Below are positions 1 to 64,000 of a stretch of 64,000 bases of DNA, piece after piece (the first letter of the stretch is position 1; every line of letters starts with the position of its first letter). The notes below the pieces were generated by a model. The model was not told where the DNA came from. It saw only the letters and a list, made by a program, of their open reading frames with translations, and searched no databases. Made by a program: the position numbers and the translations under genes. Location of the stretch: positions 7,616,501-7,680,500 of the forward strand of contig JAPNXP010000001.1 of NCBI GenBank assembly GCA_028753945.1, in the 5' to 3' direction. The stretch is from Hexactinellida sp. DTS-2022 (Eukaryota; Porifera; Hexactinellida).

Positions 1-68
1 CCATCGCACCTACATGCCAAGTTTCAGCCCATCAACTATAAAGCTCTGGCCAGGGCACCGTCTACGGA

Positions 69-200
69 GAAAAATAGAAAAAAATTGCAGCCTGTGCCGA
101 CGTATGTTCCTTAGGTGGCACTATATTTTGGGGGTGGTTTATTGATAGTGCCTCCAAAGGAACATGCTGTCGGCACAGGCTGCAATTTTGGATTTTTTTT
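69..200. repeat. Hairpin head H1
   Basis: Inverted arms of about 50 bases carry GCAGCCTGTGCCGACG and its complement around an AT-rich loop. The left arm has lost part of the outer AATCC motif. Confidence 0.8.
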
Positions 201-786
201 TCGCCATGTCATCATCACTATGAAGGTGTCAAATTATTTCAAAAAGGTGTTTCAGTAGGCAACGCCCCTTAGAGTGGTGGAAGTTTCCATTTAGTTCACT
301 TCATTTTAGAGATATTAAAGTTTGAGTAGAAAATAATAGCTGATGACTCAGCATTTTTTATGTGAGTGTTGGGTCATCACCCAACATCAACTAACCCATT
401 TTAAATATCGAATTAACAAAATTGTAAAACACATTTTTTTAGCGATGTCATAATCACCTCAAGGTGTCAAGGCCCACTTGTATAGGTGGCACGTGCCATA
501 AGGACCAATTGATAAATTTAAAGTTTGTTTCTATCTTCTATGATCTCTGAGATTTATGATATTTAATTAATTAGTATATATAATTATTAATATTATTTAT
601 AATTTAACACCAATTTCAATGTCAACTTATATTTATTAAGTATAATTATTTTGTCATAAATAATTAATTAATTAATTTGGCTATCAAATTTCAATTCCGC
701 ACACTCGATAACCCCTAATAAACAAATTGGGAGCATCTATATAAGTCATATACTGACTGAATTAATTATAATTAATTACGTCAGTA

Positions 787-1286
787 CAGTGGAACCTCTA
801 TAAGTGGGGAGCATGGGACGGCGAAAATTTCAATTGCCCCCCATTCCCCGGTTATAAAATTCAATTGGAAAAACATTATATATGCTATATTATACAAAGT
901 ATTCATATAACACACACATTAATGCACGTTATAGTTATTATTTGTATATTATGACAATTTAGTTAACTGCTGATCTACACTAGGTGATTTCTTCTAAAAA
1001 CATCAGAGTAGATCAATCGAAAATATTTTTTCTGTAGAACTTTAGAGTCGATTTATTGGAAATATTGTATTATTTTATAAGAATCATGTTAGGATTTGTC
1101 CATTCCCCCCATTTATGGAGGTTGTTTTGTATGCAGATAAAAACTCCTTGAAATTTATGGTCCCCCATTCCCCACTTCCCCGCTTATAGAGGTTCATTTG
1201 TATGGATATATACGAATATGGTAAAAAAATTCCCCACTTATGGAGGTTCCCCATTTATAGAGACCCCACTTATAGAGGTTGCACTG
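787..1286. mobile_element. TA-flanked MITE inside array unit 1 (pogo/Tc1-like)
   Basis: A 500 bp element with terminal inverted repeats starting CAGTGGAACCTCTATAAGTG; the other end differs by one base in the first 23. TA dinucleotides flank both ends. Related units near 28285 and 30325 have the same flanking sequence (CGTCAGTATAT) without the insert, which gives an empty site and supports TA duplication. No transposase is present. TA target and CAGT termini fit the Tc1/mariner-pogo group, which is inference from known families. Confidence 0.85.
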
Positions 1287-1861
1287 TATATTAACAGTGC
1301 AATAATATTCTCGCAGAAGTAAATATAATCACATAATCTGTCGTTGTTATGGAATGTAAAATCTCGGTTTTCAATTGGAAAATAGAAGCCTACTCGATCT
1401 CACAAGTTGAATCAATATGATTATCGCAAGTTTAAACAATAGTGTAAGATTTAACAAGTTGAATCAATATATTTATTACAAGTTGAAACAATGGAATTAG
1501 ATTTAACAGTTCTACTGAAATGGAGTGGGTAAACAAAGAAATTTAAACCCCGATTTGTGGCAAAAATTAACGCAAAGTTGAATATTTTTTATTTTCCAAA
1601 AGGTGTAAAATTAAATTAGCTATCCAATGTGAAAATTTTATCAAATTGACAAGGTATGATTTCATGTAATAGCCATAATTAGTTTAAATAGGTGTTAAAA
1701 TTAGTTGATCAAAAATCGTAACCCCAGGTGTAAATTAGACGGTCACTCCGAACCTACATGCCAAGTTTCAGCCCTCAAATGTATAAAGGTCTGGCCAGGG
1801 CACCGTCTACGGGGAAGTAATAATAAAGGCAGTAAGATTAGAACTGTGTCGGCACAGTAAT

Positions 1862-1988
1862 AAAAATCCAAAATTGCAGCCTGTGCCGACGCATGTTCCT
1901 TTGGTGGCACTATATTTTGTTGGTTATTTATTGATAGTGCCTCCAAAGGAACATACTGTCGGCGCAGGCTGCAATTTTGGATTTTTTT
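1862..1988. repeat. Hairpin head H2
   Basis: Near-perfect inverted repeat (AAATTGCAGCCTGTGCCGAC arm) of about 52 bases per arm; starts the second unit of array 1. Confidence 0.85.
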
Positions 1989-2193
1989 CGCCATGTCATG
2001 AACGTCACATGGTAGTTACACCCATTTATCAATTTGTTACGGGACAAAGGAACGTTTGATAAATTTCATGCTTCTTTCTATCTTAAACCATCTTGAGTTT
2101 AAGTATATATTTCCATTTTTAATGCGTTTTAGACCCCCTATCACTCTAATTCAATTCGGGCACCAAACAAGCACACAAACGAATAGTCATAAA

Positions 2194-2378
2194 CAGTGTT
2201 TTTTTTAAGGATTTGCTCAGAGGGCCCTACCAACAATTAGAGGCCCTCACCCCAACAATTAGAGGCCCTCACTCTACATTTCATGATATTGAGTACTTAG
2301 CACGTTAAAAATTAGAGGCCCATTGAGAAAAATTAGAAGCCCATTTTGGGTCTCTAATTTGCCTTAAAAAAAACACTG
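2194..2378. mobile_element. hAT-type MITE with 8 bp target duplication
   Basis: A 185 bp element with ends CAGTGTTTTTTTTAAGG and CCTTAAAAAAAACACTG. The flanks are an exact 8 bp direct repeat, GTCATAAA. CAGTG termini and an 8 bp duplication are hAT hallmarks. A second copy lies inverted at 39335-39497. No coding capacity. Confidence 0.88.
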
Positions 2379-2654
2379 GTCATAAACTAGAAATTCCATC
2401 TCAATAATCCATTGTTTATATATCAGTTATCGTTTTGAAATTGAAATCAGCATACTTGTTTACTTAGAATGACATATGGGATTAAGTTTATATTTCCATT
2501 ATAAATGCGTTATAAACCCCCCTTACACTCTAATACATTTCGGGCACCAAGCACACACATAGACAAATATATATACAAATAGATATTCCATCTCATTAAT
2601 CCATTGTTTGAATATCAGAAATCGTTCTGAATTTTCATATAGGAGAAAACTTTA

Positions 2655-2850
2655 ATACAATTATTGTATTAGAAATTGATTTATATAGTAGCAGCTATTG
2701 AATCAAATTGAATAATTCATTTACAATATAATACTTTATTGTAAGTAAATATGATATCAGAAATTGATTTGTATAGTAATAGCTATTGAATGTAAATTAA
2801 TTATTCATATATACTAGAATTCTTTATTCTAACTATGATATCAACAATAA
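2655..2850. repeat. Local direct duplication within unit 2
   Basis: Two diverged copies of a ~95 bp segment (GAAATTGATTTATATAGTAG then GAAATTGATTTGTATAGTAA) lie in tandem. AT-rich, no coding sign. Confidence 0.5.
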
Positions 2851-3273
2851 CTTGAATAGAAATAACACTGAATCTAATTGAATTATTCATAAATAGTAGA
2901 TCTTCATCGAAACCACGAAATAATTGCATAATTGAATATTAATGAATTTACGATTTTAGAAAGTTAAGGGTCAATTGTGGCAACTTTGAGCCTAATTATC
3001 AGGAAAATGAGGACGAATTTAAAAAATCGTGAAGAGCTATTAGCTCCAAAATACTTTTCTGAAGCTAATGATTCAAAAATTTTGTTTATTATTGCTTTTA
3101 TTTTCCTATGGGACAAAAAAAGCTAAAAGTCCCGTTAACAAATTTTCCAAATCGAAATTAATAAATCGTAACCCCAGGTGCACATCTGTAACCCATGAGA
3201 CACCTGTCCTGAAAATTTCAGTTCTTAGTTAATTAAACTCTGTTCTGTGAACGATCTACGGACTAATAATAAT

Positions 3274-3397
3274 AATCCAAAATTGCAGCCTGTGCCGACG
3301 CATGTTCCTTTGGTGGCACTATATTTGTTGGATGTTTATTGATAGTGCCTCCAAAGGAACATGCTGTAGGCACAGGCTGCAATTTTGGATTTTTTTC
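3274..3397. repeat. Hairpin head H3
   Basis: Same inverted repeat as H2 with a shortened loop; starts the third unit. Confidence 0.85.
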
Positions 3398-4457
3398 ACT
3401 ATGAAGGTGTTAAATTGTTTCAGAAAGGTGTTTCAAAAGGCAACGACCCTTAGTGAGTTGGAAGTCTCCATTTAGCTCACTTTATTTGAGAGATATTCAA
3501 GTTTCAGTAGAATATAATCTGTGATGCTCTCAGCATTTTTTAAGTGCGTGTTGGGTGTTCGCCCAACTCCAACCAACCCATGCGAATTATTTAATTCACA
3601 AAATTGTAAAAATACATTTTTTTGACGATGTCATCATCACCTCAAGGTGTCAAGATCCACTTGTATAGGTGGACCAATTGATAAATTTAAAGTTTGTTTC
3701 TATCTTATATCATTTCTGAGATTAATGAAATTTAGATAATTAGTATAAATATCTAATTAATCTATTTATAATTTAACACCAATATTATGTACATCAAAAT
3801 AAATTAAGTTCAATTATTTGCAATAATTATTAATCTAAATTGAATTTCACTATCATATTTGAATTCAGCGCGCACTCGATAACCCCAATGATCTATTTGG
3901 AACCATCTCTATACGTTAAACACAGAGCGAATTAATTAGAATTAAATATGTCATGTATCCATTGTTCAAGAATATTCTAAGCAGAAATAAATATAATCAA
4001 ATAATCTTTGTTATGGAATGTAGAATCTTAGTTTTCAATTGGAAAATAGAAGCCTACTCGATCTCACAAGTTGAATCAATATAATAATCACAAGTTGAAA
4101 CAATAGAATTAGATTTAACACTTTCAATTGATCTGAAGTGTTAGTAAACAAAGAAATTTCAACCCCCATTTATGGCATGAATTACCAATTCTAAAAATTT
4201 GCATTTTTTTCCATCAGACGCAGAATTTTATCGTGAATCCAATAGTGAAAAAAATTGTGGCTTTAATATAACATTTTTTGAGTTGAGAACCAGACAAATT
4301 TTGAAAGGTGTTAAAAATTTGTAAAAAATTTGTTAATAAAAAATCTTAACCCCAGGTGCACATCTGTAACCCATGAGACACCCATCCTAAAAATTTGGGC
4401 TTCTAGTTAACTAAACTCCGTTGTGTGTAGAGGATACGGACTAATAATAATAATAAT

Positions 4458-4589
4458 AATAATAATAACCAAAGCACTAAGACCAATACTGGGCCACTAT
4501 ACTATAGTATAGTCGGCACAGTAATAACTAACCAAAGCACTAAGATTAGAACTGGGCCACTATACTATAGTATAGTCGGCACAGTAATA
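4458..4589. repeat. Two tandem copies of a short linker repeat
   Basis: A ~60 bp segment containing CCACTATACTATAGTATAGT followed by CGGCACAGTAATA occurs twice directly before hairpin H4. It recurs at 28780-28900 and 30815-30945, also beside hairpin units. CTATACTATAGTATAG is itself palindromic. Confidence 0.75.
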
Positions 4590-4716
4590 AAAAATCCAAA
4601 ATTGCAGCCTGTGCCGACGCATGTTCCTTTCGTGGCACTATATTTTGTTGGTTGTTTATTGATAGTGCCTCCAAAGGAACATGCTGTTGGCACAGGCTGC
4701 AATTTTGGATTTTCTT
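4590..4716. repeat. Hairpin head H4
   Basis: Complete hairpin of the family. The unit behind it is truncated about 30 bases downstream by LINE sequence. Confidence 0.85.
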
Positions 4717-4747
4717 TCGCCAAGTCATCAACGCCTCAAGGTGTCAA

Positions 4748-5012
4748 TAATAAATAAAAAGATTCAGAATATATACAGTGTAATAAGATTAAGTTCAGTG
4801 TGTAAAGTACATGAAGTAATTGGACTAAGAGTGCGGGACAGATGATAATTAAAAATTATAATATTAATAAATCTCAGCTAACTTAACTACAAGGCATCTT
4901 CATTAATTCCGAATAGAAAGGTCTTTAATTGTCTCTTAAAAATATCAACCGATCCACTCATTCTAATATCTTTGGGGGCTGAATTCCATAATTTCGGGGC
5001 TATGCAAGTATA
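4748..5012 (-). mobile_element. 5'-truncated LINE, 3' end only
   Basis: On the minus strand an open frame reads through LWNSAPKDIR and FKRQLKTFLFG to a stop, followed by about 150 bases of AT-rich 3' UTR and an A/T-rich tail. LWNSxPxxIRxxxSxxxFK...F is the usual C-terminus of CR1/L2/Jockey-like non-LTR reverse transcriptase proteins. Only the last ~38 codons survive, as expected from aborted target-primed reverse transcription. Family assignment is from recognition of this motif only. Confidence 0.6.
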
Positions 5013-5016
5013 CTAA

Positions 5017-5051
5017 ATAAAATAGATTGTTTAGTAAACAATCTATTTTAT
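5017..5051. repeat. 35 bp palindrome
   Basis: Perfect inverted repeat of TAAAATAGATTGTTTA around a single central G. Could extrude a cruciform; no known function. Confidence 0.8.
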
Positions 5052-5059
5052 AGTAAATA

Positions 5060-5560
5060 ATGCTAGTACTGTATACTTCTGTTAATAGGAACACGGCTAA
5101 TACGAATTTCCGGATAAACGAACAAACAGTTCCACAAAATCAGGTCCCTACAATGGCTATTAAATGTGTATTACTCCGGTTGTTACGAACTCCGGATAAA
5201 GCAAACAAATTTGTACCGTCCGTTGGTGTTCGTATTAAAGAGGTTCTACTGTACGTAGATACTCGTTTATAGGAACACGGATAAGGAAAAATACAGTAGA
5301 TGCCGGATATAAGAACATTCTACTGCAAAACGGTTGCCATATACCCTATCTTTTATGTCGGTTATAAGAACATATATGCAGTTCCCGACTATGTTATTAT
5401 AACCGATATCTATATCGGTAAAGGAGTACAAGGTTTAATTCGCCTAGCCTAAACAAATGCATGCAAGTGACTCCTGTTAATACGAATTCGGATAATACTA
5501 TACAAACACTACATTTATCTCTAGTTCCAATACATATGAAGTTAAATTGAGAATACTTTA
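5060..5560. mobile_element. Decayed pogo-like TIR element
   Basis: Repeats of GGAACACGGATAA and GTATTAAAGAGGTTCTACTG resemble the termini of Tigger/pogo MITEs. A close relative lies at 22860-23290, in the corresponding position beside another TRAF-like copy, so it was probably co-duplicated with the gene. Both copies host a second MITE. Confidence 0.5.
5294..5420. mobile_element. Nested small MITE, decayed right end
   Basis: Begins CAGTAGATGCCGGATATAAG after TA. The family recurs at 23027-23151 and 47145-47318. The right end is eroded. Confidence 0.55.
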
Positions 5561-5690
5561 CCCGCTAGAAATAAACAAAATATGATCAGACACTAACTAA
5601 GGGTAATCTACTAATCTTACACGTATTCAGATAACTAAATAGTTATTTGTTTACTTTAGGGTTCTTTCTTACTTAGATCTGTGATTGGAT

Positions 5691-7099
5691 CTATAATCCT
5701 ACATGTTCAGGTTGTATCTGTAGTGTGAATTCTATTTCTCCTCTCTCTGTTCTGAATCTGTCCTTGAAGAGGAGAGCTTCAGGTATTGTAGCTATTTTGC
5801 ATTCATTGGGGTGTTCTTCCTTCAAATACAATCCTTGTCCTGTTTCTGGTTTGGGCTGTAGTTTCACAACAGGTCATTCATAGACAAGAGAATTGTTTGT
5901 GTTTACTCTATCTATTATTGTTAGCTTGAATCTTCCTTCAAAGGGCCATTTTGCTAGTGGAGACATCACTTTGTTAAATTCCATAGTTATAGACACAGGT
6001 ATGCCTTCTCGGTTTAGAATACCAAATATTCCTTCTCGGATTAGATTACCAAACATGAGTATCAGATTAATGAAGCGCCACGAAATTTTAAATCTAACAA
6101 AGCAACCTATTATACCCCAACTCATTCCATTAAAATTACTCTCCTTAATTATATATCGTAGCACGACAGGATATGTTAAACTCTCTATTATTGCTGATTG
6201 CTTCTCAACATCCTGTTTCAGATTCATAGCCTGTCTCTCCAACTCTTCCATACGATATGTGACAGTTCCAATTCTTCTGTCCGATTGTTCCAACTTATCA
6301 GTTAATCTGTCTACCTCTTTCAATAGTTTGGTGATTGTCTCCTCCGATTGTTCTATTTTAGCCACAGCAAATAGTGTAGTCATTGCCAGATGCTCTATTT
6401 CGTTTGTTTTGTTGTGTTCCTCCATTTGACACCTTAAAACCACTTCTTTGCATCCAAATCTCTCATGAGGACACCTCACCACTGTGTTGGGACAGTCTCT
6501 CTCGATGTGAGAATCCGTTTGTTTCCGTCTGAGGTTAGCTCCACAGCTGTTCGGACACAAAAGTGGGAATTCCAGACACGCTTCATAATGTCGCTTCAGG
6601 TCTCTGTACACTGTCTTGTTGAGACAATGCTCACAGCTGACTTCTCTGCTCAAACACTCTTTGCTGCAGTGGTTATTCAGTTCACACCTTTTGAGAATAA
6701 CTCCACAGGCATTCTCGCAGTTAACTACGAATTCCTTACACACATCTAGATGTGTCTCTACCTCAGAAAGGGTACCATTCCATTTGCAACCTCTTGTTGT
6801 TAGGGGACAGGTTACTTTGTGCTTAGGTATTTTCTGTCTTGCTTTCATCATTGGACTTGCTTTCATCATCGACCATTCGGTACACATTTCACAAACACAA
6901 ATCTGTTCCTCTCCTACCTGACAAGCGCTACGCATAACTCCTTTGCATTGAGTGCAGACATGGAATTATATTTCCATTTCATTCAATGAGTTAACTAACA
7001 AGTCTTGTTTTTATATCCTCCGAACTTCCCTCTACCGGTCTGTACCAGTGTCAGTTGTTCTTTCGAGTCTACTGAGTTGTATGTCTTGCCTGTTGCCAT
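5691..7099 (-). pseudogene. TRAF-like copy A (broken)
   Basis: Aligns by eye with the intact TRAF-like gene D over its whole length: N-terminal degenerate RING, a run of TRAF-type zinc fingers (CPLTTRGC, CEHCLNKTVYRDLKRHYEAC), coiled coil and C-terminal MATH-like region (WPFEGRFKLTIIDRVN). It is broken by a 2 base insertion near 7015, which shifts the frame after GRGKFGG, and by a TGA at 5874-5876, where gene D has TCA. About 60 further codons follow to a natural stop at 5691. TRAF proteins act as cytoplasmic adaptors in immune and stress signalling; this copy probably makes nothing functional. Start chosen by alignment to gene D. Confidence 0.8.
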
Positions 7100-7188
7100 T
7101 CAAAGAATCCTATCTGTGTTGTGTCTCTATTTATGCATATATGCTCAGGTAACCAGATACCTACATACACTGCAATAGAGCTGATATC

Positions 7189-7317
7189 GATATCTTCCCA
7201 CTTCGTCAATTCCCATTTCGTCAATTCTCATTTCGTCAATTCCCATTTTGTCAATTCCCATATCGTCAATTTCATATTTCGTCAATTCCCATTTCGTCAA
7301 CGTTGACTAAATGGGAA
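7189..7317. repeat. Left MULE terminal repeat made of iterated motif
   Basis: Seven or so consecutive copies of a 15 base motif, TTCGTCAATTCCCAT, with single-base variants. The innermost copy forms a palindrome centred on GTCAACGTTGAC. Confidence 0.88.
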
Positions 7318-7490
7318 CTTGTATACACATAACAGTTTATGTATAACGCTCAAAAACAATTGTTCAATGGTGAATAGTTACCTTTGTCACCTACTGGGGC
7401 TTCACCGATGGTTATTTTCTTATATAATCAGTGTACAAGCAATGAAAGTATATCTTGCTAATTGTTATTAAATATATTTACCTGGTTTGC

Positions 7491-8870
7491 ATGTTCGCCG
7501 AGACGACAAAGGGAAAACGTGCAGTAATCCATGAAGGATATTTGTATCAGAAAATTCGAGTTAATGGTCCTAAGTCATGGTGGAGATGTCAAGATAGGAG
7601 CTGTAATGGGAGGATAAGTATGGATGATGACATTGTGATTAACGTGTCAGGAATTCATCATCATCCTCCCAATATGGCGAAGATTACTGCACAGACTGTA
7701 ATAAGAAAAATGAGAAAAAGAGCTATTGAAGAAACTACATCAATCCCTAAAATATATGCTGAAGAAATAGCGACTGTTTCAGGGTATGAAGGAGTCGAAC
7801 ATTCAGAATTATCGATCAATTTACCACAGTTTCCCGCTATAAAATCGTCACTTTATCGAGGCTGGATGACAAAATATCCTTCACTACCACAAACTATTCA
7901 AGATATTACTTTTGGTGGTGATTGGACTCGTACTATTCAAGGGGAAGACATGCTTCTTGCAGACTCTGGTGAGAATGATCCTGAAAGAATTATAATGTTT
8001 GCAACAAAGAAAAATTTGGAAATATTATGTAACTCGGACTGTATTTATCTCGATGGAACTTTCAAATCATGTCCAGATTTATTTTATCAGCTCTTCACTC
8101 TCCATGCTTTCGTAGAGGGGAAACAATTCCCGTTTGTTTATGTTCTTCTACCTGGAAAGACAAGAATTTTATATGATCGAATGTTTCATATGCTGAAAGA
8201 AGCTTGTTGGAATAGCAACTTTCAAATGAATCCAAAGAGAATAATGTCAGACTTTGAAAGTTCTTTGATCCCATCAATTGCAATTCAATTTCCAGGATCC
8301 AAGCATAAAGGTTGTTTTTATCATTTTTCTCAAGCAATCTGGAGGAAAGTTCAAAGTCTAGGTTATCAAACCGAGTACTTGAACAATGATCAATTTAGGG
8401 TATTTATACGAGAGATGATGGCACTTGCTTTCATTCCTGAGTGGGAAGTAAGCATTGCGTTCCAGTCACTTTGTGCAGATACACCTGAGGGCCTCAATGT
8501 TGGCGAATTTATAGATTATATGGACAGGACGTGGATAAATGGAACGTTCAAACCTGATTTGTGGAACGTTTTCGACTCGAATGGACCTCGCACAAATAAC
8601 CATCTAGAGGGATGGCACAATAGATTGAACAGCTTTTTGGGAAGGCGGCATCCTAATATTTATCAATTGATGCAATTTATTACAAAAGAACAAGCTGTAA
8701 TTGATATTGAAATTATCCAACTACAAGCTGGTGCACTAGCTCCACCAAAGAAGAAGATGTACATTGCACTAGAATGTAGGATTGAAAATTTACGTCAGAA
8801 ATATACGCGCGGTGAATTGGATATCGATGAATATTTGCTCAGGATAGCAAATAATTTAGCAAATAGATAA
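7491..8870 (+). CDS. FLYWCH-MULE transposase, intact
   Basis: A 459-residue open frame from the first ATG; the open frame extends 12 codons upstream without an ATG. N-terminal FLYWCH-type zinc finger: hydrophobic core, then WWRC, CNGR and a final HHHPPN, the C-C-H-H pattern of that fold. The centre carries the MULE DDE transposase core: LDGTFKSC with the first Asp, MSDFESS with the second, HKGCFYHFSQA, and a C-terminal TNNHLEGWHNRL where the family places the conserved Glu. Cut-and-paste transposition of its own element in the nucleus is the expected role. It lies alone between the terminal repeats, has no frameshifts, and the stop is about 90 bases before the right repeat. Short for a MULE but complete in domains. 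Confidence 0.85.
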   Translation: MFAETTKGKRAVIHEGYLYQKIRVNGPKSWWRCQDRSCNGRISMDDDIVINVSGIHHHPPNMAKITAQTVIRKMRKRAIEETTSIPKIYAEEIATVSGYEGVEHSELSINLPQFPAIKSSLYRGWMTKYPSLPQTIQDITFGGDWTRTIQGEDMLLADSGENDPERIIMFATKKNLEILCNSDCIYLDGTFKSCPDLFYQLFTLHAFVEGKQFPFVYVLLPGKTRILYDRMFHMLKEACWNSNFQMNPKRIMSDFESSLIPSIAIQFPGSKHKGCFYHFSQAIWRKVQSLGYQTEYLNNDQFRVFIREMMALAFIPEWEVSIAFQSLCADTPEGLNVGEFIDYMDRTWINGTFKPDLWNVFDSNGPRTNNHLEGWHNRLNSFLGRRHPNIYQLMQFITKEQAVIDIEIIQLQAGALAPPKKKMYIALECRIENLRQKYTRGELDIDEYLLRIANNLANR

Positions 8871-8961
8871 TTGATATTTTGAGTGTTTTGTTGAGTTGTG
8901 TTAACGTGTTTTCTCAAGAATTATTAACCTATTTGAGTTTACTTGTAGTCTAGTAATTATG

Positions 8962-9089
8962 TCCCATTTCGTCAACGTTGACGAAGTGGGAATTGAAGAA
9001 ATAGCAAGTTGACAAAATGGGAATTGACGAAGTGAGAATTGGCGAAATGGGAATTGACGAAGTGCGAATTGACGAAGTGGGAATAATTC
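8962..9089. repeat. Right MULE terminal repeat made of iterated motif
   Basis: Inverted counterpart of the left end: repeated GACGAAGTGGGAATT units, beginning with a palindrome centred on GTCAACGTTGAC. Confidence 0.88.
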
Positions 9090-9097
9090 CTGATATC

Positions 9098-10150
9098 TTA
9101 TATATTAAATCACAATGATTTTTTGTTTTTTGTTTGTTTGTTTGTTTGTTCAGAATTGATTGAGGAACTGGTAAGAGCTACAGACTTGAAATTTGGCAGG
9201 GGAATAGGAAATACTGTATCTGGAAACAAGTTCTAATATCTAAGAAAAATATTCACATCTTCCCTCCCTATAGGTGACAAAACTTTTAGCCTATTAAATT
9301 CGAGGGTTTTCCAGTATGGATTAGCAGCTAGCATTCAATTCGTATAAAAGGATTTTAGTGTCTCTATCAATTGTTAAGTGTGCATTATAGAATGCCTATC
9401 TGAGACTGTGATTTAATTGGTCGAGAGGAAGTTCATTTATCCAATCAGTTATTGTGTTCCGTCTGTCTCCCATAGATTTATAACTTTCCATTGTGTCTAT
9501 TTGATTATTACCAATCAATACAATAACTTCTCCACAGTCCAAAGTTAGGGGTCCACAGAGTTGTACAGTTTGTTAGTGATATTAATTTTCTATTTGAAGT
9601 TAGTTTATTAATATATACACGGACATGCGTTATTATCTAGAAAACTGTCAGTTCTAACTAGCATAAATATTCAACAGTACAGGCGCTGATTAGTATTTCC
9701 CAATTTATTTTTTCTGTCCTTATACGTATATACCTATGGCTGGGGCCCACGGATATATAGACAGCTTAGGGGGCACAGCCCTACTCTGAAACAATAGCAT
9801 TACTGTTACGTGGGTCATTAGCGGTCACCTAAATATTTCCCATATGATTCCCGTAATATAATTAATTTGTGCTTTTGAATTTAAGTGATGCTCAAGGGGG
9901 TAAGTGTTACAACCCGTCCTTTTTATTACAAAATGACAAAAAGCGTGATGTAGGGAGGGGGTATATAATTTTTTCGTCATTTTTCGTCCATAATCGAAAG
10001 TTTTTATAGGAGCCTAGATTCAGTTTAAGTCTATTGGAGTATATAATTAAATACAACGGACATTTAATTTGAAAAGGCATGTGTTTTGAAATACAAGCGA
10101 GGGCCGCAGGCCCGAGTGCAAGTTGTAAGAACGCGCGTAGCGCGGACGAG
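9098..10150 (+). mobile_element. Helitron-like repeat, GC-hairpin tail (copy h1)
   Basis: Absent from the related flank at 15712, so an insertion. The head has TTTGTTTGTTCAGAATTGATT, matching other copies. The tail has GC hairpins with 3 base loops (GGGCC-GCA-GGCCC and GCGC-GTA-GCGC), as in all family members. It shares AATTCGAGGGTTTT and neighbouring sequence with copy h3 at 34034. No TIRs and no clear target duplication. Rolling-circle affiliation is inference. Confidence 0.55.
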
Positions 10151-10350
10151 CAGCTTGTAATATCTATGATTAAACTCCATTAAAGCGAGGCCTACCCTTG
10201 TGTCACTATTGATAATGCCCCCTGGGAATGTTTCTGTCCAATTTAACTCTGTTGAATATGCCTAGTTTTAGTATATGAGGTTAAGCCCTCTCCTCAATTC
10301 TAATATCTAATAGCCAGAGTGACCATGGGTCATAGGTCAGATGGGTTACC
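10151..10350. repeat. Duplicated TRAF flank
   Basis: Matches 15712-15900 (AAGCGAGGCCTACCCTTGTG, GTATATGAGGTTAAGCCC). This shows that TRAF-like copies A and B, with their upstream flanks, are one segmental duplication. 10351-10600 holds only short GACCCAT inverted motifs. Confidence 0.8.
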
Positions 10351-10599
10351 TAAATCGATGGGTCGTAAAGTTAACAAGCCATGACCCATTTGGAATTAAT
10401 TGTGTTATTCAGTTAATATGCGAATCTCTCATCGTCATCATCATCATCATCATGTTGATGTGCATAGAAATACTGTACATATTTGATTTGCAATAATTGC
10501 CTTTGTTGAGGTAGTTTACTCTGTTATTCTGTTATTATGTTACTTTACTGTGACAGTATAGTATTAGATATTTGAATTGTGTGATGGGTTATGGGTCAA

Positions 10600-10775
10600 T
10601 AGACTTCATCAATTCATCAATTAGTATAAATAGACTGTGCATAATAGAAATATTTTCAGAGGCTGCAATCTGATTGAGTGAAAATAAATTCATTTAACCA
10701 ATCAATCATTTGTCTATTCTATTGCATGTTTTTCTTTTAGTATTATTGGATTCGAGCTTCCTTATAGTGCAAATG
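10600..10775. repeat. Dispersed repeat shared with 34225-34400
   Basis: About 170 bases with high identity, including TAACCAATCAAT and TATTGCATGTTTTTCTTTTA. Noncoding. 10776-11035 shows nothing recognisable. Confidence 0.7.
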
Positions 10776-11037
10776 AAATTTATTGAGCTTTAATATGAGA
10801 ATTTTGATTTCCCAAACAAATTACATTGTATAGCATTTTTATTAAGACCTTGCATGCTTACAAATTTCTTTTCCCGAACTTTTCGGCGTGCAAATCTTTC
10901 TATGATGTCATAATAGGTGCCAGTCCTAAAGGAATATTCTAGAATAACAGTAGAGATTTTAAAGCCAATTTAATCGTAAGCTCCTAAAAAGTGGGGCTGC
11001 CAAGGCATACCCTACACCGATGGCCTTGACAGCAATT

Positions 11038-11120
11038 GTGGCCCCAACTTGTGAGGCCCCAACTTGTGAGGCCCAAACTTGTGAGGCCCAAACTTGTGAG
11101 GCCCAAACTTGTGAGGCCCT
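11038..11120. repeat. 15 bp tandem repeat
   Basis: Five to six copies of GAGGCCCAAACTTGT, the first two with GCCCCAA. Confidence 0.9.
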
Positions 11121-11420
11121 CAAGCTATAGCTTAGTTAGCTTATAGGGTAATCCGATCCTGGGTCACCAATGTTGACACATGGCCTACTCTGCTCCCATT
11201 GTGTCACTATTGGTAATGCTATTGTGACGAGTATCACCTAGAGCCTTCAGGAGTAGTGTCCTTGGGAAAGGCACTAAGTGGAAGTACGGGACACTACATG
11301 AGTAGTCTGTAGATAGTCCGGCAGTACGACTGGTAACCATAGTCTAGGACTATGGATACATGGGAAGTACGGCACTCGCAGGAGCCACAGGCTGGAGCGA
11401 GAGGTGCGGCAGTACGCATG

Positions 11421-11470
11421 GTGGTCGAGGGTTACCCTCCTGATGAGTCCCTGCAATGGGACGAAACCAC
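11421..11470 (+). ncRNA. Type III hammerhead ribozyme 1
   Basis: Order 5' to 3': GTGGTC (stem III strand and GUC cleavage triplet), stem-loop I GAGGG-TTA-CCCTC, core CTGATGA, stem-loop II GTCCC-TGCAAT-GGGAC, core GAAA, stem III closing with CCAC. All invariant core bases are present. Predicted cleavage is after C at 11426. Stem III is 5 bp, so a dimeric or co-transcriptional fold may matter for activity. Confidence 0.93.
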
Positions 11471-11906
11471 ACACATAACATCCCTATGGGATGGGGTCAG
11501 CTAGAGCGTCTAGTCTTCATACTAGTACGTGGCCTCATCTCATAACATAATAACTACCGACGTTATTACGCCGGAGTTATTATGTTATGCCGGCTATGCT
11601 GGACTGCGCGTGCATGGTCAAACGGCGGTCTGCATAGTTGGGCCAGCAGGGGATCCCGAGCTAGAGGGAAGACCTGTCTGGTTGTGTGGAAGGCTAAAGG
11701 GAAGGTGATGTGACGAGTATCACCTAGAGCCTTCAGGAGTAGTGTCCTTGGGAAAGGCACTAAGTGGAAGTACGGGACACTACATGAGTAGTCTGTAGAT
11801 AGTCCGGCAGTACGACTGGTAACCATAGTCTAGGACTATGGATACATGGGAAGTACGGCACTCGCAGGAGCCACAGGCTGGAGCGAGAGGTGCGACAGTA
11901 CGCATG

Positions 11907-11956
11907 GTGGTCGAGGGTTACCCTCCTGATGAGTCCCTGCAATGGGACGAAACCAC
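11907..11956 (+). ncRNA. Type III hammerhead ribozyme 2
   Basis: Same 50 nt as ribozyme 1, 486 bases downstream. Predicted cleavage after 11912. Confidence 0.93.
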
Positions 11957-12145
11957 ACACATAACATCCCTATGGGATGGGGTCAGCTAGAGCGTCTAGT
12001 CTTCATACTAGTACGTGGCCTCATCTCATAACATAATAACTACCGACGTTATTACGCCGGAGTTATTATGTTATGAGATGAGGCCACGTACTAGTATGAA
12101 GACTAGACGCTCTAGCTGACCCCATCCCATAGGGATGTTATGTGT

Positions 12146-12195
12146 GTGGTTTCGTCCCATTGCAGGGACTCATCAGGAGGGTAACCCTCGACCAC
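12146..12195 (-). ncRNA. Type III hammerhead ribozyme 3 (inverted)
   Basis: Exact mirror of ribozyme 2 across the palindrome centre; all core bases retained on the minus strand. Predicted cleavage between 12190 and 12189. Confidence 0.93.
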
Positions 12196-12672
12196 CATGC
12201 GTACTGTCGCACCTCTCGCTCCAGCCTGTGGCTCCTGCGAGTGCCGTACTTCCCATGTATCCATAGTCCTAGACTATGGTTACCAGTCGTACTGCCGGAC
12301 TATCTACAGACTACTCATGTAGTGTCCCGTACTTCCACTTAGTGCCTTTCCCAAGGACACTACTCCTGAAGGCTCTAGGTGATACTCGTCACATCACCTT
12401 CCCTTTAGCCTTCCACACAACCAGACAGGTCTTCCCTCTAGCTCGGGATCCCCTGCTGGCCCAACTATGCAGACCGCCGTTTGACCATGCACGCGCAGTC
12501 CAGCATAGCCGGCATAACATAATAACTCCGGCGTAATAACGTCGGTAGTTATTATGTTATGAGATGAGGCCACGTACTAGTATGAAGACTTATTATGTTA
12601 TGAGATGAGGCCACGTACTAGTATGAAGACTAGACGCTCTAGCTGACCCCATCCCATAGGGATGTTATGTGT

Positions 12673-12722
12673 GTGGTTTCGTCCCATTGCAGGGACTCAT
12701 CAGGAGGGTAACCCTCGACCAC
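12673..12722 (-). ncRNA. Type III hammerhead ribozyme 4 (inverted)
   Basis: Identical core and stems on the minus strand, 527 bases from ribozyme 3 because of the 41 bp duplication. Confidence 0.93.
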
Positions 12723-13158
12723 CATGCGTACTGCCGCACCTCTCGCTCCAGCCTGTGGCTCCTGCGAGTGCCGTACTTCCCATGTATCCATAGTCCTAGA
12801 CTATGGTTACCAGTCGTACTGCCGGACTATCTACAGACTACTCATGTAGTGTCCCGTACTTCCACTTAGTGCCTTTCCCAAGGACACTACTCCTGAAGGC
12901 TCTAGGTGATACTCGTCACATCACCTTCCCTTTAGCCTTCCACACAACCAGACAGGTCTTCCCTCTAGCTCGGGATCCCCTGCTGGCCCAACTATGCAGA
13001 CCGCCGTTTGACCATGCACGCGCAGTCCAGCATAGCCGGCATAACATAATAACTCCGGCGTAATAACGTCGGTAGTTATTATGTTATGAGATGAGGCCAC
13101 GTACTAGTATGAAGACTAGACGCTCTAGCTGACCCCATCCCATAGGGATGTTATGTGT

Positions 13159-13208
13159 GTGGTTTCGTCCCATTGCAGGGACTCATCAGGAGGGTAACCC
13201 TCGACCAC
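13159..13208 (-). ncRNA. Type III hammerhead ribozyme 5 (inverted)
   Basis: Identical to the others, 486 bases from ribozyme 4, within the extra right-hand monomer. Confidence 0.93.
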
Positions 13209-13504
13209 CATGCGTACTGCCGCACCTCTCGCTCCAGCCTGTGGCTCCTGCGAGTGCCGTACTTCCCATGTATCCATAGTCCTAGACTATGGTTACCAGT
13301 CGTACTGCCGGACTATCTACAGACTACTCATGTAGTGTCCCGTACTTCCACTTAGTGCCTTTCCCAAGGACACTACTCCTGAAGGCTCTAGGTGATACTC
13401 GTCACACTATTCACATCCCATTCTGCTATTTATGCTCTATTGTTGTATTTTGGTTCTTCATATTGTACTATAGTAACTTGGAAATAGCGTATTTGCTCGA
13501 ATAC

Positions 13505-13705
13505 TACCCCTGTTAAATTGTCTATTATGGGTGATTGCGTCTCCACTTTATTGAGATTATTACTTTTTATCTTTCTTTCATCCAACACTCCAAACTTTCT
13601 GTAGTTATCACAGACTGTCTCTCCAAGTCTTCCATACGTTGTGCGAGTGTTTCCATTCTTCTGTCAGATTGTTCCAACTATCAGTTAATCTGTTTACCTC
13701 TTTCT
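13505..13705 (-). pseudogene. TRAF-like coiled-coil fragment
   Basis: Matches the coiled-coil coding part of gene D (complement of TCTTCCATACGTTGTGCGAG, TTCTGTCAGATTGTTCCAAC) but has frameshifts and no zinc fingers. It joins directly at 13700-13800 to the sequence found upstream of copy C near 22710-22800 (TATACTCGTGCA...CAAGTCGG), so it is a rearranged chimera. Confidence 0.65.
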
Positions 13706-14791
13706 TGATAACCTCTTTTATACTCGTGCAGACAAGTCGGATTATGGTCACAAACTGGATATAGTTAAAAGTTCGGAATTAGGATCGAAAAAATGCGATT
13801 TATTAAAACTAACAGCTGTTGCAAGCAAAATGACACTTTTACGATTGAAAATAAAACTCTCTAAACGAAATTGAAACTATGAATAAAACACTAACTACAT
13901 TTTATCTTAATCCCCAATACTGTAAAGTTTAACTGAGAATACTTTAACTCTATAAAATACTAAACTAAGATCAGACCGTCACACTAACTAGGGGATATAT
14001 ATAATATTAATAAATTGTTAGTCAGTTAACCTTAGACATTTTCATTCTTACTACAAGTCCTGATTGTGATTGGAACTATAATCTTATATGTTCAGCTTCT
14101 TGCACCTGTAGTGTGAATTCTAAATCTCCTCTCTCTGTTCTGAATCTGTCCTGGAGGAGGAGAGCTACAGGTATTGTAGCTATTTCGAATCGATTGGGGT
14201 GTTGTCGTAGTTTCACAGCAAGTGATTCATAAATAAGAGAATTGTTTGTGTTTACTCTGTCTATTATTTTTAGCTTGAATCTTCCTTCAAAAGACCAATT
14301 TGCTTGTAGAGACATGCTAACTGTGTTGATATCTGGATTTGAATTACCAAATATGAGTATCAAATTTATACTGCGCCACGTAATTTTAAATTTGCCAAAG
14401 TTACCGAGAATATTACCGTATAGACTGCTCATTCGATTATAATCACTCTGCTTTATTCTATCTCGTATCACGACTGGATATGTTAAACTGTCTATTATTG
14501 GTGATTGCTTCTTTACTTCCAAGTCTTTGATACGTTGTGCGAGTCTTCCAATTCTTCTGTCAGATAGTTCCAACTTATCAGTTAATCTGTTTACCTCTTT
14601 CAATAGTTTAGTATTTGTCTCCTCCGATTGTTCTATTTTAGCCACAGCAAATAGTGTAGTCATTGCAAAGATGCTTTATTTCCTTTGTTTTGTTGTGTTC
14701 CTCCATTTCACACCTTTTGACCACTTCTTTGCATCCAAATCTCTCATGAGGACACCTCACTACTGTGTTGGGACAGTCTGTCTCGATGTGC

Positions 14792-14886
14792 CCCGGGGTC
14801 CGTGGGTCTAGGGGCCCCCGTAAAAATTCCTAAACAAAGTTATTAGTTTAAGAATGTAAGTATATTGTTACCGCCAAATGCTGACT
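14792..14886. mobile_element. Unclassified ~95 bp insertion in copy B
   Basis: Begins CCCCGGGGTCCGTGGGTCTA and interrupts sequence continuous in copies A and D (CGATGTG/TGAATCCG). No clear inverted ends; at most GTG is duplicated. Confidence 0.5.
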
Positions 14887-15293
14887 GTGAATCCGTTTGT
14901 TTCCGTCTGAGGTTAGCTCCACAGCTGTTCGGACACAAAAGTGGGAATTCCAGACACGCTTCGTAATGTCGCTTCAGGTCTCTGTACACTGTCTTGTTGA
15001 GACAATGCTCACAGCTGACTTCTCTGCTCAAACACTCTTTGCTGCAGTGGTTATCCAGTTCACACCTTTTGAGAATAACGCCACAGTCATTCTCGCAGTT
15101 AACTACGAATTCCTGACAGACATCTAGATGTGTCTCTACCTCAAATAAAGTGGAATTCCATTGGCACCCTCTTGTTGCTAGGGGACAGTTTGCTTTGAGC
15201 TCAGGTATTTTCTGTCTTGCTTTTAACATTGGTTGAATTGATTCCTTATTCTCTACACAATTCTCGCAATTAGGAATCTGTTTATCTCCTACC

Positions 15294-15448
15294 CAGGGTT
15301 TCATCTAGGCGTACGCGACGCGCCTCTAGGCGCGCGAAAATCGAGAGTTGCTCCCATAGACGTAATACAAATTGAGTATTTTAGGCGCGTGTGAGCGAGC
15401 TCAAACTAAATCTAGGCGCGTCGAAAAATTTTCCTGGAAGAAAGCCTG
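15294..15448. mobile_element. hAT MITE in copy B with exact empty site in D
   Basis: Ends CAGGGTTTCATCTAGG and (reverse) CAGGCTTTCTTCCAGG. Exact 8 bp duplication CTCCTACC on both sides; gene D has a single CTCCTACC at the matching place (about 25017). Confidence 0.9.
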
Positions 15449-15711
15449 CTCCTACCAGACAAGCGCTACGCATAACTCCTTTGCATTGAGTGCAGATATT
15501 TCCATTTCATTCAATGTGTTAACTAACAAGTCTTGTTTGTATCCTCCGAACTTCCCACTACCGGTTTGTACCAGTGTCAGTTGTTCTTTCGAGTCTACTG
15601 AGTTGTATGTCTTGCCTGTTGCCATTCAAAGCATCCTATCTGTGTTGTGTCTCTATTTATGCATATATGCTCAGGTAACCAGATACCTACATACACTGCA
15701 ATAGAGATGAT

Positions 15712-15900
15712 ATAATTTCTATGATTATACTCCATTAGAGCGAGGCCTACCCTTGTGTCACTATTGATAATGCCCCATGGCCATGAGAATTATTTCTGTC
15801 CAATTTAACTTCGTTAAATATGCCTAGTTTGTAGTATATGAGGTTAAGCCCCCCCCCCTTCAATTCTCATAACCAGAGTGACCATGGGTCAGATGAGTAT
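15712..15900. repeat. Duplicated TRAF flank (partner of 10151-10350)
   Basis: Upstream flank of copy B without the MULE and Helitron-like insertions seen at copy A. 15901-16038 shows nothing recognisable. Confidence 0.8.
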
Positions 15901-16038
15901 CGGCTCTGAGACCCTTGACCCTTGAACCCATTGACCAAATTATTGTACACGGATTTACGAAACATATAAAATCTTTGTTGTTTTTCATAGAAAATCATAT
16001 AAATGGATGAACATTTTGGCTCAAAGATCTAGCATGAG

Positions 16039-16354
16039 CAGGGCCGCTTGAGGGTGTGCAGGGGGGACAGTTGCCAATAAGCCTGTCACTGGAAATTGAT
16101 TCTGGACCAAAATTCCAGGGAAAATGGTCCCAGGACCAGTTTTTTCGGGGACAAATTTCCCATTGACATGCCCCTCTGGAACCTTTCCCAGACCCAAATG
16201 TTCATTTTACACGATTTCCTTATCTCTATATAATTAAAGTTTGGGATAACTATTTGTTCATGAAAAATGAAGTACAACCTTGGTGGTGGAGACCCTTTGG
16301 TGGTGGAGGCCCCGGGGCAGTTGCCCCGGTTGCCCATGGGTTAATCCGGCCCTG
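16039..16354. mobile_element. hAT-like non-autonomous element
   Basis: Ends CAGGGCCG and TTAATCCGGCCCTG, typical of hAT MITEs. No clean 8 bp duplication. Another isolated hAT end (GAGAACCACTG) sits at 16469-16479. Confidence 0.55.
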
Positions 16355-16723
16355 ACTTTAGTATGATATGCTGTACGTCGTTTTCAGGGATTTATTTAAA
16401 TATCGATCATTATGGTGGTACGCGGAGACTATAATATTTGATGAAGTGGTACGCGCTGTGAGAAGTTTGAGAACCACTGACCTAAATGACAAAAATGGAC
16501 TAATGTACTTGGAGGGGAAAGGGCATTACAGATAAATGCTTATACTGAAGAATTTGTCAACTGGGAATTGATTAATAATTATTGCGTGTAGTAATGATAT
16601 TGAAAAATAATAATTCAGATATTTTAGCGAATATATCCAAATGCGTAGCAGTTAAGTGAATCATCGGGAAGGGGACGAGTCAAAGGGCTCGTTACATTTA
16701 TATTACATTCCCCCTAAGGGAGA

Positions 16724-16824
16724 AAAATCTAAAATTACAGCTGTGCAGACAGCATTTTCTTGTGGAGGCACTATTATCCACTGAACCAATATGCAGTCGG
16801 CACAGCTGTAATTTAGATTTTTCC
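16724..16824. repeat. Diverged solo hairpin of the array family
   Basis: AATCTAAAATTACAGCTGTG and its complement flank a short loop; same outline as hairpins H1-H9 but outside any array. 16480-16723 and 16825-17076 show nothing recognisable. Confidence 0.65.
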
Positions 16825-17076
16825 ACTTATTTTGTTAACAACAACTAAATTTATTTCACTTTTCATTTTATGACAAAGATTTACATAAATTTTATGGCTG
16901 TTAATAGTGACTACTTCGTTACATGTTTGTTAGTGTTTTGCATAGTTATGAATAAAAAATCTAAAATTTGAATGGGCTAAATCCTAATCTCTATAATTTT
17001 CACAAATTCCTACCATAACACTACGTAATATATTGTATAATATGGTATAATAATGTAGCTATCTGCTATGAGGTTG

Positions 17077-17497
17077 TTAAGTGGTTTTATCTTTGACTTC
17101 CTTCTTGAAGGCCTCAAATTCAGTTTTTAGAGTTTCATGGTATTTTCTTAGTGTATCCAATTGTTCTTTGAGGCTTTTATGTTCCTCCACACGGACAGTC
17201 TGATTGGATACATATTCTTTCGTTGCATTCAAGTGTGCGATAATGTTGTTGTTGTTGTGGTCAGAGAGTTCACACCTTTTCATTTCCGCACTACAACCAA
17301 ACAGTTTGTATCCACAGCTAATAATGGTGTTAGGGCAATCTGTGTTAATGTGATTATGTAGCTCTTTCCGCTTGAAAGTGCCTCCACATTCGTTCTGACA
17401 CGCGAGAGGGAATTCCGGACAGTCCTCATAGTGCTTGGTTAGGTCCTTGAACAGAACGGCGCCGCTACAGTGCTCGCAGGTAAAGTCGCGGTGTGTG
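17077..17497 (-). pseudogene. TRAF-like copy C, 3' part
   Basis: Continues the frame of the 5' part at 22214-22663. Encodes TRAF zinc fingers (CEHCSGAVLFKDLTKHYEDC, CPNTIISC) and a coiled coil of about 45 residues ending EAFKKEVKDKTT and a stop. There is no MATH-like domain, so this subfamily (C, E, F) may have been zinc-finger plus coiled coil only. Split from its 5' part by the Ginger1-like element. Confidence 0.75.
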
Positions 17498-17574
17498 TGT
17501 CACGAAAAAATTGGTCCGGGCCAAAAATGGTCCGGGACCAATTTTGGCCTGCCATAAATGGTCCTAGCTTGCTA

Positions 17575-17800
17575 AAATAGGTCCGGTGTAGCAGCCCAGA
17601 TTAACCCCCACCCAGTTTAATCCCTGGGCTAAACTAGGCTAGCCCAGATTAACCCCCGGGGTTAAACTGGGCTAGCCTAGTTTATACCCCAGAGGTTAAA
17701 CTAAAGCTAGCCAAGATTATACCCCCAGAGCCTATTTTAACCCCCGGGGGTTAAAATAAGCTAGCCTATTTTAACGGCCCTAGTTTATCCCCTGTGTAAA
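17575..17800. repeat. Ginger left subterminal repeats
   Basis: Runs of GGCTAGCCCAGATTAACCCC and variants in both orientations, each centred on GGCTAGCC. The counterpart lies at 21425-21660. Confidence 0.85.
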
Positions 17801-17906
17801 TAATTACCAATGAAATTATAGTGATTAATAATTCTTCTAAATCAGCTGCTAATACAATAATGAATCTAAGGTACTAATGAAAAGATAGGAAAAATTGTCT
17901 ATGCTT

Positions 17907-18296
17907 CTAGAATAATTGTATATTGATGACTACGTTGAAGTGTTCAGCTAAATTTTCCAGATACAATGCAGTTTCTGTATTTTTTGTCAATGTAAAAGAT
18001 GCGGGATATGTAAGCCATTCCATAGAATCCCCACTCTTTGCATAAACAACGATATCATGTTGAATAAGATTAGCTGTGGCCAGTATTTCTGCCTTGGTTG
18101 CCCAAACACCACTGGAGTCAATGGCACTTTCGCTGACATAATTGGAAACCGTTTGAGAAAGATACTTTCTTAGTGTTTCACTCAAACTACCACTCATGTG
18201 ATGGACGACTTTATTACGAATTATAATATGGCTATCTTCTGAACCTGTTAGGATGTAGCTTATTGATCGGAAATAGCAATCACCATCACCTTTAGT
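17907..18296 (-). pseudogene. OTU-family cysteine protease domain of the Ginger gene
   Basis: About 130 codons, open. The N-terminal motif KGDGDCYFRSIS holds the catalytic Asp/Cys pair, then the LTGSED segment, WATKAEILATANL, and a C-terminal LAEHFNVV where OTU proteases place the catalytic His. These proteins remove ubiquitin. The upstream codons are cut at about 18300 by a nested repeat, and the frame appears to resume at 19514 with the integrase C-terminus. So integrase and OTU were one protein before the insertion. The domain itself has no lesion. Confidence 0.75.
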
Positions 18297-18300
18297 TCTG

Positions 18301-19512
18301 TACGAGCCCTTCGGTCTCGGTCACTTTGCGACAGATCGGTGCTACGCACCTCAAGTTAACGGCCACTGTGCGGCCTTACTCCTCACATTTTCTACCATAG
18401 AAATGGTAGAAAGGGACGTTATGATTTAGAATTTTCATAAATTTGTTTACCTATTTGTGTAAACAACAACAACAACAAATACTCATATTATAATTTTATA
18501 AATGCGAAATTCGTGTTCAGCACACTTGTTTACTTATAATACCCATTGAAAGCTAACTTCTAGGTTGATTTTGAATTTTCATTAATTTGTTTAGCTATTT
18601 TGTGTAAACAACAACAACAAATATTCATATTATAAATTTATAAACGCGATATTCGTGTTCAGCATACTTGTTTACCTATAATACTAGTTGAAAGCTAACT
18701 TCTAGGTTGATTCTGAATTTTCATTAATTTGTTTAGCTATTTTGTGTAAACAACAACAACAAATATTCATATTATAAATTTTTAACCGCGAAAATCGTGT
18801 TCAGCATACTTGTTTACCTATAATACCCGTTGAAAGCTAACTTCTAGGTTGATTTTGAATTTTCATTAATTTGTTTACCTATTTTGTGTAAACAACAACA
18901 ACAAATATTCATATTATAAAATTTTAACCGCGAAAATCGTGTTCAGCATACTTGTTTACGTATAATACCCGTTGAAAGCTAACTTCTAGGTTGATTTTGA
19001 ATTTTAATTAATTTGTTTACCTATTTTGTGTAAACAACAACAACAAATATTAATATGAGAAATTTATAAACGCGAAATTCGTGTTCAGCATACTTGTTTA
19101 CCTATTATACCCGTTGAAAGCTAACTTCTAGGTTGATTTTGAATTTTCATTAATTTGTTTACCTATTTTGTGTAAACAACAACAACAAATATTCATATTA
19201 TAAATTTTAACCGCGAAAATCGTGTTCAGCATACTTGTTTACGTATAATACCCGTTGAAAGCTAACTTCAAGGTTGATTTTGAATTTTCATTAATTTGTT
19301 TACCTATTTGTGTAAACAACAACAACAAATATTAATATGAGAAATTTATAAACGCGAAATTCGTGTTCAGCATACTTGTTTACCTATTATAACATTTGGA
19401 ACTTAGTCTCTATCTCAATAATAAATGCGGTTTCTAGTCCCCCATCACTTTAATACAATCCGGACAAACAAACAAACACACACACACACACACAAACACA
19501 CAACAATCCGAG
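18301..19512 (-). mobile_element. Helitron-like repeat with minisatellite (copy h2)
   Basis: The tail is at low coordinates: hairpins GTCGC-AAA-GCGAC type and GGTGC-GTA-GCACC, ending CGAGCCCTTCGGTCTCGG. Middle: about seven tandem units of ~115 bp (CGTGTTCAGCATACTTGTTT, GTTGAAAGCTAACTTCTAGG, AACAACAACAAATATTCATA). Head: AATACAATCCGGACAAAC, then (CA)n and CAACAATC. Inserted in the Ginger gene between integrase and OTU. Closest relative at 51532-52604. Confidence 0.75.
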
Positions 19513-19513
19513 C

Positions 19514-21265
19514 GGGTTTAGATAGGTAGCCAGATTTTCCAAAGTATTGGGTGTGGCATATATTCAAGTTGAAAACTTTGGCAACCTTTTTTCGAGATTC
19601 AGCGGAAATTGGAGAAAACAGTCTGTTTGGGTTGAATTGTTTATCTTCAATTAAAACTAGCTCATCCGTACACTCAAGTTTCTTAATCTTAGAATGTGAT
19701 ATTGAAGTTCTTCTCTTTTTCTTTGATTTACCATCTTCAGCTTTATTATTTGAATCATAAACCTTCAAATTTGCAATATTATATATATTTCTTAGTTTCT
19801 TTCCTGTGTTGATATTCTCTAAGATTGCACGACCTTTATCTAGCAACTCAATGATTTTATAAGGACCTATCCAGCGTGGTTCCATTTTCGATCCCATTCG
19901 ATGTATTCGCTTCCTGTTTTTTATGTACACAGTCGCGCCAGGTGATAACACTACTATTAGAATGACGGTTATCAAAGTTTCGTTTTTGGTGTTTCTGTGC
20001 GTTTGTGATATTAAGATCAATTTTGGCGTTGATAGATTCACGCATCACGTCAAGCACCTGTAAAACTTTGGAGTTCACCTGCTCAATTGGTTTTGGAGGC
20101 AAATCAATTGGTAGCTTCGCACTACGACAATACATCGCTTGAAATGGAGTACATTTCGTAGAAGCATGAATGCTTGTGTGATAAGCAAATAGTATTCCTG
20201 GGATATAAATATCCCAATCATCACCTCTTTCATTTACCAATTTCGCCAATGCAGATTTCAGGGTACGGTTATCTCTTTCCCGTTGTCCATTTGTTTCAGG
20301 ATGATAAGCAGAAGAAATTCGATGCTCAGTCTGCAGAATGTCAAGAAGATAATCAATAACTCCGTTCACAAATTCTCTTCCTTGATCACTTATCAGTGTG
20401 TCCATACATCCCAATCTGCAAACTACTATGTATAGAAAATCAGCTACAGATTTAGAAGTTTTGTCAGGAATGGCAGTAGCTTCTGACCACTTGGAAAAGT
20501 GGTCTGAAATAGCTACAATATATTTGTTGCCACGTATAGTCTCCTGTAAGGGCCCAATGAGATCAATTCCTACAAGACTCCATACTTGAGATGGTACGCG
20601 TATCGAAGACCGCGGAGGTCGGTCCATTTTAAGTTTTGGGTTGACTTCAAAACACCTGATGCATTGTTTACAATATATTTCAATTTCTTGCTTCATACCT
20701 AAAAAATACATTTGGGAATCACATGAAACTTTGTGAAATTTGTCTGTTACAAATTACAATTCCGAATCTTGGGAAATTTGACAACACCTATTGCAAAATA
20801 AACCCAGCTGTATTAACAACGGTCTAACAATTGATTGTAGGTAAGTTAGCATCGCCTAATTAAGGAATTTACGTAAGCTTTAATATGCCAACAGTTGTAT
20901 TGCGCTACCCATTAGGTGCGAAAGTTTGCTCCCGGATTGAATGTTAAATTAAGTATTAGTAAATATTTACCTTTCCAGTAGAATCTTGATGCGATCTTCT
21001 GGTAGGTTTTGTCACGACCAAAATGACCACCGGTTACAGGGTTATCATGACACATTTTGAGTACTGCATCCACTCCACTTATACGTAACACTTGCTTTTC
21101 AGCATGCATCAGAATCCCATCCTTCAAAGTATATGGCTTAACTGTTTGTCGGAATGATTTTTTTCGCATTGACTCGTTTTTCAGGTGGAAGTTTATAGAT
21201 CTCTTCTGGATATTTGTTTTCGTTAGATATAAAAAAATGCAATATTTGATTGTAGAGTTGATCAT
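19514..21265 (-). pseudogene. Ginger integrase (H2C2, DDE core, GPY/F), spliced, frameshifted
   Basis: Exon 1 starts at about 21265 and ends FYWKG. It carries the H and C ligands of the zinc domain (DNPVTGGHFGRDKTYQKI). An intron at 20699-20970 has a GTAAAT donor and TTTTTTAG acceptor; splicing joins YWKG to MKQEIEIYCKQCIRC and restores the H2C2 finger. The core follows: LVGIDLIGP (first Asp), ISDQGREF (second), and AYHPETNGQRERDNRTLK (Glu). A GPY/F module (RWIGPYKIIELLDKG) comes after a frameshift near 19945. Known function is strand transfer of its own element. Similar to Ty3 integrases, but the element lacks all retroelement parts. Confidence 0.8.
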
Positions 21266-21424
21266 CCATCAAAACAATGTAGTAAATATATTTGGTAGAT
21301 CAAACAAGTAATTATGCTCTTCTATATTTATAGTAGTTGAAACAGCAATATAGACATCGTAAGTGTCGCCGCCACACGCATTGCTTGTATTCTATAAACA
21401 AATAACATCATAATTTGCTGACCA

Positions 21425-21660
21425 TTAACTCCGGGGTATAGTCTGGGCTAGCCCAGACTATACCTGGGGTTAATTTAGGCTAGTCCAGATTAACCCCCAA
21501 AAGGGGGTTAATCTGGGCTAAAGGGTATAATCTGGGCTAGCCTAAATTAACCCCGGGGCTTAATATGGGCTAGCCCAGTTTATATGTGGGGGTTAATCTA
21601 GGCTAGCCCAGATTATCCCTGGGGTTGAACTGGGTGGGGAGGTTAATCTAGGCTGTTACA
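21425..21660. repeat. Ginger right subterminal repeats
   Basis: Inverted counterpart of 17575-17800. 21661-22000 is plain AT-rich; 22000-22209 is the TGGTCCGGCCGGACCA-rich terminal repeat. Confidence 0.85.
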
Positions 21661-22213
21661 CCGGCCTAAACTTTTGCTAGATCGCACTAAAGTTGCTATA
21701 ACAAACCTCCCACTAGTGCGAAATTGTATAGGACGATCAATTATTAAATTGAAAATGTATCTTTTTCTAATTGTCTACTATGGATCAGGGGAAAAAGGAG
21801 TCCCTTGTAAGTATGTATGAAGGCATGAATAATAGTGAAAAGAATTGGTTTTGTAATTGTGATATATGGAGACATGGAGTTACGGTGTAAAGAATCAACT
21901 TTGTAATTGTGTATTATTGACTATTGTGAAAACATTTGCATCTCTATGTATTCTTGTATTGATGAATGATAAAAAGCTCTATGATTATTGTCTTGGAATG
22001 GCTGCCAAAAACTGGTCCGGCGGGGACCACCTTTGGCCAATGGGGACCGCCTTTGGCGACCAAAACTGGTCCGGCCGGACCATTTTTGGCGACCAAAGCT
22101 AGTCCGACCGGACCATTTATGGCCGGCCAAAATTGGTCCCGGACCAGTTTTGGCAGTCAAAAGTGGTTCGGCCGGACCACTTTTTACCCGGACCAATTTT
22201 GGCGTGACATGTG

Positions 22214-22663
22214 CAGTCGATCTGAGGTGTTGTTCCAGTTCCAATCTCTGTAGGATCATCTGGCAACTGTTCGGGCAGCTCACAACAAAGTATTCGCATT
22301 CATCCAAATGCGTAGTCACACTGCCAAGCAAATCTTTCCAAATACAACCTCGGGTATACATACAGTGGACACTTTCCTGACACGATTGGTAGAAATTCTC
22401 TGGCCGCTTTGCTAGGTGTTTGTGTCACACCCTCTGGAACACAAGTGGCACATAAGATATTCTGATCTTCGCCTACACTACACGCGTCTCTACTCAACCC
22501 GTTACAACCTGTGCACTGAAATGACCTCGTTTCGAAAGGGCTTAAGCTATCATGCAACAACTCCTGTTTGTAACCACCGAATTTCCCATCTTTAATCTCG
22601 ACGAGCATCAGTAGATCCTTGTTGCTACTGTGTTGAAGGATTTGCCTTCTCCAGATTCTGCTA
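22214..22663 (-). pseudogene. TRAF-like copy C, 5' part
   Basis: Encodes KFGGYKQELLHDS, the degenerate RING (CTGCNGLSRDACSVGEDQ, CATC) and the first zinc finger. The start codon is ATA where copies E and F have ATG. One base is lost near 22626, and a 4 base GTAT duplication near 22360 shifts the frame. Copy E shares the GTAT duplication, so C and E descend from an already broken parent. Confidence 0.75.
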
Positions 22664-22859
22664 TTGTATGTGGATAGAAATAGTTTCATATTAGCTAACT
22701 GCTCTCTTTTATACTCGTGCATACAAGTCGGGTTATGGCCACAAACTAAATATAGTTTGCAATAGTTCGGAATTCGGATCGAAAAAATGCGATTTAACTC
22801 CGGTAACATCTACTGACACCAAACTCAAAGTTTATTAGTTACTTTAGGGAAGTTCTTTC

Positions 22860-23290
22860 CTACTCAGATCTCCTGTTATTAGGAATTTCCGGATAAGACG
22901 AACAAACAGTTCCACAAAATCAGGTCTCTACAATGGCTATTAAACGTGTATTACTCCGTTTAATACGAACTCCGGCTAAAGCGAAAATTTTTACCTCGTT
23001 AATAGGAACACGGATAAGGCGAAATACAGTAGATGCCGGGTATAAGAACATTCTACTGGAAAAACGGTTGACATATGCCCTATATCTTTTATGTCGGTTA
23101 TAAGAACTTATATGCAGTTCCCGACGATGTTCTTATAACCGACATCCACTGTATTGTTTAGGGAGTACAGAGTTTAATTCGCCTAGCCTATACAAAGCAT
23201 GCAAGCAACTCCGGTTAATCCGAATTCGGATAATACGAACAAATTTCGACGGTCCCCTGGTGTTCCTATTAACGAGAGTCTTCTATCTAT
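22860..23290. mobile_element. Decayed pogo-like element (second copy)
   Basis: Parallels 5060-5560: ATTTCCGGATAA, CAAACAGTTCCACAAAATCAG and GTTAATAGGAACACGGATAA are shared. Hosts a better preserved MITE at 23027-23151. 23291-23700 is AT-rich with nothing recognisable. Confidence 0.5.
23027..23151. mobile_element. 125 bp TA-flanked MITE
   Basis: Ends CAGTAGATGCCGGGTATAAG and TTATAACCGACATCCACTG, flanked by TA on both sides. Confidence 0.8.
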
Positions 23291-23762
23291 ATCTGGATAT
23301 TAATTCTAACTTATAAGGCCTTTTGTGAAGGAATTTCCTCTATAAATATAAGGCTATTTATAGAGTTATTTGAATATTAGAATTTAGAACCTCACAAAAC
23401 ATTACTAACCAATAAGAAACTAAATTAAATAATCAAATCCTAATACTATTTGATAGTAATAGAAGAGTTAGATGCTGTGAAAAGGGTCCAAAGTTAGTTA
23501 ACTGCGTTTATATAATTCCTATTGGATTAAATGCCATTTTTCCCAGCTGTTATATTATACGAATTACGTATATTTTACATTTTACATTTTCCCTTTTCCA
23601 TATTTCCCAATACTACTACATGTAAAGTTAAACTGAGAATAATTTAACACTAGAAAATAAATTAACTAAGATGATACACTAGCTAGGGTTAATAATATTA
23701 AGAAAATAGTTAGTCAGCTAAACCTTAGGCATTTTCGTTCTTGCTCCGAGTCTTTATTGTGA

Positions 23763-25202
23763 TCAGATCTTTAATTCTACATGTTCTACTTCTTGTATCT
23801 GTAGTGTGAATTCTAAATCTCCTATCTCTGTTCTGATTCTATTCCCGAAGAGGTCTCTAGCTATTGTAGCTATTTCGAATTGATTGGGGTGTTGTTGTAG
23901 TTTCACAACAGGTGATTCATAGACAAGAGAATTGTTTGTGTTTACTTTATCTATTATTGTTAGCTTGAATCTTCCTTCAAAAGGCCATTTTGCTTGAGGA
24001 GACATCACTTTGTTAAATTCTATAGTTATAGACACACGTATGCCTTCTCGGTTTGAATTACCAAACATTAGTATCAGATTAATACTGCGCCACGAAATTT
24101 CAAATCTGGCAAGGATATTTATTGAACTCAATGAACTTATGATTCGCTTATAATCTCTCAGGCTTATTCTATCTCGTAGCACTACTGGATATATTAAACT
24201 GTCTATTATTGCTGATTGCTTCTCTATTTCTTTATTATTTACTTTTTCTCTTTCTTTCATCCGACACTCCAAACTTTCTATAGTTGCATAACGAATCACA
24301 GATTGTCTCTCAAACTCTTCCATACGCTGTGTGACAGTTTTTGTTGTTGTCATAGCCTGTCCCTCCAAGTCTTCTATTCTTCTGTCCGATTGTTCCAACT
24401 TATCAGTTAATCTGTTTAACTCTTTCAATAGTTTAGTGATGGTCTCCTCCGATTGTTCTATTTTAGCCACAGCAAATAACGTAGTAATTTCCAGATGCTC
24501 TATTTTGTTTGTCTTGTTGTATTCCTCCATTTGACACCTTAAAACCACTTCTTTGCATCCAAATCTCTCATGAGGACACCTCACCACTGTGTTGGGACAG
24601 TCTGTCTCGATGTGTGAATCCGTTTGTTTCCGTCTGAGGTTAGCTCCACAGCTGTTCGGACACAAAAGTGGGAATTCCAGACAAGCTTCATAATGTCGCT
24701 TCAGGTCTCTGTACACTGTCTTGTTGAGACAATGCTCACAGCTGACTTCTCTGCTCAAACACTCGTTGCTACAGTGGTTATTCTGTTCACACCTTCTGAG
24801 AATAACTCCACAGTCATAATCGCAGTTAACTACGAATTCCTGACACACATCTAGATGTGTGTCTACCTCAGAAAGGGTAGCTTTCCATTGGCATCCTCTT
24901 GTTGTTAGGGGACAATTTGCTTTCAATTCGAGTATTTTCTGTCTTATTTTTTTCATAATTGGTAGAATTGATTCCTTTTTCTCTACACAATTCTCGCAAT
25001 TAGGAATCTGTTTATCTCCTACCAGACAAGCGCTACGCATAACTCCTTTGCATTGAGTGCAGCCAGAGAATTCTATTTCCATTTCATTCAATGTGTTAAC
25101 TAACAAGTCTTGTTTGTATCCTCCGAACTTCCCTCTACCGGTTTGTACCAGTGTCAGTTGTTCTTTCGAGTCTACTGAGTTGTATGTCTTGCCTGTTGCC
25201 AT
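23763..25202 (-). CDS. TRAF-like adaptor protein, intact (copy D)
   Basis: 479 residues, single exon, ATG aligned with all relatives. Residues 25-75 hold a degenerate RING: GKFGGYKQDLL, then C48/C51 and C69/C72, without the HxC centre needed for E3 ligase activity. Residues 95-232 are TRAF-type zinc fingers (CPLTTRGC, CEHCLNKTVYRDLKRHYEAC, CPNTVVRCPHERFGC). Residues 235-340 are heptad-rich coiled coil (AKIEQSEETITKLLKELNRL). Residues 345-479 are a beta-rich MATH-like end (WRSINLILMFGN, WPFEGRFKLTIIDKV). TRAFs trimerise and link receptors to kinase cascades in the cytoplasm; here a non-catalytic adaptor is inferred. The only intact member of a six-copy local family; the other five carry lesions. 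No signal peptide or membrane segment. Confidence 0.75.
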   Translation of the reverse strand: MATGKTYNSVDSKEQLTLVQTGRGKFGGYKQDLLVNTLNEMEIEFSGCTQCKGVMRSACLVGDKQIPNCENCVEKKESILPIMKKIRQKILELKANCPLTTRGCQWKATLSEVDTHLDVCQEFVVNCDYDCGVILRRCEQNNHCSNECLSREVSCEHCLNKTVYRDLKRHYEACLEFPLLCPNSCGANLRRKQTDSHIETDCPNTVVRCPHERFGCKEVVLRCQMEEYNKTNKIEHLEITTLFAVAKIEQSEETITKLLKELNRLTDKLEQSDRRIEDLEGQAMTTTKTVTQRMEEFERQSVIRYATIESLECRMKEREKVNNKEIEKQSAIIDSLIYPVVLRDRISLRDYKRIISSLSSINILARFEISWRSINLILMFGNSNREGIRVSITIEFNKVMSPQAKWPFEGRFKLTIIDKVNTNNSLVYESPVVKLQQHPNQFEIATIARDLFGNRIRTEIGDLEFTLQIQEVEHVELKI

Positions 25203-25476
25203 TGCGAAGTATTATTTATATATAGTAAATATTTATTTACGTGTTTACTTGTACACACACTTATGCTTCAGTAAGATCTACCTATTTACTTGCACTAGGA
25301 ATTCACATTCATATATTCACTATTCACGTTGGAAACTTTGATTTTGAGTTTCATTTATTTGTTTGTAAATAACAACTAAATTTATTTTCACGCTTCATTT
25401 TATGAAATTATTTACTTGAATTTTCTGATTGTTAATAGTGACTACTCCGTTACATGTTTGTTAGTGTTTTGCATAG

Positions 25477-26206
25477 TTATGAATAAAAAATTGCATTCAA
25501 GTGTGCGATAATGTTGTTGTTGTTGTGGTCAGAGAGTTCACACCTTTTCATTTCCGCACTACAACCAAACAGTTTGTATCCACAGCTAATAATGGTGTTA
25601 GGGCAATCTGTGTTAATGTGACTCTGTAGCTCTTTCCGCTTGAAAGTGCCTCCACATTCGTTCTGACACGCGAGAGGGAATTCCGGACAGTCCTCATAGT
25701 GCTTGGTTAGGTCCTTGAACAGAACAGCGCCGCTACAGTGCTCGCAGGTAACGTCGCGGTGTGTGCAGTCAGATCTGAGGTGTTGTTCCAGTTCCAATCT
25801 CTGTAGGATCATCTGGCAACTGTTCGGGCAGCTCACAACAAAGTATTCGCATTCATCCAAATGCGTAGTCACACTGCCAAGCAAATCTTTCCAAATACAA
25901 CCTCGGGTATACATACAGTGGACACTTTCCTGACACGATTGGTAGAAATTCTCTGGCCGCTTTGCTAGGTGTTTGTGTCACACCCTCTGGAACACAAGTG
26001 GCACATAAGATATTCTGATCTTCGCCTACACTACACGCGTCTCTACTCAACCCGTTACAACCTGTGCACTGAAATGACCTCGTTTCGAAAGGGCTTAAGC
26101 TATCATGCAACAACTCCTGTTTGTAACCACCGAATTTCCCATCTTTAATCTCTACGAGCATCAGCTCTACTGTGTTGAAGGATTTGCATTCTCCAGATTC
26201 TGCCAT
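25477..26206 (-). pseudogene. TRAF-like copy E (broken)
   Basis: Retains the ATG (MAESGE), degenerate RING and zinc fingers, but carries the GTAT duplication near 25915 that shifts the frame, a small deletion after SFNTV, and a truncated end (HLNAIFYS, then stop). Head-to-head inverted partner of copy F. Confidence 0.78.
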
Positions 26207-26748
26207 TGTATGTGGATAGAAGTAGTTTCATATTAGCTAACTACTCTCTTTTATACTCGTGCATACAAGTCGGGTTATGGTCACAAACTAAATATAGTTT
26301 GTAATTTAATCCTCTTAGAAAGTTGAACAGTCCATAGAGCAACTTAACTTCAAGTTCAAATATTGTCTCAAAAGTTATAAGAAAACATATTATAGTGCAA
26401 ATGTACTTAGACGTATGGAGTAGTAAATGAAGATTTTGTTTTAAGCGGTTAAATTCCCTATTGACTGATTGAGCAATAGCTACATCTTATATAACGCCAT
26501 GTTTAAACAACAGCAACAACAACAACAACAAACTCTATGTATTGTAATCAGTCTACAATGAAGGACTTTGTTGACTAATTGTTAGGTAGACACAATAAAC
26601 AAATGAACTCATTATGACTTTACTCTTGAATAAATATGACATAGGATTAAATTACAAACTATATTTAGTTTATGACCATAACCCGACTTGTATGCACGAG
26701 TATAAAGAGAGCAGTTAGCTAATATGAAACTATTCCTATCCACATACA
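26207..26748. other. Shared intergenic region between divergent copies E and F
   Basis: The first and last ~100 bases are inverted copies of each other (TATACTCGTGCATACAAGTC, CTAAATATAGTTTG), the common 5' flank of this subfamily. ATAAAGAGAG near 26703 could be a TATA-like element for copy F. The central ~330 bases are AT-rich, with a (CAA)n run at 26508-26531. Confidence 0.6.
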
Positions 26749-27519
26749 ATGGCAGAATCTGGAGAAGGCAAATCCTTCAACACAGTAGACAACAAGGATC
26801 TACTGATGCTCGTCGAGATTAAAGATGGGAAATTCGGTGGTTACAAACAGGAGTTGTTGCATGATAGCTTAACTGCGTTTGAACTGAAATTCTTTCAGTG
26901 TACAGGTTGTAACGGGTTGAGTAGAGACGCGTGTAGTGTAGGCGAAGATCAGAATATATTATGTGCCACTTGTGTTCCAGAGGGTTCTGATAGTATTCTT
27001 ATGAAAATAGCGAGGTAATCAGTTCCGATTATACCATCAAAGTGTCCACTGTATACCCGAGGTTGTATTTGGAAAGATTTGCTTGGCAGTGTGACTACGC
27101 ATTTGGATGAATGCGAATACTTTGTTGTGAGCTGCCCGAACAGTTGCCAGATGATCCTACAGAGATTGGAACTGGAACAACACCTCAGATCTGACTGCAC
27201 ACACCGCGACGTTACCTGCGAGCACTGTAGCGGCGCTGTTCTGTTCAAGGACCTAACCAAGCACTATGAGGACTGTCCGGAATTCCCTCTCGCGTGTCAG
27301 AACGAATGTGGAGGCACTTTCAAGCGGAAAGAGCTACAGAGTCACATTAACACAGATTGCCCTAACACCATTATTAGCTGTGGATACAAACTGTTTGGTT
27401 GTAGTGCGGAAATGAAAAGGTGTGAACTCTCTGACCACAACAACAACAACATTCTCGCACACTTGAATGCAACTAAAGAATTCGCGACTATGAAAATATC
27501 AGATACTGAAGTAGCATGA
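26749..27519 (+). pseudogene. TRAF-like copy F (one in-frame stop)
   Basis: The best preserved copy of the short subfamily: the frame is open for about 256 codons except a TAA at 27016-27018, between the degenerate RING and the first zinc finger (CPLYTRGC). It lacks the GTAT duplication seen in C and E. Zinc fingers up to CELSDHNNNN are intact, and the end is a short tail (KISDTEVA) without MATH. Functional only if the TAA is bypassed; more likely a recent pseudogene. Hairpin array 2 begins 55 bases downstream. Confidence 0.72.
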
Positions 27520-27573
27520 AACGATTGCATGAAGAGAAAATAGGGAATAACCAAATAACTGAAGTAAATCAAA

Positions 27574-27692
27574 CAAAATTGCAGCCTATGCCGACGCATG
27601 TTCCTTTGGTGGCACAATATTTTGTTGGTTGTATACTCATAGTGCCTCCAAAGGAACATGCTGTCGGCACAGGCTGCAATTTGGGATTTTTT
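27574..27692. repeat. Hairpin head H5
   Basis: Inverted repeat with GCAGCCTATGCCGACG in the left arm; the outer AATCC is lost on the left. Confidence 0.8.
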
Positions 27693-28779
27693 TCCGCCCA
27701 GTCATCATCACTATGAAGGTGTTAAATTATTTCAAAAAGGTGTTTCAGAAGGCATCGACCCTTAGTCAGGCCATAGAGTGGTGGAAGTTTCTTTTTAGTT
27801 CACTTCATTTCAAAGATATTCAAGTTTGAGTATAATATATAAGTGATGAGTCAGCATTGTTTATGTGAATGTTGGGTCATCACCCAACACCAACTAACCC
27901 ATTTTAAATGTCGAATTAACAAAATAGTAAAAACACATTTTTTTAACGATGTCATCATCACCGCAAGGTGTCAAGACCCACTTGTATAGGTGGCACGTAC
28001 CATAAGGACCAATTGATCAATTGAAAGTTTGTTTCTATCTTGTAACATCTCTGATATTTATGATATTTAATTAATTAGTATAAATAATTATTAATATTAT
28101 CTATAATATAACACCAATTTCAATGTCAACTTACAATTATTAAGTTAAATTATTTTGTCATAAATAATTAATTAATTAATTTGGCTATCAAATTTCAATT
28201 CCGCACACCCGATAACCCCTAATAAACAAATAGGAAGCATCTATATAAGTCATATACTGACTGAATTAATTATAATTAATTGCGTCAGTATATTAACAAT
28301 ACAATATTATTCTCGCAGAAGTAAATATAATCACATAATCTGTCGTTGTTATGGAATGTAAAATCTGGTTTTCAATTGGAAAATAGAAGCCTACTCGATC
28401 TCACAAGTTGAATCAATATAATAATCACCAGTTGAAACAATAGAATTAAATTTAACACTTTCAATTGACCTGAAGTGTTATTAAACAAAGGAAACTTGCA
28501 ACTCTATTGTGGCACAAACGAAACCCAATTTAAAAATTCGTGCACTCTGAAAAGGTGTAGAATTTAATTCTCTATCGAATGCATATAAATTGAATATTCG
28601 GGTCTATTCATTGTTCCTTTTCCAACATTAAACATGTGTAGAAATGTGTCCCTAAAATGTATTCAAAAATCCTGACCCCAGGTGCACATTTGTAACCCAT
28701 GAGACACATATCCTGAAAATTTGGGCTCTTAGTTAGTTAAACTCTGTTCTGTGGAGAGGATACGGACTAATAATATCTA

Positions 28780-28900
28780 ACCAAGGCAGTAAGATTAGAA
28801 CTGGGCCACTATACTATAGTATAGTCGGCACAGTAATAATAACCAAGGCACCAAGACCAATACTGGGCCACTATACTATTGTATAGTCGGCACAGTAATA
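28780..28900. repeat. Linker repeats before H6
   Basis: Two tandem copies of the ~60 bp segment with CTATACTATAGTATAG (second copy ACTATTGT). Confidence 0.75.
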
Positions 28901-29026
28901 AAAAATCCAAAATTGCAGCCTGTGCCAACGCATTTTCCTTTGGTGGCATTATATTTTGTTGGTTGTATACTCATAGTGCCTCCAAGGAACAATCTGTCGG
29001 CACAGGCTGCAATTTTGGGTTTTTCT
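28900..29026. repeat. Hairpin head H6
   Basis: Complete inverted repeat with a few mismatches. Confidence 0.82.
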
Positions 29027-29739
29027 TTCGCCCAGTCATCAACGCCTCAAGGTGTCAAGAACCATTTGTTAATTGGTCCGAGTCACAAGGAACGGTAGAT
29101 AAATTTTGAAGTTTGTTTCTATCATAAACCATCTTGAGTTTACTGCCATTCATTCATTATGTATTGATAATAAAATATATTATTAGTAATTTATTTTAGC
29201 AATGTTATCCACGGTGAGTGAGTTAAGTCAACAAATTCCTTATATTATATTATTATATTTAATCCATTGTATAGTAATACTACAATTAAATAGAAGCCAG
29301 CTGGAATTTATAAGTTGAATCAATTTAATTATCGCAAGTTGAATCAATAGAGTAGGATTTAACAAGTTAAATCAATATAATTATTACAAGTTGAAACAAT
29401 GGAATTAGATTTCACAGTTTTAACGAAACTGAAGTGTGAGTAAACAAATAAATTTCAACCCCGATTTGTGGCATGAATTAAACCCACTATAAAAATTTGT
29501 CTTCTCCCATGAGACGCAGAATTTTATGGTGAATCCAAATGTGAAATAAAATTTTGGGGTTTAGTAAAACTTCTTCTGAGTTATGGATCAGACAAATTTT
29601 GAAAGGTGTCAAAGATGTATCCAAAATTAGTTAATCAAAAATCGTAACCCCAGGTGCACATCTGTAACCCTTGAGACACCCATCCTAAAAATTAGGGCTC
29701 TTAGTTGATAAAACTCTGTTTTGTGGAGTGGCTACGGAT

Positions 29740-29868
29740 AAAAAAAATCCAAAATTGCAGCTGTGCCGACGCATGTTCCTTTGGTGGCACTATATCTTGT
29801 TGGTGGTTTATTGAAAGTGCCTCCAAAGGAACATGCTGTCAGCACATCTGCAATTTTGGATTTTTTTG
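29740..29868. repeat. Hairpin head H7
   Basis: Complete inverted repeat; both arms have diverged at the GCAGC(C)TGTGCC block. Confidence 0.82.
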
Positions 29869-30814
29869 CGCCATGTCATTATCACTATGATGGTGTTAAA
29901 TTATTTCAGAAAGATGTTTCAAAAGGCAACGACCCTTAGTGAACCCATTCGAAATATAGAATTCACAAAATTGTAGAAACACATTTTTGACGATGTCATC
30001 ATCACCTCATGCTGTTAGGACCCTTTTGTAGAGGTGTTACGTGGCATAAGGATCAATTGACAATATGGAAGTTTGTTTTTATATTGTATCATCTCTGAGA
30101 TTTATGATATTTAATTAATTAGTATAAATAATTATTAATATTATTTATAAATATAACACCAATTTCAATGTCAACTTACAATTATTATGTTTAATTATTT
30201 TGTCATAAATAATTAATTAATTAATTTGGCCATCACATTTCAATTCCGCACACTCGATAACCCCTAATAAACAAATTGGAAGCATCTATATAATCATATA
30301 TGACTGAATTAATTATAATTAATTACGTCAGTATATTTATAGGGCAACAGTATTCCTGCAGTAAATATAATCACAATATCTGTCGTTGTTATGGAATGTA
30401 AAATCTTAGTTTTCAATTAGAAAATAGAAGCCTACTCGATTTCACAAGTTGAATCAATATAATTATTACAAGTTGAAACAATATAATTATATTTAATACT
30501 TTCATTTGAACTGAAGTGTTAGTAAACAAAGGGAATTTGCAACTCAATTGTGGCACAAACGAAACCCAATTTAAAAATTCGTGCACTGTGAAAAGGTGTA
30601 GAATTTGATTCTCTGTCGAATGCATATAATTTGAATATTCGCGAACAATTTATTGTTCTTTTTCTAACATTAAACAGGTGCGAAAATGTGTCCAAAAAAG
30701 TCAAATCAAAAATCGGGACCCCAGGTGCACATCTGTAACCCATGAGACACATATCCTGAAAATTTGGGCTCTTAGTTAGTAAAACTCTGTTCAGTAGAGA
30801 TGCTACGGACCAAT

Positions 30815-30945
30815 AATAACCAAAGCACTAAGACCAATACTGGGCCACTATACTATAGTATAGTCGGCACAGTAAAAATATATAAATAAAGGCAGTGATT
30901 TCAATACTGGGCCACTATACTATGTTATAGTCGGGCACAGTAAAA
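30815..30945. repeat. Linker repeats closing array 2
   Basis: Two copies with GGGCCACTATACTATAGTAT and a variant ATGTTATAG; no hairpin follows. Confidence 0.7.
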
Positions 30946-31004
30946 AGAATAAGAAATAGTAAGGAAAACCAGAAATAAGTGAAAGAGACAGGATAAACTA
31001 AGTA

Positions 31005-31515
31005 AGTCCAAATATCCCCTTCTGGCTCAAATATGATATCCCTTTGAAGTCCAAATATCCCGTCAGGTCCAAATATTCCGTTCAGGTCCAAATATCCTGT
31101 CAGGTCCAAATATCCCGTTTAATTCTATTTGTTCAGTATTGATTATGATATTCCAAAGGCCCCATTTTCATATACAAGTCAAATATCCCGTTCAGGTCCA
31201 AATATCCCATTCAAGTCCAAATATCCCGTTTAATTCTATTTGTTCAATATTTATTATGATATTCCCAAAGGCCCAATTTTCATATACAAGTCAAATATCC
31301 CGTTCAGGTCCAAACATCCTGTTTAATTCTATTTGTTCAGTATTGATTATGATATTTCCAAAGGCCCCATTTTCATATACAAGTCAAATATCCCGTTCAG
31401 GTCCAAATATCCAGTCAGGTCCAAATATCCCGTTCAGGTCCAAATATCCCGTTCAGGTCCAAATATCCAGTCAGGTCCAAATATCCCGTTCAGATCAAAA
31501 TATCCCGTTTAGTTT
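31005..31515. repeat. Minisatellite CAGGTCCAAATATCCCGTT
   Basis: Many copies of a 17-19 base unit, arranged inside three longer repeats of about 120 bases that also contain TTGATTATGATATT and CATTTTCATATACAAGTC. A long open frame crosses it only because the repeat lacks stops. 31516-31960 is AT-rich with no recognised feature. Confidence 0.88.
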
Positions 31516-31962
31516 CCTTTTCCCCTCTTTATCCCCTTCCTTATTATAGATTATTTTATATTCATATTTTCAAATCTCTTTATAATAAATATTAATTGAT
31601 TTCACACTCGCACACTTATACTTGTTACACTACACTTTGTTATTGTTGATCTCTACTCTAATAATTTCTCCAATTCCTTTCTTCTGATCTTTCTGCTTTC
31701 TGTTGCTTTTGTCCTAAAATTTTAATAATTAGATTTTTTTTATTTAATATTTTTTGTTATTTCCCCTATTGCATCATATGCATTTTTTAAGTGACTACCC
31801 CCATTTGCCTATAATATTTATCAGCTGTGCTAGCTTGATTGCATGTACTCCGCACAACCTGAGTTTTTTCTGAATTTCCTGAACGTGGACGCAGCTATTT
31901 TAGATTTCGTCGATGTGATTATTTTGGTGTTCCCTGTTATGTTTATCAACTTATTTAAACTA

Positions 31963-32141
31963 CAGTTGAAACCGGATATTTTTAACACCGGATATTTTTA
32001 ACAATCGGATATATTTAACACATTTTCTTGTAAATAATTAATTATTGTTGTTGTTGTTGTAAAATCGGGTATTTTTAACAATCGGATATTTTTAACAAAT
32101 TTTCGTTAAAAGAATGTGTTAAAATTATCCGGTTTCAACTG
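31963..32141. mobile_element. 179 bp TA-flanked MITE
   Basis: Ends CAGTTGAAACCGGATA and TATCCGGTTTCAACTG, with TA at each flank. Internal repeats of CGGATATTTTTAACA. Confidence 0.88.
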
Positions 32142-32503
32142 TACATTGTATGCCTGCATGATCGATTTGTTTGCCACTATACGATAATAAAAATATGGAC
32201 TGTCAATGTTCTCTGAATTGTCAATTTGTGGTGTATTGCTTTAAAAAAGTTTCCAAACGCTGCTGCTGCTAGGCTTTCGAGAAAAACAACTGCTGGCTGT
32301 ATTTTCCCCGTTTTATGATTGAAAACTACTATTTTTGCGTGCGAATCCTATTCCCGGGCATTTGCAACTTCGTTTTTTTTTCATTCCAACTACTACGCCG
32401 CTCCTCTGCACTTCGAAATATCACTTCGCCTAAGTTGTTTAATACGCGTATTGCGTATAATACGTATAATACGTAATACGCTATCCACTAGTACGTATTA
32501 TAC

Positions 32504-33002
32504 CAGTGGTTCTCAACCTTTTCAAATTAACGGACCCCTGGTTGTATTAAAAAATATCTTGCGACCCAAAACATGTACAAATAATATGATACTATTATCG
32601 AGTAGGTACCGCGGCGGGCCCCTTAAAATATTTCGCGGCAGGGGTTTATCTAGGATTTTCGTGGCTGGCACCTAATTATGGAGGTAGAGATTTTCCGGCA
32701 CCCTAGAGGTATTAGCCATAATACAAAATCAATATAATACAATGATGCGGCATTATTTGAAGGAGGTAAACTGCTAGGTTGCACAAACTGTTGTTTATCC
32801 ATTCATTTCTGGACCAGAAAATCTGACCATACACCCGGCACCTAATTAAGTGCCAACCCGGCACCTAAATAAAATCGAAAATCACGCACTTTTTGACCAC
32901 AACTGATGCCTGGCCGGCACATAAAAGTGCCGGCCAGGCACCTAGATAAACCCCTGTTTCGCGGCCCCCTTTTGTGTCGCGGACCCAGGTTGAGAACCAC
33001 TG
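32504..33002. mobile_element. hAT MITE (Charlie-type ends) hosting another hAT
   Basis: Ends CAGTGGTTCTCAACC and GGTTGAGAACCACTG, classic of hAT-Charlie elements. Flanks TATTATAC and TGTTATAA agree at 6 of 8 bases. Split by the insertion at 32639-32956. Confidence 0.85.
32639..32956. mobile_element. Nested hAT MITE with exact 8 bp duplication
   Basis: Ends CAGGGGTTTATCTAGG and CCTAGATAAACCCCTG; flanked by TTTCGCGG on both sides. Confidence 0.92.
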
Positions 33003-33314
33003 TGTTATAATTTATACGTTAAATCTATGATCAACCAGGGATGTTTTCGAAGTAAATTTAATAGAATATTTCTAATTCTTGTTGTAAATACAACATCTAG
33101 CAAATAATCATATTTTACAATACAAACTATACTACGAGTCAATTAACAATAAAAGAATAACGATTAAACCAAAAGTTGTTCAAAGCAAATTCCATGAGAT
33201 CTGTTGTATCGTATATTGAGGCGCTGTATGATACACTAGTATAAACCATGGATATGCTATTACAAATTATACAGTGGTATTTTGAGGCGCTCTGGTAGTT
33301 GAGACGCTACTATA

Positions 33315-33440
33315 GGGCGAGAATTATGGGCCATTAAGTGAATTTCATGCTTCTCGAAATGTGAGAATGACGTCATAACTTGTCGAGGTGTGAGAAATTT
33401 TGAGTGGAAACCTCAACTTGTTGGCGGGGGCCCAAATGGG
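33315..33440. repeat. Dispersed repeat shared with 47765-47897
   Basis: About 125 bases with GTCATAACTTGTCGAGGTGT and GAGTGGAAACCTCAACTTGT. 33003-33314 shows nothing recognisable beyond AT-rich DNA. Confidence 0.8.
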
Positions 33441-33627
33441 TACTACATATCAGGGAATGAAAGGTTCACGAACGAACCTATTGAACTTGAACTTTTATGG
33501 CATTTACGCTGAACCAACGCCAACGGCTGCCTGAACGGCAGTTGAACGAACTGAACGACGAACTGAAAGAACTAAACTGAATATCGATAAATTAGAAATA
33601 CTGAATGGGATACAGACAATAAGTGAC

Positions 33628-33720
33628 AGAGAATTCGTGACAGGACAATTCGTGACAGACAATTCGTGATAGGACAATTCGTGACAACCACAATTCGTAA
33701 CAGGACAATTCGTGACAATT
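33628..33720. repeat. Tandem repeat AGGACAATTCGTGAC
   Basis: Six variable copies of 15-17 bases. Immediately upstream (33470-33570) is a looser repeat of GAACGAACTGAACG. Confidence 0.85.
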
Positions 33721-33778
33721 TAATATACATATAACTCACTGTAGACACGGGTCATAATGTATGCTCCCAATTGCAAAT

Positions 33779-34033
33779 ACCGTATTTCTTCGATTAAGCG
33801 CCCGACACTTATTGTTTTCGTGGACCAAATTTATCCTGAATTTTTTTTGAAAAATCCAGAAAATAATATTTTGGTGGGTTCCAATGGTTTTCAGCGACAG
33901 TATACATGCCGTAGTTGCCGAAATCAATGTAATTACTGTCCCGCTATTTATTAATGTGTTATAATTTTACCATACCAATGCCATTTTTATTGACCCGCAC
34001 TTATTCAATCCCCCGGCGCTTATTCGTGCAATA
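33779..34033. mobile_element. Small TIR element, CGTATTTCTTCGATTAAGCG ends
   Basis: Left end CCGTATTTCTTCGATTAAGC and inverted right end GGCGCTTATTCGTGCAATAC. A lone right end of the family lies at 48687-48715. Target duplication not resolved. Confidence 0.65.
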
Positions 34034-34812
34034 CTTAAAAGCACAATTGTTGTGGATGTGTGTATTTGTCCAGAATTAATTGGAAAGACTACGAGTCCCA
34101 GAAAGCTGAAAATTTGTATACAGAGGTGATTATGTACTGCGACAACAATCAATTGGTTTTTGAAGAGAAATATTCACATTTAAAGGTGACAAAGTATGTT
34201 AGCCAATTAAATTCGAGGGTTTGTTAGTATGGATTAGCTAACTTATTCAATTAGTATAAATAGCCTGTTGCACAATAGAAAGATTTTCTGAGGCTACAAT
34301 TTGATTGATTGAAAATAAATTCATCTAACCAATCAATTATTTGTCTATTTTATTGCATGTTTTTCTTTTAGTATTATTTAGATTCGAGCTATCCTTATCG
34401 TGTTCATTATTTTTTCATTTTATTTATATATATTTTTTTAATATTTCTTTTATATATTATATTTTATTTTGTATAGTACATTTTAAAATCCGTCGAAGGA
34501 TTCCTGATCAAGGTGATATCTGTGCATAGGCGGCGGAAGCACTGCGAGCACCTATATTTTCTCAGAAAATTTGGGCCTAATTATTATTAAGGGCATCAAC
34601 TGCATTTATAACATCAGTGATCAGAATATTCAGATATTATATTTGGGTTTAATAGATACAGTAGACTCCGCTTAAGGGGACTTTAATACACCACAGAGAT
34701 GTATAATTCTAAATGTTTAGTTTCAAGGCGTAGTAAGTAAGGCCGCGCAGCGGTCGTCAATTGAGGCGTGAAGCGTCGAACCGTCGCAAAGCGACCGAGA
34801 CCGATGCTCGTA
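34034..34812 (+). mobile_element. Helitron-like repeat h3
   Basis: Head CAATTGTTGTGGATGTGTG then TTTGTCCAGAATTAATTGG. Tail with hairpins GGCCGC-GCA-GCGGTC and GTCGC-AAA-GCGAC, ending GAGACCGATGCTCG. Includes the 10600-type dispersed repeat at 34225-34400. Followed directly by another head, so the copies are in tandem. Confidence 0.65.
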
Positions 34813-35453
34813 TATTAAAAGCGGAATTGTTGTGTGTTTGTCCAGAATTGATTGGATAGACTACGAGTCCCAGAAAGCTGAAAATTTGTATACAGGGGTA
34901 ATTTTGTACTGCGACAACCATCTATTGGTTTTTGAAACAAAATAACGGGATTTTGACGTTTGATAACTAACTCGGAATAACTCTTTCAGTTCTTATCCGA
35001 TCCACCCACAATTTTAGATGGCAAGACAACATGAGATGAGACACACATATACCGATTTATGGGTTTATGACGTCACGTGGGAATTATTAATAATAATTAT
35101 TATTATTACGTATTGCTTTAAATTCACTGCACATATTCACATATTAAATTCACTGCACATATTGAGGTTTGGTGATTACCTGCTGTCTCCACCTGCATGA
35201 TCTCAGTTTAGTTAGTTATATTAGTGATTTATAAATAGCATACAGAAATGCATAAGTTTAGATATTTAGATATGAATGTGTTCATATAAATTCCTATTTT
35301 TTCTCTATTCTGTTTTCTACCCCACGGTGGGTAAGGCCGCGAAGCGGCCGTTATTTATATTACGTAGTGTCTATCACGAACGAACAAAGGTCGCGAAGCG
35401 GCCTTTGTGAGAGAGTGATCCGTCGCGAAGCGACCGAGACCGAAGGGCTCGTA
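34813..35453 (+). mobile_element. Helitron-like repeat h4 (empty site for the 10.8 kb nest)
   Basis: Head GGAATTGTTGTGTGTTTGTC. Tail with GGCCGC-GAA-GCGGCC, GGTCGC-GAA-GCGGCC and GTCGC-GAA-GCGAC, ending CCGAAGGGCTCG. Its 35190-35453 part matches the two flanks of the nested block at 48114-58897 as one continuous sequence (GTAGTGTCTATCACG). Confidence 0.7.
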
Positions 35454-35590
35454 TTATTAAAACTCGATTGTTGTGTGTTTGTGTGTTTGTCCGGATTGTA
35501 TTAAAGTGATGGGTAATACAATCGGCATAAATAATTGAGATTGAGATAGAGACTAAGTTCCAAATGTTATAAAAGTAAACAAGTAAGGTC
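35454..35590 (+). mobile_element. Helitron-like repeat h5, truncated head
   Basis: Head ACTCGATTGTTGTGTGTTTG and GTCCGGATTGTATTAAAGTG, as in h2 and h10 (reverse), then unrelated DNA. 35591-35925 shows nothing recognisable. Confidence 0.65.
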
Positions 35591-35928
35591 TCGGTAATTT
35601 AATAACCTAAACGTACTACTAATAAGTTTCACCTAATTAAAACTCGTGAGTTGTCTAATTGTACATATATGGGCACAATCAGACCATATGATATATCACA
35701 GGGAGGAGCATAATTTATCATTAATTAAATGCTTATTTACAATTCAAATACGTACGTACTTTAATAGAGAGTCCTGAGTTCTATCGCGTGGTAATGTCCA
35801 TTAACATTTAATTAATTATGAATATATTTATTGTATTTTAATCACGCGATTATTTTAATAAGAAACACAAGATGATTCCTAAAAAAACAATCAATTGATC
35901 ACTTCCAAATATGGATGATACGAGGTAC

Positions 35929-36064
35929 CAGTGGCGGTCCTAGGGTGGTATCCGGGGCAAAAGCCCCGGATTAAGAAGCATTGCCCCGACTTCAACCCGG
36001 ATTGCTAGTATAGTTGTACGGGGCATGCCCCGGATGTATACTAAAAGCCCCTCCCCTGCCCCTG
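35929..36064. mobile_element. Probable hAT MITE remnant
   Basis: CAGTGGCGGTCCTAGG at the left and CCCCTGCCCCTGG at the right; interior GGGGCATGCCCC. Imperfect ends, no target duplication. 36065-36279 plain. Confidence 0.4.
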
Positions 36065-36279
36065 GCTGGAAGAGAAAACTGAACTTAATTAAAGTCTTAT
36101 TTTGGTTAATACATGTGTCCAGTGTCCTCCATCAGTTTTGGACTCAAAGTATTAACTTTTAAGTTTCAGACTAGCTTAGTATGAATAATTTCTAAATGCA
36201 ATCCAGTTTCTTTCGTAAGAACAAGTGTTTGCAAGCGCTGGTTATTAAGACGCTGCGTTGAGCTATGCTAAATGTAATA

Positions 36280-36614
36280 CAGTACGCCCTCGCTAATCCG
36301 AACCCTCGCTAGCCACAACAGGAGATCCCAAAATATTTTTCGTATAAAAGTGAGAATAAATATTGCATATTACATTGGAATTATCAAAATTTTAAGTCTC
36401 GGACAAGTATTTTAGGTAGTATACAATATGTTTTGTTTGGACAAAAAATATTTGGTCAAGTTTGGTTCGGATTATCGCCAAAAATTTATCGGGGTCTCAT
36501 TTATAGATGCCTATAGAAAATATATTACTTCACTATAAATCCGAACGAATTCACTAATCGGAACAGATTTTTTTGAATTGGAACACCTCTGTTCGGATTA
36601 GCGAGGGTGTACTG
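36280..36614. mobile_element. 335 bp TA-flanked Tigger/pogo-type MITE
   Basis: Ends CAGTACGCCCTCGCTAATCC and GGATTAGCGAGGGTGTACTG with TA flanks. Confidence 0.88.
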
Positions 36615-36652
36615 TAACTGTAAGCTGAAATATGTTAAGTTGTATCGTGATT

Positions 36653-36694
36653 CGTGACCTTCGATATATATACGTATATATATCGAAGGTCACG
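36653..36694. repeat. 42 bp perfect palindrome
   Basis: CGTGACCTTCGATATATATAC followed directly by its exact complement, no spacer. A fragment (CGAAGGTCACGG) recurs at 44154. 36700-37070 holds TGGTCCGGCC motifs only. Confidence 0.92.
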
Positions 36695-37079
36695 GTTGTA
36701 TATATTTAATTGCCATTTTATTATAAATCTATAATTAGATAATTAATGAATATAATAGAACAAAGTGTATCAGGGGAGTAGCACGACCCTGGAATGTTGA
36801 AAGTGGTAACAAAACAACAAAACAGTTGAAAGTGGTCCGGCCAAAACTTGACCCTCTTATATAATATATTAGTTACAGCAAATGAAAACTGGTCCGGCCT
36901 TGGCTGGATCAGCCGGCCTGCGTGCTGCACGCTACGCCTAAGTGCATGAAATATTTATTGAAATGCGCTGTGCTTGTAACAGAACTTGCCAAAAAGGTAA
37001 CTTACAATGCATGTCTTTATAATGACAATTAAATGTTTTGTGCTACACGAATTTATTCCATTACTGTATTGGAATTATA

Positions 37080-37345
37080 TAGTGATGCCTTGGCAGGAGT
37101 ATCCAGGCGGGAAACTTGGATAGCGGCAGTACGGGGAGAGCGGTATAAGAGGCTGCTTCCGGCAGTACGGTGGTAACTAGGGAGGGACGGGCTTGTTCCT
37201 AGGTGCTCGTGGGTTACCCTCCTGATGAGTTCCTAGAATGGGACAAAACCCCCTCCAGTACAAGTTGCTCCCTGAGCATGAGATGTCGGTTACATCCCGA
37301 GTCTCATGACTCAGTACATAACATCGTGAATCTAGGAGCGGAAAT
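37080..37345 (+). mobile_element. Decayed retrozyme-like copy
   Basis: Shares CGGCAGTACG, GGTTACCCTCCTGATGAG and ATAACAT with the 11224 monomers in the same order but is otherwise diverged. A GC-rich island in AT-rich DNA, 117 bases downstream of the THUMPD3-like stop. Confidence 0.65.
37203..37252 (+). ncRNA. Degenerate hammerhead ribozyme remnant
   Basis: CTGATGA core and stem II (TTCC...GGGA) are recognisable, but GAAA has become AAAA, stem I has a T-T mismatch, and stem III no longer pairs. Predicted inactive. Confidence 0.65.
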
Positions 37346-37461
37346 AGACATTGTCCCAAGTTCCTCCTTGCGTTCATTATTATTCATAAGACGGATAATA
37401 GACTATTCAATGTTAATAAAGGAAATTATTAACTAAATTTCTAATTCATAGTATATAGAAT

Positions 37462-38688
37462 TCATATCTTGAATGCTGTCCTTATCAGCACATAAATCGC
37501 TGATCTGAGTCCTCCGTGATTTATCCAGAATACGTGAGACTTTTTCCATAATCGGTTGTCTCTGAGTACACTGGCGATGCACTTAGAATCCTGTGTGAGC
37601 AAGGCAGCTCTGCTAGAGCTAGGCCTGCACACCCTGCCGAATTCGGACAGGAGAGCAGGATACAGCTTCCAGTTCTCGTGCTTGCTTCCCAATCGTTTTC
37701 CGTACGGTAGGTCTGTGAGGATTACATCAACAGAACTCGTCAATAACGGTAGACAAGTTGCGTCCCAAATGAGAGCATCCAATGGAAGCGCGCCGGCAGT
37801 AGACTGAGCTCGGATACCGTTAACATGCTGTACATTCTCAGCTGTGTTGTAAGGGGCCTGTTTGAATGAATCTGCTCCGAGGTAGAACGCGTAGGGCCAG
37901 GCGGAAGCTGCTTCTATAGGTATTGAACCAGAGCCACACATTGGATCTATGACTATCTCTCCAGGCATTATAGAAATGGTTCTGGCCAAACAATAGCAGA
38001 TATTGGGCCGCAGAGTTGTAACGCCAAACTTAACGATATTCCTCTTAGCCAGACTCTCCTTCGTCAAGCTTATGCCCACCGTTACACTTTGGTTCTCAGA
38101 GATCCATACGAATATTTCAAGATCGAACTCTTTCAGACTCACAGTCCAGCCAAAGTGGTCCTGACAAGCACCTCCGAATAACCGCTCAATGTCAGGCGAG
38201 CCGAATGGGTGTCGGGCTTTAGCGCCAGCTCTATGACATGTCAAGCGAAACTTCAATACATTTGATTCGTATTTTTCTAAGTTATCTCTAATTTCATCGG
38301 ACAGAGGTGTGGTTATTTTGTTTTGATTCTGGGAAATAACTTTCCAACTCTCCAGAGAAGCAGACCAGTTAAGCTCAGAAGGAAGCGTTAGGAACTTAGA
38401 AAAGGTTTCTTCCTTGGTGGAACAGTACGCGGGGAGCTGCGCTACTATTGCGTATACATTCTCCACAGATCTGATATTCTTTAATTTCAATATATCGGAT
38501 AATGGCAATTTAAAGAAAACCTTACCTTGTTGAGTAGTGAAACATTTCGTGGACAAGTGTGTCTGAAAAAATATCTGTCTAATTTCTTCACAAGCTAACG
38601 TCTCCAAACCAGTAGGAATAGTCACGCATATCTCAACATTAGGTTCTTGCAAACTATCCCCAGAAACTGGTGGTAACGCTTCAGCCAT
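37462..38688 (-). CDS. THUMPD3-like tRNA guanosine N2-methyltransferase
   Basis: 408 residues, single exon, ATG in MAEALPPVSG. The N-terminal half contains a THUMP-type RNA-binding region (about 60-205). The C-terminal half is a Rossmann methyltransferase: residues 247-254 IDPMCGSG (SAM-binding loop), acidic residue in GAD at 271-273, and 325-332 TDLPYGKR, the D-P-P-Y-type catalytic loop of base amino methylases. Human THUMPD3 modifies guanosine at tRNA position 6 (and 7) with TRMT112; the same role is inferred. Somewhat shorter than the ~500 residue vertebrate protein, but all core motifs are present. THUMPD2 is the alternative relative. No neighbour suggests linkage. Confidence 0.85.
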   Translation of the reverse strand: MAEALPPVSGDSLQEPNVEICVTIPTGLETLACEEIRQIFFQTHLSTKCFTTQQGKVFFKLPLSDILKLKNIRSVENVYAIVAQLPAYCSTKEETFSKFLTLPSELNWSASLESWKVISQNQNKITTPLSDEIRDNLEKYESNVLKFRLTCHRAGAKARHPFGSPDIERLFGGACQDHFGWTVSLKEFDLEIFVWISENQSVTVGISLTKESLAKRNIVKFGVTTLRPNICYCLARTISIMPGEIVIDPMCGSGSIPIEAASAWPYAFYLGADSFKQAPYNTAENVQHVNGIRAQSTAGALPLDALIWDATCLPLLTSSVDVILTDLPYGKRLGSKHENWKLYPALLSEFGRVCRPSSSRAALLTQDSKCIASVLRDNRLWKKSHVFWINHGGLRSAIYVLIRTAFKI

Positions 38689-38887
38689 ATTTACTGTATT
38701 TTAAAATAAACTACAATTGAAAATACAAATATGAATTGATCGGATTAAACATGGGATTGACTGATTAACTGATTACTCTTATGGGTGAGTGGATCGATAG
38801 ACAATATTTTATAAAAATATAAGTTGTCAAATATACATTAAGTGTGGTGTTGACAAAGTTAGTCTAGGTTTCCCAAGAGATATATAT

Positions 38888-39523
38888 GAGCCCTTCGGTC
38901 TCGGTCGCTTTGCGACGGATCGATGCTATGTACATCAAGTTAACGGCCGCTATGCGGCCTACTACTACCCTTTCTGTCATGGAAAATGGTAGGAAATGGA
39001 CGTTGTATACATCGCTTTATAAGATTTCCATAGTTGTAAACTTATTTTTCATATTCTAAATTTATAAATGCGAAATTCGTGTTCATTATACTTGTTTACC
39101 TTTAATACCCGTTGAAAGCAAACTTCTAGGTTGATTTTGAATTTCATTAATTGTTGACTTATTTTTGTAACAAACAACAATTATTATTCATATTAGAAAT
39201 TTGTAAATGCGAAATTCGAAATCAGTACCTATACTTGTTTACCTATTATAATTATCACTTGAAAGTTAGTTTATATTCCAATATTAATTGCAGTTTCTAT
39301 TCCCTCATCACTAAATACAATCCGGACAAACACACAGTGTTTTTTTTAAGGCAAATTAGAGCCCCAAAATGGACCTCTAATTTTTCTCAATGGGCCTCTA
39401 ATTTTAAACGTGCTAAGTACTCAATATCATGAAATGTAGAGTGTGGGCCTCTAATTGTTGGCAGGGCCCTCTAAGCAAATCCTTAAAAAAAACACTGAAC
39501 ACACACACAAACAACAATCGAGT
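38888..39523 (-). mobile_element. Helitron-like repeat h6
   Basis: Tail GAGCCCTTCGGTCTCGGTCG with 3-base-loop hairpins, two to three minisatellite units (GTTGAAAGCAAACTTCTAGG), and head AATACAATCCGGACAAACAC to CAACAATCGAG. Hosts the hAT MITE at 39335. Confidence 0.7.
39335..39497. mobile_element. hAT MITE, inverted relative of 2194-2378
   Basis: Same ends and interior (TCAATATCATGAAATGTAGA) as the first copy. The flanks are CA-repeat sequence, so the 8 bp duplication is obscured. Confidence 0.85.
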
Positions 39524-39699
39524 TTTAATAATATAAATATATACACTAACAGTATTTAGTGGGTAAAAAATATGCTGATTATGAATTATGCATTGTCAAT
39601 ACGAGAATATGTTGCTGGTGTTAAGTGCAATTAACTTTAACTAAGTGAGAAAAAGATATAATATACTATGTCAATAAATCAATCAATACAGCTCATGGT

Positions 39700-39745
39700 T
39701 GAGTGATCCATCGCGAGGAGCGAAACCGAAGGGCTCGTTAATAGT
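39700..39745 (+). repeat. Helitron-like tail fragment h7
   Basis: GATCCATCGCGAGGAGCGAA then ACCGAAGGGCTCGTTAATA; tail only. At 39783 a lone hAT-type end, CAGGGGCGTATCTAGGATTT, follows; otherwise 39746-40270 is plain. Confidence 0.55.
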
Positions 39746-40274
39746 ATTATATTTCAAGATTATTAATTAACTTTACTTTGCAGGGGCGTATCTAGGATTT
39801 GGTTGAGGGGGTGTTCAGAGCAATCGAGAATGGAAGTAATAACAAACTATCCTCTAAATTATATACTATCTCGATCCAGATCCTTTACTACCGGGGGCTA
39901 AGATTCCGAATGCTTTTCTTGCCCCTATTCGCCCTTGTAAATACTGACCCGAGATACCGTCCAATCACATAATCAATAAGCGAATGTATGAGCTGAAAGG
40001 GAGATAATTTAATTAAGAACAATTAAATCCTTTTTTAATTAAGTACATAATTTCGAACAGAACAACCAAAGCTGCATATCTTTTAAAACAAAGTTTGACT
40101 CTCTAGCTCAATATACAAGTTACAAACAACCAAATATGTGAATCCGGAACTAAAAACCTCACATCATTATTAAAAACAACTCATCACGTGTTGAAAGATA
40201 CAACTCAAAAGTAAAAATACAACAATAGGTTTATGAATACAGGGTCAAGTATGACAGTTACTCTACAAATTTAG

Positions 40275-40284
40275 TATATAAAAG
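40275..40284 (+). promoter_or_regulatory. TATA box of the carbonic anhydrase gene
   Basis: TATATAAAAG. A start site 25-30 bases on (about 40303) would fall after the ATG at 40296, which favours the ATG at 40362. Confidence 0.6.
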
Positions 40285-40361
40285 GCTCTCAGAGAATGAA
40301 ATATAAAATAACAACCTATATGCTAAATCAAACTGCTATCAGGAATCACCACAAGGACATA

Positions 40362-41750
40362 ATGGCACTAATACTCCGACTATTTGGACTACTGGCTTTC
40401 TTTCAGATAGGGATATTAACAGCAGTGGAATTCGGATACGTGCCCCCTATCGGCCCTAATAACTGGTCCACACTAAACCCTGCTTGGGCAATATGTGGAA
40501 ACGGAGCGAGACAATCGCCCATCAATATTATCACTTCAGAGGCTGTCCTCTGGCCGTATTTGAACCTTACCATCCTCAATGGAGGAATGCAACTAAACGG
40601 AACATTGAGTAACAACGCGCACGGAATTAAATACACAATTGATTCTAATGAAACTAACAGTCCATTGTTTTTTGCTAAGTATCAGAGACCAAACAACTTT
40701 ATTGACGGTTCCTACATACTCCAGCAATTTCATTTCCACTGGGGCTCTAAGGAAGGTCAGGGATCCGAGAATAAATTCGATGGAGTGTCCTCACCTGCTG
40801 AAATTCACCTAGTGGCTCGCAATTCAAACTTCTCCAATGCAGAAGCTGGTAACCACGTTAATGGGTTCCTTGTGTTAGAATTTCTATTAAGGATTTGTGC
40901 TTGGAGTAATTTCGACACCGTGTTTGGGGTGAACAACGAATATCTCGGCCGAATAAGAACCTATCCGGATAAAGTAAGTCTCATTAGTATCAGACTAGAT
41001 GATATTTATAGCTGTAACGGAGAGTGTACAAGCACCAACTCGTACTACTCTTTTCAAGGCTCCTTCACCACGCCCCCCTGCACTGAGGCTGTAACCTGGT
41101 GGGTAGCTAAGCAAACGTTATGCATTACTCAGGCACAGATCGATATTTTTAGGGCACAAAATGTCAGTTCAACTGGTCCCGTGCTGGTTGATAACTTCCG
41201 TCCTATCCAGGGACTCAACCAGCGAACAATACTCACAAACGCGAGCATGGTGAGTTTACTTAATTGATACTTACTACATTAATTGTTGAAGTACTGTATC
41301 AATATAGTGTGTAGCTGTTACTAACATACGACAACAAATGTATAACTATAGTGGATACCGGTCACATATATCCTAACAAATTAAGTTAAATTATAACTTA
41401 ACCTGAAAGATAACTTGTATACAGTGGAGTCTCCGAATAACGTACACATTGGAGGCATGGATTTTGTCCGTTGTAGAGAGATGTCCGCTTCTCGGAGTCT
41501 GATCCTTAACTATTACATGTATAGAAAATTCATTCCGTTCCACGAGGTTTGTCCGTTGTAGAGGGGTTGTCCGCTTCTCGGATTGTCCGTTTTGGGAGGC
41601 TCTACTGTATTGCAAAAACTTTGAAATGAATAGTTACATGGTAGTTTTTAACAACAGCAACCTACTCTAAAATGTCATTCTTCCCTCTAGGCTACTACAA
41701 TGAATACTTGTCTTATTATCCTGCTTCTTGCGCTACTGCTACTTGCATGA
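40362..41750 (+). CDS. Alpha-carbonic anhydrase, secreted and probably GPI-anchored (two exons)
   Basis: Exons 40362-41249 and 41691-41750 (donor ATG|GTGAGT, acceptor TTCCCTCTAG). About 315 residues. The ATG at 40362 is chosen because a hydrophobic signal peptide (MALILRLFGLLAFF) follows at once; an in-frame ATG at 40296 would bury it. Zinc ligands are H124 and H126 (QFHFHWG) and H149 (AEIHLV). The proton-shuttle histidine is kept (NNAHG, H87), as is the gate Thr in SFTTPPC. C45 and C240 match the disulfide of extracellular isoforms. Catalyses reversible CO2 hydration at the cell surface. Exon 2 encodes only a hydrophobic tail (TCLIILLLALLLLA) ending at the stop, as for GPI attachment. The intron contains a MITE. 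N-glycosylation sites are several. Confidence 0.88.
41422..41607. mobile_element. TA-flanked MITE in the carbonic anhydrase intron
   Basis: Ends CAGTGGAGTCTCCGAATAAC and GGGAGGCTCTACTG with TA flanks. Relative at 61848-62032. Confidence 0.8.
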
Positions 41751-44660
41751 CGAACTAACTAGTAAAGACGTAATTAGAAATTAGTTTATTTATTCGTGTA
41801 CTAACTAACATTATTTAACAAATAGGCTCTTTTATATAGTAAATTAATTTGTATTTGTTTTATTCTTATTAATTCTATATAGTATTCTATATTAAAAACT
41901 TTTTATTCTCTATTGGAATTTGAGTCTTAATATAAACTTGCATTTATACTAATGAATATAGTAGAACCTGTCTATAACCGCCACGTGAAGTCCCTACATG
42001 AAGTTTTATGTTATAATCACCTGTATACGTATATTAAAAAATCTTCTACAGAAAGTTTTGAGCAAAATACTTAAGTATATAGAGTAAAGTCCATGTACTG
42101 TGGTTACATTATATAAGAATAACATTGTGTATCCACTGTACCGAACTGTCTTTGTACCGAATTGTTCATGACCGCGACCGAGATGTCCATATCCCCTTCA
42201 AAATGGATATTGACATAAAATGATTAAGTTAAGTACTATAATAAAATGGCAAAATATTTAAATTTAAATTTTATGGAGTTGTTAAACTTATTAACCTTCG
42301 TGGCACACGGGGTAAAAGGTATATATAGAAAAATCCCATTTTCACTTTCAGTTTCAATTTCATTTACCTAGTCGTCGAAGGAGATCTATATATATATATA
42401 TATCATATTCATATATCATACGTATATATAGTAGCTATGTATAGAACATATTACTTAAGTTAATTAAAAAGGGATAAATATTGCAGATAGAATATAAATT
42501 ATAGTGAAAGACGTTCAAAACAGGTAATCAAGTCAGAAATTGTTATATACCAGCGTCTCAAAACAATATATAATAGCACATCTATGTCTCTATGGTTTAT
42601 CTATACTATCGTCTCAAAATCGTAAGAATCTTAAATTCATAATAAAAAGTGATATTAATTAAGTAGAAAATTACTTTTATAGTAATGTCTCAAAATATCA
42701 CTGTATAATTTCTAATAGCACACCCATGGTTTGCTAATAGTAGAGTCTCAAAATATCATGCAACAGACTAACAAAACTACTACAAAGTGGTACTATTGTA
42801 ATACAGGGGCGGCACAAGTCAGGCTATTGACTGACCACTATTGAACTCACTAAGCTGCCCCTATATTACTAACAAGACTAGCTAGCACGAAGTGGTACTA
42901 TTATAGGAATTTTCAGGGGGGTTGTTCCCAGTAAATCCGAGCTAAGTGAAGTTTTATATTCAATATTAATAAGGGAACCATCCACGGCTGCCATGGATGG
43001 CTGCCATGGCCACCTATAGCGTGATAATCCACCAGCATACTTTGTATTTATAATTTACTTCATTCCTTTAATTCTCTACAGTGCATAGAAATGAACATTT
43101 GCAAGAAGTTGATGTGGAGTCTACGATTAACGATTCCGCAAGTAGAAAAGTACCCAAAGTAGCTTTATAATGTACAAAAATTTGTTAGTTATTGAATAAA
43201 TATATAATCTGTTTGTTGTGTATGAATTGTCAAATAGGTAGGCCCATAAAATTATTCAGCTCCAAGCCTACTAGGCCCTCAATCCGGCCCTGGTCACTGG
43301 TTTAAATTATTTATTATAAATGTTTATTTGGCTCAACGAGTTAACCTTATGATGCGCTAAAGCCTAAAAGCTACCTTAATGAATTTATTGAATTATTAAC
43401 TAATTAATTTAGGAGAATTTGAATCAACAATAACAAATTGAAGTAAGAATTTGAATAATTTGTAAAGCATAATTTCTGAAACAAATTATGTTGCGTTACA
43501 TTCACAACCCAGAATGAATTAGAAAATATCGGTAAATTGAGGAAGCAAGGTCACAAAAGGCCTATAACTTGAGGTGCGAGGAACATATATTGATTTTATG
43601 AGATAATTAACTCGTATTCCGTATATGGTATGAGCTCATAAACTAAAAAAATACTAAAGTTAGGCATATAAAATGTACTATCTATGAATAGGAAGTCACC
43701 TATAGCGGACAGATTAGCACTAGTCTAGTTTACATAACATTTATAGTTTTGGAGTTATGGCTCATTTTATGAAATATACATTTGCCTCACAACCGAGGAA
43801 TGTGTCAACATTCCATTTATGATTTCGATATATTTTATTTAACTAGATCTGGGTATCACTATGTACCAATGTTGAACATTTATAAAGCGTTTAACTGTGT
43901 TAAAAGCAGGCTTTAAAAACATGATAATTCGCGCGAAAATTGACGATTACGCCATCAGATGATGACATATTACAATTTTGAATGGTGCTATGTATACCTT
44001 GATATCATGTTCGGATGTTCCCATAAAGTTACAAGTTAAATTTCAGGTCTACCATTACTAATAATCGAGATAAAAAAGTACCCTCTATTTTACAATGGAC
44101 TTCGAACTCATCCATTGCCGAATTTTTTAAAGTCGTGAATTGGCCTTATATAACGAAGGTCACGGCCGATTATAAATATAAGCATAATAAAAGCTATTTT
44201 ATTGACTTAGGTATTAATTCTAAATCTATTTTATAATAAATCCGGACCAACAAACCCCAATTTCGAGTATTATGATATAGGCAAGTATTGTAAACAATTT
44301 GAATATCTTAGTTCTGTCAAATTGGTTTTAAATTACTTTTAATACATTACCAAGAATTCTGCCCAATTTACCATGGATACCTCACGATACTCGAAATTAT
44401 TTGATACATGACACAGAATTTAATATTTACTATTCAAATGAGAAAGGGATTTGGGTTTAGTTTCAATATATTTATGTTGACTTAAATGAAAAAATAACTT
44501 CATATTATTAATAAAACTGTGAAATAACTGTATACAATTCATGAAGTACAAACTGAGTATTTAAATGTTCCAAAACCATACGTGAGTTGAGAAATGAAAT
44601 AAGTCAGACAGATAAGAATGAAATAATACATACGTGTCCCTTAGAGTAGTTGTAAGAGAA
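41751..44660. other. Intergenic, no gene seen
   Basis: AT-rich. A loosely repeated block with GTCTCAAAATATCACTGTAT and TAGCACA lies at 42540-42760 and has echoes near 33210-33310. A small inverted pair GGGGCGGC/GCTGCCCC sits at 42818-42862. A lone hAT end (CAATCCGGCCCTGG) lies near 43281. No splice-consistent coding stretch was found. Confidence 0.5.
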
Positions 44661-45893
44661 CTAGGTACTGAGGTATAGTGTTATGGAGCCTATATGTAGG
44701 TTGTGCATTATTTCGAATATTATGTCTTGGAAGCCGCAGCAAAAAGTGGGTGAGAATGGGTTCGTAGTGTTGGTAGAGCCGCGATTTAGAATCGCTAGTT
44801 CTTCTCGTGGCTGTCCCACAAACCCTTCAATCTCGTTCCACCGGGTGCACGGGTTTATGTTGAGGGTCGTCTCGTCTCCAGAATGTCCCTCCCCACCGCG
44901 CGTCATACGGATACTGAAGGGACAACGCGCGTAAATATCGAAGTTATAGTGCCCCGGGAAGTTGGTGTGTAGTATGAACTTCTTAACGCGACTAGTCCTC
45001 GCGTCACACAGGATATCAACTCCCAGTGAGAAGTAGTTGCAGAAGAAGTCCGACTGTTTGCGGGTGAGCATTGTCTTCTTGATAGAGTGGATGCGCATCT
45101 TGTCTTCGTCTTTGTAGAATATCTTAGAAGGCGACCCCAGTGCACTGAGCACGTCCTGCAGCTTGTCGTTGAAGAACACTTTCTTGACAACAAGCTCCTG
45201 TGTCTGGGTCTCGGAGATGGAGGAAGTAATGTTGGTGTACTCTCGGTTTAGATGGAATGCCAGGCCTTGCAGCCGGTCCTTAGTCCAGATAGCCTCCACG
45301 CGCGTGGCGTGCACAGCTCCTGACATGGACCTTATAGGGACGATAGGGACGGGAGACACCCCCAGACTCTCCCCACAGAATATGGATATGTTGGACACCA
45401 CTGGGCTAGGCGTGTCGGGCCTGATCTGTAAGTGGTCCAGGCCGAACTGCTGAGAGTGCAGCAGCCGAGAAGGCATTGAAAAGTTGAAGCAAATTCCGCG
45501 GTAGTTTATAGTGAGCAACTGTTGGTCCGAGTTGTACACGCCGGGTACAGTGGCTCCGAACGTCTGATTGATGAGACTGAGAGTCGGCTGTATCTGCGGG
45601 GAGCAGAAAGTCTTGTTTGAGTATGCTAGTGTCACCTTAGACACGTCGTTTATATTAATTGTACGCAATCTCTGAGTGGTACAGTCGAACACGAGAGTGA
45701 TGCCGTCCTGGGAGAGGTAGAGACAAATGTCTTTGTCCAGTGGACTCTGGTCTGAGTAGACTAGAGAGACACTCCGTATCTCCTCCACTTGCTGACGGAT
45801 GGTGTGGATAATCTGGGGCAGCGGCATGCCCAGAATGAAGCACCAGCTGCGAGTGCCTATTGAATGCTCTGGCGACACGGACAGTTCTAGCAT
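44661..45893 (-). CDS. PHAF1-like protein (UPF0183 family)
   Basis: 410 residues, single exon, full length against the ~420 residue family. Family signatures run through the whole chain: N-terminal LGMPLPQIIHTI; the VSLVYSDQSPLDKDICLYLS segment, where QSPL and L.L..DGI are conserved; LIFGATVPGVYN-type motif (QTFGATVPGVYNSDQ); NYRGICFNF; LGSPSKIFYK; NYFSLGVDILCD; FILHTNFPGHYNFDIYARC; and C-terminal NPFSPTFCCGFQDIIFEI. In mammals PHAF1 binds BCAS3 and associates with phosphoinositide-marked phagophores in autophagy; the same role is inferred. No membrane segment. GC content is higher than the flanks, as expected for a constrained exon. Confidence 0.9.
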   Translation of the reverse strand: MLELSVSPEHSIGTRSWCFILGMPLPQIIHTIRQQVEEIRSVSLVYSDQSPLDKDICLYLSQDGITLVFDCTTQRLRTININDVSKVTLAYSNKTFCSPQIQPTLSLINQTFGATVPGVYNSDQQLLTINYRGICFNFSMPSRLLHSQQFGLDHLQIRPDTPSPVVSNISIFCGESLGVSPVPIVPIRSMSGAVHATRVEAIWTKDRLQGLAFHLNREYTNITSSISETQTQELVVKKVFFNDKLQDVLSALGSPSKIFYKDEDKMRIHSIKKTMLTRKQSDFFCNYFSLGVDILCDARTSRVKKFILHTNFPGHYNFDIYARCPFSIRMTRGGEGHSGDETTLNINPCTRWNEIEGFVGQPREELAILNRGSTNTTNPFSPTFCCGFQDIIFEIMHNLHIGSITLYLST

Positions 45894-46125
45894 ACTTACA
45901 GTGATAACTAAATGGAATGAGCTAATCTATAAAAACTGTACAGTTAATAATTTTTATATTCCATTAATAGAATAAAGATATACAGTATTGGGATATTCAT
46001 GTAATTAAAAGATAGAAACAGTTTGGTTAGAATTTACCTCACATAACCATGCAGTGTATTCCTCCACAAGGTCATGAGTTCGCTATAATAGAATATAACT
46101 CCATAATGGATCAAATAACGATTGT

Positions 46126-46595
46126 TTAGATTATTAAGTAGTAACAAGTCGCGTACAGCTCTACACATACAAAGCCCGTTGCATCTGGAACTGAAAACAA
46201 ATGAATAAAAATAGATTTGATGGAACCTGCATTGTAAATAATAAAAATAATAAAATTATGCTTACTCTTGTGTTCGTTGAGCTTTAAGACATCATTCTCT
46301 GTATAGACAATTATCCCTGTTTGTTGCACTTGAAGACTGTTGAAGGCCCATTGATGCAATTTTCAGCTTCTGGAAATATATTTTGAGCTAACTCTATTCC
46401 ATGGGAGAGTTGTCGATTGTAAACTTGGTCATTGCATAGCCTACTATAGACTATGGTCATTGATATATCAAGAGTAACAGGTATAGGATATGTTGTGACC
46501 GTTGAATATTTAATTTCACTTTTGACTCCACTGGTTGATCCAAAGTGTTCAAAAAAGGTAGAAATTTGTATTTCCGTTTGCAAAGGCGGGGGCAA
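46126..46595 (-). pseudogene. Possible spliced gene fragment, unrecognised
   Basis: Two open segments look protein-like (SRLCNDQVYNRQLSHGIEL and IIVYTENDVLKLNEH) but lie in different frames, joined near 46318 only by a one-base shift. A candidate intron follows (donor GTAAGC at about 46266, acceptor TTTTCAG near 46191), leading to IPDATGFVCVEL and a stop. I do not recognise the product. May be a decayed gene or chance. The rest of 45894-47140 shows nothing. Confidence 0.25.
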
Positions 46596-47144
46596 CTATC
46601 ACAAAACCATTTTTTCTCATTAATAATATAACAATGAATTTCAGTGTCGAGAAATACAATACATTTTGTAGTTAGAAGAAAGTAAGTAAATTCATTAACT
46701 ATATTACGGTTCACAAACTGTTAAACAATGTTGCAGGGTGCATTGAATCACTGTGAAAATGGAGACTGTCTCTCTGATCAAAATGTACTAATTTCTTCAT
46801 TGATCAAGAGAAGTCTCTTGCTTAAGATAATCCTTCCTAAAGATAATATTAATTAATAATTACAATCAATTGAGTTCAAATTTGTATTGACAACATTTAC
46901 CATTACAATATTAATAATCGGCAATTATGGCGAGATTAGCTAGTATCTGCCAAATTCCATATTTTAATCTCCTCTAGCAGGATTTACACATACTGTTGTT
47001 CTAGAGGTGGAATTTCCAGAAATAATGCATATTCTTCACCATTGGAATTACTTGTATCAACTATATAAACAAAAGCATTATAAATGTCACTGTCAATATA
47101 CAAGATCTGTTCGGACATAACCATTATACAGTAGAACTCAGGTA

Positions 47145-47318
47145 CAGTGGATGCCGGTTATAAGCACATCGTCGGGAACTGCACTTAAGGTGCTTATAAC
47201 CGGCATGTGCTTATAACCGACATAAATTATACAGGGTATATGCCAACCGTTTTCCAAAATAGTGTGCTTATATCCGATATGTTCTTATAACCGGTGTGCT
47301 TATATCCGACATCTACTG
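47145..47318. mobile_element. 174 bp TA-flanked MITE
   Basis: Ends CAGTGGATGCCGGTTATAAG and CTTATATCCGACATCTACTG; TA flanks. Same family as 23027-23151. A lone CAGTAGAACTC end lies 17 bases upstream. Confidence 0.85.
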
Positions 47319-47499
47319 TATAACCTACTTCAGCTTAGTACGTACCATTATTTTGAACCAAGTTTATAAAGCAGCATGTATTTCTATCAGGGTTGCCAAT
47401 CCAATCCAATCGAGAGAACTTATCGATTATCGATTGCCCAAAGTTTTTATCGATTGGATAATTATCGACGGATTTTATCGATTTTTTTCGATTTTACGA

Positions 47500-47590
47500 G
47501 TAGGGCGAACTAGCGCGCTTCGCTTACTAGGTCGCTTCGCGGAAGAACACAACCACACACCAACCGCTTCGCGGTTGGTGTGTGGTTTCC
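47500..47590 (-). repeat. GC-hairpin tail fragment h11
   Basis: Contains GCG-CGCTTCGC- and TCGCTTCGCG-type hairpins and a perfect 17 bp stem (AACCACACACCAACCGC, loop TTC) at 47551-47587. Resembles the tails of the Helitron-like family. A hAT-like end CAGGGTTGCCAATCC is at 47391. Confidence 0.55.
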
Positions 47591-47764
47591 ATACTTTAAC
47601 ATTGATTATAAAGCGTAAATAAGCCAAAATAGTCAAATTTAACAATATGAATTCTAGTGATTACGTCATCATGCGATAATGAGTTATCATATTGGCAATC
47701 TGGTGTGACCAACGTGTCCGCATCGTTAATGTCCATGTTCTATTAAATTTTCAGATCTTTATTT

Positions 47765-47897
47765 CTTAGAGGGCGCGAATTATGTGAGATTAATTAAGTG
47801 GCTTTTCAGGGTTCTCGAAATGTGACAATGAAGTCATAACTTGTCGAGGTGTGAGAAATTTTGAGTGGAAACCTCAACTTGTTGGCGGGTGCCAAAA
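47765..47897. repeat. Dispersed repeat shared with 33315-33440
   Basis: Contains GTCATAACTTGTCGAGGTGT and AACCTCAACTTGTTGGCGGG, same order as the first copy. Confidence 0.8.
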
Positions 47898-48029
47898 GTT
47901 ACCCCTATATCTAGGCCAAAAATCACATTTGGAAACCGTCCACTTTCTTTCAATCAACTCGGAACATACAAACAAATATACATATATAGTATACAATATA
48001 CGTTATACAGGTTTGTGTTTTAATAGTAC

Positions 48030-48113
48030 GAGCTCTTCGGTCTCGGTTGCTTCGCGACGGATCACTCTCTAACATAGGCCGCTTCGCGACCTTTGTTCGT
48101 TAGTGGTAAACAC
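48030..48113 (-). mobile_element. Helitron-like repeat h8, left part
   Basis: Tail side (GAGCTCTTCGGTCTCGG, then GGCCGCTTCGCGACC). Continues at 58898-59100 after the nest; matches h4 read in reverse. Confidence 0.75.
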
Positions 48114-48744
48114 TAGGCTTGGACCGGGCCATGATTTCATGACCCGGTAAGTAAGTATACTGTGACCAGCGATACCAAAGAAGTTTCAATTGACGTACTA
48201 TGTCTCATAACTATTAAACGCCTTACTAGATGAATCTTTCTAAGTTACATAATTCATAAACCAATAAAATTTTATTAGCATTACTGTGAAGAACCGGGTC
48301 AAATCAAGATTAAGTGCTCCGGTTGACCCGGTGTCAGAGGAGATCCTGTTCCCCCGTGAAAATTGTTCCCCGAACTATTTTTCCTAGGAAATATTGTTCC
48401 CCTCTGCCTAATAGAAAATATTGTTCCCCCGAACAGTATCTACTAGTAAATTTTGTTCCCCCGAACAGATTCACTAGGGAATACTGTTTCCCCTTTTAGT
48501 ACAGTAGTAATCTATATTAGGCCGCGGCCGTATAAAATAAATAACTTGTTTATCATCCCCGTCCGCCCCAATTTTAACTACCCGTCCGGATCTATTTTAT
48601 TATTATCTTATGAACCTAATCGTACAAAAACAGTGATCAACTAATGTGTATAAATTAAAACATTCCAATGTCATTTTTGCTGCACCGGCGCTTATTCGGG
48701 GAATACGGTATATAACTATGACAAATATTACTAACTATGTAATC

Positions 48745-48845
48745 AATTGTTTAGTGAGGAGTAAGGCCGCGTAGCGGCCGTTAATTTCAGGTGCGTTGCA
48801 CCGATCTGTCGCAAAGCGACCGAGACTGAAGGGCTCGTATTAATT
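48745..48845 (+). repeat. Helitron-like tail fragment h9
   Basis: GGCCGC-GTA-GCGGCC, GGTGC-GTT-GCACC and GTCGC-AAA-GCGAC in succession, then CTGAAGGGCTCGTATTAATT. The short end CCGGCGCTTATTCGGGGAAT precedes it at 48687. Confidence 0.7.
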
Positions 48846-48959
48846 AAACAATTATAGAAACTAAACAGTATTACGCATTATTCTGCATTTATCCATAACA
48901 CAATGGAGAAATTCGACCATATTCCATATATTGAAAAGTACACAACACATGAGCCTTGG

Positions 48960-49637
48960 CAGGGTCGGCGGAAGAGGGCCGGTTGGGGCGGCCTGGGCCC
49001 AGTGTTTTCCAGAAAAGACCACCCCGGAAAAAACCGGTTTTTTCCACCCCGGAAAAGGGCAGTAAATTTGGAAAAAACCACTTATGACCATATATGGCAA
49101 CACTGCATGCCCATTTATGGTCAGCTTCTATATGCAGAGACAGATTTTCTAAAGAGATTCTACACTTCTAGTGCACCGATTGTAAAATTTAGGACTTTTG
49201 AGAGTGGGTCCCTAATGTTAAACTAAGGTTAGTAGATTAACCCCTGAATACACTGATATAAGTATATGATATGTTTACTAATACGTAGTACCAAACGTGC
49301 TAGGTGAACGCTGATAAGTGTGGTATGTAGGAATTCTTCGATACCAAATATCATTTAAAAGTAATCTAACCGTGTGAAAGATATCAAATTGTGGAATATG
49401 CATTTACTTACTATAGTATAGACAGTCAAATAGTATCCGCACTGTCACCGAAATATATTAATCATGCGAGGCCAGTAAATAGAAAAAGGCAGAAAAGTCC
49501 AGAAAAGGGCGGTTTTTTCCAGCTGCCCCGGTCTTTTCTAGAAAAGGGCGGTTTTTTCCGAACACTGCCTGGGCCGCCCCACTTTTTCTGTCATAATACA
49601 AGGCCGCCCCACCTCTCAAGAGCTTCCGCCGGCCCTG
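48960..49637. mobile_element. hAT MITE with a nested hAT
   Basis: Ends CAGGGTCGGCGGAAGAGG and (reverse) CAGGGCCGGCGGAAGCTC. Flanks AGCCTTGG and ACCTTAGG only partly agree. Lies in an inverted-repeat setting (TTGAAAAGTACACAACACAT, inverted at 49667-49690). Confidence 0.72.
49000..49567. mobile_element. Nested hAT MITE with exact duplication CCTGGGCC
   Basis: Ends CAGTGTTTTCCAGAAAAG and TTTTTTCCGAACACTG; 8 bp CCTGGGCC on both flanks. Interior repeats of GAAAAGGGCGGTTTTTTCC. Confidence 0.9.
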
Positions 49638-49644
49638 ACCTTAG

Positions 49645-49684
49645 GTACACAACACATGTGCCTTAAGGCACATGTGTTGTGTAC
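49645..49684. repeat. 40 bp perfect palindrome
   Basis: GTACACAACACATGTGCCTT followed directly by its exact complement. Confidence 0.92.
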
Positions 49685-50052
49685 TTTTCAATACCAGGGT
49701 TGCCAACCCTCCCGATTTGGCGGGAGTCTCCCGCTTTTTTGACTTTTTTTCTCCCATCCTCCCGAGTCCCGACCTTACGAAACTTTTCAAACTCCCGATT
49801 TTGGAAATTGTTTCTATATTAATATTTTATGATATACAAGTTAGGAACTGGATTTTTTTGCTAAAATTAATCAAGATACGAGTACCAAGGTTTGTTCTAG
49901 TACTCATATATACTTGTAAGTTAGTTAAGATTCTTTAGCCCCTTATTAGTACACTGTACTATTGTTACAGACACAGCGGTAAGTTATAATGAAATATATA
50001 TTAAGTAGACAACATACTTAGTACTAGAGTAGGTATTGAATAACTATCAAGA

Positions 50053-50097
50053 CTGAGTAGTCTTGCTGTGGTTTACTAATAAGTAATGCTCATGACA
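50053..50097 (-). repeat. Short terminal direct repeat, 3' side
   Basis: 45 bases identical to 57719-57763; on the minus strand it starts TGTCATGAGC and ends ACTCAG. Much shorter than usual LTRs. Abuts the last stop codon. Confidence 0.7.
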
Positions 50098-51434
50098 TCA
50101 CTTCCCCTCGGAATCAGTCAGTTCGTCGTCCCTATATCGCCGAGGTTTGTGCCTCGTTCTTTGTGACCGCCTTATGGTCATACTAGGGACTGGACTTAGT
50201 GGTTCTTCGCATGTATTATCATCTCCGTCGGATTCGTGGGTGCACGTGTCATCAATAGACACTGAAGGCTCGTTAAGTGAGCTTATAGAGGTAGTCCTAT
50301 GTGGCGATACCTGGACAAGGTTATCTCTGTCTCTTGTATCGGTGTCGTTTAATAACACTCGGCCGGATTGCTTGAACATTTTGCATCGATTCAAGTGTAC
50401 AAATTTTTACCTGCCCTCAACTTGTATCTCCACATCAACCCCTCTGCAACGAATCACTTGGTAGGGTCCCAGGTAGTATGGCTCGAGTCCACTTGGCCTA
50501 GGCTGTTTTTTCAACCATACTAAGTCTCCCTTTGTTACCTCAGTGGTCGTCTTGCCCTTATCATAAAACAGTTTCATTCTGTCCCTGGCCACTTGTAGGT
50601 TTTCCCCAACTTCTCGTATAGTTCCCGTCTGCCGACTCGCTATTTCGTCGAACCAGTCCTCGACAGACACATGTGTTGGTTTGTTTAGGAGCAGCAGCTT
50701 GGAAGTGGCTAGTTGCCGCGGTTCTGTTCCATACGTGATGCTGAATGGCGAGTAACCGGTGCTTGTATTAGGCATGGAGTTTAACTCATAAGAGGTCTCC
50801 TGTAGAATTGACGGCCATGCGTCCCTTTCTAAATTCCCGTCCTCTAGCATGCATCGCATTACCTGTTTTACAGTCTGCACCCCTCACTCTGCTTGCCCAT
50901 CTCCCTCCGGGTGGTAGGGTGTACTGTGCCTCTTCTCCACCCCGAAACTCTGCAACAATTCCCTCACTTCCGTACCGTGGACGTTGGGCCCCTGATCGCT
51001 GAGCATGATACGTGGCGGTCCGTGCTTCAAGATCCACCCATTCAGCAAAGCCTGACAGATTGTACTCGCTACTTGGTCTTTCAGAGGTACCAGCTCGATA
51101 AATTTAGAAAATAAGTCGACTATTATCATGAAATACCAATGTTGTGAACTCGACCATGGTAGAGTAGCTATGTCGAAGGCTACCATGTGATTTGGCTCGG
51201 CGGGCTCTACGATCGGGCTAGCTCTTCTTTGGGTGAGAATTTTCGCTTGTTGCGATGACAGATTAGACATTCATTACAGAAATCTTCCACATCACTACGC
51301 ATCCCTTTCCAATAACATTGTTTCTTGACTAGTGCGAGGGTTTTGGTTATACCAGGGTGTGCGGCGTTGTGAACTATCGTTAAAAATTCGCGCCTCAGAG
51401 AGTTCGGCACCACAAGTTTGTCGTCCCTATATAG
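50098..51434 (-). pseudogene. Ty3 integrase and C-terminal region, broken
   Basis: From the high-coordinate end: zinc domain (H...CLICH), DDE core (MVAFDIATL; LSDQGPNVHG; YHPEGDGQAE), GPY-like module (YYLGPYQVI) and an acidic/basic tail (RRSQRTRHKPRRY). Frameshift near 51230, a TGA directly after GDGQAE near 50884, and another stop near 50407. Reads continuously with the RNase H side once the hAT is removed. Confidence 0.78.
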
Positions 51435-51531
51435 CAGGGGATCCCAACCTTTTCCCTCTCGCGTACCCCTTCGAAACATTTACCCTATCCGCGTACCCCC
51501 GGTAAATTTTTGGCAATATGTATATATATAA

Positions 51532-52604
51532 CGAGCCCTTCGGTCTCGGTCGCTTTGCGACAAATCGGTGCTACGCACCTCAAGTTAACGGCCGCTATAC
51601 GGCCTTACTCCTCACACTTTCTACCATGGAAATGGTAGAAAGGGACGTTATGATTTTGAATTTTCATTAATTTGTTTACCTATCTGTGTAAACAACAACA
51701 ACAACAACAAATACTCATATTAGAATTTTATAAATGCGAAAATCGTGTTCAGCATACTTGTTTACCTATAATACCCGTTGAAAGCTAACTTCTAGGTTGA
51801 TTTTGAATTTTCATTAATTTGTTTACTTATTTGTGTAAACAACAACAACAAATATTCATATTATAAATTTATAAATGCGAAATTCGTGTTCGGCATACTT
51901 GTTTACCTATAATACCCGTTGGAAGCTAACTTCTAGGTTGATTTTGAATTTTAATTAATTTGTTTACCTATTTTGTGTAAACAACAACAACAAATATTAA
52001 TATTATAAATTTATAAATGCGAAATTCGTGTTCAGCATACTTGTTTACCTATAATACCCGTTGAAAGCTAACTTCTAGGTTGATTTTGAATTTCATTAAT
52101 TTGTTTACCTATTTTGTGTAAACAACAACAACAAATATTCATATTATAAATTTATAAATGCGAAATTCGTGTTCAGCATACTTGTTTACCTATAATACCC
52201 GTTGAAAGCTAACTTCTAGGTTGAGTTTGAATTTCATTAATTTGTTTACCTATTTTGTGTAAACAACAACAACAAATATTCATATGAGAAATTTATAAAC
52301 GCGAAATTCGTGTCCAGCATACTTGTTTACCTATTATAACATTTGGAAGCTAACTTCTAGGTTGATTTTAAATTTTCATTTATTTGTTTACCTATTTTGT
52401 GTAAACAACAACAACAAATATTCATATGAGAAATTTATAAACGCGAAATTCGTGTTCAGCATACTTGTTTACCTATTCTAACATTTGAAAGTTAATTTAT
52501 ATCTCATATATTAATGCGGTTTCTATCCCCCCGTCACTTTAATACAATCCGGACAAACAAACACACAAACACACACACACACACACACACACACAACAAT
52601 CGAG
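51532..52604 (-). mobile_element. Helitron-like repeat with minisatellite (copy h10)
   Basis: Same layout as h2: hairpin tail at the left, about seven ~115 bp minisatellite units, (CA)n and head at the right (CAACAATCGAG). It sits in AT-rich DNA without a clear target duplication. Confidence 0.75.
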
Positions 52605-52706
52605 ATTTAATAATATAGATGTAACGTAATATGTATAATAAATGTAATTAATATGATACTTAATTCAATAATGAAAAAATGTTACGTAAATATTTTTCCA
52701 CATTAA

Positions 52707-54501
52707 TCAATGAGAAGGTTGAACTTGTTTCAACATAGTAAGGTTTTTTATATCAGGTTCAGTTTTAGAAATTGCACATCGCATGTCGTCTTCTACAGAC
52801 AATCGGTTTCTGTGTTTTGTTTTGATCAATACAAGTGTAGAAAAACCAGATTCACATAAGTATGTAGAAGGGAAAGGGAGTAGGATCCTGATGGCCATTT
52901 TAGATACATTGGGGTATAACTTGACCATCCTGCACCAGAAACGAATGAGAGAGATTTCAGCGAACATATCTTTAGCATTGCTATCATTAATTAATTCAAT
53001 GAACTCTTCCTGTTCAACGGGTGGGATGGAATCAACATTTACTTTGAAAGGATTTCTGGTAAACTTGAAGTTTTTATCACTCAAATCCTCAAAATAGGAA
53101 ATAAATTCTTGTTTTAGTACTCTCAAGTGCTCCAGAATGGCTCCTTTTGTGTCTGAATCTAGAGCATTTTTCTTTTCTAAAATGTGCGCATCCAAAGTCT
53201 GAAATTGATTATATATTCCTTTCCTAATTTGATTAGTCCACAACTCCAATTTCATTAAGAATGCGTTGACCTTATCCACAAAATCAATCACTGTGCTTTC
53301 TTTTCCTTGCATCGATAAGTTTAATAAATTCAGTCTAGAAAAGATGTCGACGAAGTAGGCAAGTTCAAAGCTCCGATCTTCAATATTAAATTGAAATAGC
53401 ATGTGTGGATTTTTCTGTTGGTGAACAAACTCTTGAATTTCTGCGCGTAATTCAAATACTCTTTTAAAGACATTGCCTCTGGAAAGCCAACGTACCTCTG
53501 TGTGAAATAGAAGGTTTTCTGAACTGGCATCAAATTCTTTGCATAACTCTCGGAAGAGACGCGTATTCAATGCGCTTCGTTTGATTTAGTTGACCAATTT
53601 AATAACTCCAGACATTACATCAGAAAGTAGAGGAGGGAGGGTTTTTGAAGCAAGAGCATGTCTATGTATCATACAATGTAATGACATGACATCTGAAACT
53701 TGTGCCTTAACTCGGGTTTGGAATCCTGAACGACATCCCAACATTGCTGGAGCTCCATCAGTACAGATTGCACAAAGATTTTTCCAGTCCAAACCGTTAT
53801 CAATAAAAAATTCATTCACCTTTTCAAATATATCAATTCCTTTTGTTGTTGTTTGTAAAGGAAGGCAAAACAGAAAATCTTCTTTGAAATCACCATCATA
53901 AATATATCTGACAAAGCATATTAACTGAGCACATGAAGAAACATCAGTAGACTCATCCAACTGAATACTAAATATTCCCAATGGCGCTGCTTTCACTTCG
54001 GCTATAACCTGTAACTTGACATCTTCTGACATATCTATGATACGACGATGAACAGTGTTATTTGAAAGTGATAACGGCGCTAATTTACTTGCATTGTCTT
54101 CACCTAGCATTAATCTCACAGTTTCTTTGATGCAAGGGAGAATCAAACTTTCCCCAATTGTATGAGGTTTCTTCTGCTGTGCAATTTTCAAAGAAATAAC
54201 ATACGAAGTTTCATAGCTGGAATTGTTTGTTGCTTATATGTTCCAGTCGTATCTAACCTGACTTGTTTTACGCCATTCTCTTTCCTTTGAAAATACAGAA
54301 CGTCTTTATCTTAAGCTCGGGGTGACATCCATTAAGATGCCTTTTAAGGAGGCTTGGTTTCATACTATCAGCAGAAAGTGTCTTAAAACAGATAACACAC
54401 TGAGGGCGTTCAAAACCACCTACATGAATCTGTGTGAATCCAAATTTGATGTATTCGTTGGAATAATTTCTCTTCTTTCCTCCTGAAGCCATTTGCAACA
54501 A
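52707..54501 (-). pseudogene. hAT transposase (ZBED/SCAND3 type), broken
   Basis: BED zinc finger near the N-terminus (CVICFKTL...LLKRHLNGCH). Catalytic region with DESTDVSS, CTDGAPAMLG and HCMIHRHALASK. C-terminal dimerisation segment FPSTYLCESGFSTL and KHRNRL. Frameshift between 54268 and 54191, and a TAA near 53586. Related to domesticated ZBED5/SCAND3-like proteins, but here still inside its own terminal repeats. Confidence 0.83.
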
Positions 54502-54978
54502 GGTTAAAAACTTTTTAATTAAGTAGAAATGAAAATAGAGATTATTAAAATGAAATTATAAATTGTATTATGATGTACGCGTACTCGGTTAATTTATACT
54601 ATGTCACAATTTTAGTTGTTTATAGGAAACAGCCACAAACTCGTAGAAATTTTATTACTTGCTAGGAATTACGTAAGAAAGCAGTAATTGGGCCAATCAA
54701 ACATTTGCTTGCTTTCCTATTGTTATAATTTGTTTTCGTAACAACACTTGACATATTGTAATTGTTCATGTGTAGATATCTGATTATCAATCATTGTGGT
54801 AAAAAAATTTCGGAAGAGAAAGTCAACGAATACATTTTCCACAATTCCTTGGTAAATTATGTGAAATAATTGTTCGTTCGTACTTGCTACCTGGAATTGG
54901 TGCTCATGGACGCGTACCCTTTAAGAATTGCTTCGCGTACCCCTTAGGGGTACGCGTACCCTAGGTTGGGAATCCCTG

Positions 54979-56590
54979 CTATATAGGATTCCCCGTTTCA
55001 AGTACATCCCCCTTTGATTCTTAAAGCGGCCCTGCAAAATTACTCCTCCTACTTCTAGCTGCTCTAGAGCAAACGAAGTAGCTGTGTCCAACTCCTGGCA
55101 TTCGCGAATCCTCTGTCCATTAAGTTTCTCTTCTGCAATGGAGAAAACATGCCTTTCGAAATACTCCTCCTCATCATTTACCTCGGGGTCGACTTCTGAC
55201 TGTAGACGCGAAAGATAATCGGCCACGTAATTAGATGCACCTTTGATATACGTATTCTACATCATAATCGAAGGACTCTAGTTCTTGAATCCATCGTGCA
55301 AACTTGTGCCGGGGGTCTTTGTGTCGTCGAAGCCAGCTGAGAGGGTTGTGGTCAGAAATAAAATGGATTTTATCGGAAGCTTAAAGATATTTCCGAAATT
55401 TGCGACTTGCTGCAATTAATACCCAGCATTCCAACTCGCCGGCACTATAGTTCTTTTGACTCTCTGCCAATCCTGAGGAGAAGAATGCAATTGGCATTCG
55501 CTTTGACTCCTCGTTCTCTTGCATTAAAACGGCGCCTACAGCAACGGTCGATGCGTCAGTTTTAAGGTAAAATTCCTTATTCCAGTCAGGGAAGGATAAT
55601 GTGCTTGGGAACTCGGATAGGGAACGTTTCAATTCTCGAAACGCTTTCTCTTCTTCATCATCCCATTTCCAGTCTTTCCCTTTGCTAGTTAATTGGTATA
55701 TGGTTCAGCGATTGCGGCCATCCTTGGTATGTAGTCGCGGTAGTAGTTTACCATGCCTAAGAAGCGCAGTAGTTCCCTTTGGTTCTTTGGTCTCTCTGCC
55801 TCACAAATCCTCGCAACAGTCGTTGGAACTGGGCGGCGTCCTTTTGCGGAGATGATGTGGCCCACAAACTCTCCCTCCTTATAGCCGATCCGGCACTTGT
55901 CCTGTCGACGCTGAATTCACGATTGTCTATATGCCTAAAGGGTGCGGCGTAGGTCGTGTAAGTGACTTTCAAAGTTTCGCGAATGAACACAAGTATCATC
56001 GACGTGAGGGTCGCGGTCGGCTGCTTCTATACCTTCCAGTGTACTATCCATTAGCCTTTGGTAGGTGGCCTGACTATTACACAGGCCGAAAGGCATCCTA
56101 ACCATCTCGTAATGCCCTCGGGGTGTTGAGAATGCAGTTTTTTGTTTGTCCCGTTCTTCCATCTCTACGGCCCAGTATGCACTAGCGCCATCAAGAAATG
56201 AAAAGTAGTGGTCACAATGCATCTTGTCTAGTATGTATATCGCTCGGGGTCGTCATCGGGTAGGCATCTTTGCGAGTGATCTCGTTCAAGCTTCTGTAGT
56301 CGATGAGGAACGAATGGATCCGTCCTTCTTCGTGATAAGTATTACTCGGCTGGACCAAGGAGAGTTTGAAAGTTTACAGATTCCATTTGCTAACATGTCG
56401 CGCACTTGTGCACCAATCTCCCGTTCCACCGCGGGCGCCATTCTCAGTCTTTTACATTTGACTGGTCGCGAATTTCCAGTATCTATTGAGTGCTTCGTCT
56501 TGCTTGTAACGGCAGGCTTCTTGGAATTGTCTGCGAAAACATCCCGATATTGGTTTACTAACCGTTTAAGTTGTTCTCTCTGGTCACCTT
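54979..56590 (-). pseudogene. Ty3 reverse transcriptase and RNase H, broken
   Basis: RT: LDGASAYWAVEM, RGHYEMVRMPFGLCNSQATY and a VDDT catalytic box preceded by His instead of Tyr. RNase H: FYLKTDASTVAVGAVLMQE and a YSAGELECW-type segment. Several frameshifts between 55640 and 56560. Confidence 0.75.
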
Positions 56591-56594
56591 GTAA

Positions 56595-57676
56595 TTAGGG
56601 ATTTACAATGTTGATGAGGTGGTGAGAGCAATCGTCTGGCATGTTAGCTTCTAAAAGAGCTGCAGTAGCGCGTGATAATGGTTCTCCGCCTTTGACTGTG
56701 CCTCCTGATTCTTTCCATATGCCTCCAAGTCTCACCCGCTGCGGCTCCCAATCAAATTCCGTACGTCCGAATCTCCTCAACAGGTCTCTGCCAAGAATAC
56801 GAGTAGTTCCGGTATCGGTTATTTGAAACCTCTGTATTACAATCTGGTCGTCACCGAGATCAACTGTTAGGTCTGCGTTTCCGATCACGACAACCGGCGC
56901 TTGTGAAAGTCCGTAAATCTTGCTAGGATTTTCGTTAAGATACTTCGCCAGTCCTAAGTTTTTCAAAGTATCATAATCCAACACGGATGGACGAGCTCCC
57001 GAATCTAATATGACTGTGGTAGGGACGCCGTTAATTTCAGCTTTCACGACGACGGACAGCTCGGGTAAGTCTTGATCCATTTCCGTTGTGAAGACTCTAC
57101 GCCCGCCCCCGTTAGGTTTTTCGAATTTGCACTCTTGGAAATTATGTCCCTTTTGGCCACAAGCTGGACATCTTTTCTGGGGGCAATACTTCCAAAAATG
57201 GTTCTCTCCACATATATAACAACCCTCGCGACGTTTCGTAGATGGCTTGCCTTGGCCCCTCCTGAAACCCCGCGAGTAAGATACCGTATTGCGCGCATGT
57301 TGAGCGCGGGTTTTTCTTCGTTGTCTGTTTCGCTAGTGGAGGCAGACTCTGCATACATTTCAGGTTTTGATATTACCGCGACCTTAGCGACTCCTTCGAA
57401 ATCTCTATTACCTCTATTTAGTAGATGCCCGTGTTCGGTAAGCTCGCGTTTTACTACTTGAATAAGCTCCCTACCTTGGTCTCCCTCTAGGTCGTCACCT
57501 ATATCTCTGACTCTGTCTTTTACCCTGACCTGTACGTCTCTCGCTAGTTGGGACGCTAGAATTGACGCAAGGAATTTCATACCTGTTTTAGCATGAACGG
57601 CCTTTCTTTTGGCGACGTAGAAAAAGTAGTCGATTTCCTGACCTGGTTCCCAATGCAATTTCCCTAGTTGTTGCAT
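56595..57676 (-). pseudogene. Ty3 gag and protease, broken
   Basis: Gag-like start at 57676, then two zinc knuckles (CYICGENHFWKYC and CPACGQKGHNFQEC) in a shifted frame, then a retropepsin-like domain with ILDSGARPSVLD and ILGRDLLRRFG. The DSG box replaces the usual DTG/DSG, as in many Ty3 elements. A frameshift separates gag from the knuckles. Confidence 0.72.
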
Positions 57677-57718
57677 TGATATAAAAGCGTCGACAGGAGG
57701 ATCAAGCGTCTTTTCCAG

Positions 57719-57763
57719 CTGAGTAGTCTTGCTGTGGTTTACTAATAAGTAATGCTCATGACA
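57719..57763 (-). repeat. Short terminal direct repeat, 5' side
   Basis: Exact match of 50053-50097. GCTGGAAAAGACGC follows on the minus strand in the primer-site position. Confidence 0.7.
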
Positions 57764-58897
57764 CTATTATGTTTTAATTTGAATTTGGAAGAAATTCTTA
57801 AAAATATCCCGGATGGCCTTGCGCGCCTACATCCTCCAGAAAGTTGTTAAACCAAATATGATGCTGATTTTTTTCTCGTTTAGTTTATATGTCAATCAAT
57901 GCAAACACGGGTGGTTTATGCTATGCAACAAATTACAAATTTGATTGCCTAATCGTCATTAAATTCCTTGAAATCTCGAGAAAAATGTCCATAAATGACG
58001 AGGACTTTTGAAGATATTAAAATTTGCTACATCTACGTATATCTAATAAAAAAACATACTTTGTAGAAAAATTATAATTCATTAATCTAGCTATTTCGTT
58101 TTTGTTGTGATATTGCATATATTGGGTGAATACGGGATACGCGGGAAGAAATTTGATAGATAGAACTTGAAAAATAAGCGTTTCCTAATTGTAGAATTTG
58201 TAGATATCCAAACAAAACAAAAAAATCATATTGTATCGTTCTATTCATGATAGAATCAAAGAAATGGCATATATTTTGAGTCTCCCGCTTTTCTCCCGTT
58301 TTTTCATCTTCGACCTCCCGCTTTTTTAGTAAAACTCCCGCCAAAATTGGCAAAATCTCCCGCTTTTTTGTTTTCAGAGGTTGGTAACCCTGTAATACCT
58401 CCATATTCGCCTATATTTCCCGGGAAGAAAGTATACAGCAGGGTGTTCAAAGAGCGAGAAGTATGTAATAAATTAATAATAGGTAATTCACAACTTTTCT
58501 ACATATTCTAGTAACCTTAGTTCCATTTTGTATTGAGGGGAAGATAATTTTCTAGTGAATCTGCACTGTTCGGGGGGAACAATATTTACTAGTGGATACT
58601 GTTCGGAGGTACAATATTTACAAGCGAATACTGTTCGCGGGAACAATATTTACTAGTTAGTGAATATTGTTCGGGGGAACAAAATTAACCAGGGGTAAAC
58701 ACCCGGGGGGACATTATTCCCTAGGAAATATGGTGTGGGGAACAGGATTTCCTAGGAAATATTGTTCGGGGGAACAAAAAGATGGGGGAACAGGATTTAC
58801 TATCACACCGGTGTCTGGTGACCCGGTCCAAGCCGGACCCGGTAGTGACCCGGAATTTTAGCGAATATTGTGACCCGGTTGACCCGGTCCAAGCCTG

Positions 58898-59100
58898 GTA
58901 GACACTATGTAATACAAATAACGGCCGCTTCGCGGCCTTACCCACCGTGAGGTAAAAACAGAATAGAGAAAAGATTTATCAAGTTCAAATAGGAATTTAT
59001 ATAAACACTTATTCATGTCTAAATATCTAAAGTTATGCATATCTGTATGCTATTAATAAATCACTAAAAGAATTAACTAAACTGAAATCATGCAGGTGGA
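58898..59100 (-). mobile_element. Helitron-like repeat h8, right part
   Basis: Continues 48030-48113. Contains GGCCGC-TTC-GCGGCC and matches 35190-35360 in reverse (CTGAAATCATGCAGGTGGAG side). Confidence 0.75.
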
Positions 59101-59109
59101 GCCAGTGTA

Positions 59110-59229
59110 GGGTTTCATTTGGGGGGGTCCCCCCAATTTTGGGAGGGACCCCCCCAAATCTGCTAATTTTCAAATATATTTGGGGGTCCCCCCAAATTAG
59201 CCAACTTTCGTTTCACTTGGGGGGGTCCC
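59110..59229. repeat. GGGGGTCCCCCC arm, left
   Basis: Repeated TTTGGGGGGGTCCCCCC; inverted partner at 60618-60720. Together they frame the Ginger-like element. Confidence 0.7.
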
Positions 59230-60617
59230 TGTCACGAAATATTCGGTCCGGGGTAAATTTGGTCCGGCCGGACATAAAATTTCCCGGACCGAATATTTCA
59301 GGCATTTTTGGTCCGGGTTTGCAAAATGTCCGGCCGGACTAAATATTTCAGATGTTTTTGGTCCGGCCTATTTTTCGGTCCGGCCGGACCAAATATATCA
59401 GAAATATTTGGTCCGGGTTGATTCTTAATATTATTTTAGAATGTTAAGATATCTTGCATTTGATTGCCCCAATTCAACCCCACTGAAAAGATAATATATA
59501 TTCTTCGAATATGCATTGTATAACAGAAAATAGACAGAATGTAATGTGTTCCGTTATAAAATTGACGGGAAGAGTTGTCTAGTTTAACATTATTTTTTTC
59601 GTCCGGTGGATCTTTTAAGCGGAGTATGCTGTTTTTCAGGTCACAGGTTTATAAACATTGCACAATTTTGGTACCAGTCTCGACTTTCTACAGTCACTGG
59701 TTCATACCGAACGTGCTGTGCTCAGGGATGGAAACAGCCAAGCTGTTAACAGCCACTGGCTGTTAACAGCAAAGGAAAATCGAAGCTGTTAACAGCTAGA
59801 TGCTGACCAATGCAATAATTGAAATATTATTATATAATCATTAGTTTCAAATTTCACTGTTATTTAAATACGAAATAAAATTCGAATTTAAACATTTTGA
59901 GTATAATTTTCTTTGCTTGTCCCTTTCCATAATTTTTACTGATACAATTATTGAATTGGCTGTTAACAGCATAAATTGGGCTGTTAACAGCTAGAATTGG
60001 CTGTTAAATGCTTAAATTGGCGTTAATTAACAACTTAATGGCGACTTAAATGCAGTTAAGGTTAATGCCAATTGGGGACGAATTCTTAGCTGTTAACAGC
60101 AAACAGCCAAAATGGCTGTTACCCCTGGAGCCTGTGCTATAAACAGACAGACAGACAGACATCAATCCTCGCTTAGTAAATAAATTGAGAGGCACTGCAC
60201 TAACTATTAGTCTATTATATACTCATAACAAGAATATACACAAGTTAATGGAGTCACACACAACATACTTGTGAGCCACGTTCAACTCGCGAGCCATTGT
60301 ATGAAGACCCCTGCTAAATGCGTACTATAGTAGATTTTCAAATAATTCTTAGTAAATTCAATTAACTGTCTATTTTCTAAAATAATATTAAAAATCAACC
60401 CGGACCAAATATTTCTGATATATTTGGTCCGGCCGGACCAAAAAACAGCCCGGACCAAAAACATCTGAAATATTTAGTCCGGCCGGACATTTTTCAAACC
60501 CGGACCAAAAATTCCTGAAATATTCGGTCCGGGAAATTTTATGCGGCCGGACCAAATATTTCTGATATATTTGGTCCGGCCGGACCAAATTTACCCCGGA
60601 CCGAATATTTCGTGACA
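59230..60617. mobile_element. Non-autonomous Ginger-like element
   Basis: Ends TGTCACGAAATATTCGGTCC and its inverted copy, followed by ~190 bases of inverted TTTGGTCCGGCCGGAC repeats each side. The same TGTCACG start and GGTCCGG motifs occur in the 4.7 kb Ginger at 17498. No target duplication found (TCCC/GTGC). Interior hosts a hAT-like MITE. Confidence 0.65.
59723..60130. mobile_element. hAT-like MITE with CTGTTAACAGC repeats
   Basis: Ends CAGGGATGGAAACAGCC and GGCTGTTACCCCTGG. CTGTTAACAGC (palindromic) occurs about eight times. Flanks GCTGTGCT and CCTGTGCT agree at 7 of 8. Confidence 0.65.
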
Positions 60618-60720
60618 GTGCACCCAAATTTGGGGGGGATCCCCCAAGTCTGCGAATTATCAAATTCATTTGGGGGGTCCCCCCCAAGTTTGGGGGTGAC
60701 TTCCCCAAATCTATCAATTT
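60618..60720. repeat. GGGGGTCCCCCC arm, right
   Basis: Inverted partner of 59110-59229. Confidence 0.7.
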
Positions 60721-60862
60721 TTCCAGTACTTTTGGGATGACTTCATGAAGCCTCAGCTACATTTTAGGGTGGTTCCCCTCCATTATACCCCAGCTTCGAT
60801 AAATGAACTTGTACTTGTTGTTTTTACATTTACTATATTTTGCTTCAAATTTATGTTTATTA

Positions 60863-61032
60863 CTTTACAGAGATGCCAACTCTTACGGGTTAGCTGGTAG
60901 ACTCATGGTTTTTCGCAAATCCAATCTCACGACATTTTACTACTCATCAGTACATTTTGATGCAGAAATTCCAAATCTCACGCCTTTTAAGAAGAAATCT
61001 CACGGCTTAGTGAGACACCAGGTTGGCAACTA
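60863..61032. mobile_element. Possible small TIR element
   Basis: GATGCCAACTCTTACGGG at the left and CACCAGGTTGGCAACT at the right; repeated AATCTCACG inside. Weak. 61033-61497 shows nothing. Confidence 0.35.
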
Positions 61033-61497
61033 TGACTTTAGTAAGCTCTCATAATAAGGGAGTGTTCTTGTTATATGCAAGTAAATTTTGTTTAAATGCC
61101 TAGAAGGCAGATTTGTTGCCCTGTGTAAAATAAATATAGAACAATTAGAGAAAAATTACCACATCGTGCATTAACAACAAACTATTATATGATGGCTACA
61201 GAAGTACTTAAACTTTCTAAATTCCATAAATATCTCTTTCTTGTTGCTTTAAGGGAAATTTATCCAAACAAAGTCATGTCACCTTAAACTACAGAAAATT
61301 TTCTATTGATTATATAATCAGCAAAACTAGATTCGAATGATTTCATCTACGTGTTAACTGTCACAATTTATATACGTGTTAATTAACTGTTAAGATGCAT
61401 TTTCACTTTGGTTATGCAATTTATAATAATTTAATCTTTAATCAGGTTGTTTGCGTAACTAACATTTTCGTGATCTACAAATTCCATCTGGTCCTTT

Positions 61498-61697
61498 ACA
61501 TACTTGCCAACCTGACTGAACAAAAAAGCGGGACGATTGTAGTTTAGCGGGACATAGGATGATTTCGCATGTGGCATATATGCACTAGTCTGACGTACAA
61601 TATATCGGGACAAATCACGTTTTTTCCAACTTTTGGCGGGGCATTGAACTTAACAGTTAACACACGTCCAAAAAATCGGGGCAGTTGGCAAGTATGT
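61498..61697. mobile_element. 200 bp TIR element, CATACTTGCCAAC ends
   Basis: CATACTTGCCAAC and GTTGGCAAGTATG at the two ends, with GCGGGAC repeats inside. TTTA lies beside both ends; exact duplication uncertain. Confidence 0.6.
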
Positions 61698-61847
61698 CTT
61701 TACTACATAGCTCCAAAATTTATAAAGATGCAGTATTTAAAAAGTGTATTGTCTTTCGATAATTCACGCAAGTAATACTCAATTCAAGAATGGAAATTAA
61801 TTATCTAATACTCTTGTCGTGTTGTTCTTATAAATATTAGATAACTA

Positions 61848-62032
61848 CAGTGAAGTTTCCAAATAACGGACACAATGTGGCATGGAATCTGTCTGTTATG
61901 GAGAGTTGTCGGCTTCTCGGAGACTACTTAAGTATTACATGTATATATGGCGACGCGATGTTATTCATTCCGTTCTAGGATGTTGTAGGGGTTGTCCGCT
62001 TCTCGGAGTGTCCGTTTTGGGAGACTCCAATG
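61848..62032. mobile_element. MITE, diverged relative of 41422-41607
   Basis: CAGTGAAGTTTCCAAATAAC at the left, TTTTGGGAGACTCCAATG at the right, TA flanks. GTCCGCTTCTCGGAGTGTCC is shared. 62033-62474 shows nothing else. Confidence 0.7.
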
Positions 62033-62474
62033 TATCAAATGATACTAATAATTATTTACTAATAAAAATCTTTAGGAATACTACATACAATTCGTGACAT
62101 GATTCCTCAGTCTACAAATTTCAAAATAGTCCCAGAAACGTGGTTCCAACAGCTAGATTGGAGTAATTGGGTACGCTGATTCCAAATATGATATTGTAGA
62201 CAACATATTGTGAATTTTAGTTGTTGTTATTAATTATTTATCTAACGCGAGCAAGCGAGCGGGTCGTTATACATTGTATTAACATGAGATTATGTAAGAC
62301 TTCATATAATTTCGTCAATCTGACTTGCAACACTTCCAATTAATTGCTCAATGAATTATGACTCGAAGTAAATGACTTAAGTGAACAAGTAATTATCACA
62401 CTACTAAATGGCTTTGTATATTTCGATATCATTTTACGTATTGCGTGAATTAATTATATACGTATATTTCTATT

Positions 62475-62605
62475 TAAAAAAAATCCAAAATTGCAGCCTG
62501 TGCCGACGCATGTTCCTTTGGTGGCACTATATTTTGTGGTTGGTTTACTGATAGTGCCTCCAAAGGAACATGCTGTCGCCACAGGCTGCAATTTTGGATT
62601 TTTTT
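62475..62605. repeat. Hairpin head H8
   Basis: Complete inverted repeat with the AAATCCAAAATTGCAGCCTG arm. Confidence 0.85.
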
Positions 62606-63313
62606 GCCAAGTCATCAACGTCCAAGGTGTGAAGAAGCATTTGTTATTTGGTCCGAGTCACAAGGAACGGTAGATAAATTTGAAGTTTGTTTCTATCATA
62701 AACCATCTAGAGTTTAATGCCATTCATTCATTATGTATTGATAATAAATTATATTATTAGTTATTTATTTTAGCAATGTTATCCACGGTTGGTTGAGTTG
62801 AGTCAACAAATTCCTTATATTATATTATTATATTTAATCCATTGTATAGTATTACTACAATTAAATGGAAGCCAGCTGGAATTTATAAGTTAAATCAATT
62901 TAATTATTGCAAGTTGAAACAATAGTGAAAGATTTAACAAGTTAAATCAATATAAATATTACAAGTTGAAACAATGGAATTAGATTTCACAGTTTTACAG
63001 TAATTGAAGTGTGAGTAAACAAAGAAATTTCAATCCCTATTTATGGCAGAAATTAAACCCTTTATTGAAAATTTTCTTCTCCCATCAGACGCAGAATTTT
63101 ATGGTGAATCCAAATATGAAATAAAATTTTGGGGTTTATAAAAACATATTTTGAGTTATGGACCAGACAAATTTTGAAAGGTGTTAAAGATGTGTCCAAA
63201 ATTTGTTAATCAAAGATCGTAACCCCAGGTGCAAATTAGACGGTCCCATCGCACCTACATGACAAGTTTCAGCCCATCAACTATAAAGCTCTGGCCAGGG
63301 CACCGTCTACGGA

Positions 63314-63446
63314 GAAAAAAAATCCAAAATTGCACCCTGTGCCGACGCATGTTCCTTTGGTGGCACTATATTTTGTTGGTTGTTTATTGATAGTGCCTCC
63401 AAAGGAACATGCTGTCGGCGCAGGCTGCAATTTTGGATTTTTTTTC
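63314..63446. repeat. Hairpin head H9
   Basis: Complete inverted repeat; one base change in the left arm (GCACCC for GCAGCC). Confidence 0.85.
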
Positions 63447-64000
63447 GCCAAGTCATCAACGCCCAAGGTGTGAAGAAGCATTTGTTAATTGGTCCGAGTC
63501 ACAAGGAACGGTAGATAAATTTGAAGTTTGTTTCTATCTTAAACCATCTTGAGTTTGATGCCATTCATTCATTATGTATTGATAATAAATTATATTATTA
63601 GTTATTTATATTAGCATTATTATCCACGGTTGAGTTGAATTAAGTCAACAAATTCCTTATATTATATTATTTTATTTAATCCATTGTATGGTAAATTAAA
63701 TAGAAGCCAGCTGCAATTTATAAGTTAAATCAATTTAATTATCGCAAGTTGAATCAATAGAGTAAGATTTAACAAGTTAAATCAATATAATTATTACAAG
63801 TTGAAACAATGGAATTAGATTTAACAGTTATACTGAAACTGAAGTGTGAGTAAACAAAGAAATTTCAAGCCCCATTTATGGCAGAAATTGACCCCTTTAT
63901 TGAAAGATTTCTTTTCCCATCAGACGCAGAATTTTATGGCGAATCCAAATGTGAAATAAAATTTGGGGGTTTAGTAAAACATTTTTTGAGTTATGGACCA

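Follow-up and report, generated by a model that had tools for sequence, protein, structure and literature searches.

Type III hammerhead ribozymes in LTR-like repeats of a glass sponge: probable animal LTR retrozymes with a candidate hairpin primer

The genome of the glass sponge Hexactinellida sp. DTS-2022 harbours hundreds of dispersed type III hammerhead ribozymes set in LTR-like repeats, and the insertion described here is one inverted copy among them. It lies in a stretch of 64,000 nucleotides, called the window below, to which all coordinates without a contig label refer. We consider it very probable that these copies are animal LTR retrozymes that prime themselves and use a Ty3-like element as helper. 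A bolder version of this reading is put forward tentatively, at slightly less than an even chance: that they are the first animal LTR retrozymes and at the same time circular-RNA parasites with their own primer, a junction hairpin standing in for the tRNA and the helper being itself self-primed. In that case, hairpin-primed copying of circular RNA would have produced many of the single-LTR and palindromic insertions directly, and LTR recombination would not be their source.

Results

An inverted multi-LTR insertion in the window

The window insertion measures about 2.18 kb and has a 4-bp duplication on both sides. Its 486-bp unit is composed of a 325-bp LTR-like repeat with TG...CA ends, within which the ribozyme lies, and a 161-bp non-coding interior that closes with a purine tract. 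Its features, in order of position, are the following.

11219..11222, no strand: target-site duplication, left, CTAT (same 4-mer at 13407-13410)
11223..11547, plus: LTR copy 1, 325 bp, TGTGACGAG...CTCATAACA, ribozyme 1 inside; ends taken from dispersed single-LTR copies
11419..11472, plus: type III hammerhead 1, predicted cut after 11426 (RF00008, 57 bits)
11541..11589, plus: hairpin over the LTR/interior junction, CATAACATAATAACT...AGTTATTATGTTATG, proposed self-primer (predicted fold -24.8 kcal/mol, z -8.1)
11548..11708, plus: interior copy 1, 161 bp, non-coding (from sequence)
11696..11705, plus: purine tract AAAGGGAAGG immediately upstream of LTR 2 (box common to a Ty3-like element)
11709..12033, plus: LTR copy 2, 1 difference in 325 from copy 1
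11905..11958, plus: type III hammerhead 2, predicted cut after 11912 (RF00008, 57 bits)
12034..12068, no strand: palindrome centre, the hairpin running directly into a reverse-complement LTR
12069..12393, minus: LTR copy 3, inverted
12144..12197, minus: type III hammerhead 3 (RF00008, 57 bits)
12394..12595, minus: interior copy 2, 161 bp, lengthened at the junction by a 41-bp repeat (TRF row 12549-12631)
12596..12920, minus: LTR copy 4, inverted
12671..12724, minus: type III hammerhead 4 (RF00008, 57 bits)
12921..13081, minus: interior copy 3, same sequence as copy 1
13082..13406, minus: LTR copy 5, inverted
13157..13210, minus: type III hammerhead 5 (RF00008, 57 bits)
13407..13410, no strand: target-site duplication, right, CTAT

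An earlier note on this DNA had described a head-to-tail array of 486-bp monomers at 11224-13405, each with a perfect type III hammerhead. The ribozymes bear scrutiny: all five match the Rfam model RF00008 (Hammerhead_3) above its gathering cut-off of 48.5 bits, each with E 5.1e-10, and the invariant bases of the catalytic core are present. The extent is off by no more than one base at either end, and the same cleavage site, after 11426, is predicted here. The array itself does not hold, as two hammerheads lie on the plus strand and three on the minus strand, with the palindrome at 12034-12068. The 486-bp spacing applies to the plus pair and to one minus pair, the other being 527 bp apart with the 41-bp repeat; likewise, stems I and II have the 5 bp ascribed to all three stems, and stem III has 4. 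The UUA of loop I, thought to be unusual, is also in the Rfam type III consensus. As the note had it, no protein seems to be encoded: there is no evident coding gene, and the longest internal ATG ORF (86 aa, 11566-11826, minus) is antisense to the ribozyme strand, recurs in the inverted copies and is probably due to chance.

The LTRs, five in all, show no more than 1 difference in 325 nt, and interiors 1 and 3 are identical, which makes the insertion a young one; this single young insertion carries all parts of the element. A TG end and an identical 4-mer on either flank indicate that it entered as a single piece. We infer that it is an inverted multimer, of the kind that the snap-back of an extended hairpin would yield. 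An assembly artefact is not favoured, because the limits of the palindrome coincide exactly with LTR ends and are flanked by a target duplication, and palindromes elsewhere have their own duplications. A 15-bp repeat, GGCCCAAACTTGTGA, occupies 11040-11119 in about five copies, 100 bp upstream of the insertion.

Ribozyme copies and covariation across the genome

The earlier note proposed looking for further copies, and they are numerous. In the 112.4-Mb assembly (18 contigs), a 27-nt pattern of the ribozyme core occurs 363 times with at most one mismatch, including 274 exact occurrences (134 on the plus and 140 on the minus strand). The mirror control gave 0 for both, and 274 against 0 in 112.4 Mb excludes chance. 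When RF00008 was run on the genome, 68 of 12,319 first-look candidates were scored, 64 of which lie above the cut-off. The type I model, RF00163, had 0 matches in the genome, in a search that matched nothing in the control genomes either.

The stems of the ribozyme covary. In 32 ribozymes selected by hand from 65 distinct ones, 94.4% of stem cells are paired and 21 are altered on both sides, against a mean of 4.4 in shuffled sets (0 of 500 shuffles reach this number). Counted by pairs, 5 of 14 are altered on both sides, which 33 of 500 shuffles equal. Compensated changes are confined to stems II and III; stem I is nearly invariant, with no both-sided change among the 32. Only one polarity of the 486-bp unit has a hammerhead, and the 486-nt unit RNA is predicted to fold much more strongly than its shuffles (z -6.9).

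Ends and duplications of LTR type

Both ends could be recognised in 52 ribozyme copies, of which we set aside 21 that are multi-LTR or have an interior. This left 31 single-LTR copies, L053-L057 being seemingly segmental copies of one another. A TG start with an exact 4-bp duplication is found in 15 of the 31; the flanks agree at 3 of 4 positions in 7 more and do not match in 9. As a control, the left flank of each of the 52 copies was paired with the right flank of another, and 29 of 2,652 such mispairings (1.1%) were identical.

Multi-LTR loci were chosen for two ribozymes or two unit matches lying close together, and in 11 of the 14 with both ends the duplication is exact. These comprise all five direct copies (L059, L069, L073, L075 and L078; the duplication is 5 bp in L073) and six of nine inverted ones (the window, L025, L047, L072, L077 and L081). 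The three inverted exceptions are L046, where 3 of 4 positions agree, and L012 and L074, with no agreement. Besides the window, L073 and L078 have type III hammerheads within direct repeats around a non-coding interior. The purine tract that precedes the 3' LTR in the window is found in L078 likewise; in L077 it is not clear. Outside the window, 10 places at least 97% identical to the unit stop at unit position 322-328 (one aligns only over 82-322), among the best 40 of 384 candidates that were scored in the window-unit DNA search; this is the LTR end, and they are thus devoid of interior.

Three loci have peculiarities of their own. At about 1579-2263 of L012, an inverted insertion unites two retrozyme subfamilies, 93% and 73% identical to the window unit, and looks as if it came from template switching between two RNAs. 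In L082 (ribozyme on the plus strand), a piece of the retrozyme LTR is repeated every ~44 bp at ~755-1000, an internal tandem expansion. L069 holds two LTRs of a third family head to tail, with hardly any interior and the duplication CTCC.

A hairpin over the LTR/interior junction

In the window the LTR is followed by TAATAACTACC, without the TGG start of a tRNA primer site. Instead, the final 7 nt of the LTR and the following 8 nt pair perfectly with a stretch downstream, and the resulting RNA is predicted to form the stable hairpin listed above. Judged by TAATAACTACC, the hairpin and the missing TGG, the 5' LTR is not followed by a tRNA-Met primer site; for this reason we hold that the element works in the manner of plant LTR retrozymes but do not class it among them. 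No tRNA genes were detected in the window or in 60 ribozyme loci (L009-L068).

A script found an LTR/interior hairpin in 12 of 81 scanned sources, the window counted; many others are single LTRs without interior, and imperfect cases visible by eye, such as L046, L067 and L074, were passed over. In a random control, perfect hairpins of at least 14 bp with the same geometry occurred at 159 of 200,000 positions of L009-L068, under a rule stricter than and different from that of the scan and with retrozymes left unmasked. Five copies have a hairpin that continues into the interior (the window, L012, L045, L077 and L078); relative to the window, 6 pair positions of their arms are compensated and 1 is broken.

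The 3' arm of the hairpin leads directly into a reverse-complement LTR at the window centre and in L025, L047, L071, L080 and L081, which matches what primer extension of the arm would write. Nine inverted copies have both ends. For four of them (the window, L025, L047 and L081) the script locates the turn at the hairpin; in L074 this was judged by eye, and in L012, L046, L072 and L077 the turn is elsewhere or more complex. The hairpin could have a role other than priming, and the end of the proposed primer is not settled, the pairing including the last 7 nt of the LTR.

A Ty3-like candidate helper

A search for the purine tract joined to the LTR start gave nine places with at most one mismatch, six of them exact, and one in the mirror control. 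Of the exact ones, the window holds three and L078 one, and two belong to another LTR family (C1:4573162 and C6:3749763, the latter 2.2 kb past an RVT_1 match); the other three of the nine are C1:12881214, C6:2826725 and C15:3248381, outside the loci read. At C6:3745102-3749961 we find a Ty3-like element of ~4.86 kb, with LTRs of 187 bp (1 difference) and the duplication ATGT. Its reverse transcriptase has Ty3 RT (4ol8, E 1.8e-52) as best match among solved structures, and a piece of it had no match in GTDB contigs. By eye, an integrase-like reading frame ends just before the purine tract; its end piece of 153 aa matched no Pfam family. The element shares with the window 18 nt, AAAGGGAAGGTGATGTGA, which are the purine-tract/LTR-start box, and the overlap between helper and retrozyme is limited to short terminal boxes. 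The helper LTR has 7 matches in the genome.

This candidate helper likewise has no TGG start after its LTR. Two nucleotides downstream of the LTR, 14 nt, AAGTATTTAGTTAT, are complementary to ATAACTAAATACTT within its own LTR (L085); 2 of 20,000 shuffles reach 13 nt, and the fold has a z of -3.7. The same stretch in L086 has, by eye, one G-U and one mismatch. The helper thus looks self-primed, on the evidence of a single full copy read in pieces.

Other candidates were rejected. A helper whose whole LTRs resemble those of the retrozymes is absent from the candidates scored in the family-A (best 40 of 384) and family-B (best 40 of 223) searches. The RVT_1 match at C4:4425686, 3.6 kb from a ribozyme, has a single family-B LTR listed nearby. 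The family-B primer site (see below) gave 7 matches, none of which adjoins, by eye, any of the 150 listed RVT_1 matches. Four of them, at three places, fall at family-B copies (C1:9873718, C6:4551193 with C6:4551397, and C18:1606057); the other three are C12:4312365, C12:4313311 and C1:17446170, outside the loci read.

A second family and the case for tRNA priming

A second family, B, has GGGG/CCCC as stem III and an LTR that reads TGTAGTATC...TTACA, with a TTGG... stretch right after it and a 5-bp duplication in L073. In L070 and L076 the LTR is directly followed by TTGGTGCATTGGCCGGGAA, which resembles the complement of a tRNA-Gly 3' end. Given this primer-site-like stretch, hairpin priming is not universal in this genome.

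Family B thus lends some weight to the view that we are dealing with ordinary LTR retrozymes that, like those of plants, take a tRNA as primer, the hairpin being incidental or serving only to stabilise the RNA; the ribozyme, the LTRs, the purine tract and the 4-bp duplication all match the plant elements. We consider it unlikely for the window family, because its LTR continues with TAATAACTACC, the hairpin is maintained through changes on both sides and the helper too lacks a TGG and pairs with its own LTR.

Other features of the window

A MULE transposase with a FLYWCH finger (7446-8867) lies in a region (7195-9084) flanked by opposed arrays of a 15-bp repeat at 7195-7300 and 8978-9084, like inverted termini built from a minisatellite. 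One 142-bp satellite forms two arrays, 18422-19391 and 51651-52476, of which one adjoins an integrase fragment and the other a hAT-like fragment. TRAF-zinc-finger-like reading frames cluster at 5874-25211, in blocks 94-96% alike; Pfam zf-TRAF was matched at 23763-25211, the sole part of the cluster checked with Pfam. Palindrome-rich repeats of 33 and 50 bp with GGTCCGG are present at 22052-22185, 59284-59419 and 60390-60611. The window PHAF1 is 84% identical to that of the glass sponge Oopsacas minuta (46% for Lingula and Mytilus, which follow among named matches), and three unnamed proteins match at 95, 81 and 79%.

Discussion

We propose the following pathway for the self-primed LTR retrozymes of this sponge. 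An RNA spanning two adjacent LTRs would be cut by the hammerhead in each, and the resulting 486-nt RNA, consisting of the LTR end, the interior and the LTR start, would be ligated into a circle. A Ty3/gypsy-like reverse transcriptase may then recognise the common purine tract and LTR ends, minus-strand DNA being started from the RNA hairpin just past the LTR, so that no tRNA would be needed. Finally, the helper integrase would insert the product with a 4-bp target duplication. We infer all of these steps, from transcription, cleavage and circularisation to hairpin priming and mobilisation in trans, from the genomic copies. A self-primed helper would leave the retrozyme no use for a tRNA site; as the circle, moreover, has no 5' end that could serve as primer, a local hairpin would fit.

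Three explanations of another kind have to be weighed against this pathway. The copies might be DNA versions of an infectious, viroid-like RNA that a reverse transcriptase happened to capture. Such an RNA would be small, non-coding, strongly structured and equipped with a ribozyme, as the unit is, and type III hammerheads are reported for HDV-like circular RNAs of animals in the available text of PMC7761336. We nevertheless hold this to be very improbable: the hammerhead is in a single polarity of the unit, the copies have the ends, purine tract and target duplications typical of LTR elements, and hundreds of genomic places carry the core. IMG/VR gave 0 matches to one exact 26-nt ribozyme pattern, and a search of a plasmid collection gave no match.

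Still a little less credible is a short inverted-repeat DNA transposon of MITE type that has a hammerhead by chance. The inverted ends of the window copy, TGTGACGAG...CTCGTCACA, could suggest one, as could the frequency of inverted copies among multi-LTR loci and the short imperfect inverted ends of single LTRs (TGTGACGAG against CTCATAACA, 7 of 9). Yet single copies have 4-bp duplications without a long inverted repeat, and a DNA transposon is rejected on account of the direct LTR-interior-LTR copies with a purine tract and of the purine-tract/LTR-start box that the Ty3-like element has as well. The least probable reading of all, a non-LTR retrozyme or satellite DNA such as is known from metazoans, would suit an animal repeat a few hundred bp long that carries a hammerhead, but the hammerheads are of type III and not type I (RF00163 having 0 matches in a search that was equally blank in the control genomes), LTRs, a purine tract and 4-bp duplications are found, and the listed copies are dispersed.

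The literature covered by our search, outside which lie preprints and most subscription journals, revealed neither an animal LTR retrozyme nor a glass-sponge hammerhead; a word search of the available text of two glass-sponge genome papers returned no mention of ribozymes.

Relation to known systems

The following comparisons draw on the accessible parts of the cited papers. There, LTR retrozymes of plants are described as having a type III hammerhead within their LTRs, 4-bp duplications, tRNA-Met sites and purine tracts, with solo LTRs and Ty3-gypsy-like ends (PMC4918200, PMC7761336). The sponge element resembles those of Cervera 2016 (PMC4918200) in its type III hammerhead in LTRs of some 300-400 bp, its non-coding interior, its purine tract and its 4-bp duplication, in the many LTR copies without interior (stated there for Jatropha) and in terminal boxes common to a Ty3-gypsy element, here 18 nt. 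It differs from them in its animal host, in an interior of 161 bp instead of 300-600 bp, in the junction hairpin where the plant elements have a tRNA-Met primer site, and in its inverted copies, several of which turn at the hairpin.

Retrozymes of animals are described as carrying type I ribozymes, without LTR, primer site or purine tract (PMC7229834, PMC7761336), in agreement with what the earlier note says of the hammerhead type. Its retrozyme reading stands as to the kind of element; the layout is of the LTR type, as in plants, and not tandem non-LTR. With the metazoan non-LTR retrozymes of Cervera and de la Pena 2020 (PMC7229834) the sponge element shares an animal host, the absence of coding sequence, a hammerhead and a unit of a few hundred bp. 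Those elements are, unlike the window copy, type I tandem repeats lacking an LTR, primer site and purine tract, and their target duplications are larger.

In animals, the accessible text of PMC7761336 places type III hammerheads in HDV-like RNAs and in insects, and refers both to type III elements of bacteria or insects and to work in preparation. The toad and termite HDV-like circular RNAs also combine a type III hammerhead with an animal source; they have hammerheads in both polarities, whereas the sponge hammerhead is in one polarity, inside genomic LTR-like repeats. Among small elements, TRIMs are non-autonomous LTR elements, one of which is reported in bivalves (PMC6934838); they too are gene-less, and the abstract names no ribozyme.

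As to the primer, fission-yeast Tf1 and its kin prime from their own RNA (PMC10085805). The presumed primer site of the helper pairs with its own LTR, as in these Tf1/sushi elements; the helper departs from them in a reverse transcriptase nearest to Ty3 among solved structures and in an integrase end without a Pfam domain. A cis hairpin primer, if true, would answer how an endless circular RNA can be reverse transcribed when the helper is self-primed.

The published division, as far as the accessible text goes, is between plant LTR retrozymes with type III hammerheads and animal non-LTR retrozymes with type I. Hundreds of type III hammerheads in LTR-like repeats of a glass sponge break this division, and the LTR retrozyme lifestyle is thereby placed on an early animal branch.
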